Below are positions 1 through 64,000 of a stretch of DNA of 64,000 nt, piece after piece. Source of the DNA: Isoetes taiwanensis (Eukaryota > Streptophyta > Lycopodiopsida > Isoetales > Isoetaceae); the NCBI GenBank assembly GCA_021234155.1, contig JAJEKV010000011.1, positions 11,217,045-11,281,044 on the forward strand, read 5' to 3'. The position numbers and the translations under genes are program-made. Within the stretch, counting starts at the first letter, position 1. Each line of letters starts with the position of its first letter. A model generated the notes under the pieces. That model was not told where the DNA came from and did not search any database. It worked only from the letters and a program-made list of their open reading frames with translations.

Positions 1-1915
1 TGATGAAATAGTAGGCATATAACAATTTCCAAAAAAAGGGTTGTCTTGCAAATTGTAGTCATTATCATGTATAGGTAATAAACCCATCTTATGCAACCTG
101 ATTACACAATGTAGTATGCTTCGCCATGCATTCAGTATAGAATCCTCAAACTGGTTGACAATGCGAAATGCTGTCACTGTTGCCATGCAAGCTTTAATGT
201 CATTGCCAAAGGATATAAGAAATTCCTCCCCTACTTGTGGGTCCACCATATCCAATAACTTAGTAAATTGAAAGAGAGATTGTATCAGATTATCTAGTAT
301 ATCTTTCAATTGATAAGCTGCAGACATATTTGCAACCATGAAAAATCCATCTAAACAATCTTGTAAAACACACACTTCTCCAGTATTAGTGAATACTGCA
401 GATAGAACAGCACACATGGGGCATGCCATTACCATAAACATGCCAATATCGAAATAAGATGAAGAGCATTTAATATAAGGAGTACTTCTTGATTGCCAAT
501 GACTTCTTATAATTTCTAGAGACTCTATGCTTCTTTCAAACGAGTTGGTGTTGATTTCATTTGCTTTAATAGCCTGATAAATATCTTTTAATATCTCCTC
601 TGAAACATTGATCGACCGTTGTATATTGGTGATAAAATCATTTTCTGTCATTTTCTCCTTGATATTTACACTATGGAGATCTGTATTAAGCATGATAATG
701 GCATATGACAATAATACCACGTCCTTGTGTAAAATACCTGGACAATGCTCATGGTATCTGTTCGAAAAAGCCTCCAATACTCGATGAGCTTCTTTTGTCA
801 ACCAAACACTATCAAGGAAATATCTTAATGCTGCATGTAAACTCATATTGTTGAAGTCAAATGTTTTCACATATTCAGATAAAATTTGAATGTGATTCAC
901 TAGTTTCACCAAGAAAATCCCCAAGCATCTTCTTATTGATACCTTTGTTATATCGTAGAAATGAAGCCACACTTGATGGATCAACATGTTCTGGAAGAAG
1001 ATTAACTGCTTGTAAAAACTCAAGACCCTTCTGAGGGTCCCTGTTAAAGTGGTTAACCCCAATCATTAGCATGTGTTTCAAGTGCTTTTGATATTGAACA
1101 TACTCAATCCAACATTGAGGATCACCATAATCTCTGCATGTCAAACTCCAATAAGGAACATATTCTTTCAAACCTGAGAATCTTGAAAATTGCAATGAAG
1201 TATCAATCCTGTTGTCAAAGTTGTCAAGAGTCGTGAGAACTCCTTCCAATGCTAAGGTATGCAAGGAAGATAATGGACAATTGATTGGAAAAGCAATTTT
1301 AGCCAATAAATTGATTACAACTTCAAATATATTCTTGCATGCAATGTCACAGTCGAAGTTTGCATACATCTCTGCCATGAAACTCGGATGGTGGCAAAAG
1401 TCAACAAGGCATTGCACAACAATCTCTTGAAGCTAAAATGTGATACCATGTTTACCTTTGGCAAAAGGTATGATAAATAAAGAAAAGAAAGCCTCCAATT
1501 GCAACTTTATAGATCTGTTGAGATATTTATACAAATTAAATACTATATTGCACACCAAAGACAGAGCATTCGGATTTTCTACAAGCTTTCTTTGCAACAT
1601 ATTCTTGAACAGATCATCTTGTATAATTTCAAGAAGCTCCACATGGTGATACAATGATTACCTGCCAAAAATGATGAGTGAATTGACAAGCTTGAGAGAA
1701 AAGCACGAGAGATCACCATCTTCGCCTTCATAAATCTCTGATTTTCTTACAAGCATACACAAAAAGTTGAATATATCAACCATACAAGACATGCCAAATG
1801 TGATCTCCTGTTTGTTTGAACTTTTGTTGGAAGAGTCCTTGTTCTGAACATCCTTTTTCTCAAGATTGTCAATTTTGCAAAAAGACTCGCATTCTTTTTC
1901 TTGTTTAGCATTATC
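1..1915 (-). pseudogene. GNOM-like ARF-GEF, middle part (HUS, Sec7, start of HDS1), decayed
   Basis: Minus-strand sequence aligns through its length with plant GNOM/GNL large ARF guanine-nucleotide exchange factors, which activate ARF GTPases on Golgi and endosomal membranes. Seen: the HUS-region string MYANFDCDI with NCPLS (about 1240-1370), RDPQKGLEFLQ (about 1020), GDFLG at the Sec7 start (about 920), and the second Sec7 motif MLNTDLH (about 690), running on into the HDS1 region and off the window at base 1. The exon begins at 1915 after a TACAG acceptor. Lesions: in-frame TAA at 1658-1660 and TAG at 1433-1435, each replacing one aligned residue, and a frameshift near 880-895. The first Sec7 motif, normally FRLPGE with the catalytic glutamate, reads VWLTKE and is about three residues shorter (about 800-830). 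Family certain; non-functionality likely, unless the stops are sequence errors. Confidence 0.88.
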
Positions 1916-2312
1916 CTGTAATAATAATAACAATAACAGCTAATTAGTTCATAGGTAAGTGTAAATAAAATGACAAAAACAATAACAATCCATAAGTTCT
2001 GCATTGTTGCCTTTGTTTCACTATAAGCTAACCTAAGATTGGCAATGGTGGTTTGAGTGTTTGAAAAGTAGTTGAAAAAGATGGGCAGAAGCACCTAAGA
2101 AAGGCAATAAAGTAAATGAAAACCTTGTATTAAAGTCATCCATAAAATATTGCTATAGGATTAGTTGAGAGATTCAAATAACAGGATGGCGGCATTTACA
2201 CTTTAAAGACTGATCCGTTCATGCATTAAGTGGTAACATATTTGGCACCAAGTCCAAAAGTGAAGCCATTGAATGCGATGGTTCTAAGTACTCCCTATTT
2301 GGGTTGGGCTCC

Positions 2313-2692
2313 CATGGAAACCCTTCCTATTTTCCATGGAAACCTTTCCTATTTTCCATGGAAACCCTTCCTATTTTCCAAACATGGAAAATAGGAAGGG
2401 TTTCCATGGAAACCCTTCCTGGTTTTAATGGAAAATTGGAAGGGTTTCCAATTTGAAAATCGGAAGGGTTTCCTCGGAAAATAGGAAGGGTTTCCTTTTT
2501 TTTTTTTTTTTTGGCGCACGCTGCCCAACACGGACACCGCCATTAATGGTGCACGCTCATGCACGCGCTCATAATTATGCACGACACTCAAGAATTTAAA
2601 TTTTAATTCAAATGGAAACCCTTCCTATTTTCCAAAGCCATGGGAAAATAGGAAGGGTTTCCACAAATGGGGGAAAATAGGAAGGGGTTTCC
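2313..2692. repeat. Clustered inverted GGAAACCCTTCC repeats
   Basis: Three near-identical units of TGGAAACCCTTCCTATTTTC are followed by four or five inverted units (GGAAGGGTTTCC with variants of the ATTTTC part), then poly-T and two more units at 2613-2692. Neighbouring units can fold back on each other. A related cluster in the opposite sense lies at 5295-5383. Confidence 0.8.
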
Positions 2693-3747
2693 ACGTCGAT
2701 CAAAAAATTTCTAAGGGCGCATGCTCTTCTGACTCGTTATTTATACAGTTCACAATGTAGGTTTGTAAGTTAATGGTAGCATCGAGGTAGTATAAAATGA
2801 TCAATTTTTCTGAAATAAATGATCAAATATTCAGAAACGATTAGATTTTGTATCCTGAATGTTCTTCAATGGGTATATTTCAAGTTCTTCAATGGTAATA
2901 TGTATGTCCTTCAATGGGCAAAACTGTGTTCTTCAATTGTTTAATTGAAGTCCTTCAATGATGGTTGTATGTAGGTAGGTTTGTGTTATTGGGGAGGAAT
3001 TTAAAACAGTAATGGTACTAAGCCATATCTATAGGGTATCAATACCCAGCTCTAGAAAAGCCATGCTAGAGAGCAAAAGGAGAATCTACGAGACTAAATA
3101 GCTCGAGTTGTGGAGCATCTGTTAGTGTCAAATTGTAATCTGGTTGTATCACAAGTAGCCATGGTGGCGATTTCCCCGCCCCCCTTAACTGTGCAGTAGG
3201 TGGGCACCCTACCCTAAAAGGAACACTTGCCAAATGTTATGGACAGATTATTGCTAAGTGGAGCTAGTTGTGAATTAAAGAAGAGTTCAATTGTTTATTA
3301 CTAGTGTTTTTATATGTAATTAAATCTGCATATCTCTAAAGGCATTTTCCACTTAGAAGGTTATCAACATACGGTGGTCCCATTTCTCTAAAGATGGACT
3401 GAATTCCAATTGTCTTTACAATTCCTTTACAGGTTGAAACAAAGCCCTAGAGCTATAAGCATCCTACTTACATAATGTAATTCAAAAGATTATTATTTTC
3501 TGAATGTGATGAAGAATTGAGGCGCTCCTACAAATGTCAAATGCCGAACAAATCCCGAACAAAATCGAGTAACAGATGTATAGATGTATTTGAACTTTGT
3601 GGTAAACAGCAAAGAACATATATTCCACCTTTATTCTTCTGTGGTGTTTCAAGGCTAGATTTACAATGCGGCAAGTAGATTAATCAGTTCTCATCTTGCC
3701 TAGGTACATACCTTGTATGATTAATGGGCTGGCCATCAAGTTCCGTT

Positions 3748-4670
3748 TCAGGATTTTTTCATCTTTCTATTTTTGAAGTACATAACCCACGTCAAAATCT
3801 CCAATACCAAGCAAACTAGTACCAGTATTGCAAGGATGCTACCATAAGCATTCCGCCACTTTGTATGTGGTTGCAGAATACGGAATCCCTTGTAAATATT
3901 TATCACTATCATTAAAATAGCCAGATAGCCAATTGTATGATGATATATGTTCCAATACTTCCTGTATGATGAAGCCCTTACCTGAAGTGAGGCTAGAACA
4001 AAGATAGCAGTGCCAATGTTAAAATGTGCAAGGTAAACTACACTTTTGGAATAACTGCCAAGCTTCAAACCAATTGCCCAACCAATGAAACCAAGCAGGT
4101 AACCTAAGGACTGAAAACTTGAATGAATGTAGAACCAAGCTGGATCTGCTGCTTCAAATTGTCTCAAATACCTTGCAGATATAACACCCAGGGGCAACAA
4201 TACTCCCCACCCAATTACATTTATTGCACCATGCCTCTACATAGATTAAAAAACCAGCATCAATTCAAGACATCACTAGAAACTCTTTTTTCTGCAAAAT
4301 CTGTTGAAAATTTTGCAAACATATTGACAATGAAACTTACATTTTTTAGTGTCTGATGTGGTGATGATGCAACAGCATATTCTCTGCTATCTGAAAGATC
4401 AAGAACACCTCCACTTCTGAGATTCTCATAACTAAAGCCATGCTGCATTGGCTGCTCACCATTCATGCCAGTGCCTTTGTTCCAAATGTGGTATATCTTA
4501 GTCTGATTAGATTTGAGCTGCACTTTAGCAAAAAGGGTCACATTAGACCCTTGAAAAGGCAGATCTGAGCATTGTTCAAAGGATCTCGAATTAAAATGCA
4601 TAGAACAGGCATTTACAGAAGAAAGCAAAGGTCGAATGTACGCAAGAACAAAAACCAAAAGAGAAGGCAT
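3748..4670 (-). CDS. Cytochrome b561 / DOMON domain protein, short DOMON
   Basis: Two exons (4670-4341 and 4236-3748) around a 104 bp GT-AG intron (GTAAGT donor, phase 0). Exon 1 starts with a hydrophobic signal-like segment (MPSLLVFVLAYIRPLL), then NACSMHF...CSDLP as in the AIR12/CYB561-DOMON family, then a late DOMON strand and linker. Exon 2 encodes the b561 core: RHGAINVIGWG, DPAWFYIHSSFQ, YLAHFNIG and YWNIYHHTIGY carry the four haem-ligand histidines within about five membrane helices, ending in a basic tail. These proteins are thought to pass electrons across the plasma membrane between cytosolic ascorbate and the apoplast. Oddity: from CSDLP the sequence jumps to the end of DOMON, so about 95-100 residues of the domain are missing in frame. 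The gene lies within the intron of the GNOM-like gene on the same strand. The b561 half appears intact. Confidence 0.85.
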
Positions 4671-5294
4671 TTGCTAGATCTGATAAGCATGATACGCAGA
4701 ATGGCAAAAAAAGCAGAGTGCAGAATGGCAAAAAGCAGAGTGCAGAGTGCCACATATCTGTGTTTGGCTTATGTGCAAAACAGGAAGGACGATGGCGTGC
4801 CCAAAATGCCTTCCGGCAATCTCAACCTATTGAAAAAAAAACAGAGGCATGTGAGCAAAAACAGAGGCATCGGCCAGAGCAAATTTTTTAGGAAGGACTC
4901 GGCCTTACCAATTGCTTCCTGAGCCCAAATCTATGCCAGCGGAGATTTTGGAGACCTGCACTCTGAGCTTTGTTTGCCTGATGAAATTTTTCCAGCCAAA
5001 AATCAGAGGAAACGCCTCTCAATTCCGACACCTGCAGTGTGAAGAAGAGGCAGCTGTGTGAAGATCGAAAGATTGAAGAGGAAGCACTTTTCAACACAGA
5101 CCTCAATCCGACTCAATCTTCATTTGCAAAGCGCCGGAGGAAGAGGAACGAAAAAAATTTAGCGCCGGAGGAAGAGGAAGAACGAAAAAATCTTTGCTTT
5201 TCTTGAAAAGCTCTTTAATCAAAGCCGCACACACTTAATTACAGGCATTAATGAATGGTGGCTGTCTTTATATCTAAAAATATAATATTTTGGC

Positions 5295-5383
5295 GGAAAC
5301 CCTACCGTGCTTCAGTGGAAACCCTGCCGATTTTCACGGAAATTTGGAAGGGTTTCCACATGTGAAAATCGGAAGGGTTTCCA
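5295..5383. repeat. Second GGAAACCC/GGGTTTCC repeat cluster
   Basis: Two forward GGAAACCCT units and two inverted GGAAGGGTTTCC units. Together with the cluster at 2313-2692 it brackets the CYB561 gene in inverted orientation (outer ends TGGAAACCCTTCC and GGAAGGGTTTCCA). Confidence 0.75.
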
Positions 5384-5564
5384 TTTTTTTTTTAATAACC
5401 CCAATCGGGGGGAGATAGTGTGAGCGCATTGAATGCCTACATTCTAAGCTATCAGGTACGAGTGACGACAAATTTAAAATGCAGTATTAGGGCAGAAGAA
5501 AACATGTTTCAAAAATGACCATCTTAACATACAAATAGTTAACTGCCAATGCAAAGGAGCTTAC

Positions 5565-6443
5565 CACTTGATCTGATGTCGGAGAAGAAATAACAGGGAG
5601 ATTTGGAAGACAACGAAATACAGTGTTGAAGATGACTGTGATAGTTTGGAAAGCTATTTCCTTCAACAAAATCCTATCTGAGTTTGAATATTTGACAATG
5701 CGAAAACAAGTTTTTATGATAATCAAGACCTGGGAATTAGTAAGAAAAAAACCCAATGAGCCCGTTACATAAGCTTCCATGATGTGAAGAATTCTGAGGA
5801 GAGCAGAATCCTCGGCCATAGAAACACCAGTTTCAAATTTACATAGGGAAACTAGGCACGGCCACATGTGATATTTTTTTACCCCCCTCCATATACGTTT
5901 CCCCATACGGGAGAGGAGGGGGCCTCCAAAAAGAGGAGAGGACCTCTAAAAATACAACGGAAATGGTAAGGGAGGGGAGCTAAAAGAAGGGGTACGAAAA
6001 TGTGACCTCCACATTAAAGTGGGGGCCTTCACCCCTAAATTTGAGAAAGGTGGAAGAGGGTCCTCAAAAAAAGTTCATGTGGCCGTGCCTACTGTTGCGA
6101 CAATGGATTGGAGGCCGTCCGCTGCATGATCACTTTTAGGGTTAATGATGCGCATATCCAACATGGTGTAAAGGGCATTTAATGCCGCGCAAGTTACAGG
6201 GCTTGGGAGGCAGCCTGATTTCAAAATGCGCAGAAATGGATTGAGATAATAATGGGGATGCAAAGAATACCATAGCTCCTCGTCGGATCTGAGCAAAAGG
6301 CGCCTCAGCTGCTGCAATTCTCGCTCGATTTTAATGTATGCTTCATCTTCCAAAGAACCGCTTCCTACATCAATAGGTTTGTGGCACAGATCTGGATTAG
6401 TAGAATGCAGAGTTGCCAATGTGGCCACTACCTCTGCCATCAA
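5565..6443 (-). pseudogene. GNOM-like ARF-GEF, N-terminal DCB part, split by a MITE
   Basis: Minus-strand coding sequence matches the N-terminal dimerisation (DCB) region of GNOM: a stretch ending near LNALYTMLDMRIINPKS (about 6120-6200) and then VSMAEDSALLRILHIMEA (about 5760-5830) and IIKTCFRIVKYS (about 5690). It ends at 5565 with a GTAAGC donor in phase 0, and the next exon starts at 1915, also in phase 0, so both belong to one gene with a 3,649 bp intron. A 237 bp inverted-repeat element (5854-6090) interrupts the exon; without it and one copy of its 3 bp flank the frame is continuous and the spacing matches GNOM. The true start codon is unclear: a Met lies at 6443, but a possible acceptor (AAAGTAG) just upstream suggests an earlier exon that I could not find. 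Confidence 0.82.
5854..6090. mobile_element. MITE, 237 bp, 15 bp terminal inverted repeats, ACT target duplication
   Basis: The left end AGGCACGGCCACATG (5854-5868) and right end CATGTGGCCGTGCCT (6076-6090) are exact reverse complements. ACT lies on both outer sides (5851-5853 and 6091-6093). Removing the element and one ACT gives an uninterrupted GNOM reading frame with the same residue count as GNOM. A 3 bp duplication fits PIF/Harbinger or CACTA-like elements; a TA target (Stowaway type) is possible because the ends are also flanked by TA. Non-coding. Confidence 0.85.
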
Positions 6444-8218
6444 TATGGACGCTATAGCCTACTTTGGTCACAGCAAAAAGCTCTTTCACCGAGTATTTTA
6501 AAATCTCTTTTGTAAGCCAAAAATAAGAAGCACCAGTGGGCTAGCTGGCGTGGTGGCATCCGTGGCCTGACTTTGCCACATGGTAAACCCAGCCAGAAAA
6601 TTAGCATCCCAATTAGGCTTCGTTCCCATGAGCCTAACCGGACTTCGAAATTCAAAGGTGTCAACTGCAGCTTTCAGAAATCCTCTGCCATTTCTGAAAA
6701 CTCAAAGTCAACTTTAGCATTAACTTTGGCAATAATTTGAAGTCAGGCGACAACGTGGGAATGTACCCTTAGCTTCAGCGTACCGAAGTTGTGCTGACGA
6801 GTTCAGGGCAGCTTCCATTTCTTCGGGAGGTAGCACAGATTTTCGAATTGCCCAATTTCAAACTGGGTTTGTCTTCTAACAATGATACTTTTGTCTCTTG
6901 GTAGCTTGAAGTCAAATCTTGATAGGAATGGAGAATTGAGCCCCAATGGGAAGAACATAGTTCTTGCGCCCCTAACATGGTGATATGGCAAAGGGAGGAA
7001 AACCCAGCTCTTTCCTAATGGGAATGCGCCCTAAATGGTGCTTCGATTTAGGGTTCTTGCTGCTATGGGGCATCTTTGGCTCGGACTTGACACCTTTCAT
7101 GACTATTTTGGGAACTTGCCTCCAAAATAGGTGGAAAAAAAAAAGAGTTGCATGGTAAACGAAGGGCAACACTTGGGCAGTTGCCCGTCATAGAGAAGGG
7201 CAACTATAAGACATACATGTCATTTGAAAGGCTAGCAATGAATACTTGCTCGTTATATCTATATAAATTGTAGAATTTATATTGTTACATTATTCAGTAT
7301 AATACTATTATATATCATCTCTATCGTTCCTTTCTTCCCTCCATTTAGCCAAGCAAGTTCGAGCATTTTTGCCGAGTTTTAAGGAGTTCTTTGGGGGCTG
7401 CATATGATTATCAGTCATTGGGGAGGCAATAAAAGCATACAAGTAATTACTGGGAGTTGCATACAATGGGAAGTCGTTGAAGAGGCGATTCAAAGCATAC
7501 AAGTAAACTCTTATCTCCTTTTTATTATTTCTTAATGCGTGTTTCCTTATTACTGATATATTCTTTCCATTGATTGAGATCTTGCAGCCTTTTCACTTAG
7601 CCTCATTTTTATGCTAGTCTCTTATACAACCCCCTCCCCCCAAAAAAAGTACACGGTCTCTTTTCCGTGTAGGCTGAATACTTTAGGGAGACAAGAACTC
7701 CGCATCTACCAAGGTAATATTTGAGCGCGGCTCACATTTCTTGGATCTTTTTCCCTGCGAGATGCCCCCCATTTCCTTGAGACATGGAAATGTGATCGTC
7801 GCCATGGAAAGACCATAGCTCATCATGGTCGCCCTTGAGTAATTTATAGCAGTTATCTAGGTCGGATCCCCAAACCTTTGGGTCTGGTCCACTTGAGCAG
7901 CTAGGTTGAAACATTGAATCGTCTTTTCTTGGTTCCCAGGTATTCCTCGATCTGGAGCTTGTGTTCTGACAGAAGATCGTTCCCCATGATTATGCTCTTG
8001 ATGCTGACATGGGCCTCCAAGTCAGAGATGTTCTTCCCTCAATATGTGTCGTCTCTCATTCCTCCATCGCGAACACCTGTTTTTTGGTCGATGAAGTGAT
8101 CAAGGTCTTCCTACTAGTGCAAGAGAATTGGGAGCTTATCATGTAGCTGTCTAGCTTGGCTATCTCTTTGGGTATTGCTTGAGGTCCCTTGAGCTGCTTG
8201 GCCACAAGATCGTGGTGA
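6444..8218. other. No gene recognised
   Basis: Only short shadow ORFs. No protein motif, RNA gene or clear repeat was found. A few patches (for example the minus strand of 7730-8100) give readable but unrecognised peptides broken by stops, perhaps old transposon debris. Confidence 0.5.
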
Positions 8219-8384
8219 TGACATATTTAATAAAATTTGGACTTATTCAAATCTAATAGATATCCTTCAAGGATGTCATGATAAGATTATATGTATTTTT
8301 AACTCAAGGCCCGATTTCTAGGATTTCTAGCCTGGAAGGATATCTATTAGATTTGAATAAGTCCAAATTTTATTAAATATGTCA
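8219..8384. repeat. Perfect 50 bp inverted repeat with a 66 bp loop
   Basis: Bases 8219-8268 are an exact reverse complement of 8335-8384; the 66 bases between form a loop. There is no coding. The outer flanks share GTGGT (8212-8216 and 8387-8391), a possible but weak target duplication. It is either a very young foldback/MITE-like insertion or a hairpin-RNA locus. Confidence 0.9.
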
Positions 8385-8793
8385 TGGTGGTCTTATCCCT
8401 GATTCCTATGCCAATAAAATTGGCAACTCAAACATAGTTCAAGTTGGCGCCCTGGGCCCATGTGCATGTCTCCCACACCTATCAAAGGCTAGGATATTGC
8501 CATGTGGGACAATCTTGGCCGTAAATAAGTACATCCATCCAAAAATAGCAACTTTCGAAACGTGGCAGAGAGACAGTACTAGAAGCTTATAGGCAAACGC
8601 CTCAATCTAAGATTAGAATATTTTCAGATAGAACATTGTGGGATGTTCTAGAATGTTGTAGATGCTCATGGTAAGCACCTTAGTCCAAAAATAGAAAGTT
8701 CACAAATAGATGTTGCAAAATATTGGTAGAATATTCTAGATGCTCGTAAATAAACACCTCAATCCAAAAATAGAAAATTTTTAAATAGAATGT

Positions 8794-9704
8794 TCTGGAA
8801 TATTCAAGATGTTCATAGATAATCACTTCAGTCTAAAAATAGAAAGTTTTTTGAAACTTTCAAGGAGTCAATATAGAATGTTGAAATATGGTAGATGCTC
8901 ATGGGTAAGCACCACAGCCTGAAAATAGAAAGTTTTTTAAAAAGTTGGGAAAAAGTAAAAAATAGGATGCTTTTGGAATGTCTCATCCCAGATAGGTGAT
9001 ACTTTGGAATTGGTTGTAAATGTAGTAGGTATGAATAAGCACCTCATGGGCGATTCTTTGGAATTAGTGTATCCTGGACTGTGGTATACATTTGATCACT
9101 TCCTATCCACTATGACGAAGATTTACAGGTTCTGCTAGAACAGGTCAAGCCTGGTTTAGATATTTTGCCATCTTGGCTGCATGAAACAAAGATAAGCTCC
9201 ACTAGTTCAAAGCAGGATTGCCATAACTGCAGTATGTTTTCATCTCTGGAATATTCAAGATGTTCATAGATAATCACTTCAGTCTAAAAATAGAAAGTTT
9301 TTTGAAACTTTCAAGGAGTCAATATAGAATGTTCTGAAATATTGTAGATGCTCATGGGTAAGCACCACAGCCTGAAAATAGAAAGTTTTTTAAAAAGTTG
9401 GGAAAAAAGTAAAAAATAGGATGCTTTTGGAATGTTCCGCTCCGCATAGGTGATACTTTGGAATTGGTTGTAAATGTAGTAGGTATGAATAAGCACCTCA
9501 TGGGCGATTCTTTGGAATTAGTATATCCTGGACTGTGGTATACATTTGATCACTTCCTATCCACTATGACGAAGATTTACAGGTTCTGCTAGAACAGGTC
9601 AAGCCTGGTTTAGATATTTTGCCATCTTGGCTGCATGAAACAAAGGTAAGCTCCACTAGTTCAAAGCAGGATTGCCATAACTGCAGTATGTTTTCATCTC
9701 TGGA
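8794..9704. repeat. Tandem duplication, unit about 451 bp
   Basis: The block beginning at TCTGGAATATTCAAG (8794) is repeated starting at 9245 with about 98% identity and ends near 9700. Upstream (8560-8790) are shorter degenerate copies of its first part, with repeated AAAATAGAAAGTTTTT and AGATGCTCAT. A diverged third copy of its second half is at 14145-14340. No coding recognised. Confidence 0.85.
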
Positions 9705-10040
9705 CCGTGACACAAAAAAGGTATGATCAACTTTTTGCTCTAGCTTGTGAATTGTCTACTTTACAAAAGATTCTTGATCTCGCTCTTTCTGCAGGTTAAA
9801 ATGATCATGACTTATTTAAGAGCAAACAATATGTTCACAGCCTACAATGAAATAAGTTGTTGTAGATTGATGGTTGGTGTTAATATCTTACTGTTAAATA
9901 TATGCAATTACAAACAAACAAAGTTTACTCTTCTTATCTACAACTCAACCTGGACTCGATGGTTCGTTGTGCCTTTTGTCCCAAAGGTAGTTGTTAAGGT
10001 TTCTGGCTAACCTAAATTGCCCTGTCCAATTGTGGTCTTC
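9537..10040. repeat. Segmental repeat X, copy 1
   Basis: Matches 14145-14620 (copy 2) over about 480 bp with scattered substitutions and indels, for example the shared GATTGATGGTTGGTGTTAAT. It overlaps the second unit of the 451 bp tandem repeat. No gene recognised. Confidence 0.75.
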
Positions 10041-10133
10041 TTGCATTCAAAGGCTACATGATCGGTAGTCATATAAAAAAAGATAGGGTTGTTGTTTGAA
10101 CAATAAAGTCAGGTTCAAGGTAGTCGGATTCAA

Positions 10134-10664
10134 GTGTTATGCTCCAAGCCCCAAGCTTATTTGCTTGCTTCATTGTCCAGGAACAAGCTTGTAGCTATTG
10201 CATCAATTCGCACGGGGTCCCACAGGCTACGGATTGAGACAGGTAGATGGGAGCGGCCGCAATTGCCGCGAGAAGCGAGACTATGTACCTGTTGCCAGTT
10301 ACAGGTTATTGAAGATGAAAACCATACTCTTCTGAGTTGCCCTGCTTTTGAGATAGTCCGGAATCATTTTTTGACCTTAGCATTCCATTCCACGCTTCCA
10401 CAACTTCTCAGAGCACCATCTGTGCATGACTTGGCATTATACATACTTGAGGTTCTAGATAAACGTCTGCAATTACTGAGCCCTCAGTAGTCATTATCTC
10501 CGCTTGTCTAGTATCATCATTACTGCAAAGGTTTTTCCCTTGACAACCTTTCGAGGCAGGGGTTTTTTAATCCTAGTAGTAGTGATTGTACTAGCCCATT
10601 GTATGGGTTCCATGACCTATTGGTCTCCGTGGACGTTAAAAAATCTATTCTATTCTATTCTATG
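10134..10664 (+). mobile_element. 5'-truncated LINE (family B), 3' end with (ATTCT)n tail
   Basis: Encodes the C-terminal end of a LINE ORF2: ASIRTGSHRLRIETGRW followed by a C-x-x-C ... EDENHTLLSCP zinc-like motif, as in the complete relative at 22681-24210. It ends in TCTATTCTATTCTATTC (about 10645-10662). It starts within the coding region, as expected for incomplete reverse transcription. Nearly identical 3' ends lie at 12300-12838, 16027-16149 and 21484-22015. Confidence 0.82.
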
Positions 10665-11149
10665 CTTGGGGCAGGCATTATGGTTTGAGTCTTTCCTTCT
10701 AGAAGGAATTATATTGTTTGGTGGAGTTTATGATTAACGGTTGATGATTTCCAGGTTAAATCTTGGATAACGACACATTTTGGTCTAGGATTAGCAGTTG
10801 TCACCAAGTATCTTAATCAGAGGTATATAATTCATTATATGTGTGGATGTTTTTTTTTTCTTGGATGTCAAACGATATTGAAAATCCAAGCCAAAAGACT
10901 GATACAACAGCATACGCGGGATTAAAATCTCAGAGGACAATCATGATCCACTGAGTGGGACCACCAGCTTATGCATAAGACAACACACTCAAATAAGTCT
11001 CAAAGATCAACATAGTACGTGATATATAATGCAATGGCTTGATGAATTACTTGAATATACAAAGGCCTAGTCTTATTGGATATGGCTGCACAACATGCAT
11101 ATGAAACTCTGCTGAACTACATGAATGAGTTGCAATAACAATTGGACAA

Positions 11150-12838
11150 TGCTGGTTTCTTTGCATTCGTCTAAAAAGCTCCATGTGTTTCTCCATTCCC
11201 CATGTTACTACATTATTGTATCTAACGCGAGCTTCTTTGGCAGCGCTTGCAGGCACTTGGGTTTCCACAAGATCTTCAAAATGCAGTTTATCGGCTCTAT
11301 GAAAGGGTTTTTGCTAAATTTCCAGCATCAGGTACTCAAATCACTAGCAATATTGGAGTTCGTCAGGGTTGCCCTTTATCTCCTACACTCTTTGGCTTGT
11401 ACATTGATCAATTGGAAGAATGGCTTGATAATCATGGCGGCAGAGGTCCACATTTGGCACACTATATCATTAGGCAACTTATGGATGCCGATGATGTTTC
11501 ACTTCTCGGCACATACCATTTGCTAGTATGCAAAGAACATTTACATGCTCTCGACGCTTTGTGAGAACACAAGTGCGTGTTAATCTCCAAAAGACCAAGC
11601 TTTTGGTAGTTCAATCTTCTCGTCACAATGTTCTCACTATGCACTATGATAGCTGCGAAGTTGAAGTTGTAGATAGCTACAAGTATCTTGGTGTAGAATT
11701 TCGTGAAGAACACACTTTGGGAAAAAGTGTATTACCAAGCCGGTGGCTGCTGGATGGAGAGCACTATGCAATGCAAAACAATTGTTTTCGCACAGAAATT
11801 CATGATTGGCCACGGAAAGCCCACTTGTTTCAGGCTTTGGTCCTCATTTTTTAATCGTATGGTTTCAAGTATGGGGGCATGCCATTAGTGCTAGTGCTTG
11901 GGAGACCTTGGAGCGGTGCAAAAGTCCTTTCTCACTCACAAATTCTGAGTTAAAACAATGGTGCCCTATGCTATTCTTTTACAAGAGATGTGTTTTGGCC
12001 TCTTCAACATTTCCGCCATGAAGCGCCATCTCCACTATATCCGCAAAGTACACCACATGGATGATGTTAGGTATCCTGTTCTTGCACTTGCCATGGCTGA
12101 ATCTCCTCAGCGTTTGAAATGATGTTGGAAAGAGCATTGCACTACATGGAAAGTGCAACCTGAAAGCATCGCTTGATACTTGCCGTTCTCGATCCTCGAA
12201 GCTTTTTGCATCAATATCTCAATGGTCGTTTTTTCTCAAAAGCTATGGGACGCAGATTACTTTTGGCCCAAGTGAAAACCGGTCATTATCATGCATACAT
12301 AAATCCCACCTTGGCACCGTGGCCCCAAGCTTATTTGCTTGCTTCATTGTCAAGGAACAAGCTTGTAGTTATTGCATCAATTCGCACGGGTCCCATGTGC
12401 TACTTAATTGAGACAGTAGATGGGAGCGGCCGCGAATTGCCCGAGTTTAGACTATGTGCATGTTGCCGCCACAGATTATTGAAGATGAAAGCCATACTCT
12501 TTTGAGTTGCCCCGCTTTTGAGATAGTCGGAATCATTTTTTGACCTTAGCATTCCATTCCCACGCCCACAACTTCTCGAGCACCATCCGTGCATGACTTG
12601 GCATTATACATACTTATGGGTTCTAGATAAACGCTCGCAATTAATGAGCCCTCAAGGTGGTCATTATCTCCGCTTGTCTAGTATCATCATTACCGCAAGG
12701 TTTTTCCCTTTGAAAACCTTTTTCGAGGCAGGGGTTTTTAATCCTAGTAGTAATGATTGTACTAGCCCATTGTATGGGTCCCATGACCTATTGGTCTCCG
12801 TGGACATTAAAAAATCTATTCTATTCTATTCTATTCTG
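11150..12838 (+). mobile_element. Longer LINE family B copy, RT region to (ATTCT)n tail, decayed
   Basis: In broken frames it holds RT motif pieces: a motif-A-like AFV*KAP (about 11155), LQALGFPQDLQ, GVRQGCPLSPTLFGLYID (about 11359-11412), MDADD as the catalytic YADD equivalent (about 11482), YKYLGVEF (about 11675), and the C-terminal ETVDG...CACC region (about 12410-12500). It ends with a run of TTCTA units (12809-12838). Many stops and frameshifts. Confidence 0.82.
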
Positions 12839-12944
12839 TAGTTACGTTTCCACCATGTATTGTCTAACCACATAGATATGTTTTCATGAATGTACACATC
12901 TAGTAGTTGTTGTTGTCAAATCAGGAACAAAAACATTGAAGGTC

Positions 12945-13590
12945 ATGTTCATTCTCTAACTAGAGCAAGCCATCTTGCATCTCTTCGACAATTGTGGCTT
13001 AGGCTCTAGGTGGAATGATAACTTTTTTGCTTGGCTATAGTTCATCAATGTGCTTGTCTGATCTACATTTGCATATCCTTACCTATCATCTTTTATGTCA
13101 ATATAATGTAGTTTTTGTGTCACGCTCTTGCCTCCGGTTTGACATTCAGATACTGTGTACATGGATATTGATTTGACTTATATGATATGATAGGTGAATA
13201 TTAACTTTGAAAAAGAGCCTATAGGCACCAAAGAAGAATGGTAAGCCTTGTGCTTTTTACACCAGATTTGACCCACTTCAAAAGAAGTCCCTAAGGCATG
13301 TGACAAAGGGTGACAACGCCTTCTTCTTTTGTTATATAAAAACGCATACCTTTGTATTAGTTGATATTATTTAATTTCCGGAACTAAGTCATTTATAGTT
13401 TATTAATATGGTTAAGCATTTTTCGTTGAAATTTGTTTGTTGATCTTAGGCTTGAAATCTTGCTTTGTTATAGGTGTACTTATGCAAATATCACCAAGGG
13501 AAATAAGATGTTGAATGACTTGCCTGCTCCAAATGGAGATATTTATACGTAGGATCCATCGCTCACATATGTCCATGACAATGATTGTCT
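12945..13590. repeat. Segmental repeat Y, copy 1
   Basis: Matches 15690-16437 over about 640 bp. This copy lacks the short LINE insertion seen in copy 2, so it shows the empty site (CCCTAAGGCATG near 13291). Function unknown. Confidence 0.85.
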
Positions 13591-14144
13591 AGGACCTCAT
13601 TTTGACCGAAAAACTTTCGAGAAATCTTTTAGCTATTAGAAGTTCTCGATTTAATAGATAGGATGCCAAAGTTTCTTGAATTTGTCCCATGTCATGCCAA
13701 ACCCATAAGCCTACCATTGTCCCACATCGTGCCAAACGATAAATGCCTACCATAGTTGCATGGCCGGTGAACTTCCAATGAGGAATTTCTTTGGTGTCAC
13801 CTCATCTAGTGGGTATCAACTGTCAATGCCACTAACATTGCATTAGATGTGGTTAACCACAACATAACCTTCCTCATAGCCTCTTAGTCTTCGTGGTTGT
13901 TAAAAAATCTGTTCTATTCTATTTGATTTTACCACTTTGCCACATGGGTAAAAAGTTATAGGATCTAAACTTGCCCACTTTACCTTTTTTCTGGTTGCCC
14001 CTAAAGGGCAAACCTTTGCTCCTCTTAGTGGGTGGGTATATTCTAGCTATATGTTGGAATATACCCAGATATTCCCACCTACCAGCCTAGACGTACTATT
14101 GGGTGTAATTTGGCGGGTGGCGGTCCAAGATCACTCCCAACTAG
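13591..14144. other. No gene recognised
   Basis: Non-coding. Contains two related segments with ATGCCAAACC/CGTGCCAAACG (near 13700-13740) and the small LINE tail remnant at 13893-13922. Confidence 0.4.
13893..13922 (+). mobile_element. Tiny LINE family B 3' end remnant
   Basis: GTGGTTGTTAAAAAATCTGTTCTATTCTATT closely resembles the last bases and tail of the family B copies at 10664 and 12838. Too short for any coding. Confidence 0.45.
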
Positions 14145-14620
14145 GCATACATTTGATCACTTCCTATTCACTATGAGGAAGATTTATAGGTTTTGCCAGA
14201 ATAGGTCAAGCCTAATTCAGGTATTTTGCCTCCTTAGCCGCATGAAACAAAGGTAAGTTCCACTAGTTCAAAGCAGAATTGCCATTTTATGTCTAGCTTA
14301 TTTGGTCACCATAACTGCAGTATGTTTTCTTCTCAGGAACTGTGATAGAAAAAAGCTATAATCAACTTTTTTCTCTAGCTTGTGGATTTTCTACTTAGTT
14401 AAGAGCAAACAATATATTCACAGCCTACAATGAAGTAAGTTGCTATAGATTGATGGTTGGTGTTAATATCTTACTGTTAAACATATGCAACCACAAACAG
14501 AGAAAGTTTACTCTTCTTATCTAGAACTCAACGTGGATGGAATGGTTCCTTGTGTCTTTAGTCCCAAAAGCTAGTTGTTAAGATTTTTGGCTAACCTAAA
14601 TTGCTCGTCCAAATGTGGTT
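14145..14620. repeat. Segmental repeat X, copy 2
   Basis: Diverged copy of 9537-10040. It is followed directly by the L1 remnant (14630-15694), where copy 1 is followed by LINE fragments, so the two duplicate blocks were filled by different retroelements. Confidence 0.7.
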
Positions 14621-14629
14621 GGAAATACC

Positions 14630-15694
14630 GCTTTTAGGATGAAGCAGTTTTATCCCATGCCCAAGACCACATCCGCTCACAAGTTGCACTCTTTATCCCA
14701 TGTCCAAGATCACATCTGCTTACAGTTCACAAGTTTGCACTCCTTAACCTCCACATGACAAACCTATATCAAAATATCTTCTTGGTATAACATAATAGGT
14801 TGTAGATAGTCAACAACTTTCTGCCAAAGAGCTCTATCCCATCGCCTCTAACAAAAACTTTAGTGAAATGCCTCCCATGACGGGTAGCCTAGCATAAGTC
14901 ATACCATGCTACAATTGTTAAGATTCCCGCCATTTCTCAATGTCGTTGAGTCAAGATCAGAACGCATAAAGCAATGCATTGTCTCGCTAGGGGAGATCCA
15001 TCAACAAGGTGCATTCAATCGAGCACAAGCGATCGGACTGATGTGAAATAATGTTTTGATTATGTGCCAGGAATCTAACAATCCCTTTAAAAATAAAGAA
15101 GCATTATGATAAGGCCGCAACTCATAAAATAGACTCCAAGGAGGAACAGATTTAAGTGTGACTTTACCAAAAGGAATACAGTGGGTAAGATCCTGTGCAA
15201 TAAGTCGTAACCCAAGAGAATCATCCTTACCACGAGAAGCCTCTAAATGAATTTTGAGATCAAAACTTTACTCTGAAAATGGATATCAATCATGCTTAAA
15301 CCTCCAGCAAACTTAGGTTTTATACACTTAGACCACACAATCTTTATCACAGCCCCTGCTTCGTTTCCACTCCAAATAAAGTTTCTAATAACACCCACAA
15401 TCTCCTGAAACTTTGATTGGGGGGAAAGAATGGCAGAAGCCATATAGACATGCATGTTGCTCAAGGCATGCTTGGCAACTTTTACCCTTCCATGCATAGA
15501 GAGTTTAGCAGTATCCCACCAAAAGCCTCTATTATGACATTCCAAGCATCAGAAATGGAGATATAAATGCCCACAGAGATACCGAGAATTTTGGTTGCCT
15601 TCCCATGAAGCAATACCTTCCAGGGGTAGGCAAGAATACAAGGTGGAACATCATCGTCTAGAGTCCATAATGCAGAACACTTTTTCTTCATCAT
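14630..15694 (-). mobile_element. Plant L1-type LINE ORF2, C-terminal remnant
   Basis: Minus-strand frames give KATKILGISVGIYISISDAWNV (15540-15600), then LSMHGRVKVAKHALSNMHVY and IRNFIWSGNEA (about 15340-15500), the stretch that follows the RT domain in plant L1 ORF2. Lower coordinates continue in broken frames with a zf-RVT-like region. Frameshifts and stops throughout; both ends are lost. Confidence 0.78.
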
Positions 15695-16437
15695 CTAGAG
15701 CAAGCCATCTTGCATTTCTTCGACTAGTTGTGGCTTACACTCTACTTGGAATGATAACTTTTTGCTTGACTATAGTTTATCAATGTGCTTGTCTGATCTA
15801 CATTTGCATATCCTTACCTATCATCTTTTATGTTCATATGATGTAGTTTTTGTGTCATGTTCTTGCCTCAGGTTTGAAGTTTAGAAACTGTGTACATGCA
15901 TATTGATTTGACTTGTATGTTATGATAGGTGAATATTAACTTTGAAAAGCAGATTATAGGCACCATGAAGAATGGTAAGCCAGTGTTTTTATACGAGAGT
16001 TGACCCACTTCAAAAGAAGTTCCTAAGAATAGAATAGAATAGAATAGAATTTTTAACGTCCACGGAGACCAATAGGTCATGGGACCCATACAATGGGCTA
16101 GTACAATCATTACTACTAGGATACAATGGGCTACTAGGATCATTACTAAGGCATGTGACAAAGGGTGACAACTGCCTTCTTCTTTTGTTATATAAAATGT
16201 ATCTTTGTAATAGTTGATATTATTTAATTTCCTGGAATTAAGTCATTTATAGTTTATTAACATGGTCATGGTTAACTGTTTCTGATGAAATTTGTTTGCT
16301 TATCTTAGGCTTGAAATCTTGCTTTGTTATAGGTCTACTTATGCAACTATCATCAAGGGAAATAAGATGTTGAATGAATTGCCTGCTCTAAATGGAGATC
16401 TTTATGCGTGGATCCATCGTCCACATATGTTCATGAC
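15690..16437. repeat. Segmental repeat Y, copy 2
   Basis: About 90% identical to 12945-13590 apart from a 123 bp insertion (16027-16149). With repeats X it shows that a longer block (about 9.5-13.6 kb and 14.1-16.4 kb) was duplicated and then invaded separately. Confidence 0.85.
16027..16149 (-). mobile_element. 123 bp LINE family B 3' fragment in repeat Y
   Basis: Starts with GAATAGAATAGAATAGAAT (tail, minus orientation) and then carries the family B 3' end, with a small internal partial duplication. Comparison with the empty site in repeat Y copy 1 defines the insertion exactly; CTAA flanks it (16023-16026 and 16146-16149). Confidence 0.85.
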
Positions 16438-18001
16438 CTCCATTTTTTGAAACAGTGATAGAAGAAACCTCATGGCATCCATGGTGTACAAGATGTTCAT
16501 GTACTTCTGAACCTTGGTGACAGTACCACCACAAATCACATTTCTCATGCTGGTAATATCCATGAAGAAAGTCCAATAGCAAAGTATCTCATACAGAAAT
16601 GCGTAAGCTAAATGATTTTAACTCATATAGCAGTTAAACGAGGAAATGGTGAAGTTATGGCTAGAGGAATATTTTCTAATATACATATCATTAACAAGTT
16701 GTTGAAAGACGAAGTTGGGCTACCATAATTCATATCCCATCAGGAGAGAAACATTATGTTTATGACACAGTGAAGATTCCACATAAATCTTTCCTTTTTT
16801 GTTTAGCATGGAGATATTCTTACCCATGGTAATATTGCAAAAATACAAGGAGGTAGGCAGGGTCCTCATCATTCTTGCTGGTGTTGAATATGGTAGTGTA
16901 AGCTCTAAAGATTGTGCGCCTACAAAGGGGCATAGGTAGGTTCAAACAGATGTATTTTGTTTCTTCGAGAACAAAGTGAAGAAGCTAGATATATATGTGT
17001 CAGTAAAAAAAAGCAATTTTTATAGTCCAATCAACTTACCAAAAATTCTTATTGTGACTTGCAGGGTATTAAAGTTGTTATGCCAAGCAGATACAAAAGA
17101 GTAACTCATTGAAAATGGGTACCATCCCCCTATGCCCTAAAGAAGAACAAAGCGCAGAATCATTACCTCTCACTGTTGATCCTAAACCTGGCACTTGGAA
17201 TCAATTTCAGGGTAAAAGCATGGTATAGTGTCTCGAATAGTTTGTTTTTGAGCTATAAAATTAGGTAAAAATGTAGTTAGAAATTAGTTCAAGAAAATAT
17301 CGACAAATTACTTTTTTTTGGCTCGTTAGAATTTGAATTCGAAAATTAAAGATGGTATAGCAAAAACCAAAATGGGAGGGAATTGTTGCATCCAAATTCT
17401 TTGGCTTCCACTTGTTTCAACTTCATACACCTAATCATCTTTGTGTCTATCGCTTCCTCCTTGTCATTGCAAGGTATGGATTCTCAAAATTTTTTTCGGG
17501 AGTGAATGTAACAGATAGCCCGGCGTCTTCTCATCGGATAAATTAGATTTTGCATTTTTAGATTTTTCTTGGAATAATAGGAGAATCCAAACTGTAAAAC
17601 ATGAAGAATGCTCAAATTTTTGTTCTTTACTGTAACTTTGGTGCAGCTTTCCACTCTGGAAGCACAGTTGGAGCTGGGAACTTGTTGGAGCCTAATTCTT
17701 CCTCCCTCCATTGCTAGGTAAGTTATCTTGATAATGTAATTGTTCAATTTCTTTGCACACCTTTGCTTAATTCTACTTTGCTTCACCACTTATAGAATAC
17801 CTAACATTTTTATTTGCATGCTGCTGCTGCTCAGCTTCTTGGTGTATTTAGGCCATAGCAGATTTATTATTCAACATCGCATGACATTGTAGTGCCACTA
17901 AATTAGCTATTATAACCTGCAATCTTGATTTTTATCTTTTCATAAGTATTTTCTTCATTGAATGCTAATGGTTTAATGCAAAATATGGCATAATGTAGAT
18001 A
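16438..18001. other. No gene recognised
   Basis: Short interrupted reading frames only. Some stretches (16620-17160) read as possible old coding sequence but have stops in all frames and match nothing I know. Confidence 0.4.
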
Positions 18002-19376
18002 AGTTTCTGAAGCATGGAAGTTGTTCCAAGTCATGCAATTTCCCAGTTGAGCAACAAAGGTTTAAGCTACATGGAGTTGTATAAATCAGAGGAAAAGCAT
18101 ATCAATGATAATGAAATGCGGAAATTGTGGAATCCAAATGTAACTGGCAAGGCCTATTATAGGTTCAAGTTATTGAAGGAAAACAGGAAGGATGAGGTCC
18201 TCTCACTTTACAAAAAAAATACATGAGCATAATAAGGTTCTTGGAGGGCAGGTACCCCAAGCATTGGCTGTGGCATTCTTCTTACATTGCACTGTTTGTG
18301 AAATCAATTGGATGAGCTTTTATAGTCATGCAAAATCAGTAGCAAGAAGTAAAACAATTTCTAACAATAATGCGGATGATGAGTTAGAAGATGACACAAG
18401 AAGTGTTGTTCCTGAAATGAATGTGACTATCATTGCTAATAAATTGTCTTCACAAAAGTATGTACACTCTCATCAAATTTGAAGGTCAAGGATATCAATT
18501 CTGAAATAGGTAGCAGTCAACCTACTTTTTATGATCTCTTATGTAATTTGTTTTATGGCGAGATACAATTTTCAATTTCATTCTGGTTGTGTTCATTGCT
18601 TGTAGATGATATTTAGTAGCTATTTGTTGTGTTCATTGCTTGTAGATGATATTTGGTAGCTGCAATTGAAGCTTAGTTGTGAAGAAAGTTTCTGAAGCAT
18701 GGAAGTTGTTCCAAGTCATGCAATTTCCCAGTTGAGCAACAAAGGTTTAAGCTACATGGAGTTGTATAAATCAGAGGAAAAGCATATCAATGATAATGAA
18801 ATGCGGAAATTGTGGAATCCAAATGTAACTGGCAAGGCCTATTATAGGTTCAAGTTATTGAAGGAAAACAGGAAGGATGAGGTCCTCTCACTTTACAAAA
18901 AAAATACATGAGCATAATAAGGTTCTTGGAGGGCAGGTACCCCAAGCATTGGCTGTGGCATTCTTCTTACATTGCACTGTTTGTGAAATCAATTGGATGA
19001 GCTTTTATAGTCATGCAAAATCAGTAGCAAGAAGTAAAACAATTTCTAACAATAATGCGGATGATGAGTTAGAAGATGACACAAGAAGTGTTGTTCCTGA
19101 AATGAATGTGACTATCATTGCTAATAAATTGTCTTCACAAAAGTATGTACACTCTCATCAAATTTGAAGGTCAAGGATATCAATTCTGAAATAAAAATAC
19201 CAGGTAGCAGTCAACCTACTTTTTATGATCTCTTATGTAATTTGTTTTATGGCGAGATACAATTTTCAATTTCATTCTGGTTGTGTTCATTGCTTGTAGA
19301 TGATATTTAGTAGCTATTTGTTGTGTTCATTGCTTGTAGATGATATTTGGTAGCTGCAATTGAAGCTTAGTTGTGA
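18002..19376 (+). repeat. Tandem duplication, unit about 685 bp, with two small ORFs per unit
   Basis: 18002-18686 and 18687-19376 are essentially identical; the second has a few extra bases near 19195. Each unit carries two short plus-strand frames (70 codons starting MEVVPSHAIS, and 96 codons overlapping it), identical in both copies and unknown to me. Each unit ends with a nested direct repeat of about 37 bp (TTCATTGCTTGTAGATGATA twice). High identity points to recent duplication or an assembly effect. Confidence 0.85.
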
Positions 19377-21483
19377 AGAAATTAAGTTAGTTTTAGCAAG
19401 TTAGTAGTATGTTGTTGTTAGTTGGAAGTTGCAGGAGCAAGCTTTGAAGCTCCACTTGTTAGCAAGTTAGAAGTATGTGATTGCTGATTGCAAATTGCAG
19501 GTGCAAGTTTGTAATCACAGTTGTTCGCTACAGCTGCAGCATTTAGTCAGACTAAGATTCATGTGTCAACTCGTAGTTGGTAATTATAGTCAGTAGTTGC
19601 AGTTGGTAGCTTCATCAATGTGGACCATGCTGTTTATAGTTGCAGTCATAGTCACAGCCATAGTTACAATCGTGATTAGATGCGGTTGTTTTATACTTAT
19701 AGTAAGTTTCAAGTAACTTCAGAATTTCATGTGTTTATTTCTAATAAACCGCTTATTACAAGCAATGTCTGTAATTGGAGGGATGGATTTTAGCAATTGA
19801 AGATGACATTGACAAGCTTGGACTGGAATTTCAATCAACTAGTAAGAAGTGCAATGATATGAAAGACATGGTAAAAGATCTCGAAGGAAAGCAAGTTCGC
19901 TTAAGGTTTGACATTGGGAAGTGCCAGCTTTAATGGAAACTTTACCTACGGTTGCAAGGGTCGTCGAGGCAGTTATTGATTTGCATAGGAAGGAACTTGC
20001 TGAAACTGCGAAGATCACTAAAACTGGATGGCAAGCTTTAACCAATAATTGTTATAGAGTGTATGCATGCCTATCATGTACCATGCTGTCTTGCATATTT
20101 CTAGTAATTTTGTTAATCAAAGTTTTATTATTATTTGATGCTAAAGTTGGATTGTTGCATTTGACACATATTCCTAACCAACTTAATGCTTCTATATATG
20201 TAGCACAACAGAAATATGCTGCAAGAACTTTTGTGAACATAAGCTAATTAATATATGGCTATCTATGTTCGGTTTGAAGAGATGGAAGGGAATGCAATTG
20301 GAAACACTACTAGAGTCTTGTAATGGTTAGTTGGGTGTCTATTTTGTTTTTTGTTATCTTGGACTTATATTAAAGAATTGTTAGCAGAGAAGAAGTCAAT
20401 TGGAAGATTTATAGCCCATATTTTCTACCCCCCCCCCCCTCCCCCATCCGTGCCATATTTTGAGGAAAAGAAGCCTCTGCCAAGACATTTGAGCAGTGCA
20501 TTGACAATTAAAAAGGGACTCACAATGGGAGATGATTCCAATACTGAAAGTAACAATTTAGATGGTAATGTATGGCTTCCATTTCAATTTCTTCATTCCA
20601 ATTAATACACGCTGAAATATTCAGATTAGAAGACTTGCAACATCTTAATTTAGCAGCAATATAAATGCAGGTGTTCATGTGCAAGATGCTATTTCAGAAG
20701 TTATTGCGAATATAGCATGTTTGAAAGACCAAATTAACACATAGGACATTAGTCTTGACGAAAGTGAATCTTGGTGTGAAACAATGATTGAAACAGGTAG
20801 CCTCTGTTGTGGTCAACAATTAGTATGTGGTTCCTTTGTACTTAATGGTTTTTAAGTTGATTGCAGCTAAACAAGACATGTCAAGAAGTCATAAGGATGG
20901 GTACGAATTAAGTGACACTACTGCATCACCTAATGTGAAAAATAAGAATCCAAATAGTGTGATTCCAAGCATGAGTGAACCTATTGAGATTAGTGGTGTT
21001 AGTATTTTTGGCCAGGGATAGGTTAGACATAGGCTTAGGGATGTTCTTGATATTTGCTATGTTTACAGTTGCAGCTTGTTAATAGCTTTGTAATTCAGGT
21101 TGCACATAGTCCGGAAAAAAAAGAAAGCCAACAATTGCAATCCGAGGCAGCATCCTCATCGGGTAATTGATGTCCACATCCTTTAGCAATTAAGTTGCTT
21201 TCCTTTGTGTGTGTATATTGTAATAATTGCGAACTTACAGGAAATACAAGAGACCTCACAGCTGCAACAAAAAATGCTAAGCGTGATGGTGGTATACGTG
21301 GCAGTCTTTCTGCATTGTGAAGCATGAGGCGACTTAAGTCACCTATGAAGCTTTTAGTTTTCGAGTTAGAGGGAGTTCTGTGCAAAGTGTTTGAGAAAGG
21401 GGTTGAACCATTACCAACCAACATCCAAGATGAGCCAGTGGCAAAACATCTTAACCACACGAAGATACTAGTTATGCGCTCCA
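19377..21483. other. No gene recognised; simple repeats
   Basis: 19385-19700 is a degenerate purine/T-rich repeat field (AGTTGCAG, TTAGCAAGTTAG). A plus-strand run near 19795-20045 reads like a coiled-coil-forming fragment (DDIDKLGLEF...KDLEGKQV) but shifts frame. A poly-C tract lies at about 20429-20447. Nothing identifiable. Confidence 0.4.
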
Positions 21484-22015
21484 GAATAGAATAGAATAGA
21501 TTTTTTAACGTCCACGGAGACCAGTAGGTTATGGGACCCATACAATGGGCTAGTACAATCATTACTACTAGGATTAAAGAACCCCTGCCTCGAAAGGTTT
21601 TCAAGGGAAAAACCTTTGCAGTAATGATGATACTAGACAAGCAGAGATAATGACTACTGAGGGCTCAGTAATTGCAGACGTTTATCTAGAACCTCAAGTA
21701 TGTATAATGCCAAGTCATGCACAGATGGTGCTCTGAGAAGTTGTGGAAGCGTGGAATGGAATGCTAAGGTCAAAAAATAATTCGGGACTATCTCAAAAGT
21801 GGCAACCGTAAGAGTATGGCTTTCTCAATAACACAGAATCGGCAACAGCACATAGTCTCGCTTCGCTGCAATTGCGCCACTCCCATCTACCTGTCTCAAT
21901 CAGAGCACTGTGGGACCCCGTGCGAATTGATGCAATAGCTACAAGCTTGTTCCTGGACAATGAAGCAAGCAAATAAGCTTGGGGCCCTGGTGCCAAAGTG
22001 GGGCCCTGGTGCAAT
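21484..22015 (-). mobile_element. 5'-truncated LINE family B copy, minus orientation
   Basis: Begins with the tail (AGAATAGAATAGAATAG) and the same 3' end as the copy at 10134-10664, with the PQAYLLASLSRNKLVAIASI coding segment at its far end (about 21950). Frameshifts within. Confidence 0.82.
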
Positions 22016-22537
22016 AGAATTTTTGGAATGGTGTGTGGAGCACTTCAAGGTTGCGATTTGGAGTACCTTCAATAGCACTATTCTGAATTTGATCATGAAG
22101 CATACATTCGTGGAGGTCTAAAGGAAAAAATTTGTTTTCATTTGGTGTTCGGACATGTGTACAAACACATCATACAAAATGCAATGTGAAGCCTATTTTG
22201 TTGAAGGAGTTAAGCAACATCTACCAAGATTATAGATACAAGGGTACTTGGGCTGAATACAACACGCTCTTGATTGATGATCTACTCTATTATGGTTACA
22301 AGAATGCTGCAAAAACAATTGTAACACCAAACACTTACCAGCCATCTTGTCGAAAGGATGATTTTCTTATCGAGTAGGTTTTCTTATCGAGTAGTTGAGA
22401 ATATGAATGATTATGTAGTTTATGAGAAACTAACAAACCTCTTGGATAAGGATTCCAAGCATGCAGTTGAGGTTCTGAAAAAATATAAATATTGCTGATG
22501 TAAATTATGTGAAATTTACAAATACAATTAATATATC

Positions 22538-22580
22538 AAATTCTGAGTTTTTGCTTAATTTGGTTTGTCCAGAATTTCAT
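22538..22580. repeat. 43 bp target-site duplication of LINE A, 3' side
   Basis: Matches 33099-33141 with two mismatches. The unit itself begins AAATTCTG and ends CAGAATTTCAT, so it is partly palindromic. Confidence 0.75.
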
Positions 22581-22680
22581 ATTTAATTTAATTTACTTTA
22601 ATTTAATTTATTTAATTTATTGACCAAGCCATTTAGGCCCCCAGGCCTCTATGGCAAAAGAATACAGATCTATTTGGCAC

Positions 22681-25600
22681 TTAGCCTAGAACGCCATCAA
22701 AGTCAAAATTACTCATAAGAGTGAAACGTTCACTTATCTCTTCTCTCTCTTTAAAAATATCTCTAAGATATGAATATAAGGTATGCGTAGGTACAACATC
22801 AAAGAGTTCACCAAGTGTTGATGCTGTAATATCATACTGGCGCCTAACTTGTTCATATGCTGAGCAGTTCAAGAATGTGTGCTCTTCATCTTCAATTGCT
22901 GGATCTAAGCAACTCGGACAAAACCGCTCATTGCGAGGTGTATTATTCCACCTTCCAGTCTCAATACGCAAATGATGAGACGACAATCTGATTTGAGAGA
23001 TAAACATACGTTTTTCTTCGCTAATACATGAGAGTAGATAAGACTGCTCTTTATACTCCGATAGATCATTTATCTCAGCAAGGTAAAACTTGGTTTTCAC
23101 GTCAGATTCATCACTTATTTGCCACAATTTGCGAATTGCTCGTGCAGCCACATAATCATGTATTTCTTCAAATTTTTGGGATACTGGCCAAGCATCATCA
23201 TCCAGCCATTTTCTTGCCCATCTCATAACATCAGCATACCACCCTTTTGTGCTATGCACAAGGGCCTGATATGGTAACCGATCTGTGCCCATGGCTTGGA
23301 CTCGATTCACATATGAGATGGTTCTGCATAATGCCTCTACTTCAAGAGGTAATAAACCCGTTTCAACCAGCAGCATGCAGTATGGAGTTTGCACCTTAAC
23401 TCCCAATTCAGCTATTAAAAATCTTTTTTGTATCTTCTCTATGTCTCTCCATCCCTTTAAAGACAAACCTAGCCCCCAAACTGGACTTCCATAAATGACA
23501 ACTGTTTTTACTTGTATCCCAAAAAGAAGTTTTCTTAATCGCCAATGCTCAAAATTGTTGACCTTACACTGATACATCATACTATAAAATGCCCTGAAAC
23601 CACCTGATACACGCTTTTGGGCTGCCAATGTCCACTTATAATTATTCGTCATTTCTACTCCCAAATATTTATACTTCGTTACTTGTTCAAGTCGAACATC
23701 ACCTGCATATAAGATTGTGCTATCCCTGCCTCCTAGCACCATTATCTTTGACTTTTCAGGATTGATCTTCATGCTTTTTTGTTCACAAAAGGCACATAAC
23801 ACATCAAGATGACGTTGTAACCCAGCTGCAGTCCTTGAAACTAATACAATGTTATCAGCAAAAATCAAGAGCTGCAAGACATACCTCCCCAATTGGGCTC
23901 CTGGCCCCCCAAGCCGCGCCATCCAGCTTTCTAGTTCATCTGTGAACAATCCAAAAAGAGTCGGAGAGCAAGGGCAACCTTGCTTTACTCCAATCGTATT
24001 CTGCACTTTTTCTGGTCCTGTAAATGGGAAGGATAGTTCTACTAGTACTCTGTCATACAAGCATGCAACTGCATGATAGAGTTCTTTTGGGATTTCAAGC
24101 ATTTCCAACCTGTGGGCAAGATCTGTTCTCTTAACTGTATCAAAGGCTTTTGTGAGATCTATAAAGGCAAGAAATCTTTTATTACCAGCACCCTTTGCAC
24201 CTTCAGACAAAACTCGCAGTGTAACTAAATGATCAAGAGTGGAATGGTCAGTTCTAAAACCTGCCTGGCAAACAGCATGAATATCTTTTTTGTCTGCCCA
24301 CGAAGATAATTTTCATTCAAGCATAGATGCACAACTTTGCAAACACATTACTCACCAAAATGGTCCGATAGTTTTGCACATCTTCTTTGTTACCAGCCTT
24401 ATGGATAGGTACGACCCTGTTTAAGCATCATGCATCAGGAAACCCATTTTTCAGTGCATCATTACATAGATCCGCAAGGAATTCATGCAGCTTAGATCCT
24501 CCGCATTTCAAGAGTTCTATGGACAACCCATTTGAGTCACATGCTCTGCCATTTGCCATGGTCTTAAGCGCATCAATCACATCTGTGCTAGTAAAAAGCA
24601 ACGAGTTTCTACGATGAAATGAAAAACCTTGTTCACTCGGAGTCTGATATAAGGCTTTCACCAATCCAAATAGATCATCTCTTTATATAGTGGCTGTCTC
24701 CATATGTTTTTTAAGCCTATTGAAAAATCTTTTTGGATCTATCTCCTGCCCTGTCATTACCATATCTTGGTGATTCCTTAACCATGCCCTTTTCTTTCTT
24801 TTCACTATGTTTCTGTAAACTTTCAATTCTTGCACCTCTTTAGTCTGCTTAAACTTCAACTTTGCTTCAAAACATTCTTTGTCAAACCGTTTACTACCTC
24901 GTTTTCTTCTCTCCTGTGGGTTTGAATAGCCAAAAACAGAGGATGCTGCATCCAGTATTAGACTTTGAATATGCATACTTCTGTCTAAGCTATCTTCCCA
25001 TGCTATGTTTTCTAGTTTATGAGTCAACACATCTTAATAATCTGAAGCTAATTTATAGTTCACTCTTAGTTTCGGCTGTGGCAAGACTGGTAGCGTCTCT
25101 TTGCTGCATTTCATATTCAAGCAAATGTGCAAAGGTGCATGATCTGAGTCTGGACTTCTGTCAAGCACCATGAATTCTGTCACAAGCTGTAAACTTTTTG
25201 GTTCACCAATTAGCAAATCCACGGTGCTAGAACCATTTGGCTGGTAGCATGTAAATCCTCTGAAGCTAGGATATCTTTCAAGACCATTGTAGATTATCAT
25301 ATCAAATGATTCACATAGTGTAAGAACATGCCTACCCATCTTATTTTGCATGGTGTCCATGGATGATCGTGGCCATGTGTTCTGTTCAGTCAGTTCATTT
25401 AGCCACAGTTCATTGCCTTCTCCTGACAACAATATGGCTGATTCTCCCGTTCAAATCACCTACTATGAAAGCTGGTCCTTTCTGTTTAAATGTTAATACA
25501 TCAGAGGCTAAATGAAGAAAAGGATCATCTGCACTTAAACCTTTATTTGTGTATATCGTTGCAGGTTGTGGATCTAATGGCGCAAAATATGCAACAGCCA

Positions 25601-25727
25601 TGTATATAGCAGTCCTGCTTGTGTGAATTTTCAGCCAAATATATTGCGCATATGCATCCTTCTTCTCTATTGTAACTGATTTTACAATGTTTTTCTTTGC
25701 ATAACAAGCTATCCCGCCCCATCCCCT
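22681..25727 (-). pseudogene. LINE A ORF2: endonuclease remainder, reverse transcriptase, C-terminal zinc motif
   Basis: Order on the minus strand: GWGGIACYAKK and FIVGDLNGRIS (endonuclease GDxN, about 25450), STVDLLI and SPDSDHAPL (endonuclease end, about 25130-25230), then RT: NRVVPIHKAGNKEDVQNYRTI (about 24400), FLAFIDLTKAFDTV (motif A, about 24150), GVKQGCPCSPTLFGLF (motif B, about 23970), LIFADNIVLVS (motif C, about 23850), YKYLGVEM, and a terminal CPSCLD...EDEEHTFLNC. Motif C has FADN where FADD is expected, so the second catalytic aspartate is Asn. The last 509 codons are open; upstream there are frameshifts (about 25030, 25420) and in-frame stops (about 24314 and 24425). Confidence 0.85.
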
Positions 25728-26361
25728 TGATATGGAAAACACAAAAGAACACAAATTCAGGTTAGTTACCTCAAAGAATTCGATCTCTTTAACCCTGCAT
25801 CATAATAAACTCGTTAGAGCAAAAGAGATTAAGAAGGTAGCTCACCACCCAACCGGGTCCTTCAGGAAACCGTTATCCTGAGCCTGGAAATCGTTATCCA
25901 GGGAACTGAGAAATTGTTATCTCAGCCTGATATGCACTCCAGAGGTAGGGTTTACGGATTAAAGCAAGGTTTATGAAAGCAACAGAGTTCAGGAGGCAAG
26001 AACAGAAATCTCGGCTGTGCAGTCAAGTCTGACCCACGACCACTCTTTTGGCGATATCTCACGAACCACAAAGAGTTAGCAGATGAGCGACCCCAATCTG
26101 GAAACTAGACTCTGAGAGCTTTCCAATGAGCCCTGGATCGCAATAATCTGAGTTATACTCGCTGAGATATGACGTTTTGAAGTTAGCCTTTTAGAAACTG
26201 CTATTTTTGGACTGGGATATTATCAAGGAGATTAGCTTGGCTTAATACAAGGATAATTATCTTAGGGTATCAAATAAAGATTAAGACTCCATAATAAGGT
26301 TATTTTGAGTGCATAACAATGGACCACACCCCCGAGCTACTAGGGAAAAACCATCATATCA
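25728..26361 (-). repeat. 3' LTR of the Ty3 chromovirus
   Basis: 634 bp, TG...CA ends, nearly identical to 31441-32073. Confidence 0.92.
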
Positions 26362-26378
26362 AGGTCCTCCCCTTTTAA
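26362..26378 (-). promoter_or_regulatory. Polypurine tract
   Basis: Minus strand AAAAGGGGAGGACCT lies against the 3' LTR, where plus-strand DNA synthesis is primed. Confidence 0.8.
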
Positions 26379-26624
26379 AGATGCTTGACCTCAAGCATTA
26401 GTGTTGGCAACCTCGGTTTGTCAGAGGACCATTTTACGCCTGGTAACCTCAATCGTTAGAGGACCATTTTACACCATACACTTATCAATCGTTAGATAAG
26501 TGATCTTAGTCATTAGGTATATAGGTAAGGTAAAGGTTAGGCTTTTTAAGCTTAAGGAATAAAGAAGGTATTAAAGTTTATCTCAAAAGAATTTCAATTA
26601 TAAGGTAAAGCAAGCAATGGACAA

Positions 26625-29600
26625 TTAACTGTTGTTAACTTGCTCTTCCTGGTGAAGAGAAGTTTCATAACTCTGTAAAATATCTGGATACTCAAGAAGC
26701 TGCTGTGCGCTGAACCAAACTGCATCACTGGCTGGGTGAAACTTAAACTTCACTAGATACCTGCGGTATGTTGACCTTCTTGTCTGATGATCCTGGTGAG
26801 CTAGTATTTTCTCTGGCTCTAAAATTTCTTCCTCCCCCTTAATAATTGGAGGATCAGAATTCTCCATTTGTTGCAAGACTTCAGGTGCAATTTCCTTGCC
26901 CTTATAAGGCTTAAGCAAAACCACATTAAAAACAGGATGCAAAGAAGTCCATTTCCCATATAAGCGCAATTTATAAGCATTTTCTCCAACTTTAGTTTCC
27001 ACTTGGAATGGTCCATAGTATCTTAAAGCCAATTTGAGATACTTAAGTCCCATTTTTCTCAATCTTTTCTTATGCAAATGTATCCACACCCAATCTCCAG
27101 GTTTAAACTCAACCTTTCTCATGCGCTTGCTTAATCTTGACTTTAAAGCCAGATGACTTCTTTGAATTCTTTCCTTTACCTGTTCAAGCATTGTAGACAT
27201 GTCCTGTGTCAATGCATCTGAGGCAGGAACTTGATTAGTAAGCTTTGCAATTGGGGTTTCCAAGGACCCACGGTAAACAATCTCAAAAGGGGTTTTACGT
27301 ATGGCTGAATGCACAGTATTATTATAAGCAAATTCCAACAAATAAAGATAATCTTCCCACTGTGTCTTCCGATCGGCCACATATGCTCTCAGCATATCCT
27401 CAATAGTCCTATTCACAACTTCTGATTGACCATCTGTCTGAGGATGGTAAGCAGTAGAGAACTTGAGAGTGGTTCCCAAATTCTTCATCAATGCTGACCA
27501 GAATTTACTACAAAACAGTTTATCTCTATCAGAAATAATAACATTAGGAAGTCCATGCAACCTAAATATCTCTTTAAGAAATATCTTAGCAGCTTGTGGA
27601 GCTGTCATTGTTGCTCTACAAGGAATGAAATGTGCTTGCTTAGAAAGTCTATCAACAACTGTCCAAATTTGATTATTCTTCTGAGGGGAAGTAGGCAAGC
27701 CCTGTATAAAATCCATAGTAATATGCTTCCATGGTTCCAATGGTATGGGCAATGGCTGAGGCACTTTTGCAGATTTACCTGTGGATGACTTAACCTGTTG
27801 ACAAACTGTACATTGCTCTACAAACTTTCGAACATCTCTATCCAACTTAGGCCAAAAGAATCTTCTTTTTATATTGGCTTGTGTAGCTTGCACCCCTCTA
27901 TGTCCACTATAGGGAGGCTCATGAGATTCTTGAAGCATCTGCTGCCTAAATCCCTGAGTCACACATAGGCGATGCTTATAATAAAGGAAGCCACCTACCA
28001 ACTGATAATCAGGAAATTGATAGTTATCTCCATGCATAAGAGCTGCATAAGGTGCTCTAAAAGTATTATCGGCAACATACTGCTCCTTCATTGGATCCAA
28101 ATCATTTTCATGACGAGCAATGGAGATTGCATTCACAAAGGCTCTACTAAGAGCATCGGCTACTCTGTTCTCCTTTAGGGCCTATATTCAGTTTGAATAC
28201 CTTCAAAGTCTTTAATTGTATCAATTAACTTTAAGCGCCGAAAGCATTTATGATATCCCGGGTCTCAATATATTTCAAACTTTCTTTGATCAAACACGGC
28301 AATGAACTTTGTGCCCATAAGATAATGTCTAAGTTTAACGCATGCACTAGAGCAATAAGCTCTTTTTCATAAACACCTTTGTACTTCCTTTTCGTTATCC
28401 TTCAACATTCTATCGACATAAGCAATAGGATGACCATCTTGCACATAAGCCAAAGCACCTATGGCATCTCCACTTGCATCGAACATACAACAAAAAGGTT
28501 TATTCCAATCGAGGCAAAGCTAGAACTGGCTCACTAGCCATTATGGCCTTCAAATCTTGAAAAGCTTTTTCTGCTTGTTCATCCCAAACAAATGTAACAT
28601 TTTTCCTCAAGAACCTATTTAATGGCAACGTAATTCTTGCAAAGTGTTCTACAAATCTTCTGTAATAACTACACAACTGTACAAAGGATCTTAAGCCTTT
28701 AAGATTAGTTGGTCTAGGCCACTGGAGAACTGCTTTGACCTTTTCAGGATCCATCCGAATACCATCCTTGGAAATTACATGTCCAAGATAAACCACTTCA
28801 TTCATGAAAAACCTGCTTTTGGATTCATTAACATACAAGTGATTTTCTCTCAATAATTCAAACACTGCTTGTAAATGCTGCTTATGCTCTTCAATATTCA
28901 TGCTATACACGAGAATATCATCAAAGAACACAACCACACATTTCCCTATTAGAGGTGCCAATATTCTCTGCATGAGTCTGCAAAAAGTAGCAGGAGCATT
29001 AGTCAATCCAAATGGCATAACACGAAATTCATAATGCCCAAAGGTAGTGCGAAATGCAGTTTTTCTTTGATATCCTCTCGTTGGCACCCTTATTTGATGG
29101 TATCCTCGATTTTAAATCAATCTTATTGAAAACACAAGCTCCTCTTAACTCATCAAAAAAGATCATCACTTTCTGGTCTTTGGGAATTTATCTTTCACAG
29201 TGAGTTTGTTGAGAGCTCTATAGTCTACACACATTCTGTATCCCTTATCTTTCTTCTTAATAAGAATTACTGGAGCTCCGAAAGGTGAACAACTAGGTTG
29301 AATAAGTTGCCTATCCAACATCTCATTGATTTGTCTTTCGAGTTCTTCTTTTTCAAAGTGACTTACTCTGTAAGGAGCTCTGCTTGGAGGCTTGGCATCA
29401 GGTACCAAATTAATTGCATGATCTTCTGGTCGTGCAGGAGGAAGATCTAATGTCTCTTCATCTTTAAAAATATTATCATACTGTCTTAGAAAATTATATA
29501 ATTCAGAAGGCACATCATTTGGAGGCGGTGACTCTCTCAAATAAACAAAGTAAGCTTGAACAGCTGATTTCATTGATTTCTTTATCTCAGTGTGAGATAA

Positions 29601-29866
29601 TAAAGGAGTACATCGTTCAAGTACATTGGCATGAATTTTAATTGACTTCCCATCAACAAAGATAGTCATGCACTTATTCCTGTAATCTGGTATTGCTCCA
29701 TACTGAATCCTCCATCCCATGCCAAGTATGATATCCACTGAACCCAAAGGAGCTACCATCATAGCTCTTGTCTCTTTGTACTTTCCTATCTGGATTGGTG
29801 CACAGACAAATTTATGACAAGATTCATGTGATCCATTCATTCCCCGTACTAATCGCGGTAAAGATT
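26625..29866 (-). pseudogene. Ty3 pol: protease end, RT, RNase H, integrase, chromodomain
   Basis: Pieces in order: an aspartic-protease end and linker (29166-29840), RT start YRMCVDYRALNKLTVKDKFP (about 29180-29240), RT core MPFGLTNAPATF and VVFFDDILVYS (YxDD as FFDD, about 28930), RNase H (about 28200-28500, fragmentary), and integrase (26625-28136, 503 codons open) with an HHCC zinc site ending CTVCQQVK, the core aspartates (MDFIQGLP, ISDRDKLF), the catalytic Glu region HPQTDGQSE, and a chromodomain-like PEKILAHQ...YLVKFKFHPASDAVW tail. Breaks at about 29090-29166 and 28140-28500 prevent a continuous frame; several sit where CTG would be expected. Confidence 0.88.
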
Positions 29867-29889
29867 AGGTAAATCGAACATAGGAAGCT

Positions 29890-31400
29890 TCAACTTCTCC
29901 ACCAACTGCTAGAAACGAAATCATGTGTGGAACCATCGTCAAGAAGTATAACAGCTTCCCTGTTCAAAACATAACCATTCACCTTGAACAACCAAAAGCT
30001 CTGAACTATTGGAGTTCCACTGCTAAGATGCTGCATATAGGAAATTTGCAATTTCCCCTTTTCTTCAGCTGTCTTCTTAGCTCGTTCCTCACTGGCTTTA
30101 GAACATTCTGGTTGTTCATCAACAAAAGCAACATGTGCCCTTGGATTTGGTTTAGAAGGAGTACTCTTAATTGCAGCTTCGTGATTAGATTGCTCTCTTG
30201 ACCTGTCAACCTGTGGGCATTGAGATTTAAAATGAGGTCCTCCACAAATAAAGCAACCTTGTTGAGGCCCTTCTGACTTCACATTCTTCTCGTCAGGTTT
30301 CCATGGTCTTCTAGGGGTTCTGCTTCTTTGTTGACCTGATCTATCATTTTTCTTCCAATTCGATTTTCCCCTTTTTCCAAACTTACGCTCCCTGTCATCA
30401 GGCTTGAATCTCTTCCGAAATGATTTACTTTCTTCATCCCTGGATGCATACAAACTATCCCATATATTGTACTTGCGAAGCTTAGGATTTAATCTTCGCT
30501 CTGCTGCATTGGCCTTGCGAACTGCTTCCTCCAGATCTGCAGGTTCTACAAAATCCAACTCTGCAAAGATGTCTTCTTTCAAGCCACTAATATACTTTCG
30601 AAGCAACTCTTTCTCATCCACAGTCTGAACTCCCAGGTTAGTGACTTGTGATGCCAAGAAATTGAACTTCGTAGTGTACTTGCTTACAGTCTCTTGGTCA
30701 GATTGCTTCAAAATATCCCATTCTCTCCTAAGCACCTGATGATAGTTAGAAGGTAAATACTTGGCTTCAAAAGCTCGCCCAAAAGGGACCAAGTGTCTAT
30801 CCTCTACGCCATAGTTCTTCTTCCATGCCACCAATTTCGAAGCTTCCTCATCCAACCATACATCCATGGCATGCATCTTTCCCTGCTCATCGCATTAACT
30901 TCGCTCAAAGTGCCTTTCAAAGATGCTAAGAAAACCGGTGACCTTGGAAGGTTTCACATTCACACCTCCCTTAAAGAAAGGCAAATCCGCCTTCTCCAAC
31001 CACTTTGCCAAACCTAGGGTACCTCTCTGCAAAGATCTTGCACAAGAGTTACTGTGTAATGCTTCTTCCACGGGCGGCAAGGCGGCTGCCTCGATAAGGC
31101 TCGGTGAGGGCAAGGGAGGCATCTGCAGATTCGCCCCGCAACATGATTCCAAGAAGCTATAGCCCTGTTTTTCTTGAAGATGGAATAGGGTAACCAAGGC
31201 CTTCAAAGAAGAGTTGCCGATCTGGATAGATTCAATTTGGACCAATCGGCATCGCAACCCTAGTTGCCGTGCTACTCCAGCAACTCGCTGCAATGGTATT
31301 CCAAAAAGAGAGCATGATCAAAGGGCTCTGAGGTATCATGAAGTGGCAGCTGCTGCTGGCTCAGATTGGCATACTGGGCATCAAAGTTTGGGTTTCCCAT
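29890..31400 (-). pseudogene. Ty3 gag-protease, copy 1, frameshifted
   Basis: Same protein as the open copy at 54335-55834, but broken near 30780-30860 and 30890-31270. It retains the gag core (EWDILKQSDQETVSKYTTKF), the CX2CX3HX4C zinc knuckle (CFICGGPHFKSQC, about 30225-30260) and the protease start LLDDGSTHDF. Differences from the second copy cluster at CTG/CAG. Confidence 0.85.
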
Positions 31401-31424
31401 ACTCACAGCTGTGGCAGAATCACT

Positions 31425-31440
31425 TGGCTCTGATACCAAT
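31425..31440 (-). promoter_or_regulatory. Primer binding site, initiator-Met tRNA
   Basis: Minus strand reads ATTGGTATCAGAGCCA directly after the 5' LTR; TGGTATCAGAGC is complementary to the 3' end of plant initiator-Met tRNA, the usual primer of plant Ty3 elements. Confidence 0.9.
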
Positions 31441-32073
31441 TGATATGGAAAACACAAAAGAACACAAATTCAGGTTAGTTACCTCAAAGAATTCGATCTC
31501 TTTAACCCTGCATCATAATAAACTCGTTAGAGCAAAAGAGATTAAGAAGGTAGCTCACCACCCAACGGGTCCTTCAGAAACCGATTATCCCGAGCTGGAA
31601 ATCGTTATCCAGGGGAACTGAGAAATTGTTATCTCAGCCTGATATGCACTCCAGAGGTAGGGTTTACGGATTAAAGCAAGGTTTATGAAAGCAACAGAGT
31701 TCAGGAGGCAAGAACAGAAATCTCGGCTGTGCAGTCAAGTCTGACCCACGACCACTCTTTTGGCGATATCTCACGAACCACAAAGAGTTAGCAGATGAGC
31801 GATCCCAATCTGGAAACTAGACTCTGAGAGCTTTCCAATGAGCCCTGGATCGCAATAATCTGAGTTATACTCGCTGAGATATGACGTTTTGAAGTTAGCC
31901 TTTTAGAAACTGCTATTTTTGGACTGGGATATTATCAAGGAGATTAGCTTGGCTTAATACAAGGATAATTATCTTAGGGTATCAAATAAAGATTAAGACT
32001 CCATAATAAGGTTATTTTGAGTGCATAACAATGGACCACACCCCCGAGCTACTAGGGAAAAACCATCATATCA
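31441..32073 (-). repeat. 5' LTR of the Ty3 chromovirus
   Basis: 633 bp, TG...CA ends, next to the PBS on its 3' side (minus orientation). A third copy of this LTR is at 55875-56507. Confidence 0.92.
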
Positions 32074-32078
32074 CCCCT

Positions 32079-32276
32079 TCTACTGTTTCCTATGAAATTC
32101 CAGGCAGAATCTATAACTTCAAAACCAGGAATTGTCAACAATCTGCTTGTTTCTGATTCGCATGTTTCCAGAAAAACCAAAATGTCATAGTTTTGAAACA
32201 AAACATCATTACTGATGATGGTATTTTCACTTAGTCCATGCACATTCCAAATTAAAAGCCTGGAGGCATCGCTTCC
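32079..32276 (-). pseudogene. LINE A endonuclease, N-terminal piece
   Basis: Reads WNVHGLSENTIISNDVLFQN and then DILVFLETCES, matching the start of an AP-type endonuclease (N and E catalytic positions: WNVHGL, LxET). It is cut at 32078 by the Ty3 insertion; the frame resumes at 25727 in the same phase with GWGGIACYAKK. Confidence 0.8.
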
Positions 32277-33056
32277 TTATGCCCTGTTGTGAACAACCAA
32301 TCTATCATTAACAATGTACGCATTTTTTCCTTCGCCTCTAAGTCTTTTCACTTCAGCTAAGAGTTGCTTTCTCTCTTTTTGTTGCTGCACGGTTAGATCG
32401 TCATTTAGCCGAAGCTTCTGCCAATGGCTTCTGTGCTGCGCAACTCTTGTCGATGCTTCTATTGAGACAAATTTCAGCAATACTAACCTGTTTCTGCCAG
32501 CTTCCTTTCTGCCAATTCTCCTGCAAAACATCACCCTTGGATCTGCCAAATGCATGCATTCTCTAAAAACGATATCAACTATGTCAGTAATGTTCTCACC
32601 TTCTTCTTCTTTCAAACCTGCAATAAGTAAGTTTTTCGCTCTCACATTCCTTTCCTCCTGTTCAGAAATTCTCTCTTGTCCTTGTGCAAATAAAGATGTG
32701 ACTCTGTTTTCTAATTTAGCGATAATTTGTTCTACTATTTGCTCTTGATCGGAATCAGATTCAGATTGGGACTCTTCTTCCAAAGTTTCTTTTACTTCAG
32801 TTATTCTAGATTTCAACTCTTTTATATCACTCTTGATTGCCTGCAGTTCTTCTTTCACAGCCTTCATCTCTCCCTTGACATTTCGTAGCTCTTCCCTAGT
32901 TGCTTTCAATTCATCTGTAATGAATTTGATTTCATCTCTTGAAGCTTTCAATTCGCAGGTTAGGCCACGAAGTAACTGGAGCAGCTCCTCATCTTCTGGA
33001 GTCCGAGCCCCTTCCGATGTTGTTTCTCCCTTTCGGGAAGTCCTCTTCAAGGACAT
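32277..33056 (-). CDS. LINE ORF1 protein (coiled coil, nucleic-acid-binding type)
   Basis: 259 codons, intact. Residues about 25-110 form a heptad-rich, highly charged coiled coil (ELKATREELRNVKGEMKAVK), followed by an acidic SESDSDQ stretch and, from about residue 140, a globular part with RAKNLLIAGLKEEEGENIT, ADPRVMFCRRIG and RLVLLKF, the layout of L1-type ORF1 proteins that coat the LINE RNA as chaperones. It lies 5' of the endonuclease frame on the same strand, with only a stop between. The second copy at 56715-57490 has frameshifts. Confidence 0.8.
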   Translation of the reverse strand: MSLKRTSRKGETTSEGARTPEDEELLQLLRGLTCELKASRDEIKFITDELKATREELRNVKGEMKAVKEELQAIKSDIKELKSRITEVKETLEEESQSESDSDQEQIVEQIIAKLENRVTSLFAQGQERISEQEERNVRAKNLLIAGLKEEEGENITDIVDIVFRECMHLADPRVMFCRRIGRKEAGRNRLVLLKFVSIEASTRVAQHRSHWQKLRLNDDLTVQQQKERKQLLAEVKRLRGEGKNAYIVNDRLVVHNRA

Positions 33057-33098
33057 CGAAAAGCCAGAAAAGCAAGATACATAAGATAAGGAAAGATT

Positions 33099-33141
33099 AA
33101 ATTCTGAGTTTTTGCTTACTTTAGTTTGTCCAGAATTTCAT
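33099..33141. repeat. 43 bp target-site duplication of LINE A, 5' side
   Basis: Partner of 22538-22580. The sequence is also present at about 57532-57574 in the second copy of the duplicated block. Confidence 0.75.
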
Positions 33142-34795
33142 TCTGTTACATCAGACAAGGAAACATTAAGATTACAAGAATACACAAATTAATTTTATAA
33201 AAGGCTTGGAGCCATTAAGGCCTGGTTACAAAGATAAGGCACAATGGCCTCGATTTACACAGGCACGATGGCCTGAATTCATATGGGCACTAGGTCGAAT
33301 GTTTCATAAGGCATTAAGGCCTGATTTAGAAAGGCCTAAGGCCTGGATTTACACAACAAATAAACAAAAAGGGCCCAAAGCGGTGATTGCCAAAAAAAGG
33401 GAAAAAACATGCAAACTATTTCGGGCTTTTTGTTGAAGTTTTGTCCACCTAACAAGGAAAACACTCCCACATGCCTTAGTAAAGACCTTGGTTGAATTCA
33501 AAAGTTAGAAAATGATCAACGAGAAAATAAGAGGCTAAATTATCTTCTTCTTCTTCCTCATTATCATCGACCAAAGAGGATTGGCTTCAAAATAGTCGAC
33601 ATCTAAATCTTCTTCACGACCTTCTTCTTTGCTAAGTTCCCTCAAAGGGCTTTTGGGAATCTAGAAGTTCATGGGGTTTCGACTCATATAAATCCATGTT
33701 ATCCGAAGGGCGATTGAGCTATCATCAAGAAGAATCGGTATACAACCGTTTCACTTGTCATTAGTTTCTTCTTCTACAACATCCGCTTCAACAACCAATT
33801 CATGATGGGCTTAAAAGTTTACGCAATGGTATGGTGATCGATTCTGCTTTGTCCCTTTTGGCAGACATGCAATTCTTTGGCCCAATTCTTCCATAGATCC
33901 GCTTCGGTAGAATGCTTCTAAGCATTTTTGAATGCAAGCAAAATTGGACCAGAAGAGTCCCCCCTTACGAGTTCATAAAGGCTAGTGAGCATTTAATTTT
34001 GTAGGCCCAAATGTTTTCCGTGCAATGGTATCTTTAGGTGGTATGATTAAGATATTGTTAGTGTGTCCATTTTTGTTAATGTGTCCATTTTTGTGAAGCA
34101 GAGGTATCTTGCTAAATTTTAATATATTTGAGAGGCATTTTGGTAATTTCGTTAATAATTGGGCATTTAGGTAAATATGCTATAAAAAAATGGTATTTTG
34201 TTGACCAAGGGCATTTAAGAAAATGTTTGAAATACAAAGGTTATTTTGGTAAAATTTGCAAAATATTTTGTAAAAGCTTTATATATTACTGGAAATAGTT
34301 ACAAAAAAACATTTTTTCCTTAGGGAAGTATAACCCTTTCTACTTGATTCCAAAAATTTGGAGGCTACCTACCTCCAAATTCTAAGGAACCCCTCTTCAC
34401 CATGCCACAGTTTTGACAAACCAGGCCGATCGAGGGTTTGCAAACCCACTTATGTTGGCCGACCTTAGGGTTCGGTGAGATGCTCGTAAGCAACCCACCC
34501 TTCTGCTTCTTCATTCTTCTTCGAAGTGGAAGCCATAGTTAGTGGCCATGGTCATACAACCATTTCATACCCCCACCCCACTCATGTTTAGGTTATGCAT
34601 GTGGGATAATGTTTTTGTTATTGGTTTCTTAAATGAGAATTTTTATATTTTTGTGGGATAATTAGCAAAGATGAAAAATGACGTAATTTTGTGATGTAAA
34701 TTTTGTGAATGTGGAATATAGTGATGAAAACCCTAAACCTAAGAAAACTTGCATCACCTTTCTGAAACACTTTACTATTATGCCAAAAGAACAAC
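33142..34795. other. Intergenic DNA with AGGCCT repeats and a disrupted acidic ORF
   Basis: 33205-33350 has repeated AAGGCCT/GGCCTG words. A minus-strand acidic reading frame at about 33560-33800 matches the intact one at 57968-58237 but is broken. 34000-34330 is AT-rich with repeated GGCATTT and GGTATTTT phrases. The same sequence recurs at 57575-59231. Confidence 0.5.
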
Positions 34796-35028
34796 TTGGC
34801 ACTTGGCGGGTGCGACTTTTTTTAAGTTTTTTCGAACAATGTTTTCGTGTTTTTTTGTAAGGAATATTCGTGTATTCCTTTTAATCCATAATCTAATATG
34901 GAGATAATTGAGTAAATAAAATTGGCAGGAATTTTCATTTTTATATAATATCTTGAACACTTTACACCAAAAATTTAATGGTGCCTGCTACGTTTCTAGA
35001 TATACAATAACAATTACTTTTGAAGAAT

Positions 35029-35714
35029 TTAATTGACACCTAAAATCATTGCCAGTGTGGCATTCGTCAATACAGCTTGAATCACCTCCTTGTTATCTTT
35101 TGGATTATATCCCAACACCTTGTTGTAGACATAACACATGTGTTTGCAGAGGAGAAATCTACCCTTGCAATTATGTTTCATGAATTCTGGACAACTACAC
35201 TTCTGAGCTAAAAAATTACATGCTTTCTGCATGTGATAATTTGTTTTCCAACAACTTCTGCTTCCATGTCATAACTTCGCTCTAGATTCACATCTTCATC
35301 GTTACTCAATCTGGCTCTTTTATTGACACGCCTTCCATTTCTAACTCTGACGAAACTACTCGCAGAAGGTGCATCAGAAGAAATGTTAGTGGAATACTGA
35401 TTAGATGTGGATGATAGCCCTCTCACCTCGAATCCGCTACTCATCAACAGTTGCAATTCTTCATCCTTTATGTTGACTCCTGTAGCTACTAGCCAACTAC
35501 CAGGTCTGCTAGGAGCACTGACTATACTGTAGTCTGGATACCATGTATGTTGCACATTGGTTGAACAAAACCACATCATTTGTTCCTGCTCTCCATTACG
35601 ATGTCTTCTAATCCCATAAAAAGGAGGGGCAACAGTGGACTTGTCTCCCTTGTTAATACGCGTTTGGCATTTACGACCAGTTTTTGAAAAACTTCCAGCA
35701 AGTGTCCTCCTCAA
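35029..35714 (-). pseudogene. SWIM zinc-finger protein carried by the MULE
   Basis: Two overlapping minus-strand frames (35208-35714 and 35029-35232), probably one gene with a frameshift near 35215. The downstream frame has a SWIM finger: CSCPEF...LLCKHMCYVYNKVLG, then EVIQAVLTNATLAMIL, close to the finger of ZSWIM2/MEKK1-type proteins. The upstream frame (168 codons) has FSKTGRKCQTRINKGDKS and WFCSTNVQHTWYP, and a Ser-rich basic segment; I do not recognise it as a whole. SWIM fingers also occur in MULE transposases, but the rest of a transposase is not visible here. Confidence 0.55.
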
Positions 35715-36965
35715 GGCCCAACTAGCCTGATGATATCTACTTCTATGACTCTAATTTGTGGACGGTAGAAATTTATTGTCCTTCTTTTCGAAGTCATCAA
35801 TTCTTCAACGTGACATAGTGTGGGTCACCTTATCCGACGATGACTTCACAGCGAAATTAGTAATTGTGGATGTCTTTCTCAAGATGGTTCGGTTATTACC
35901 ACCGGATTATATTACGGCATTCCACTCCCGGGACGTTTGTTCATTAATTATATTCACTCCCTCAAGATAGGGCTTATTCGGAGAGCGAATACTTCTTTCT
36001 AATCTTCCCAGCAGTTAAAAACAAGAGGGCCCCTGTTCCCAAGTGTCTACCCTCCAACCATGCTTTGTATTTTGAACTTTGCAAGAGTGCTTCTGTCATA
36101 TCAAATACGCATGCATCATATAAATTCAGTCTTTTTATATCCCCTAGCTACTAGCTAGCATTCACGAAGATCGAGCTGCAATATACGGACATTTTCGTAA
36201 CCCTCCAATTTGTATTTAAATTTGCATCCTAGTAAATAATAATGATCCTATAGTTTAGCCTAATTTAAAGGAAATCACATTATAGATTACACGTTTTGTT
36301 ATTTAAAAATAAAACGGTGTCATATCTTAAAAATACTTACAAAATAAAAACCCGTGTCGTCGGCCGCGCGAAATGAACGAACCCTATCTCCATTCTGCAA
36401 TATTGGCTAGTGCCACGAGTTGCTTTAGGAATGGTCGCCAGGGAATAAAGACGACCCTATTTCTATTTTGTAAGTATTGTAAATATTCACAAGTTGCCTT
36501 CTTCGTATCCGAGGTCATATCTTAAGTAGTGTACATCTTAAAGTTGTACATATTAAAGTAGTATACATCTTAAAGTAGTATACCCTTACAGTTGTACATC
36601 AAATGTAGTTGTATATCAAATATATAGTTATATAATTGTATATCAAATATAATTGTGTATTGCTTTCAACCTTAGTATTGCTTTCCACAATTTTTTTTCC
36701 ACATTTCCGACATTTATATTGTCCACATTTCCATGTTATATTTACATTTCAAAAAAATCGCATCCTTTTCTGAAACATCTGAAAAAATCGAATCCTTTTC
36801 TGGCTTTTCTGATACGAAGTCGGATGTTCTGATACCAATTCGGACCAGAAGGGGGAGTTTAGAGCCGGGCTTCTAATATCCGGTTTAAATCATGCTCCAT
36901 ACACAAACTGCCCTTAGATCCTGCTCCGGCTTCAAGCACTGTAAGTATTACCGTCTGTTTTTTAT

Positions 36966-37347
36966 TTGAAGCTAGTAGGGGACGGCGCCGTTGCCCTTAG
37001 AAACTCTCAGGAACTCTCAGAATCCTCCTCCTTAAATATCTCAGGAAGATATAGAATGTGATTGATTCCAAGGGGACGGCACCGTTGCCATATATTTTAT
37101 CAGATTTGAAATCCAGAAATGGCAGCCGTTGGTTTAGTTTTGTATTCTTCTAGAACATTTTCGCTTATTCTATCACATCTGATTATAGATTTTATCACGG
37201 TTCAAATGCTAGCCAATGCAAGGGGACGGCACCGTTGTCTAATAATTTGTCTGATTTTAAATCCGGAAATGACAGCACATTTGATTCAAGATTTTCACAT
37301 TTCAAAAGACGGTACTGCCATGTAATACAAGGGGACGGCACCGTTGC
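36966..37347. repeat. Four spaced copies of GGGGACGGCRCCGTTG in the MULE
   Basis: Copies at about 36967, 37072, 37221 and 37330, each usually preceded by AA and followed by about 90-130 bp of related AT-rich sequence with GATTTGAAATCC-like words. The core ACGGCGCCGT is a perfect palindrome in the first copy and has one mismatch in the others. Confidence 0.8.
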
Positions 37348-39005
37348 AGAAGATTGGACTGAATCCAGAACATGCATGGTAGCCGCTACTAATTAATGGG
37401 TGTCTATTGCGTTCAATTCAGAAGGCTGGATAGAACTAGCTTCAGCAAAAAACCTAACAACGGCAGCGCTACTCCAAGTTTTGAGCGGCACCTTCCTCAT
37501 CCTCAGGTATGAAGTTTTATTTTATGTTATCTTTGCTAATTACGAAAGGAAGGTGTTTGTGATACATTGTCCAGACCTTTATGGTGATCCCATTATTAAA
37601 TCTGGACGGATTGTAAGTTGCTCCACTACCTTTCACCATTTCCAGACATCCCTGGACTTTAAAGCTTAATGCTTTAAGTGCCTGACTGATATTTTGATCA
37701 AAATCCTTAATAATCTGCTTAAATACGGTTGGACTTATTTCTGATGCTTTCTTCCTAGAAGACTTGTTGTTGGGTCTCATAATAAATAAGCAATCCACCG
37801 TGGCTCTGTTTTAACAAAATATTTGGTCTTGGACCTGCTAATATTGTGTTGTATTCTCCGATAAGATGGCAGCCACCTTAAATTTGGTTGAACTCATCCT
37901 TTATGCAAGTTTTTCCTAGCTGGTATAGGTCTGAATATGGTCTATTACTAGTTAATCACTGTTAATATGAAGTCTGTATTTCTGTATTTCAGCATTATTT
38001 AACCTAAGATGGGCACGAATAAGGCCTGGATTTATATCTGTTATTAGCTGAAAATATAGGGTGAAGGGCGATAAGCCAGAGAGTTATATTGCTTACCTGA
38101 CGCCCCTTGTCTGATTACCATCATCATTATGCTAATTTTGACATTGTTTGGATGCAGGTAACCGGAACTCTCTCTCCTTGGTGTTTTTGGCTTTTGTTTG
38201 CTACTATCAAGGGATCAAGTTTATGGATCTAATATAGTACAGCTACAAGCAAATGGTGAGATCTTTCCTATAAAAGATGCTTAACGGAAAGCTCCATGTT
38301 ACTATGGTAACAATCTGCTTAAATTTATGGATTATGGCCTTCAAAATGACCTTATTTAACTGTTTATGTTTGGTTCAAAGGGTATAGCCTTTAACATATT
38401 ACAATAAAAATTCTTCTGATATACACTACTCTCAAAACTGATCTATTGTGCTTGAACAGAATATGAAATAAAGATATTTGTTTATTTATAGTTGAGTATA
38501 TTATGACCATCTGTCTCAAATATTTATACTTGGAAAATGTTATCTGATTAAAATAACTAATGAGAGTAAAAAATGAATGTGTGGCGTAATCCAAAAACAA
38601 ATGAGTGAATTAATTTGCCTTGAACAACATTCATAAAGCACTTGATGTCCTTCTAAAATGTATGGTTATGAGAGTACCTGATGTGGCCTGGATTAAAACC
38701 CAGGGTAGATATGGGAATGCACGTATTTACTTTGAATGAAAGCTTTTAAATGTCTTTGTACTTTATCTGACTGTAGTCTTAGTAAGAACGTAATCGAAGA
38801 AAACTTGTCTATTGCATGTTTTGAAGTGCAAAGGACAGCCATGCGAGTTGCATACAGATGTTTCAAATATTTGGTTCATATTAAGTGCATGGAATCAATG
38901 CATCCACAGATACAGATATGGGTGTCTCACACAGGTGCTGACTGTATTTATAGTCCAAAAGGAAATCTAGACAGGGGAGGTGGAATGCATAAATGGGAAA
39001 GAGAA
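37348..39005. other. MULE interior without a clear gene
   Basis: Plus-strand frames at 37400-37669 and 38736-39017 are short and unrecognised; possible exons upstream of the 39240 ORF (CAG acceptor-like sites at 38157 and 39034) cannot be confirmed. Confidence 0.35.
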
Positions 39006-39797
39006 AATTATCCCTGATGGATTGATTTCCCTTTAGGGTCTTATCCAGAAGAAGAAGAGTCAGATTACAACCGGATCCGTGGAGGGCAGAAAATTAAGGT
39101 GGATCCAAATGAGGAAAAAGTGGATGTTGACAAAAGAAAGAGAAGCAGGAAAGACAAGCCATAAGTATCTGATGCAACTAATGAGGAGAATGAGGAAGAG
39201 GATCTTATTGTCGATTGTCAAACACCTCCATGAAGGCAAATGCCTGATGTTGTACAAGTTCAAAAAGAATGCCATACTGAATTTCGAGTTGTCCAAGCAG
39301 ATATATGTGTGGTCTTCATGGCTGTAACATTAGGCAGCCATGAAGTGTTTACATCATTGAGAAATTTAGGAAAGGAGGTCAAGAAAACATCCATGTACTA
39401 CAGGAATGGAAAAGTCAGAGATTGGGGTGCTAACTTGGTTCTTGTTGATCTGCCAACAAATGACCCTACAAGAAGTGACTCAAACGAAACACCATACTGG
39501 AACAAACTTGACACACGACTAGTAGATGGATGTTTCAGTTTGGGTGAACTCTGTTTGGATGATAGTGGATGGTTAGTGTGCATTAGCAGTTACATGGCAG
39601 CTAGAAAAAAGAACCTTGAACTAGGAAGATCATACAAATTGATAGGGGACAGACCATTCAGTTATCATAAAGATAAATACGGTATTCTATCAAGAAATGT
39701 GCTGATAGTATCTCTCTACAAAAGAGCTGGCACAAATCCGATATTTAAATCCAAGGAGCAATGTTGTCCTCAATGTCAAGTATTGAGCAAAAAGTAA
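39006..39797 (+). CDS. MULE-borne ORF, possibly methyltransferase-like
   Basis: The open part is 39240-39797 (185 codons); the run before it (39020-39235) reads as an acidic/basic region (EEEESDYNRI, VDKRKRSRKDKP) with a stop and a frame change. The open part has GANLVLVDLPTNDP, then YWNKLDT...FSLGELCLDDSGWLVCISSY, then RNVLIVSLYKRAG and a terminal CCPQC. The run of a hydrophobic strand ending in D-x-P, a helix, and then a strand 'GWLVCISS' is like motif IV and the next strand of beta-class DNA amino-methyltransferases, but DPPY is replaced by DLPT and no SAM-binding FxGxG is seen. Assignment is tentative. Confidence 0.4.
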
Positions 39798-40317
39798 AGA
39801 AACGCAAACGATGTCTTCACATCGATGACGAGGCACAAGAAGATACTTGATCTGAAAATATAAAATACATCTGTCGTTTATGCATTAGATATAGTCTCTG
39901 CAATTATTGCAGTAACATAAATTACCATGCTATTCGGACTTTCTTATTTGTTATATTATTTCATGTTGTTATTATCTAGATTTGTTATATTTGTTTCATG
40001 TTGTTTTATTTGTTATATTATTTCATGTTGTTATTATACCAACATTGTTCTATAATTGGGTTGTTTAAGTCTACGGTGCAAGGTGTTGTCCCTTTTGGAA
40101 GCAAACATTGTATCCTGTAGATTCTTGGAATATTAAGAATATTCCATAAAAACTCAAAAAACATGTTTCAAAAAAACCTAAAAAAAAATTCCCCCTTGGC
40201 ACTTCTTGACTTAGTAATTTTTGATTTGGCAAGATGGAGCGTTATGACTAGAATATCTTGTAACATTTTATACCATTCAAGACTTGGTTGCAAAACACTT
40301 TATATTACGTATACCTG

Positions 40318-41581
40318 TTACAAAAGACTTTTTGCAAATGGAAAGTTTAACCCTTTCAAACAAAAGTACTTTAGACGAATTTGGTTACAAAAAATATTTC
40401 TTGCTTGAAGTTTAAGCCAGACAGAAAGGAGACGGATATAACTTACAAATAAAGTGGAAGTAGAGGCAGTAAGCTCAAGCAATTCCCTGTGAAATCTTAA
40501 GGTAGTTGCAGTATAAGCACCACACTTGGTAATCAGTGCTGGATTGAATCTGTTCCTTGCATCTACAGTAGTGCACAAACCTTCCCTCTTTCGATCAGGT
40601 GACATCTTGCATGTACAAACATAGGTGCAACTAAGAGCATGCATTTCAGCAAGTGGACCTCCAAAAACAAACTACCATTTCCTGCTGATTCTGTCATCCA
40701 TTTTCTTCCATCCAATATTTTTTTGAAAAACTTGAACATGTTGTGCCTTTATGTAGGTGTTTTTACTTAAAATAGGGAAAGAACCGATGGTCTTCTCATT
40801 GTCCTCCCAAAGATGCAGCTCGGGTAGTGGCATTTGCTGACAGTTCTCACAGATACAATATTGTGTGTCATAGGGGTTGAAAAAACCATTACCTTCTTTG
40901 ATTCTGCATCCTCGACTACTTAACAGATTATAGCTTATGAGTTCTTGGGTCATTTCTACATCTGTGAGTTCAGTACTAGCTCCTTTGCTCAGTCAAGGTC
41001 TGCCTTAGTTCACAAGTGCAACCATCCCGTTCTTTCCAATAGAAATACATCTGAAACCAAGCTCTGAAGTGGAAGTCACCAAGTCGGATTTGTAAATCAG
41101 AAGCTTTTCCAAGCAACTCTCCCAAACCATTGCTGGAAATGTTGTCCTCTAAGATACCACAATCGTCTCTAGTACAATCGGTTCTTGCCATGAATATTTC
41201 ATGGAGTATTTCATGCTGGGCCTCTATATACATCATCTTAGTGGCAAATTCCCTGTCTATAACCATGCCATCTCTGCACATGAATTCCATCCTATCCATC
41301 TTAAAAAAAAAACTTTCAACCAAAATGTCATCCTCCACACTAAAGTCCTTCGAGATTTAAAGTTGCTGCTCTCGAATCAGATCCACCAAGTCGCCAAATT
41401 GCTTCAATGCAAACCATGTTGGATCACGAGCCCGAGTCAACATCTGTATTGCTTTCCTGATTTCTCTTTCTGTTAGTAATTCAGGCATTCTTGGCAACTG
41501 GAAGATGAAGGAAAAAAAGGTCGGATATGAAGCATTAGGAGGACAACGATTGCATGCTAAGTCTAGAAGAATCCGGCACAT
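40318..41581 (-). CDS. Unrecognised multi-exon protein, copy 1
   Basis: Minus-strand coding-like stretches: 41357-41520 (MPELLTEREIRKAIQMLTRA...), 40976-41338 (120 codons, MEDDILVESFFFKMDRMEF..., with C-pairs DCTRDDC and CTCEL), 40672-40953 (YCICENCQQ) and 40318-40644 (SCTYVCTCKMSPDRKREGLC). The 120-codon part is identical in the second copy at 60013-60375, and substitutions elsewhere are few. The Cys pairs suggest metal binding. No family recognised; exon joins are not resolved. Confidence 0.4.
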
Positions 41582-41839
41582 TAATGCTTAAAGCGTGTAC
41601 GATATTTTCAGTTTTTGAAAAGGCGCCTTTAGTGAAGTAAAATAGTACTACCTTGATTATTAGTGATATTACGTATAAAGATAGTAGTGATTACTACTAT
41701 CTAGGATTAGTCTAGGCGTACACTTCATATATTTTCCCACTGACAGCCTATCGAACTGTCATGTCAATTCTTGTTAGTGCAAGAACTAATAAAAGACACT
41801 TATCAGGAAAGATAACCGGAGGGTTGAGAGTATTGAGCA

Positions 41840-42275
41840 TTGTTTTTTTTTGTGTGAGCGGCTTCGGCAGACATGGTCTTGGTTGTTGACCCTATTTGGA
41901 ACGTCTCGATCTAGCCTGATGCTTGGCCCAAACTACGAAAACGAGCTTTTCATCTCGCATGTGGCTGGCTTTTATGGTCAATCTGGAAGAGAAGGAGGTT
42001 GTTTATCTTTAAGGGCGTAGATATTGTAGATGAGATTGTTCTTCAGTGGGCGCAAAATAAAATTGTTATGGCTTACAATTGTTCTCCTCTTGATCAGGAG
42101 AAGAAAGTACTGATCTGGCATACTTACCTTGATTCATTTTTTTGCATAGGCGGTGGTTGTGCTCAGTTGGATCGGTTTGTCCTTCGGGTTATAATCCTCG
42201 TCTTTGCATTTTATGTTGCTCTAGTTTTGGGTTGGCCATTAATAAAGCTTGTCGCCCTTCAAAAAAAAAAAAAAA
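41840..42275 (+). mobile_element. L1-type LINE 3' end with poly-A tail
   Basis: Plus strand reads like the extreme C-terminus of plant L1 ORF2 (HLACGWLLWSIWKRRRLFIFKG, then VLQWAQNKIVMAY), followed by a 3' UTR with AATAAAGC and a run of about 14 A (42260-42275). 5'-truncated. Also present at about 60877-61313. Confidence 0.65.
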
Positions 42276-42659
42276 ACTGGAGGCAAAAAGAACAAGATTA
42301 TGTAGATCAATTATGGCCGAAGTACAATATATATTGCCATGTACAAGCACTTATATCAGTGTTTTGTCGACAAAGACAACCTTACTATCTGTTGCAGCAA
42401 CTAGCACAAAGTGTTTCAAAGATTCAAGACACAACTCTTTTTTCCCATTGACAAGCTCCAACTTTAGAGCACCTACTTTCCTTTTCTTGTGGTAAGGATT
42501 CATAATATGCAAATAACAAAAAAAAAAATGTTACATTTCAATCCCCTTCTAACCATTTCCAGAATCCTGTAATCAAACCATTTCCAGTAATTCACAAAGC
42601 TGCAAGAAGTGTTCAAAATGAAAATAAATTAAGGTAATATACCTTATAGTTTGATCTCT

Positions 42660-44015
42660 TCAATCCTCTTCGTCTGATAACACCTCAGGAAGGTTGCCTA
42701 GAATCTTCTCACTATCAGCTTCAGACAGTGTGTAAGCTACTTGGTCTCCTCTCAATCTATATTTTGCTTGTGGCATATCAATTCTTATTGCACAAATCTG
42801 GTTGGCATAAACAATGGCTTTTGAAGCATTGGACCATAAAATGTAGCTTGTACGTGATCTCAGAACTTTTTGATAGTAAATACCCTCTAGAAGTTCTTCT
42901 CCTTCATAGAACCATTGCTCATTAACTTCAAAATCAGTTTTCACCAGATGTTTCTCCTTTGTGCACAATACTATCCAAAATAACGAGCCCTTTTCATCGT
43001 GCTTTGGAGTTGCGACAGCGAAATTATCTCCTTCTCTTAACAAGTCACTCAACACTACTACACGTTTAGAGAAATGGGCTCGTTCCAATCTACGCAACTC
43101 ATATTCATCGATTATAACCTTTTTGGGCACAATAACCACAAGTTCCCAATCATCTACGTAATCCTTGTTCAAGCATTTCTCCCATTGTGCATCAAGGCAA
43201 TATGCATAGAAACAAGATAGATGTCTCATATGCAATTGAGTAGGACAAGCTAAATTAGCGACATGGACAAAATTGATGCTCCTAGTGTCTTTTACAGTTC
43301 TTGCAGCCCAATGGTTTTTCCTGTCCACATTCTCCACTTTCCAAAACCACCTGCTCACCAATTTCTTCTTCATACTTGAAGATGGAGCAGCGATTTAGAA
43401 TTAAAATGATAAACTTGCCTCTTGAAGGAGAATACTAGATTAGCTACGACCTTATTTCTTTTGAGACTTTAATTGGCATTGCTCATGGCTTTTTGGATCA
43501 AGACATTTTTCTCTTTTTTTCTCCTTTTTCTTTGTCTTCTCTTTTTCTAAGTTTCTTCCCTGGTTGTCCTCTTTCTCTTGCCATTGCAATCTCTACGCTC
43601 TCATTCTTCCATGATTGTCCAAATCTTACTGCAATTGTCCCTGCACCAAAAAAAAGAAAGAAAGAAAAAAAAAAGAGTATAAACATTATTAAGTTTAAAG
43701 GGACAGAAATTGGAGCACCTTGGGTAATGCTTTTCTTTGAACAAAAAAATGGATCAATGAGAATGTGCCTACCACGAGTTTCCTGCAACAACTGGTGGCA
43801 GATCTTACCTGCTGCAAGAAATGTCAATAGATTAGTAAACTTTGCAAAAATTCAAGCAAAAATGGTCAATTACCTTCGAAATAACCACCAAACAAGCTTC
43901 CAGTCGAAAGAATTAAGAGAACCAAATGGACCTTCTTCGGCCTTGCTAGAACGAAGCCAATCCTCTAGATTTCTTGGAGGAAAAATCAAGAAAATTTTGA
44001 ATTTTCCTCGGTAGG
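42660..44015 (-). CDS. Unrecognised protein with a Cys-containing YVxxW motif, copy 1
   Basis: The main exon is 42660-43373: MKKKLVSRWFWKVENV, then TQLHMRHLSCFYAYCLDAQW, EKCLNKDYVDDWELVV, then FAVATPKHDEKGSLFWIVL and an acidic end LPEVLSDEED. The 'LSCF..C....C.N..YV..W' pattern recalls C-terminal parts of multicopy, transposon-associated proteins of animals and plants, from memory only. Upstream minus frames at about 43500-43660 (GTIAVRFGQSWKNES, basic end) and 43860-44015 (FLIFPPRNLEDWLRSSKAEE, followed by a GTAATT donor) look like exons. The FWI segment resembles one in the neighbouring DUF7869-like gene (RPFWIARI), so the two may be related. Confidence 0.45.
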
Positions 44016-45196
44016 CGGCATTCACTATTTTTGGGCCTGATTTTCAAACTAACTTTCGAGCTATTTTGGAGGGGACAGGGGGACAAACTAATCGAGCCAC
44101 TATACCATCTTGAGCCCTTCAATGTGTTTTCCTGGTTAAAACCCTCAGGCTACTTAAAGCAACCAATCTTTATGCAAAATTCACAAAAATATCAAACACT
44201 TTAGGATCCCTAAAGGAAAATGAGACAGTTGCATTCATATCTGCATATCTCGAGCCATATTGATCATTTTCACATACTTTTTTAAGGAGAAATCAGATAC
44301 CATATAGTGGATCTGAGATAACTAACAAAATTGGTTTTAAATTGGACACAAAATTTGGCATATGCACTTTCCCATGATAGAAAAAGATATGATGATCACG
44401 TGTTATTTAACAAATTTGGTTGTCTTTAAAATGAATATCTAGCATTATAACAGGGGTTTTTTTTTGTGATTTTATACGCTTTTTGGCATGGTTTTCATAT
44501 GATTTCATGGGCGTATTGCACGAGGCATACTAATCAGTACATCTAGAATGCATCAAGTTTTTGCATGCAATTTCTGCAATTTTTTTTTTCATCCTCCTCA
44601 ATGGTTAAGATCAGAGGGCTTACAAAGAAAGCCCTCTTTTAATTCAAGAAGATCCAAGGGTTTATAATGAAAGCCCTTTTCTCAAGCCTAATTAGGGCAC
44701 CGGGTTAGGGTTTGTGGAATCAATGATGGCAATCAAGCCATTTGGAGACATCCATAGCCGATGGAATAGGGGCGATCTCCGCGGCCATGGGTTGTGCTAA
44801 AGGGAATCGGTTTTTGATAGAACCTTTGTTGTTCGATAGGATCTTTGTTGCTCGATGTGTTACATGGACAACAATGATTCGGGGTACTCTGAGTATGGAG
44901 ACGGCAATGAGGAAAGCGTTCCCACAGGATGTCAAGAATGTATCTTTCAAAATTATTTGGATGCAAATTGGACATAGAAAATCCTTATCATCGCCCGGAC
45001 ATACGGGATCTTTTACGAGTTTCCATTTCTATCGCGCGTCATGGAGGTTGGTTCCTTTTCGGGCATACAACGTCCATCTTAAAGCGATAGGAATGGTAAA
45101 GCTATAAAAGCTGGTTCCTTCTAGTAGCTCTCTCGAAAGTGTTCATCGGCTCATTTCTTTGTAGTCAAATCCGTCTTTTGGCCGTCAAAATTTTGA
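44016..45196. other. No gene recognised
   Basis: A plus-strand frame at 44742-45107 is open but its product is not recognised and the second copy is disrupted. Otherwise AT-rich non-coding DNA. Confidence 0.4.
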
Positions 45197-45306
45197 TCAA
45201 ACGCTATATTTCTCTTCTAGTAATGCAGCTTCATGGATTGCAGCCAAGCAATTCACAGACATGACATCCCTGTAACAAGGGGGAATAGCAGCTTCTAGAA
45301 GGTTAA
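45197..45306 (-). pseudogene. Receptor-like kinase C-terminal tail, beyond the inserted element
   Basis: Minus strand reads NLLEAAIPPCYRDVMSVNC...LLEEKYSV then a stop at 45197. Lectin receptor kinases continue after kinase subdomain XI with a '..NLLEGEAPxPP'-like tail, so this could be the end of the gene whose kinase part is at 54181-54310, separated by the 8.9 kb element. The link is inference. Confidence 0.4.
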
Positions 45307-45339
45307 AAGGTGACCCAGCAAACGCACTAATGACCTGTG
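45307..45339 (+). repeat. Left terminal inverted repeat
   Basis: AAGGTGACCC then AGCAAACGCACTAATGACC and TGTG; reverse complement of 54148-54180 except C/T at one position. Confidence 0.9.
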
Positions 45340-45861
45340 TTTGCACCACAAAAAGGAATCTTTCAAAGATTCCCTAAAAAAAACCTAAAATTTGCCACTT
45401 TTGGGGGGTCAATTGAAAAAACAACCCTCAATTTTGATTTGCGACACCCCTTTTTTGGTCCAAAATTACAAATTTTTTGTTGTTTTGTGAATTCTAGACA
45501 CCCAAACAAGGTGTAAAATTGGAGTCACCTTTTAGGAAGATCTAGGCAATACAAGAAAACTAACAAAAATTAAAGAACCATTAGAATCTTGACAAAAAAT
45601 AAAAGCAAGACAAGCAAAACTTGGCATCTATCTATTTGTTATTACTCAAGAAGAACCACAAAGGTGCTATCTTGGCGCAAGATAGGCAATAGAAAAACTT
45701 ACAAGACATAACTAACATGTCTGATAGCATTTGGCACTTATACAAGACATGGAAAAACATAAAAAAAACTTGGAAGAAGCTATGCGGGCTTGGCAAAGGC
45801 CTTTAACATGTACAAAAAACTCTAGCCAAAACTAGGAGGTAACGATGTGCCCACATTTAGA

Positions 45862-48800
45862 TTATACAAGAAGTTTACGACCTTTGAGAAGAGCAGGATT
45901 AGGAATGTCGTTATACTCGTCAACTCCTTCAGACTCGTCACCACTGTCCTCGTTGCCACTCTCCTCATTGTCACTTGAAGTGGTCGAAGAGTTAACCGTG
46001 AACCTTGTCCTCATCACGGGAAGCTTAATTCAACTATCCTCGCAGAAAGACTTCAGTAAGTTAACTGTTGTCGCACGTAGCCTGTTATCAACCTTGAGTG
46101 TAAAATCATAAGCCAACACTTGAGTTTCGTTTCAGGTCCGTGATTGTCCATGTGATTCTTATTCATCGTTTTCCGGCCCTTCTTGAAAGGAATTATCACA
46201 GGATCATACCGACCAACAAAAGGATCTGTATCCTTAGTGGCGTACGAGTGAACTTTCACTATTGAAGGGAGATTGTCTTTGTGTACAATATCTTTAATCC
46301 TTGCAATCCAGAAAGGACGCTCTTCGTCATCATCAGTCGAAGGTACAGCTATAAGCATCCCCTTACTCAAATCTGCAAGTTTTTCTGGAGTTTGGCCTTG
46401 GTTCTTTTTCAAGGCACGTCTACTTCCGAGGTACATTACACGATCAGGTTCCTTGTTGACTTCAGTACTGCAGAACACGGAACCCTTTGCAATTCCTTGG
46501 TCTGCCTCAACAAGGGGATGGACTTGACTACCAGGCCAGCAAAAAGCAACTTCCAGGGAGATGCGAAAAGAAACCTCATCACTGAAGTACTTAAAACTTG
46601 ACCTTATACTTTTCTCCATGCTGGTGAGTGAGACGAAGGGATTTTTGTTGTTCTTTTCTGTGTAGTCTATGGCACTTTTCAGTGGCTGCTGAATAGCCCT
46701 TCTCATTACCTTAGTTTCAGGAACATATTTTAAATATTGTAGGCCTGCTTCAGGCTGCCAAGTTTGGGAGGTGACAAAGTACTTCCCTTGAAGATGTGCT
46801 TTACCCTCCTTGAGAAAAAACTTTACACGATGTTGAAATGTCAAATTATTCAACTTATGGATAGCAGGACCTGTGTCACCATGGCACTGGAAAACAAACT
46901 CACGAAAATCAAAAGTCTCGCTAAGCACTTCGACAAGTGGAGTTGGATTGTAAGCTTGCTCAATCACACTGCACAAGGAGTGTAGACAAAATGCTTTTTT
47001 CCTGCGCAACCGCACAGAAAATCTGCTGAAGATTTGGTCTATCTGATCATGGGTGTGGCCCACAAGTAAGAAACCAACCTTGACCTTTCAAAAGATACCC
47101 AGCTCGACCAGCATTGCGTAATAAGCAAATAAAACTTGGTTTTTGTTTTCTCTAGTAGTATTGTCTAACTGTATGTACAACACTGGAGGCAGCTTCTCCT
47201 TTGCTAGCAAAATCTTATTTAGTATTGTCACCGTGAGGTTAGGATCGCTGTGTATATTTGGATACGTCAAAAATACTCTACACTGTACAACACCATGAAA
47301 GATCATAGCCCCAACCAGATGAAGCCTCAAAAAATTGGATTCATCTAAGTCCTTTGGAACATTTACAAAATGGGGAAGTGACGTCTTCTTTTGGTCCATC
47401 CGCCTAGTCTCACACCACGGACATGTATTCGAAAGTGGCCTCTCCAAAGATTTCTTTCTATGTTTTGCTAGCTTCTTTCTCTCCAAGGCTTGAGCCTCTT
47501 TGTGAACTTGCAACTCTTGAGTTATCGATCCGCAATTAAGGACATTAGTCGATTACCTTGAAGCAATAGTAAGGCTCCGCAGAATCGCAACTAAGCTTTT
47601 TGTAGTCGCGTGCTATGCGCCAAGATAGGCAAAAGCTTGTCATTACCTTGAAGCAATAGTAAGGCTCCCATGTGAATCGCAACTAAGCTTTTTGTAGCAG
47701 TGCTATGCGACATAGGCAAAGCTTGTCAAGACTTTAAAGAAATAGTAAGGCTCCCGTAAAGGCGCAACTAAGCTTTTGTAGCGATTGCTATCGCGCATAG
47801 ATAGGAGCTTTTATATAGGGGAAGGGGCGGCTACAAGATTGAAGAGACCCTCTTTTGGCGAAGCGCTACAAGATTGAAAAAGACGCTATCGCACATAGAC
47901 AAACTCACAAGACTAAATAGCCGTGCTATGCCCATAAAGACAATGTCTCTAGCGGGTGCTATCGAAAAGGGATTAGGCGAAAGGGACGTACTTTTTTCCT
48001 AGAATATCCTTTGCCATTGATCATTTTTCTTTTTAATGTGGAGAGCAGCTAGTACACACCGAAAATGTGCCTCTTGAATCCTAACAAGATTAAATTCTTG
48101 CTTCCACAACCTCAAGAAGTAGGAATAAGATATGAACTTCTGACTTGAACACTGAAAAAGATCCTTGTACATGTTGTAGACTTGCTTCTTAGTAATACTG
48201 TCTGTCAGATGATATACAGGACTGTTTGGAAGTCGCTCACAGTTGGAGTCAAAGAAGCCTACCAGCCAAGCTTTTGCTTCTAGGCAATACACCGACAATT
48301 TTTTTTTGGTGTGAATAGTCATCAATGCACGGATTTCTGTCTAACCTCTTTTGCACTCTTGACATGCGACGACTTCCAATGGCATGTATTCTTTTAAAAG
48401 CAAGTTGGCACACTGTGTTGCTCGAAACATAGTATGAAAAATTGTCTCCAACTTCAGGCCTTACACTGTATGCCAAGTACAACTCTTGATCACCTTTCGA
48501 CATTGACAAAAACCGTTGTCTTATGTGCCTTAAAGACGAAAATGTAAAGGCCTGTAAACATTTTTTTCGACAAACAATTCAAGCCTCCTCGGCTTTCTCA
48601 TGTAAGATAGTCCCATCAATCGCCTTTCAGATACTTGATTCTAAAAGCTTTTACTATGGGATCCCTCTTAAATCTTTTCGCACTGCTGTATGGGTTTTTC
48701 ACTGCAGGACTTTTATTCTGAGCAGTGTCTGTGGTAGGTCTTTCAGGAGTACAAAACTGCACGTCTTCAAACACGGGGTCATCAACCTTGTCGCCCGCAA

Positions 48801-49290
48801 CTGAAGTGCCAGGTCTGTCAGCAAATAATGTTCTCGACTTTCTCTTCAAAACTTGAAGGTCTTCCTCAGAAGCCCTTTGTGTTAAAGAAGGGCCAGCAGC
48901 ACGCAGCACATGTCTCTCCGCAGAATCTACAATATAGGGCAACGATACTTGTAGTTCCTGGAGAGGTGAAGGAGTATCAAAAATAGAGTGAGTACGCTGA
49001 GTAGGGGAAGAGGAGAAGATACTTCGTGATTGTGGCGGGGGGGAGGGTGTTTTAAAAACGGACGAATGTTGTAAAACGTGTTTTGGAGATGGAGTTTGAA
49101 AAGAGGTAGACACATGCAATAGGTGTAAAGGGGAGGGAGACGGTGTGGAGGAGGTAGCATCCGGGAGAAGCGTATCGAAGTATTCTTCATCGTCACCTAC
49201 TGGTGTGGGTGTGTTGTAACGACCACGAGGCAATATTGCAACATTAACCGGAGGAGTTGAAGTAAAAACGTCTTTGTTGTTGCCCTCCAT
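45862..49290 (-). pseudogene. DUF7869-like protein, candidate transposase of the element
   Basis: Order on the minus strand: a Ser/Pro/Thr-rich disordered N-terminus (48616-49290, many TPSP/SPSP), VCRKKCLQAF (about 48570), SSNTVCQLAFKRIHAIGSRR (about 48380), AWLVGFFDSN...YFLRLWKQEF (48060-48260), an intron with tandem repeats (about 47530-47990), MDQKKTSLPHF, LYIQLDNTTRENKN (about 47150) and VGHTHDQIDQIFSRFS (about 47020-47065), then RPFWIARI (about 46300) and an acidic C-terminus ending at 45862. The LDN...NKN and GHTH..ID signatures are those I recall for Pfam DUF7869, an uncharacterised multicopy eukaryotic family. Breaks: TGA at 47088-47090 exactly between GIF and KVKV, shifts at an A9 run (about 48300), near 46130, and a stop near 48585. 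Some may be sequence errors. Confidence 0.72.
47550..47815 (-). repeat. Three degenerate tandem units of about 90 bp in an intron
   Basis: Each unit carries AATAGTAAGGCTCC, GCAACTAAGCTTT(TT)GTAG and then a palindrome variant (GCTATGCGCCAAGATAGG at 47612, GCTATGCGACATAGG at 47701, GCTATCGCGCATAG at 47787). Two more palindromes follow at 47885 and 47924. The units differ by small garbled changes. Confidence 0.75.
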
Positions 49291-49931
49291 TGCTGCACAA
49301 GGAAGAGTGACTTGTCTCAGCCATTAAACCCTCTCCCTTCAAACCTGCACGTCTACATGCCCATACGCGCATAGAAAAGTAGTACAAATGTAATGTACAC
49401 TAATTGCCCATGCGCGCATAGACAGAAAAAACAAATATGTCTATGTGCGCATGGACAAGAAATACTTCAATGCGAAAAGTAGATGCCACACAACCATGAA
49501 ACATTAACAAAATATTAGACATTATCTCCCCAAGGCAATGCCTGAAACCAAAACTATTATGTATATGCAAGAATCCATAGACAAAAAGCAAACTACGTAA
49601 TCCAATATAAATAGGAAAACATATGGAGGCATTTGCACATACAGACGATTCTCCAAGGCGCTTGACCTCCGCCTAGAATATTGCTCTTCCGTTTCGAACT
49701 GTAGCATCTCCATAGGTTTCTGCATAGCGTTGCCAAACATGTCAGGTGGAAGGTACGTAAACATCTCAGCCAGTAGCAGTTTACATTACTTGTTAGAACT
49801 TTTAGACCAAATGTTGCCCATTTAGGGACTTTTGCTTAGAGTCAAAGATAGTTGATTTTAAGCTTTTTGGTCATCCTGTTTGCCGAATTTCTTCTTCTCG
49901 CATAAGCATTTAGGGTTTTTTTCTTTCCTTG

Positions 49932-50181
49932 GCTATGCGCACATAGGCCTTTTCCTTCTAATGTCTATGCGCGCATAGGCATATTGTTTTTTCTCTTAGT
50001 ATTGTCTATGCGCGCATAGGCAACCACCCTTTTACCTGCTCTTGCCTATGCGCACATAGGCACCAACCTTTTTAGCAACCCTTGTCTATGCGCGCATAGC
50101 ACTTACCTTTTATCCTGCCATTGTCTATGCGCCATAGATAAAGGCGTAGAATTTTACTTGCTATTGTCTATGCGCGCATAG
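49932..50181. promoter_or_regulatory. Array of seven CTATGCGCGCATAG palindromes between the divergent genes
   Basis: Copies near 49932, 49963, 50004, 50044, 50084, 50123 and 50166, about 30-43 bp apart (three to four helical turns), usually as TTGTCTATGCGCGCATAGGC. Spacer sequences are unrelated. Three more flank the other gene's start (49360, 49408, 49441). The position and regular spacing suggest protein-binding sites in a shared promoter; the part just before 50254 could also be an intron (CTTGTAG acceptor). Confidence 0.75.
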
Positions 50182-50253
50182 GCATTTCCATTGTTAACTG
50201 CTTGTGCTTGTATATTTTCTCTCGTCTTCTAATATTCTTTTTACGTCTTGTAG

Positions 50254-53200
50254 AACCAAGAAAAATCCTCAAGCGTGCTCCTCCCACAAAGCGCCCAAGA
50301 AGAGAAAGCCGACAAAAGGACAAGAACCAACCTAAGGATGATGCACGCCCAGCACACCTTTTATGATCACCGGGGCGGTTCCTTTTTCTCGTAAGGACCA
50401 ACAGTGGCTAATTGTAAGAGAAACTGGTGAGCCTGCTACGGCGCATTATTTGTACCTCTACATTTGTGATCGTTTTGGTAAGGAACCCCAAGACTTGACA
50501 GGCTTCAAAAGATGTGGCGGGGTTGACGATACTGAAGCTCTTCGGCATGTTTCACATTAATCGCACCACATCAACTAAGGGTGCGAACATGTTTACTCGG
50601 TGGACCCCCATTTCTTCAAGCTCGGTCTGTCGTCTCCGAAGACATGCGAGGGGTTACATCCGGGCCAGAATGAAAGCAAAATTGTAAAAGGTATTGTCTA
50701 TCTTGCCGCATAGCTTAAGAAACTTTAATTTTCTTTTTGCGCTTATGGAATGTTTTTTTGCAGGATCTTGTCACCATTTTGAAGGACCTGCTTTTGTGCA
50801 AAGATCCTATATTAACTTCTAGTGCCTCTGGCACTAAGTTATTGAAAGATGCAATGCCTTCGGCATTAAAACTTACCCTTCCCACAGTCACGGGGAACGT
50901 TTTGCAAGTGATGGAAGATGAGGAAGAGGAGGAAGAAGAGGTGGAAGAGGAGGAAGTAGAGGAGGAAGAGAAGGAGCCACCCAAAAAAAAAAGGTAAAAG
51001 AAATTACTACAAGGCTGGCCTTGTTACAACCACATCACCTCCGCTCACAAAAGCTGCTAGGAAGGCCTTAAAGCAGGTTTTGCCATCAGGACCGGGCACG
51101 AAAATAGCAAGCAAGGAGAAGGATATGGCATCGCCGTCTAAGAAGCTCGAGGAAATCGAGCTGAGATGTGATCCCGGCATTATGCATCTCTCGGTAGACT
51201 GTGTAAAGCTTGCACCAAAGGATGAGCAAGGTGTTAGACAACTGCAAGTCCAAAAAATTTATAGTGGCCACTTAACAGCACTTAAAGAAAGAATCGAGGC
51301 AAAGCCGAATGCAAAAGAATGACTCCTCATATTTGTATAGTTGATCCCGCCCAATCTGCAATGATAAGGAGCTATTCGTTAAGGAAGAGGGCGAGAACTA
51401 TAGATACTATGTTTTTGGGGGCACCCACGGTTTCAAAGCGAGAAGGCGGTTGTACAAAGGAAACAAAAGAACACTGCTTTTCACAAATCTTTGCCTTTGT
51501 TTACATGGGTGTTACTGACTCAGAAGCCAAGCTGCTTGCAATGAGCCACAACATGGACAATGAGTATCGGATGAGTATGAGCTTCACGGATAAAATTAAA
51601 TTCATGCACAAGGAATATGAACTCTTTCGTTCAGAGCACCAAGGTGAGAAAGATATTAAGGATGACCAGGCTCTGTACCTAGCCCTAAAAGAACAGTGCG
51701 CTACTGAGTGCTGCCTAACTTACTCCACCTCAGATGCCAGAGCATCCCTCGCTAAGTCACGATAATTATTTTCGGTTAGCTTTTACGTCATGGGCGTGTA
51801 AGTACTTTCTCGACCTTGGCCTTTGGCTATGCCCGCATGGCTCTTAAATATTTTAACATGCTTGTTGTTTTCTAAAATAGGTGCAGGAGCTACAAGAAAG
51901 AATTTTTGACATGTACTCGAGGGCACTCTAAAACTAAAGGCAAGGCAGCGGATTCCAAGAGGAAAAAACGGATCCCCAAAGCAAAAGGATATGGGCATAA
52001 TGGCTGGAAATGAAATGCAAGGCCTTAAAAACATTGATAAAGTTTGTGAGGGTCCGCAAAAGGTAGTTGATAAACAGTTTACTTTGGAAGAGATGCAGAG
52101 AGAATTTAAACAGTAAGCCTACATTACACACTCATATTTTTTCCAATATTTGTTATTAACCTCATACAACGTTTGCAGCCAGAAAGATTGTACACTCTGT
52201 CAACAACAGTTAATGGTTCACCTCAACTGCGACAACTGGGAGAAGGTGCGGGAATTATACCCTACATGGTCCTCAGACGAAAAAAATTAATCAATATCGA
52301 CTAACTTTACCAACTGGGTATGTCATTTGTTTCTCCTTCCTGCTGCTTGAGTTAAGGTATTTGTTTTTGTACCTGTGCTATGCGTGCATAGCATAGGAGT
52401 TAGGGACCTTGTGTTAGTGCTATGCGCGCATAGCACTACCACAAGTCCCTCACTCCTCCTATGCTATGCGCATATCACAGGAGTGAGGGAGCTGTCGTTT
52501 TGTTTCTTACAAATTGTTTTCGGCTTTCAGAAAAAGAAAGACCCCATGCCACCTGGATTTTTAAACATGGTCCAGGCTAGCTAAGGAGGAGCGGTCGAAG
52601 CTGAAAAAGTCTCAAGAAGCTGAGCAGAGTTTGGTGCCTTCAGAGTTTGAAAGATTTGATATGTTTGGCCAAAATTGTTTGTATCAGGTGTATCGTGGAA
52701 ATTGTGTCAAACTTGACCACACTTTGAAACCTGGCAACTATTCCTTGTGCATAGCTGACATACCTTACGGGTTTAAGTTACCTGACAGCCGTGGTGACGA
52801 CTCCCCATTTACTTACGCCGAGTTTGATTCTTTTTTGGGGAGGTTTGTTAAGATAAACATTGTTCCGCTCTGGAGGATTGTCGTCTTCCACTCCACTAAC
52901 CAGGCCAGTATGGTGCAAGCGGCTATGAAGACCCACTACAAGGCTGGTTACAAGCCTGCCATATGGCAAGTGTCTAGTTGTTTTCTCCATGCGGGCATAG
53001 CGAATACAAAATTGTTTCCTTTCTTTGCAGGTTAAAGACGAATATTAGGGGAGGTGGTGGTGCTAGACTTGTCAACGTGTGGGAGCAGATTCATATAGGC
53101 TACCATAGCGTATCTGGGCAGAGAAGCCAAATGCACGATAATACTACTGGAATGGATTTTCGCAATGCTTTTAAATGCCCAGCAGTCTTACAAAAAGCGG

Positions 53201-53694
53201 CAGACCCAGTTCACCAGGGATGGATTGTGAATCCCTATCAGAAGCCTCAGAGACTTATTAACACTCTTCTGGAGATGTTCTCGCAACCTGGAGATTGGGT
53301 CGTTGACGCTTTTTCAGGATCTGGCACCACGTTGGCTTGTGCACTACAGAAGGGCCGCAACTGCGTAGCCATTGACGTCGACGTGGATGCAGTAGCGTAC
53401 ATCAAATCACGAAGTCGGTTCCTTACCCGCGGCTTGCCGCTAAAAACAGGGAACTTGGGATCAAGGATAAGGATGGTGTTCCGCCTTCTCATGTTGAGCT
53501 GTGCCTCCTCTTCACGGGAACACGGCGATCGTTTGACTATGTTGAGTTGATTCCGTCGAAGATCCAATTAAGGTCGCAGAGGATAAAAGTCCGTCCGAGT
53601 CTGAGGACAAAATACAAGCTACTAATCCTAAGTCTCCCCAAGGTTCTGAATCAGATGAGGAAGTACCTGCAAAGGATTGTCCCCTAGATATTTA
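50254..53694 (+). CDS. Beta-class DNA amino-methyltransferase (N4-C or N6-A type), spliced
   Basis: The C-terminal half is a bacterial-type N6_N4_Mtase domain in beta order: motif IV SLCIADIPYGF (52745-52775), then IWRIV-like strands, NPYQKPQRLINTLLEMF (about 53231-53280), then the SAM-binding DAFSGSGTT (53305-53331) and NCVAIDVDVDAVAY. Motif IV is DIPY rather than DPPY or SPPY. N-terminal parts: a basic stretch (KRAPPTKRPRRESRQKDK), RKDQQWLIVRETGEP...LYICDRFG (about 50380-50480), an acidic run (MEDEEEEEEEVEEEE, about 50910), and CTLCQQQ. Introns modelled: 50684-50763, 52113-52178, 52318-52530 and 52970-53037, plus one near 51798-51880. Frame breaks at an A10 run (50990), near 51318, 51750 and 53430-53560 lie in homopolymers or at CTG/CAG sites. 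Target base and activity unknown. Introns and a land-plant setting indicate a long-domesticated eukaryotic gene. Confidence 0.8.
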
Positions 53695-53754
53695 AAAATC
53701 TGTGCAAAAATTTAAACATTTTATTCTATGTGCCCTATTTTAAATATAATATAT

Positions 53755-54068
53755 TTCATTAATGACTGTCATGTCTATGCACGCATAGGCTTTTCTCTTT
53801 TCAGTTGCATTTTCTTGCTCCAAAAAATGTGTTTCTTACTTTGTCTAAAAACAAGAAAAGCTGCTTGTCTCCGAAATGGACTTTTTTTAGGCTCACTAAG
53901 TTGTTTTAAATAAATTATATTTTAATAATGACTGTCATGTCTATGCGCGCATAGGCTTTTCTCTTTTCAGTTGCATTTTGGTGCTCCAAAAAGTGTGTTT
54001 CTTACTTTGTCTAAAAACAAGAAAACCTGCTTGTCTTCGAAAGGTGGACTTTTTTAGGCTCACTGCGT
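53755..54068 (+). repeat. Two tandem units of about 167 bp with a palindrome each
   Basis: 53755-53905 and 53922-54068 share AATGACTGTCATGTCTATGC, CTTTTCTCTTTTCAGTTGCA and AGGCTCACT. The palindromes are at 53773 and 53938. They lie between the methyltransferase stop and the right terminal repeat. Confidence 0.85.
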
Positions 54069-54147
54069 TTTTCTGGTCTTGTTCTTTTTAAAAAATGTCT
54101 AAAATGCAGAATTTACGTGTTTTTGAAAAAGGAATCTGCAATTGCAC

Positions 54148-54180
54148 CACAGGTCATTAGTGCGTTTGCTAGGTCACCTT
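54148..54180 (-). repeat. Right terminal inverted repeat
   Basis: Reads inward as AAGGTGACCT then AGCAAACGCACTAATGACC. Just inside both ends the words TTGCACCACA and AAAAAGGAATCT also recur, but in direct orientation. Confidence 0.9.
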
Positions 54181-54310
54181 GTCTTCTTCAACTGGCCTCC
54201 ATAGCCGGCTTTTGCATCAGGTTTTGCAAGTGAGCAGGCAATGCCAAGGACAAGCACAATTCTCATTTCTTCTTCGTCGTACAGCTCTTGAAGCTTTGAA
54301 TCTGCAGCCT
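54181..54310 (-). pseudogene. L-type lectin receptor kinase fragment (kinase subdomain XI)
   Basis: Minus strand reads AADSKLQELYDEEEMRIVLV then LGIACSLAKPDAKA, matching the DPRL..xYDEEEMxRVLxLGLxCSHPDPxARP region near the end of lectin receptor kinase domains. It is cut on one side by the TIR element (at 54180) and on the other by the tandem-duplication junction (54310/54311). Confidence 0.7.
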
Positions 54311-54334
54311 TAGGTAAATCGAACATAGGAAGCT

Positions 54335-55834
54335 TCAACTTCTCCACCAACTGCTAGAAACGAAATCATGTGTGGAACCATCGTCAAGAAGTATAACAGC
54401 TTCCCTGTTCAAAACATAACCATTCACCTTGAACAACCAAAAGCTCTGAACTATTGGAGTTCCACTGCTAAGATGCTGCATATAGGAAATTTGCAATTTC
54501 CCCTTTTCTTCAGCTGTCTTCTTAGCTCGTTCCTCACTGGCTTTAGAACATTCCGGTTGTTCATCAACAAAAGCAACATGTGCCCTTGGGTTTGGTCTAG
54601 AAGGAGTACTCTTAATTGCAGGCTTCGCATTAGATTGCTCTCTTGACCTGTCAACCTGTGGGCATTGAGATTTAAAATGAGGTCCTCCACAAATAAAGCA
54701 ACCTTGTTGAGGCCCTTCTGACTTCACATTCTTCTCGTCAGGTTTCCATGGTCTTCTAGGGGTTCTGCTTCTTTGTTGACCTGATCTATCATTTTTCTTC
54801 CAATTCGATTTTCCCCTTTTTCCAAACTTACGCTCCCTGTCATCAGGCTTGAATCTCTTCCGAAATGATTTACTTTCTTCATCCCTGGATGCATACAAAC
54901 TATCCCATATATTGTACTTGCGAAGCTTAGGATTTAATCTTCGCTCTGCTGCATTGGCCTTGCGAACTGCTTCCTCCAGATCTGCAGGTTCTACAAAATC
55001 CAACTCTGCAAAGATGTCTTCTTTCAAGCCACTAATATACTTTCGAAGCAACTCTTTCTCATCCACAGTCTGAACTCCCAGGTTAGTGACTTGTGATGCC
55101 AAGAAATTGAACTTCGTAGTGTACTTGCTTACAGTCTCTTGGTCAGATTGCTTCAAAATATCCCATTCTCTCCTAAGCACCTGATGATAGTTAGAAGGTA
55201 AATACTTGGCTTCAAAAGCTCGTCTGAAAGCAGACCAAGTGTCTATCCTCGGCGCCATAGTTCTTCTTCCATGCCACCAATTCTGAGCTTCCTCATCCAA
55301 CCATACATCCATGGCATGCATCTTTTCCTGTTCTGTCGCATTAACTCGTTCAAAGTGCCTTTCAAAGATGCTAAGAAAACTGGTGACCTTGGAAGGTTTC
55401 ACATTCACACCTCCCTTAAAGAAAGGCAAATCCGCCTTCTCCAACCACTTTGCCAGCCTAGGGTACCTCTCTGCAGCATCTTGCACAAGAGTTACAGGTA
55501 ATGCTTCTTCCGGCGGCGGCGGCGGCTGCTCTGGATAAGGCTCGGTAGGCAAGGGAGGCATCTGCATCTGCCCTGCAACATGATTCCAAGAAGCTATAGC
55601 CTGTTTTGCTGAAGATGGAATAGGGTAACCAAGGCCTTCAGCAAGAGTTGCCAGTCTCTGGATAGATTCAGCTGGACCAATCGGCATCTGCAACCCTAGT
55701 TGCTGTGCTACTCCAGCAGCTGCGGCAATGGTATTCCAAAAGAGAGCATGATCAAAGGGCTCTGAGGTATCATGAAGTGGCAGCTGCTGCTGGCTCAGAT
55801 TGGCATACTGGGCATCAAAGCTTGGGTTTCCCAT
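54335..55834 (-). CDS. Ty3 gag with protease start, open copy
   Basis: About 499 codons from the Met of MGNPSFDAQYANL to a stop at 54335; the frame is open a further 19 codons upstream through the PBS, so that Met is the likely start. A Gln/Pro-rich N-terminus precedes the retrotransposon gag core (LPFFKGGVNVKPSKV, EAQNWWHGRRTMAP, YLPSNYHQVLRREWDILKQ), a basic linker, zinc knuckle CFICGGPHFKSQC and protease active-site region ILLDDGSTHDFVSSS. It stops at WWRS, where LVEKLKLP would be expected one base out of phase; the same break is in copy 1. The duplication junction (54311) lies just downstream, so no pol follows. Confidence 0.88.
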   Translation of the reverse strand: MGNPSFDAQYANLSQQQLPLHDTSEPFDHALFWNTIAAAAGVAQQLGLQMPIGPAESIQRLATLAEGLGYPIPSSAKQAIASWNHVAGQMQMPPLPTEPYPEQPPPPPEEALPVTLVQDAAERYPRLAKWLEKADLPFFKGGVNVKPSKVTSFLSIFERHFERVNATEQEKMHAMDVWLDEEAQNWWHGRRTMAPRIDTWSAFRRAFEAKYLPSNYHQVLRREWDILKQSDQETVSKYTTKFNFLASQVTNLGVQTVDEKELLRKYISGLKEDIFAELDFVEPADLEEAVRKANAAERRLNPKLRKYNIWDSLYASRDEESKSFRKRFKPDDRERKFGKRGKSNWKKNDRSGQQRSRTPRRPWKPDEKNVKSEGPQQGCFICGGPHFKSQCPQVDRSREQSNAKPAIKSTPSRPNPRAHVAFVDEQPECSKASEERAKKTAEEKGKLQISYMQHLSSGTPIVQSFWLFKVNGYVLNREAVILLDDGSTHDFVSSSWWRS

Positions 55835-55874
55835 ACTCACAGGTGTGGCAGAATCACTTGGCTCTGATACCAAT

Positions 55875-56507
55875 TGATATGGAAAACACAAAAGAACACA
55901 AATTCAGGTTAGTTACCTCAAAGAATTCGATCTCTTTAACCCTGCATCATAATAAACTCGTTAGAGCAAAAGAGATTAAGAAGGTAGCTCACCACCCAAC
56001 CGGGTCCTTCAGGAAACCGTTATCCTGAGCCTGGAAATCGTTATCCAGGGAACTGAGAAATTGTTATCTCAGCCTGATATGCACTCCAGAGGTAGGGTTT
56101 ACGGATTAAAGCAAGGTTTATGAAAGCAACAGAGTTCAGGAGGCAAGAACAGAAATCTCGGCTGTGCAGTCAAGTCTGACCCACGACCACTCTTTTGGCG
56201 ATATCTCACGAACCACAAAGAGTTAGCAGATGAGCGATCCCAATCTGGAAACTAGACTCTGAGAGCTTTCCAATGAGCCCTGGATCGCAATAATCTGAGT
56301 TATACTCGCTGAGATATGACGTTTTGAAGTTAGCCTTTTAGAAACTGCTATTTTTGGACTGGGATATTATCAAGGAGATTAGCTTGGCTTAATACAAGGA
56401 TAATTATCTTAGGGTATCAAATAAAGATTAAGACTCCATAATAAGGTTATTTTGAGTGCATAACAATGGACCACACCCCCGAGCTACTAGGGAAAACCAT
56501 CATATCA
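55875..56507 (-). repeat. Ty3 5' LTR in the second copy
   Basis: 633 bp with TGATATGG...CATATCA ends, PBS at 55859-55874, and the CCCCT flank at 56508-56512. The matching 3' LTR is absent because the duplication starts inside the element. Confidence 0.88.
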
Positions 56508-57531
56508 CCCCTTCTATCGTTTCCTATGAAATTCCGGCGTAATCTATAACTTCAAAACCGTGAATTGTCAACAACCGCTTGTTGTTTGATTCATGATTTC
56601 GAGGAAAAACCAAAATGTCATAGTTTTGAAACAAAACATCATTCTGATGATGGTATTTTCACTTAGTCCATGCACATTCCAAATTAAAAGCCCGGAGGCA
56701 TCGGCTTCCTTATGCCCCGCTAGAACAACCAATCTATCATTAACAATGCGCATTTTTTTCCTTCGCCTCTAAGTCTTTTCACTTCAGCTAAGAGTTGCTT
56801 TCTCTCTTTTTGTTGCTGCACGGTTAGATCGTCATTTAGCCGAAGCTTCTGCCAATGGCTTCTGTGCTGCGCAACTCTTGTCGATGCTTCTATTGAGACA
56901 AATTTCAGCAATACTAACCTGTTTCTGCCAGCTTCCTTTCTGCCAATTCTCCTGCAAAACATCACCCTTGGATCTGCCAAATGCATGCATTCTCTAAAAA
57001 CGATATCAACTATGTCAGTAATGTTCTCACCTTCTTCTTCTTTCAAACCATGCAATAAGTAAGTTTTTCGCTCTCACATTCCTTTCCTCCTGTTCAGAAA
57101 TTCTCTCTTGTCCTTGTGCAAATAAAGATGTGACTCTGTTTTCTAATTTAGCGATAATTTGTTCTACTATTTGCTCTTGATCGGAATCAGATTCAGATTG
57201 GGACTCTTCTTCCAAAGTTTCTTTTACTTCAGTTATTCTAGATTTCAACTCTTTTATATCACTCTTGATTGCTGCAGTTCTTCCTTTCACAGCCTTCATC
57301 TCTCCCTTGACATTTCGTAGCTCTTCCCTAGTTGCTTTCAATTCATCTCAGAATGAATTTGATTTCATCTCTTGAAGCTTTCAATTCGCAGGTTAGGCCA
57401 CGAAGTAACTGGAGCAGCTCCTCATCTTCTGGAGTCCGAGCCCCTTCCGATGTTGTTTCTCCCTTTCGGGAAGTCCTCTTCAAGGACATCGAAAAGCCAG
57501 AAAAGCAAGATACATAAGATAAGGAAAGATT
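56508..57531 (-). pseudogene. LINE A 5' part, second copy (endonuclease start and ORF1)
   Basis: Collinear with 32074-33098. The ORF1 frame is interrupted near 57048, 57275 and 57350 and at its end; most changes fall at CTG/CAG positions when compared with the intact ORF1 at 32277-33056. Confidence 0.85.
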
Positions 57532-57967
57532 AAATTCTGAGTTTTTGCTTACTTTAGTTTGTCCAGAATTTCATTCTGTTACATCAGACAAGGAAACATT
57601 AAGATTACAAGAATACACAAATTAATTTTATAAAAGGCTTGGAGCCATTAAGGCCTGGTTACAAAGATAAGGCACAATGGCCTCGATTTACACAGGCACG
57701 ATGGCCTGAATTCATATGGGCACTAGGTCGAATGTTTCATAAGGCATTAAGGCCTGATTTAGAAAGGCCTAAGGCCTGGATTTACACAACAAATAAACAA
57801 AAAAAAGGGCCCGAAACAGTCTGCAAAAAAAGGGCCGAAACATGCAAACTATTTCGGGCTTTTTGTTGAAGTTTTGTCCACCTAACAAGGAAAACACTCC
57901 CACATGCCTTAGTAGCTGCACCGGTTGAATTCAAAAAGTTAGAAAATGATCAACAGAAAATAAGAGG

Positions 57968-58237
57968 CTAAATTATCTTCTTCTTCTTCCTCATTATCAT
58001 CGACCAAAGAGGATTGGCTTCAAAATAGTCGACATCTAAATCTTCTTCACGACCTTCTTCTTTGCTAAGTTCCCGCTCAAGGGCTTCTTGGGAATCTAGA
58101 AGTTCTGTCGGGGTTTCTGACTCATATAAATCCATGTTATCCGAAGGGCAGTCAGAGCTATCATCTGAAGAAGAATCGGTATACAACCGTTCACTGTCAT
58201 TAGTTTCTTCTTCTACAACATCCGCTTCAACAACCAA
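57968..58237 (-). CDS. Acidic low-complexity ORF, unrecognised
   Basis: 89 codons, VVEADVVEEETNDSERLYTD, then an SSDDSSDCPSDN run and a Glu/Leu-rich end. The frame is open here and broken in the first copy (33560-33800). An upstream stretch (58260-58470) seems to continue it in other frames. It could be the acidic part of a transposon or nuclear protein; no family recognised. Confidence 0.35.
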   Translation of the reverse strand: MVVEADVVEEETNDSERLYTDSSSDDSSDCPSDNMDLYESETPTELLDSQEALERELSKEEGREEDLDVDYFEANPLWSMIMRKKKKII

Positions 58238-59231
58238 TTCATGATGGGCTTAAAAGTTTACGCAATGGTATGGTGATCGATTCTCGCTGTCCCTTTTTAG
58301 GACATGCAATTCTTTGGCCCAATTCTTCCATAGATCCGCTTGTTAGAATGCTTCGGCATTTTGAATGCAAGCAAAATTGGACCGAGAAGAGTCCCCCTTA
58401 CGACGAGTTCATAAAGGCTAGTGAGCATTTAATTTTGTAGGCCCAAATGTTTTCCGTGCAATGGTATCTTTAGGTGGTATGATTAAGATATTGTTAGTGT
58501 GTCCATTTTTGTTAATGTGTCCATTTTTGTGAAGCAGAGGTATCTTGCTAAATTTTAATATATTTGAGAGGCATTTTGGTAATTTCGTTAATAATTGGGC
58601 ATTTAGGTAAATATGCTATAAAAAAATGGTATTTTGTTGACCAAGGGCATTTAAGAAAATGTTTGAAATACAAAGGTTATTTTGGTAAAATTTGCAAAAT
58701 ATTTTGTAAAAGCTTTATATATTACTGGAAATAGTTACAAAAAAACATTTTTTCCTTAGGGAAGTATAACCCTTTCTACTTGATTCCAAAAATTTGGAGG
58801 CTACCTACCTCCAAATTCTAAGGAACCCCTCTTCACCATGCCACAGTTTTGACAAACCAGGCCGATCGAGGGTTTGCAAACCCACTTATGTTGGCCGACC
58901 TTAGGGTTCGGTGAGATGCTCGTAAGCAACCCACCCTTCTGCTTCTTCATTCTTCTTCGAAGTGGAAGCCATAGTTAGTGGCCATGGTCATACAACCATT
59001 TCATACCCCCACCCCACTCATGTTTAGGTTATGCATGTGGGATAATGTTTTTGTTATTGGTTTCTTAAATGAGAATTTTTATATTTTTGTGGGATAATTA
59101 GCAAAGATGAAAAATGACGTAATTTTGTGATGTAAATTTTGTGAATGTGGAATATAGTGATGAAAACCCTAAACCTAAGAAAACTTGCATCACCTTTCTG
59201 AAACACTTTACTATTATGCCAAAAGAACAAC

Positions 59232-59240
59232 TTGGCACTT
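59232..59240. other. Empty MULE target site
   Basis: A single TTGGCACTT within AACAACTTGGCACTTCTTGA, the pre-insertion state of 34796-40204. Confidence 0.9.
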
Positions 59241-59457
59241 CTTGACTTAGTAATTTTTGATTTGGCAAGATGGAGCGTTATGACTAGAATATCTTGTAAC
59301 ATTTTATACCATTCAAGACTTGGTTGCAAAACACTTTATATTACGTATACCTGTTACAAAAGACTTTTTGCAAATGGAAAGTTTAACCCTTTCAAACAAA
59401 AGTACTTTAGACGAATTTGGTTACAAAAATATTTCTTGCTTGAAGTTTAAGCCGCAT

Positions 59458-60591
59458 TTAAAGGAGACGGATATAACTTACAAATAAAGTGGAAGTAGAG
59501 AGGCGAAGAAGCTCAAGCAATTCCCTGTGAAATCTTAAGGTAGTTGCAGTATAAGCACCACACTTGGTAATCAGTGCTGGATTGAATCTGTTCCTTGCAT
59601 CTACAGTAGTGCACAAACCTTCCCTCTTTCGATCAGGTGACATCTTGCATGTACAAACATAGGTGCAACTAAGAGCATGCATTTCAGCAAGTGGACCTCC
59701 AAAAACAAACTACCATTTCCTGCTGATTCTGTCATCCATTTTCTTCCATCCAATATTTTTTTGAAAAACTTGAACATGTTGTGCCTTTATGTAGGTGTTT
59801 TTACTTAAAATAGGGAAAGAACCGATGGTCTTCTCATTGTCCTCCCAAAGATGCATCTCGGGTAGTGGCATTTGCTGACAGTTCTCACAGATACAATATT
59901 GTGTGTCATAGGGGTTGAAAAACCATTACCTTCTTTGATTCTGCATCCTCGACTACTTAACTGATTATAGCTTATGAGTTCTTGGGTCATTTCTACATCT
60001 GTGAGTTCAGTACTAGCTCCTTTGCTCAGTCAAGGTCTGCCTTAGTTCACAAGTGCAACCATCCCGTTCTTTCCAATAGAAATACATCTGAAACCAAGCT
60101 CTGAAGTGGAAGTCACCAAGTCGGATTTGTAAATCAGAAGCTTTTCCAAGCAACTCTCCCAAACCATTGCTGGAAATGTTGTCCTCTAAGATACCACAAT
60201 CGTCTCTAGTACAATCGGTTCTTGCCATGAATATTTCATGGAGTATTTCATGCTGGGCCTCTATATACATCATCTTAGTGGCAAATTCCCTGTCTATAAC
60301 CATGCCATCTCTGCACATGAATTCCATCCTATCCATCTTAAAAAAAAAACTTTCAACCAAAATGTCATCCTCCACACTAAAGTCCTTCGAGATTTAAAGT
60401 TGCTGCTCTCGAATCAGATCCACCAAGTCGCCAAATTGCTTCAATGCAAACCATGTTGGATCACGAGCCCGAGTCAACATCTGTATTGCTTTCCTGATTT
60501 CTCTTTCTGTTAGTAATTCGGGCATTCTTGGCAACCGGAAGATGAAGAAAAAAAGGTCGGATATGAAGCATTGGGAGGACAACGATTGCAT
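59458..60591 (-). CDS. Unrecognised multi-exon protein, copy 2
   Basis: Counterpart of 40318-41581. The 120-codon stretch (60013-60375) is identical; the YCICENC part is frameshifted at about 59920 by one base in a short A run. Confidence 0.4.
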
Positions 60592-60876
60592 GCTAAGTCT
60601 AGAAGAATCCGCACATTAATGCTTAAAGTTGTAACGATATTTTTCAGTTTTGAAAAGGCCTTTAGTGAAGTAAAATAGTACTACCTTGATTATTAGTGAT
60701 ATTACGTATAAAGATAGTAGTGATTACTACTATCTAGGATTAGTCTAGGCGTACACTTCATATATTTTCCCACTGACAGCCTATCGAACTGTCATGTCAA
60801 TTCTTGTTAGTGCAAGAACTAATAAAAGACACTTATCAGGAAAGATAACCGGAGGGTTGAGAGTATTGAGCATTGT

Positions 60877-61313
60877 TTTTTTTTGTGTGAGCGGCTTCGG
60901 CAGACATGGTCTTGGTTGTTGACCCTATTTGGAACGTCTCGATCTAGCCTGATGCTTGGCCCAAACTACGAAAACGAGCTTTTCATCTCGCATGTGGCTG
61001 GCTTTTATGGTCAATCTGGAAGAGAAGGAGGTTGTTTATCTTTAAGGGCGTAGATATTGTAGATGAGATTGTTCTTCAGTGGGCGCAAAATAAAATTGTT
61101 ATGGCTTACAATTGTTCTCCTCTTGATCAGGAGAAGAAAGTACTGATCTGGCATACTTACCTTCAGATTCATTCTTTTGCATAGGCAGGTGGTTGTGCTC
61201 AGTTGGATCGGTTTGTCCACTGGGGTTATAATCCTGTCTTTGCATTTTATGTTGCTCTAGTTTTCAGTTGGCGAATAAAGCTTGTCGTCCTTCAAAAAAA
61301 AGAAAAAAAAAAA
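60877..61313 (+). mobile_element. L1-type LINE 3' end, copy 2
   Basis: Counterpart of 41840-42275, with the same poly-A end interrupted by a G and small differences around 61160-61290. Confidence 0.6.
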
Positions 61314-61750
61314 CTGGAGGCAAAAAGAACAAGATTATGTAGATCAATTATGGCCGAAGTACAATATATATTGCCATGTACAAGCACTTATATCAGTGTT
61401 TTGTCGACAAAGACAACCTTACTATCTGTTGCAGCAACTAGCACAAAGTGTTTCAAAGATTCAAGACACAACTCTTTTTTCCCATTGACAAGCTCCAACT
61501 TTAGAGCACCTACTTTCCTTTTCTTGTGGTAAGGATTCATAATATGCAAATAACAAAAAAAAAAATGTTACATTTCAATCCCCTTCTAACCATTTTAGGA
61601 ATCACGTAATCAAACCATTTCCGATTAATTCACAAATTTTGCAAGAAGTGTTCAAAATGAAAATAAATTAAGGTAATATACCTTATAGTTTGATCTCTTC
61701 AATCCTCTTAGATCGATAACACCTCGGGAAGGTTGCCTAGAATCTTCTCA

Positions 61751-62410
61751 CTATCGCAGGGCGATTGTGTAAGCTACTTGGTCTCCTCTCAATCTATATT
61801 TTGCTTGTGGCATATCAATTCTTATTGCACAAATCTGGTTGGCATAAACAATGGCTTTTGAAGCATTGGACCATAAAATGTAGCTTGTACGTGATCTCAG
61901 AACTTTTTGATAGTAAATACCCTCTAGAAGTTCTTCTCCTTCATAGAACCATTGCTCATTAACTTCAAAATCAGTTTTCACCAGATGTTTCTCCTTTGTG
62001 CACAATACTATCCAAAATAACGAGCCCTTTTCATCGTGCTTTGGAGTTGCGACAGCGAAATTATCTCCTTCTCTTAACAAGTCACTCAACACTACTACAC
62101 GTTTAGAGAAATGGGCTCGTTCCAATCTACGCAACTCATATTCATCGATTATAACCTTTTTGGGCACAATAACCACAAGTTCCCAATCATCTACGTAATC
62201 CTTGTTCAAGCATTTCTCCCATTGTGCATCAAGGCAATATGCATAGAAACAAGATAGATGTCTCATATGCAATTGAGTAGGACAAGCTAAATTAGCGACA
62301 TGGACAAAATTGATGCTCCTAGTGTCTTTTACAGTTCTTGCAGCCCAATGGTTTTTCCTGTCCACATTCTCCACTTTCCAAAACCACCTGCTCACCAATT
62401 TCTTCTTCAT
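61751..62410 (-). CDS. Unrecognised protein with a Cys-containing YVxxW motif, copy 2
   Basis: Identical to 42660-43373 for about 215 residues and then diverges where copy 1 has CAGCTTCAGACAG and this copy has CGCAGGGCGA (61755-61767), which removes the acidic C-terminus. This is likely a sequence error. Confidence 0.45.
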   Translation of the reverse strand: MKKKLVSRWFWKVENVDRKNHWAARTVKDTRSINFVHVANLACPTQLHMRHLSCFYAYCLDAQWEKCLNKDYVDDWELVVIVPKKVIIDEYELRRLERAHFSKRVVVLSDLLREGDNFAVATPKHDEKGSLFWIVLCTKEKHLVKTDFEVNEQWFYEGEELLEGIYYQKVLRSRTSYILWSNASKAIVYANQICAIRIDMPQAKYRLRGDQVAYTIALR

Positions 62411-64000
62411 ACTTGAAGATGGAGCAGCGATTTAGAATTAAAATGATAAACTTGCCTCTTGAAGGAGAATACTAGATTAGCTACGACCTTATTTCTTTTG
62501 AGACTTTAATTGGCATTGCTCATGGCTTTTTGGATCAAGACATTTTTCTCTTTTTTTCTCCTTTTTCTTTGTCTTCTCTTTTTCTAAGTTTCTTCCCTGG
62601 TTGTCCTCTTTCTCTTGCCATTGCAATCTCTACGCTCTCATTCTTCCATGATTGTCCAAATCTTACTGCAATTGTCCCTGCACCAAAAAAAAGAAAGAAA
62701 GAAAAAAAAAAGAGTATAAACATTATTAAGTTTAAAGGGACAGAAATTGGAGCACCTTGGGTAATGCTTTTCTTTGAACAAAAAAATGGATCAATGAGAA
62801 TGTGCCTACCACGAAGTTTCTGCAACAACTGGTGGCAGATCTTACCTGTTGCAAGAAATGTCAATAGATTAGTAAACTTTGCAAAAATTCAAGCAAAAAT
62901 GGTCAATTACCTTCGAAATAACCACCAAACAAGCTTCCAGTCGAAAGAATTAAGAGAACCAAATGGACCTTCTTCGGCCTTGCTAGAACGAAGCCAATCC
63001 TCTAGATTTCTTGGAGGAAAAATCAAGAAAATTTTGAATTTTCCTCGGTAGGCGGCATTCACTATTTTTGGGCCTGATTTTCAAACTAACTTTCGAGCTA
63101 TTTTGGAGGGGACAGGGGGACAAACTAATCGAGCCACTATACCATCTTGAGCCCTTCAATGTGTTTTCCTGGTTAAAACCCTCAGGCTACTTAAAGCAAC
63201 CAATCTTTATGCAAAATTCACAAAAATATCAAACACTTTAGGATCCCTAAAGGAAAATGAGACAGTTGCATTCATATCTGCATATCTCGAGCCATATTGA
63301 TCATTTTCACATACTTTTTTAAGGAGAAATCAGATACCATATAGTGGATCTGAGATAACTAACAAAATTGGTTTTAAATTGGACACAAAATTTGGCATAT
63401 GCACTTTCCCATGATAGAAAAAGATATGATGATCACGTGTTATTTAACAAATTTGGTTGTCTTTAAAATGAATATCTAGCATTATAACAGGGGTTTTTTT
63501 TTGTGATTTTATACGCTTTTTGGCATGGTTTTCATATGATTTCATGGGCGTATTGCACGAGGCATACTAATCAGTACATCTAGAATGCATCAAGTTTTTG
63601 CATGCAATTTCTGCAATTTTTTTTTTCATCCTCCTCAATGGTTAAGATCAGAGGGCTTACAAAGAAAGCCCTCTTTTAATTCAAGAAGATCCAAGGGTTT
63701 ATAATGAAAGCCCTTTTCTCAAGCCGGAATTAGGGCACGGGTTAGGGTTTGTGGAATCAATGATGGCAACTGCTTACTTGGAGACATCCATAGCCGATGG
63801 AATAGGGCGATCTCACGGCCATGGGTTGTGCTAAAGGGAATCGGTTTTTGATAGAACGCTGTTGCCTGATAGGATGCTGTTGCCTGATGTGTTACATGGA
63901 CAACAATGATTCTGGGGTACTCTGAGTATGGAGACGGCAATGAGGAAAGCGTTCCCACAGGATGTCAAGAATGTATCTTTCAGCGGCTGGATGCAAATTG
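62411..64000. other. Second copy of 43374-44970, no further gene recognised
   Basis: Collinear repeat of the exon-like stretches at 43500-44015 and the non-coding DNA up to 44970. Differences are concentrated at 63724-63960. Confidence 0.6.

Follow-up and report, generated by a model that had tools for sequence, protein, structure and literature searches.

The window, by which we mean the whole 64,000-nucleotide stretch of Isoetes taiwanensis DNA analyzed here, contains a DNA transposon with terminal inverted repeats, of an autonomous type but decayed and dead in this copy. It belongs, nearly certainly, to a DNA transposon family that pairs two genes, one for a DUF7869 protein that is likely its DDD transposase and one for a putative beta-class amino-methyltransferase. 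It is called a transposon because copies sharing its ends are scattered through the genome, target sites are duplicated over 4 bp, at least two diverged families hold the gene pair, and non-autonomous derivatives occur as well.

A transposon family carrying two divergent genes

An earlier, sequence-only reading of the window reported 33-bp inverted repeats with one mismatch flanking two divergent genes, and these are present at 45307-45339 and 54148-54180. They had also been taken as the ends of the element; the repeats are real, but alignment with other copies places the true family-1 ends (AACAAGG..CCTTGTT) 3 bp further out (Table 1). We searched the 1.66-Gb host genome with the 33-bp end, a check that the same reading had proposed. 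Allowing one free position gave 77 matches and none for the reversed control, so the inverted repeats are not a chance occurrence; allowing up to three mismatches gave 493 matches, again with none for the controls.

The sequence-only reading had further proposed a transposon family pairing both genes, to be abandoned if no other copies shared ends and genes. Such copies were found: 8 of 18 sampled loci are full length and carry both genes, and 4-bp target duplications of varied sequence flank 16 of 18 paired family-1 copies. A second, diverged family retains the same divergent two-gene layout, with 4-bp duplications in 2 of 2 copies. Both genes are under purifying selection (dN/dS of 0.04-0.16 and 0.08, the latter in the methyltransferase exon bearing motif I). 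Family 1 also includes non-autonomous derivatives that lack both genes, and one copy (L010) has captured a PPR fragment (PF13041, 3.6e-51). No target duplication was found at the flanks of the window copy (AGGT versus TTCT). The second family, the 4-bp duplications, the inactivity of the window copy and the palindromes described below were absent from the earlier reading.

Table 1. Features of the window copy (window coordinates; a dot marks features given without strand)
Feature	Position	Strand	Remarks
Whole element, family 1 (8.9 kb)	45304..54183	.	end alignment with other copies; decayed copy
Left terminal inverted repeat	45304..45339	+	outer 3 bases TAA versus AAC in other copies
DUF7869 putative transposase core and C-terminal region	46053..47552	-	PF25273; first catalytic position not Asp in window copy
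GHTHDQIDQ, third predicted catalytic acid	47034..47060	-	last Asp in 58/58 aligned sequences
LDN, second predicted catalytic Asp	47160..47168	-	58/58 aligned sequences
MDQKK, remainder of beta-1 motif	47385..47399	-	consensus of relatives IDGMDQKK
N-terminal frames of putative transposase gene	47999..49323 (47999-48340, 48249-48578, 48616-49323)	-	exon borders putative
Palindrome cluster between divergent genes	49361..50181	.	3 sites in 49361-49454, 6 sites in 49933-50181
Upstream exon of methyltransferase gene	50960..51765	+	frameshifted in window copy; family-2 counterpart contains the weakly ParB-like region
Palindromes in inferred methyltransferase-gene introns	51827..53000	.	51827, 52378, 52420, 52987
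Methyltransferase exon with motif IV DIPY (52757-52768)	52565..52970	+	border inferred
Methyltransferase exon with motif I FSGSGTT (53311-53331)	53035..53550	+	PF01555; border inferred
Right subterminal palindromes	53775..53954	.	53775, 53941; last starts 242 bp from right end
Right terminal inverted repeat	54148..54183	-	outer bases GTC versus GTT in other copies

The two encoded proteins

The DUF7869 assignment made in the sequence-only reading holds: an in-frame TGA (47088-47090) divides the minus-strand frame, and each half matches PF25273 (2.5e-20 and 7.7e-23), which alone among Pfam families exceeds its cut-off in the transposase frames scanned. Upstream, the frames at 47999-48340 and 48249-48578 were assigned by translated similarity to family 2, and that at 48616-49323 only by position and by analogy with positions 3305-4582 of a second locus (L038). 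Over 179 aligned codons the cores of the two families share 69% identity, and named proteins from liverwort, green alga, lancelet and mussel also contain the domain.

The suggestion that DUF7869 is the transposase gained support from structure prediction. The predicted structure (pLDDT 92.9) has an RNase H-like core with three conserved Asp residues (DDD), and 50 of 50 among the matches listed for the model are DDE/D recombinases. Foldseek without realignment gave nothing at E ≤0.001; the best hit was acetyl-CoA carboxylase at 0.024, followed by UvrC and Argonaute, in one run and Argonaute MID-PIWI at 0.002 in another. The PIWI and UvrC folds are also RNase H-like. Because the gene resides in multicopy two-gene elements with 4-bp duplications and its product has a predicted RNase H-like DDD core with conserved acidic positions, the DUF7869 protein is likely the DDD transposase of the element. 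A domain listed in Pfam only as one of unknown function thereby gains a likely function.

The second gene was read from the start as encoding a beta-class N6_N4 methyltransferase domain, in agreement with a PF01555 (N6_N4_Mtase) match to the plus-strand frame at 52978-53550 (5.7e-16); PF01555 scores are 59.6, 64 and 66.4 bits against a curated cut-off of 26.7. In the window copy, motif IV precedes motif I (FxGxG), the order of the beta class, and motif IV reads DIPY in the window and DLPY in family 2 against the pattern (D/N/S)PP(Y/F/W). We infer that the protein is a putative beta-class amino-methyltransferase, one of bacterial type that is under selection within a transposon whose host is very probably a vascular plant.

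A protein search with the 263-amino-acid methyltransferase domain returned four matches, including one distant protein of bacterial type. Region 240-870 of the 943-amino-acid model had no homologue at E ≤0.01 among proteins of 0.55-1.75 times the query length, a search of viral contigs with the P0002 query gave no confirmed homologue, and phage proteins were 23-25% identical in the best 20 of 89 records. No chromodomain was found among Pfam matches of the 943-amino-acid model at E up to 1. A ParB domain, suggested by eye from a GGNH..KA motif, fell below cut-offs and is a lead only (PF20188 at 0.004, below its cut-off; ParB-like phrog_723 at 0.26), and ParB was not among the seven PDB matches of the protein (E up to 10). 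As a blind test of whether a methyltransferase lies beside another DUF7869 match, we chose locus L041, which carries a DUF7869 frame of 987 amino acids without interruption, the family-2 palindrome and an N-terminal portion of the methyltransferase gene; the next 4.5 kb matched neither L038 nor L039 by blastn or tblastx, and no methyltransferase domain was seen.

Palindrome arrays and their possible role

The family-1 palindrome CTATGCGCGCATAG occurs 15 times in the window (≤2 mismatches), with all 15 copies inside the element, compared with a mean of 0.04 copies in 100 shuffles. Genome-wide, the family-specific palindromes have 1,551 (family 1) and 2,585 (family 2) exact copies, and controls have none. 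Several sites in the window copy lie in methyltransferase-gene introns, which were inferred from splice-like borders.

We give an even chance to the reading that this is a DUF7869 transposon whose methyltransferase marks the DNA of the element, perhaps at the family palindromes; such self-marking, already suggested by the sequence-only reading, is made plausible by a methyltransferase under selection together with family-specific palindromes. The gene would have been acquired from a bacterium or phage, and its product would methylate the element's own DNA at or near these sites, with N6-adenine likelier than N4-cytosine as the product, given the Asp in motif IV. Such a mark would act as the element's licence, through keeping host silencing away from its promoter or through control of transposition. 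In this system the palindromes would be the cis half, with the trans half supplied by the methyltransferase protein, by the transposase or by both. More tentatively, the element may represent a eukaryotic superfamily (DUF7869 DDD transposase, AACAA ends, 4-bp duplications) with its own DNA-marking system, in which an amino-methyltransferase captured from bacteria places 6mA or 4mC on co-evolving family palindromes and so gives each family and its non-autonomous satellites, in a vascular plant, a private epigenetic identity tag. Whether transposons can write their own non-5mC marks, and whether 6mA or 4mC plays any real role in a vascular plant, become directly testable. The host assembly was built from Nanopore long reads (PMC8566536). 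If deposited, their raw signal would allow a check at the 1,551 and 2,585 defined palindromes.

Somewhat unlikely, by our estimate, is that the palindromes are candidate transposase binding sites, like the subterminal repeats of other transposons, and that the methyltransferase merely modulates transposition, for instance by coupling it to replication. Dam methylation does this for some bacterial insertion sequences. A binding role would fit the near-fixed position of the outermost right-hand family-1 site, which in 10 of 17 copies is 241-245 bp away from the right end and in 5 more, reversed in their loci, starts 227-231 bp from it; the commonest spacing of 40-42 bp, as for repeated protein binding; and the persistence of sites in all 8 non-autonomous family-1 copies examined, none of which has either gene, as a cis requirement for transposition demands. 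However, the intergenic region and the inferred introns hold dense arrays, remote from the ends; two complete family-2 copies have no palindrome (≤3 mismatches) within 1.9 kb of either end; and the motifs of the two families are entirely different although their transposase cores are so similar.

The intronic, upstream and family-specific layout of the arrays matches that of VANC targets (PMC5735166), and motif IV is unusual, as might be expected if the methyltransferase-fold protein bound specific DNA sequences to counter silencing, with catalysis minor or absent, like VANC of Arabidopsis VANDAL elements. We consider this improbable, since the window and family 2 both retain FSGSGTT as well as the motif-IV Asp and PY, and dN/dS is low in the motif-I exon. 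Still less probable is a captured passenger gene with no role in the element: capture does occur in the family, as the PPR fragment attests, but the methyltransferase gene has stayed with the transposase gene, in an unchanged divergent arrangement and under purifying selection, in two diverged families. The missing target duplication and broken frames of the window copy would suit two old genes that came to lie by chance between unrelated repeats; this reading is already refuted, with next to no probability left, by dispersed copies that agree in ends, genes and 4-bp duplications. Mere proximity of two small genes to repeats is likewise ruled out by the copies, the duplications and the co-location of the genes.

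Comparison with known systems

Searches of an open-licence paper library found no description of a transposon combining DUF7869 with an amino-methyltransferase. Viral Mariner transposons likewise encode a transposase and a methyltransferase, but they have TA duplications, an endonuclease as third gene, and a Methyltransf_26 or C5-cytosine methylase, and they were described from viruses, not a plant; the varied 4-bp duplications rule out Tc1/mariner membership. Zisupton (KDZ) membership is ruled out by that superfamily's 8-bp duplications (PMC12730594). As far as the available part of the same source goes, fungal TET/JBP transposons are also cut-and-paste elements of several superfamilies (including hAT, IS3EU, Harbinger, EnSpm and Plavaka) with a DNA-base-modifying enzyme, but these enzymes are dioxygenases acting on methylcytosine, and no amino-methyltransferase is noted there.

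The DNMT retrotransposons of Symbiodinium and Klebsormidium carry a DNA methyltransferase for which self-methylation was proposed, but they are retrotransposons with C5-cytosine enzymes (PMC5890265). Bdelloid rotifer N4CMT is, like the Isoetes protein, a bacterial-type amino-methyltransferase in a eukaryote; it is a host gene product with a chromodomain, SPPY and a role in silencing transposons (PMC8885841), whereas the Isoetes protein is transposon-borne, has DIPY or DLPY, and gave no chromodomain match. VANDAL elements are plant transposons with family-specific arrays of short motifs in introns and upstream regions, as here (PMC5735166). They are MuDR-type, whereas the Isoetes element has DUF7869 and no MuDR-type transposase match; VANC is not described as a methyltransferase in the part of that source available; and the Isoetes motifs, unlike those of VANDAL, are perfect palindromes. 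Sola2 elements share inverted repeats and 4-bp AT-rich target duplications with the Isoetes element (PMC3627910).

Termini, copies and decay of the first family

The sequence-only reading had described 33-bp inverted repeats bounding a divergent gene pair with a methyltransferase and a DUF7869 domain, and all of these were found between 45307 and 54180. The repeats are real, but comparison of flanks among copies places the true termini 3 bp farther out, with AAC at the start and GTT at the close (Table). We searched 1,658,258,908 bases in 1,110 contigs; the assembly paper reports 1658.30 Mb, made up of 204 scaffolds plus 909 unplaced contigs, a total of 1,113 sequences (PMC8566536). The 33-bp end gave 77 genome matches with one position free and 493 with up to 3 mismatches (reversed control, 0 for each), and copies were obtained by pairing ends from the genome match lists. 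Using the AAC/GTT ends, 4-bp duplications match in 16 of 18 copies (15 of the 17 tabulated and a 21.7-kb copy); they vary in sequence, are mostly AT-rich, and are lacking as a matching pair in the window copy and L028. The 21.7-kb copy (G000:C907:7622347-7644037; duplication TATG) carries large internal insertions.

Further copies sharing both ends and both genes, which the same reading had called for, do exist: 8 of 18 sampled loci (L020, L021, L024, L028, L029, L030, L033, and L037, among L020-L037) are full-length, aligning with the window element over its entire span. Four sampled loci, L020-L023, were preselected for methyltransferase-side similarity at first look; of the 14 taken purely in list order, 6 are full-length. 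The remaining loci are truncated, run past the retrieved stretch, or represent non-autonomous forms.

Because the full or partial copies retrieved diverge from one another by ~5 to 15% (tandem duplicate excluded) and no open frame exceeds 361 aa in 12 listed copies, these copies are old. A close DUF7869 match on C952 (93% identity, 515-aa open frame without a stop) suggests that less decayed members exist. A tandem duplicate of the window copy lies ~19 kb away, 95.8% identical by blastn alignment, within a segmental duplication that takes in the element. A 244-aa frame beside the element resembles, by eye, the C-terminal region of the DUF7869 protein, has no Pfam match at E ≤ 0.1, and is perhaps a relic of another element.

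Features of the window and complete copies of the second family
Feature	Position	Strand	Detail
Family-1 element	45304-54183		transposase gene (-), methyltransferase gene (+)
33-bp repeats, one mismatch	45307-45339, 54148-54180
Tandem segmental duplication	42660-44014 / 61751-63051		~19 kb offset
244-aa frame	42660-43394	-
Sec7-domain gene fragments, host-like gene	1-1432	-
Reverse transcriptase	22681-24312	-
LTR-retrotransposon gag/integrase-like frames	26625-30894	-	by eye
LTR-retrotransposon-like frame, near element's right end	54335-55903	-	Pfam Retrotrans_gag
Family-2 element L038			8,161 bp; 4-bp duplication ATCA
Family-2 element L039			8,437 bp; 4-bp duplication TAGA

A second family and selection on both genes

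With the methyltransferase exon as query, the genome yielded 2,455 candidates at first look, of which 150 were scored; there were 151 matches, and many of them have 53 to 60% identity and no internal stop. L038 and L039, picked from these for open frames, have terminal repeats (AACAAAGTTGCG..) that differ from those of family 1 and the same divergent gene pair, with some frame breaks in each. Coding parts of the two families are alignable by translation, and nucleotide similarity is restricted to four stretches, all within genes. The proposed pairing of the two genes is kept in 8 of 18 family-1 loci and in both family-2 copies. Among the matches listed (150 methyltransferase, 128 DUF7869), at least 46 of the former have one of the latter no more than 25 kb away, 45 of these pairs in divergent order, against 0.58 expected under even spread; the count is a lower bound.

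Selection was estimated as dN/dS (Nei-Gojobori, own script), using also L041, a locus with an uninterrupted 987-aa DUF7869 frame. The ratio is 0.08 for the last methyltransferase exon (L038 versus L039; dS 0.64), and 0.04 for the transposase core (dS 1.23) and 0.16 for its N-terminal part (L041 versus L038). In the N-terminal portion of their methyltransferase genes, L041 and L038 are 46% identical and dS is saturated; between families dS is likewise saturated, and pN/pS is 0.24 to 0.42. For family 1, the two pairs compared gave ratios of 0.33 and 0.47, in keeping with the decay of these copies. Together, these results show a two-gene transposon whose genes are retained together under selection and whose palindromes, described below, are kept in cis. 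In L041, positions 5422-9901, after the methyltransferase N-terminal part, do not match family-2 elements, and two frames scanned there have no Pfam match.

The methyltransferase and known transposons with base-modifying genes

Motif IV precedes motif I, the beta-class order. The top phage profile is phrog_67 DNA methyltransferase (1e-25), and the top PDB sequence matches (RsrI, CcrM, and MboIIA) cover the motif-I part only. DPPY is the form found in bacterial N6-adenine enzymes, SPPY the one in most N4-cytosine enzymes (PMC8885841); since motif IV here is DIPY or DLPY, adenine is favored over cytosine as the predicted target. Conservation in the full protein extends to further regions upstream, and one of these has weak ParB-like matches. 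Close relatives in the protein collection were three proteins on short contigs, 68 to 88% identical to the family-2 exon.

Transposons bearing base-modifying genes are already known: mariners of giant viruses that carry methyltransferases (PMC3627910), TET elements of fungi (PMC12730594), and DNMT-carrying retrotransposons (PMC5890265). In the open-licence literature searched, no description turned up of DUF7869 acting as a transposase, nor of an amino-methyltransferase borne by a plant transposon. Given that scope, and because Sola2 shares the 4-bp duplication, the superfamily could already have a name.

Palindrome arrays and a proposed mechanism

Across 17 elements totalling 118,432 bases, the family-1 palindrome CTATGCGCGCATAG (up to 2 mismatches) occurs at 195 sites; the flanking DNA compared, 76,504 bases of which the window supplies 55,120, has none. 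Exact matches in the genome number 1,551 (reversed control, 0). This palindrome is absent from all three family-2 loci. These carry instead GTGTATTCCGGAATACAC (9 sites in L038, 10 in L039, and 5 in L041, with up to 3 mismatches; 2,585 exact copies in the genome, control 0), which is absent from all 13 full or partial and all 8 non-autonomous family-1 copies. Both palindromes form arrays, most commonly spaced 40 to 42 bp apart, in the region separating the two genes and within inferred introns. Subterminal sites are also present in family 1, and in the two complete copies of family 2 no site lies closer than 1.9 kb to either end.

Eight non-autonomous copies (L009-L014, L026, and L036; 3.2 to 8.0 kb) retain 8 to 13 sites each with neither gene detectable, which argues for a cis-acting role of the palindrome in how the family spreads, rather than for a side effect of carrying the genes.

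The DUF7869 protein is predicted to be a cut-and-paste transposase that makes 4-bp staggered joins. We propose that the methyltransferase would mark the element's own copies, with the palindromes as the address. Palindromic sites would allow a methylation mark that is symmetric and can be maintained; the candidate reader of the palindrome is the methyltransferase, the transposase, or both. In VANDAL elements, a transposon protein (VANC) is reported to bind family-specific arrays, with loss of host DNA methylation (PMC5735166); the palindromes here are alike in their family-specific array pattern.

One non-autonomous copy of 6.8 kb contains a PPR gene fragment (L010 3344-3937, minus strand; PF13041, 3.6e-51).
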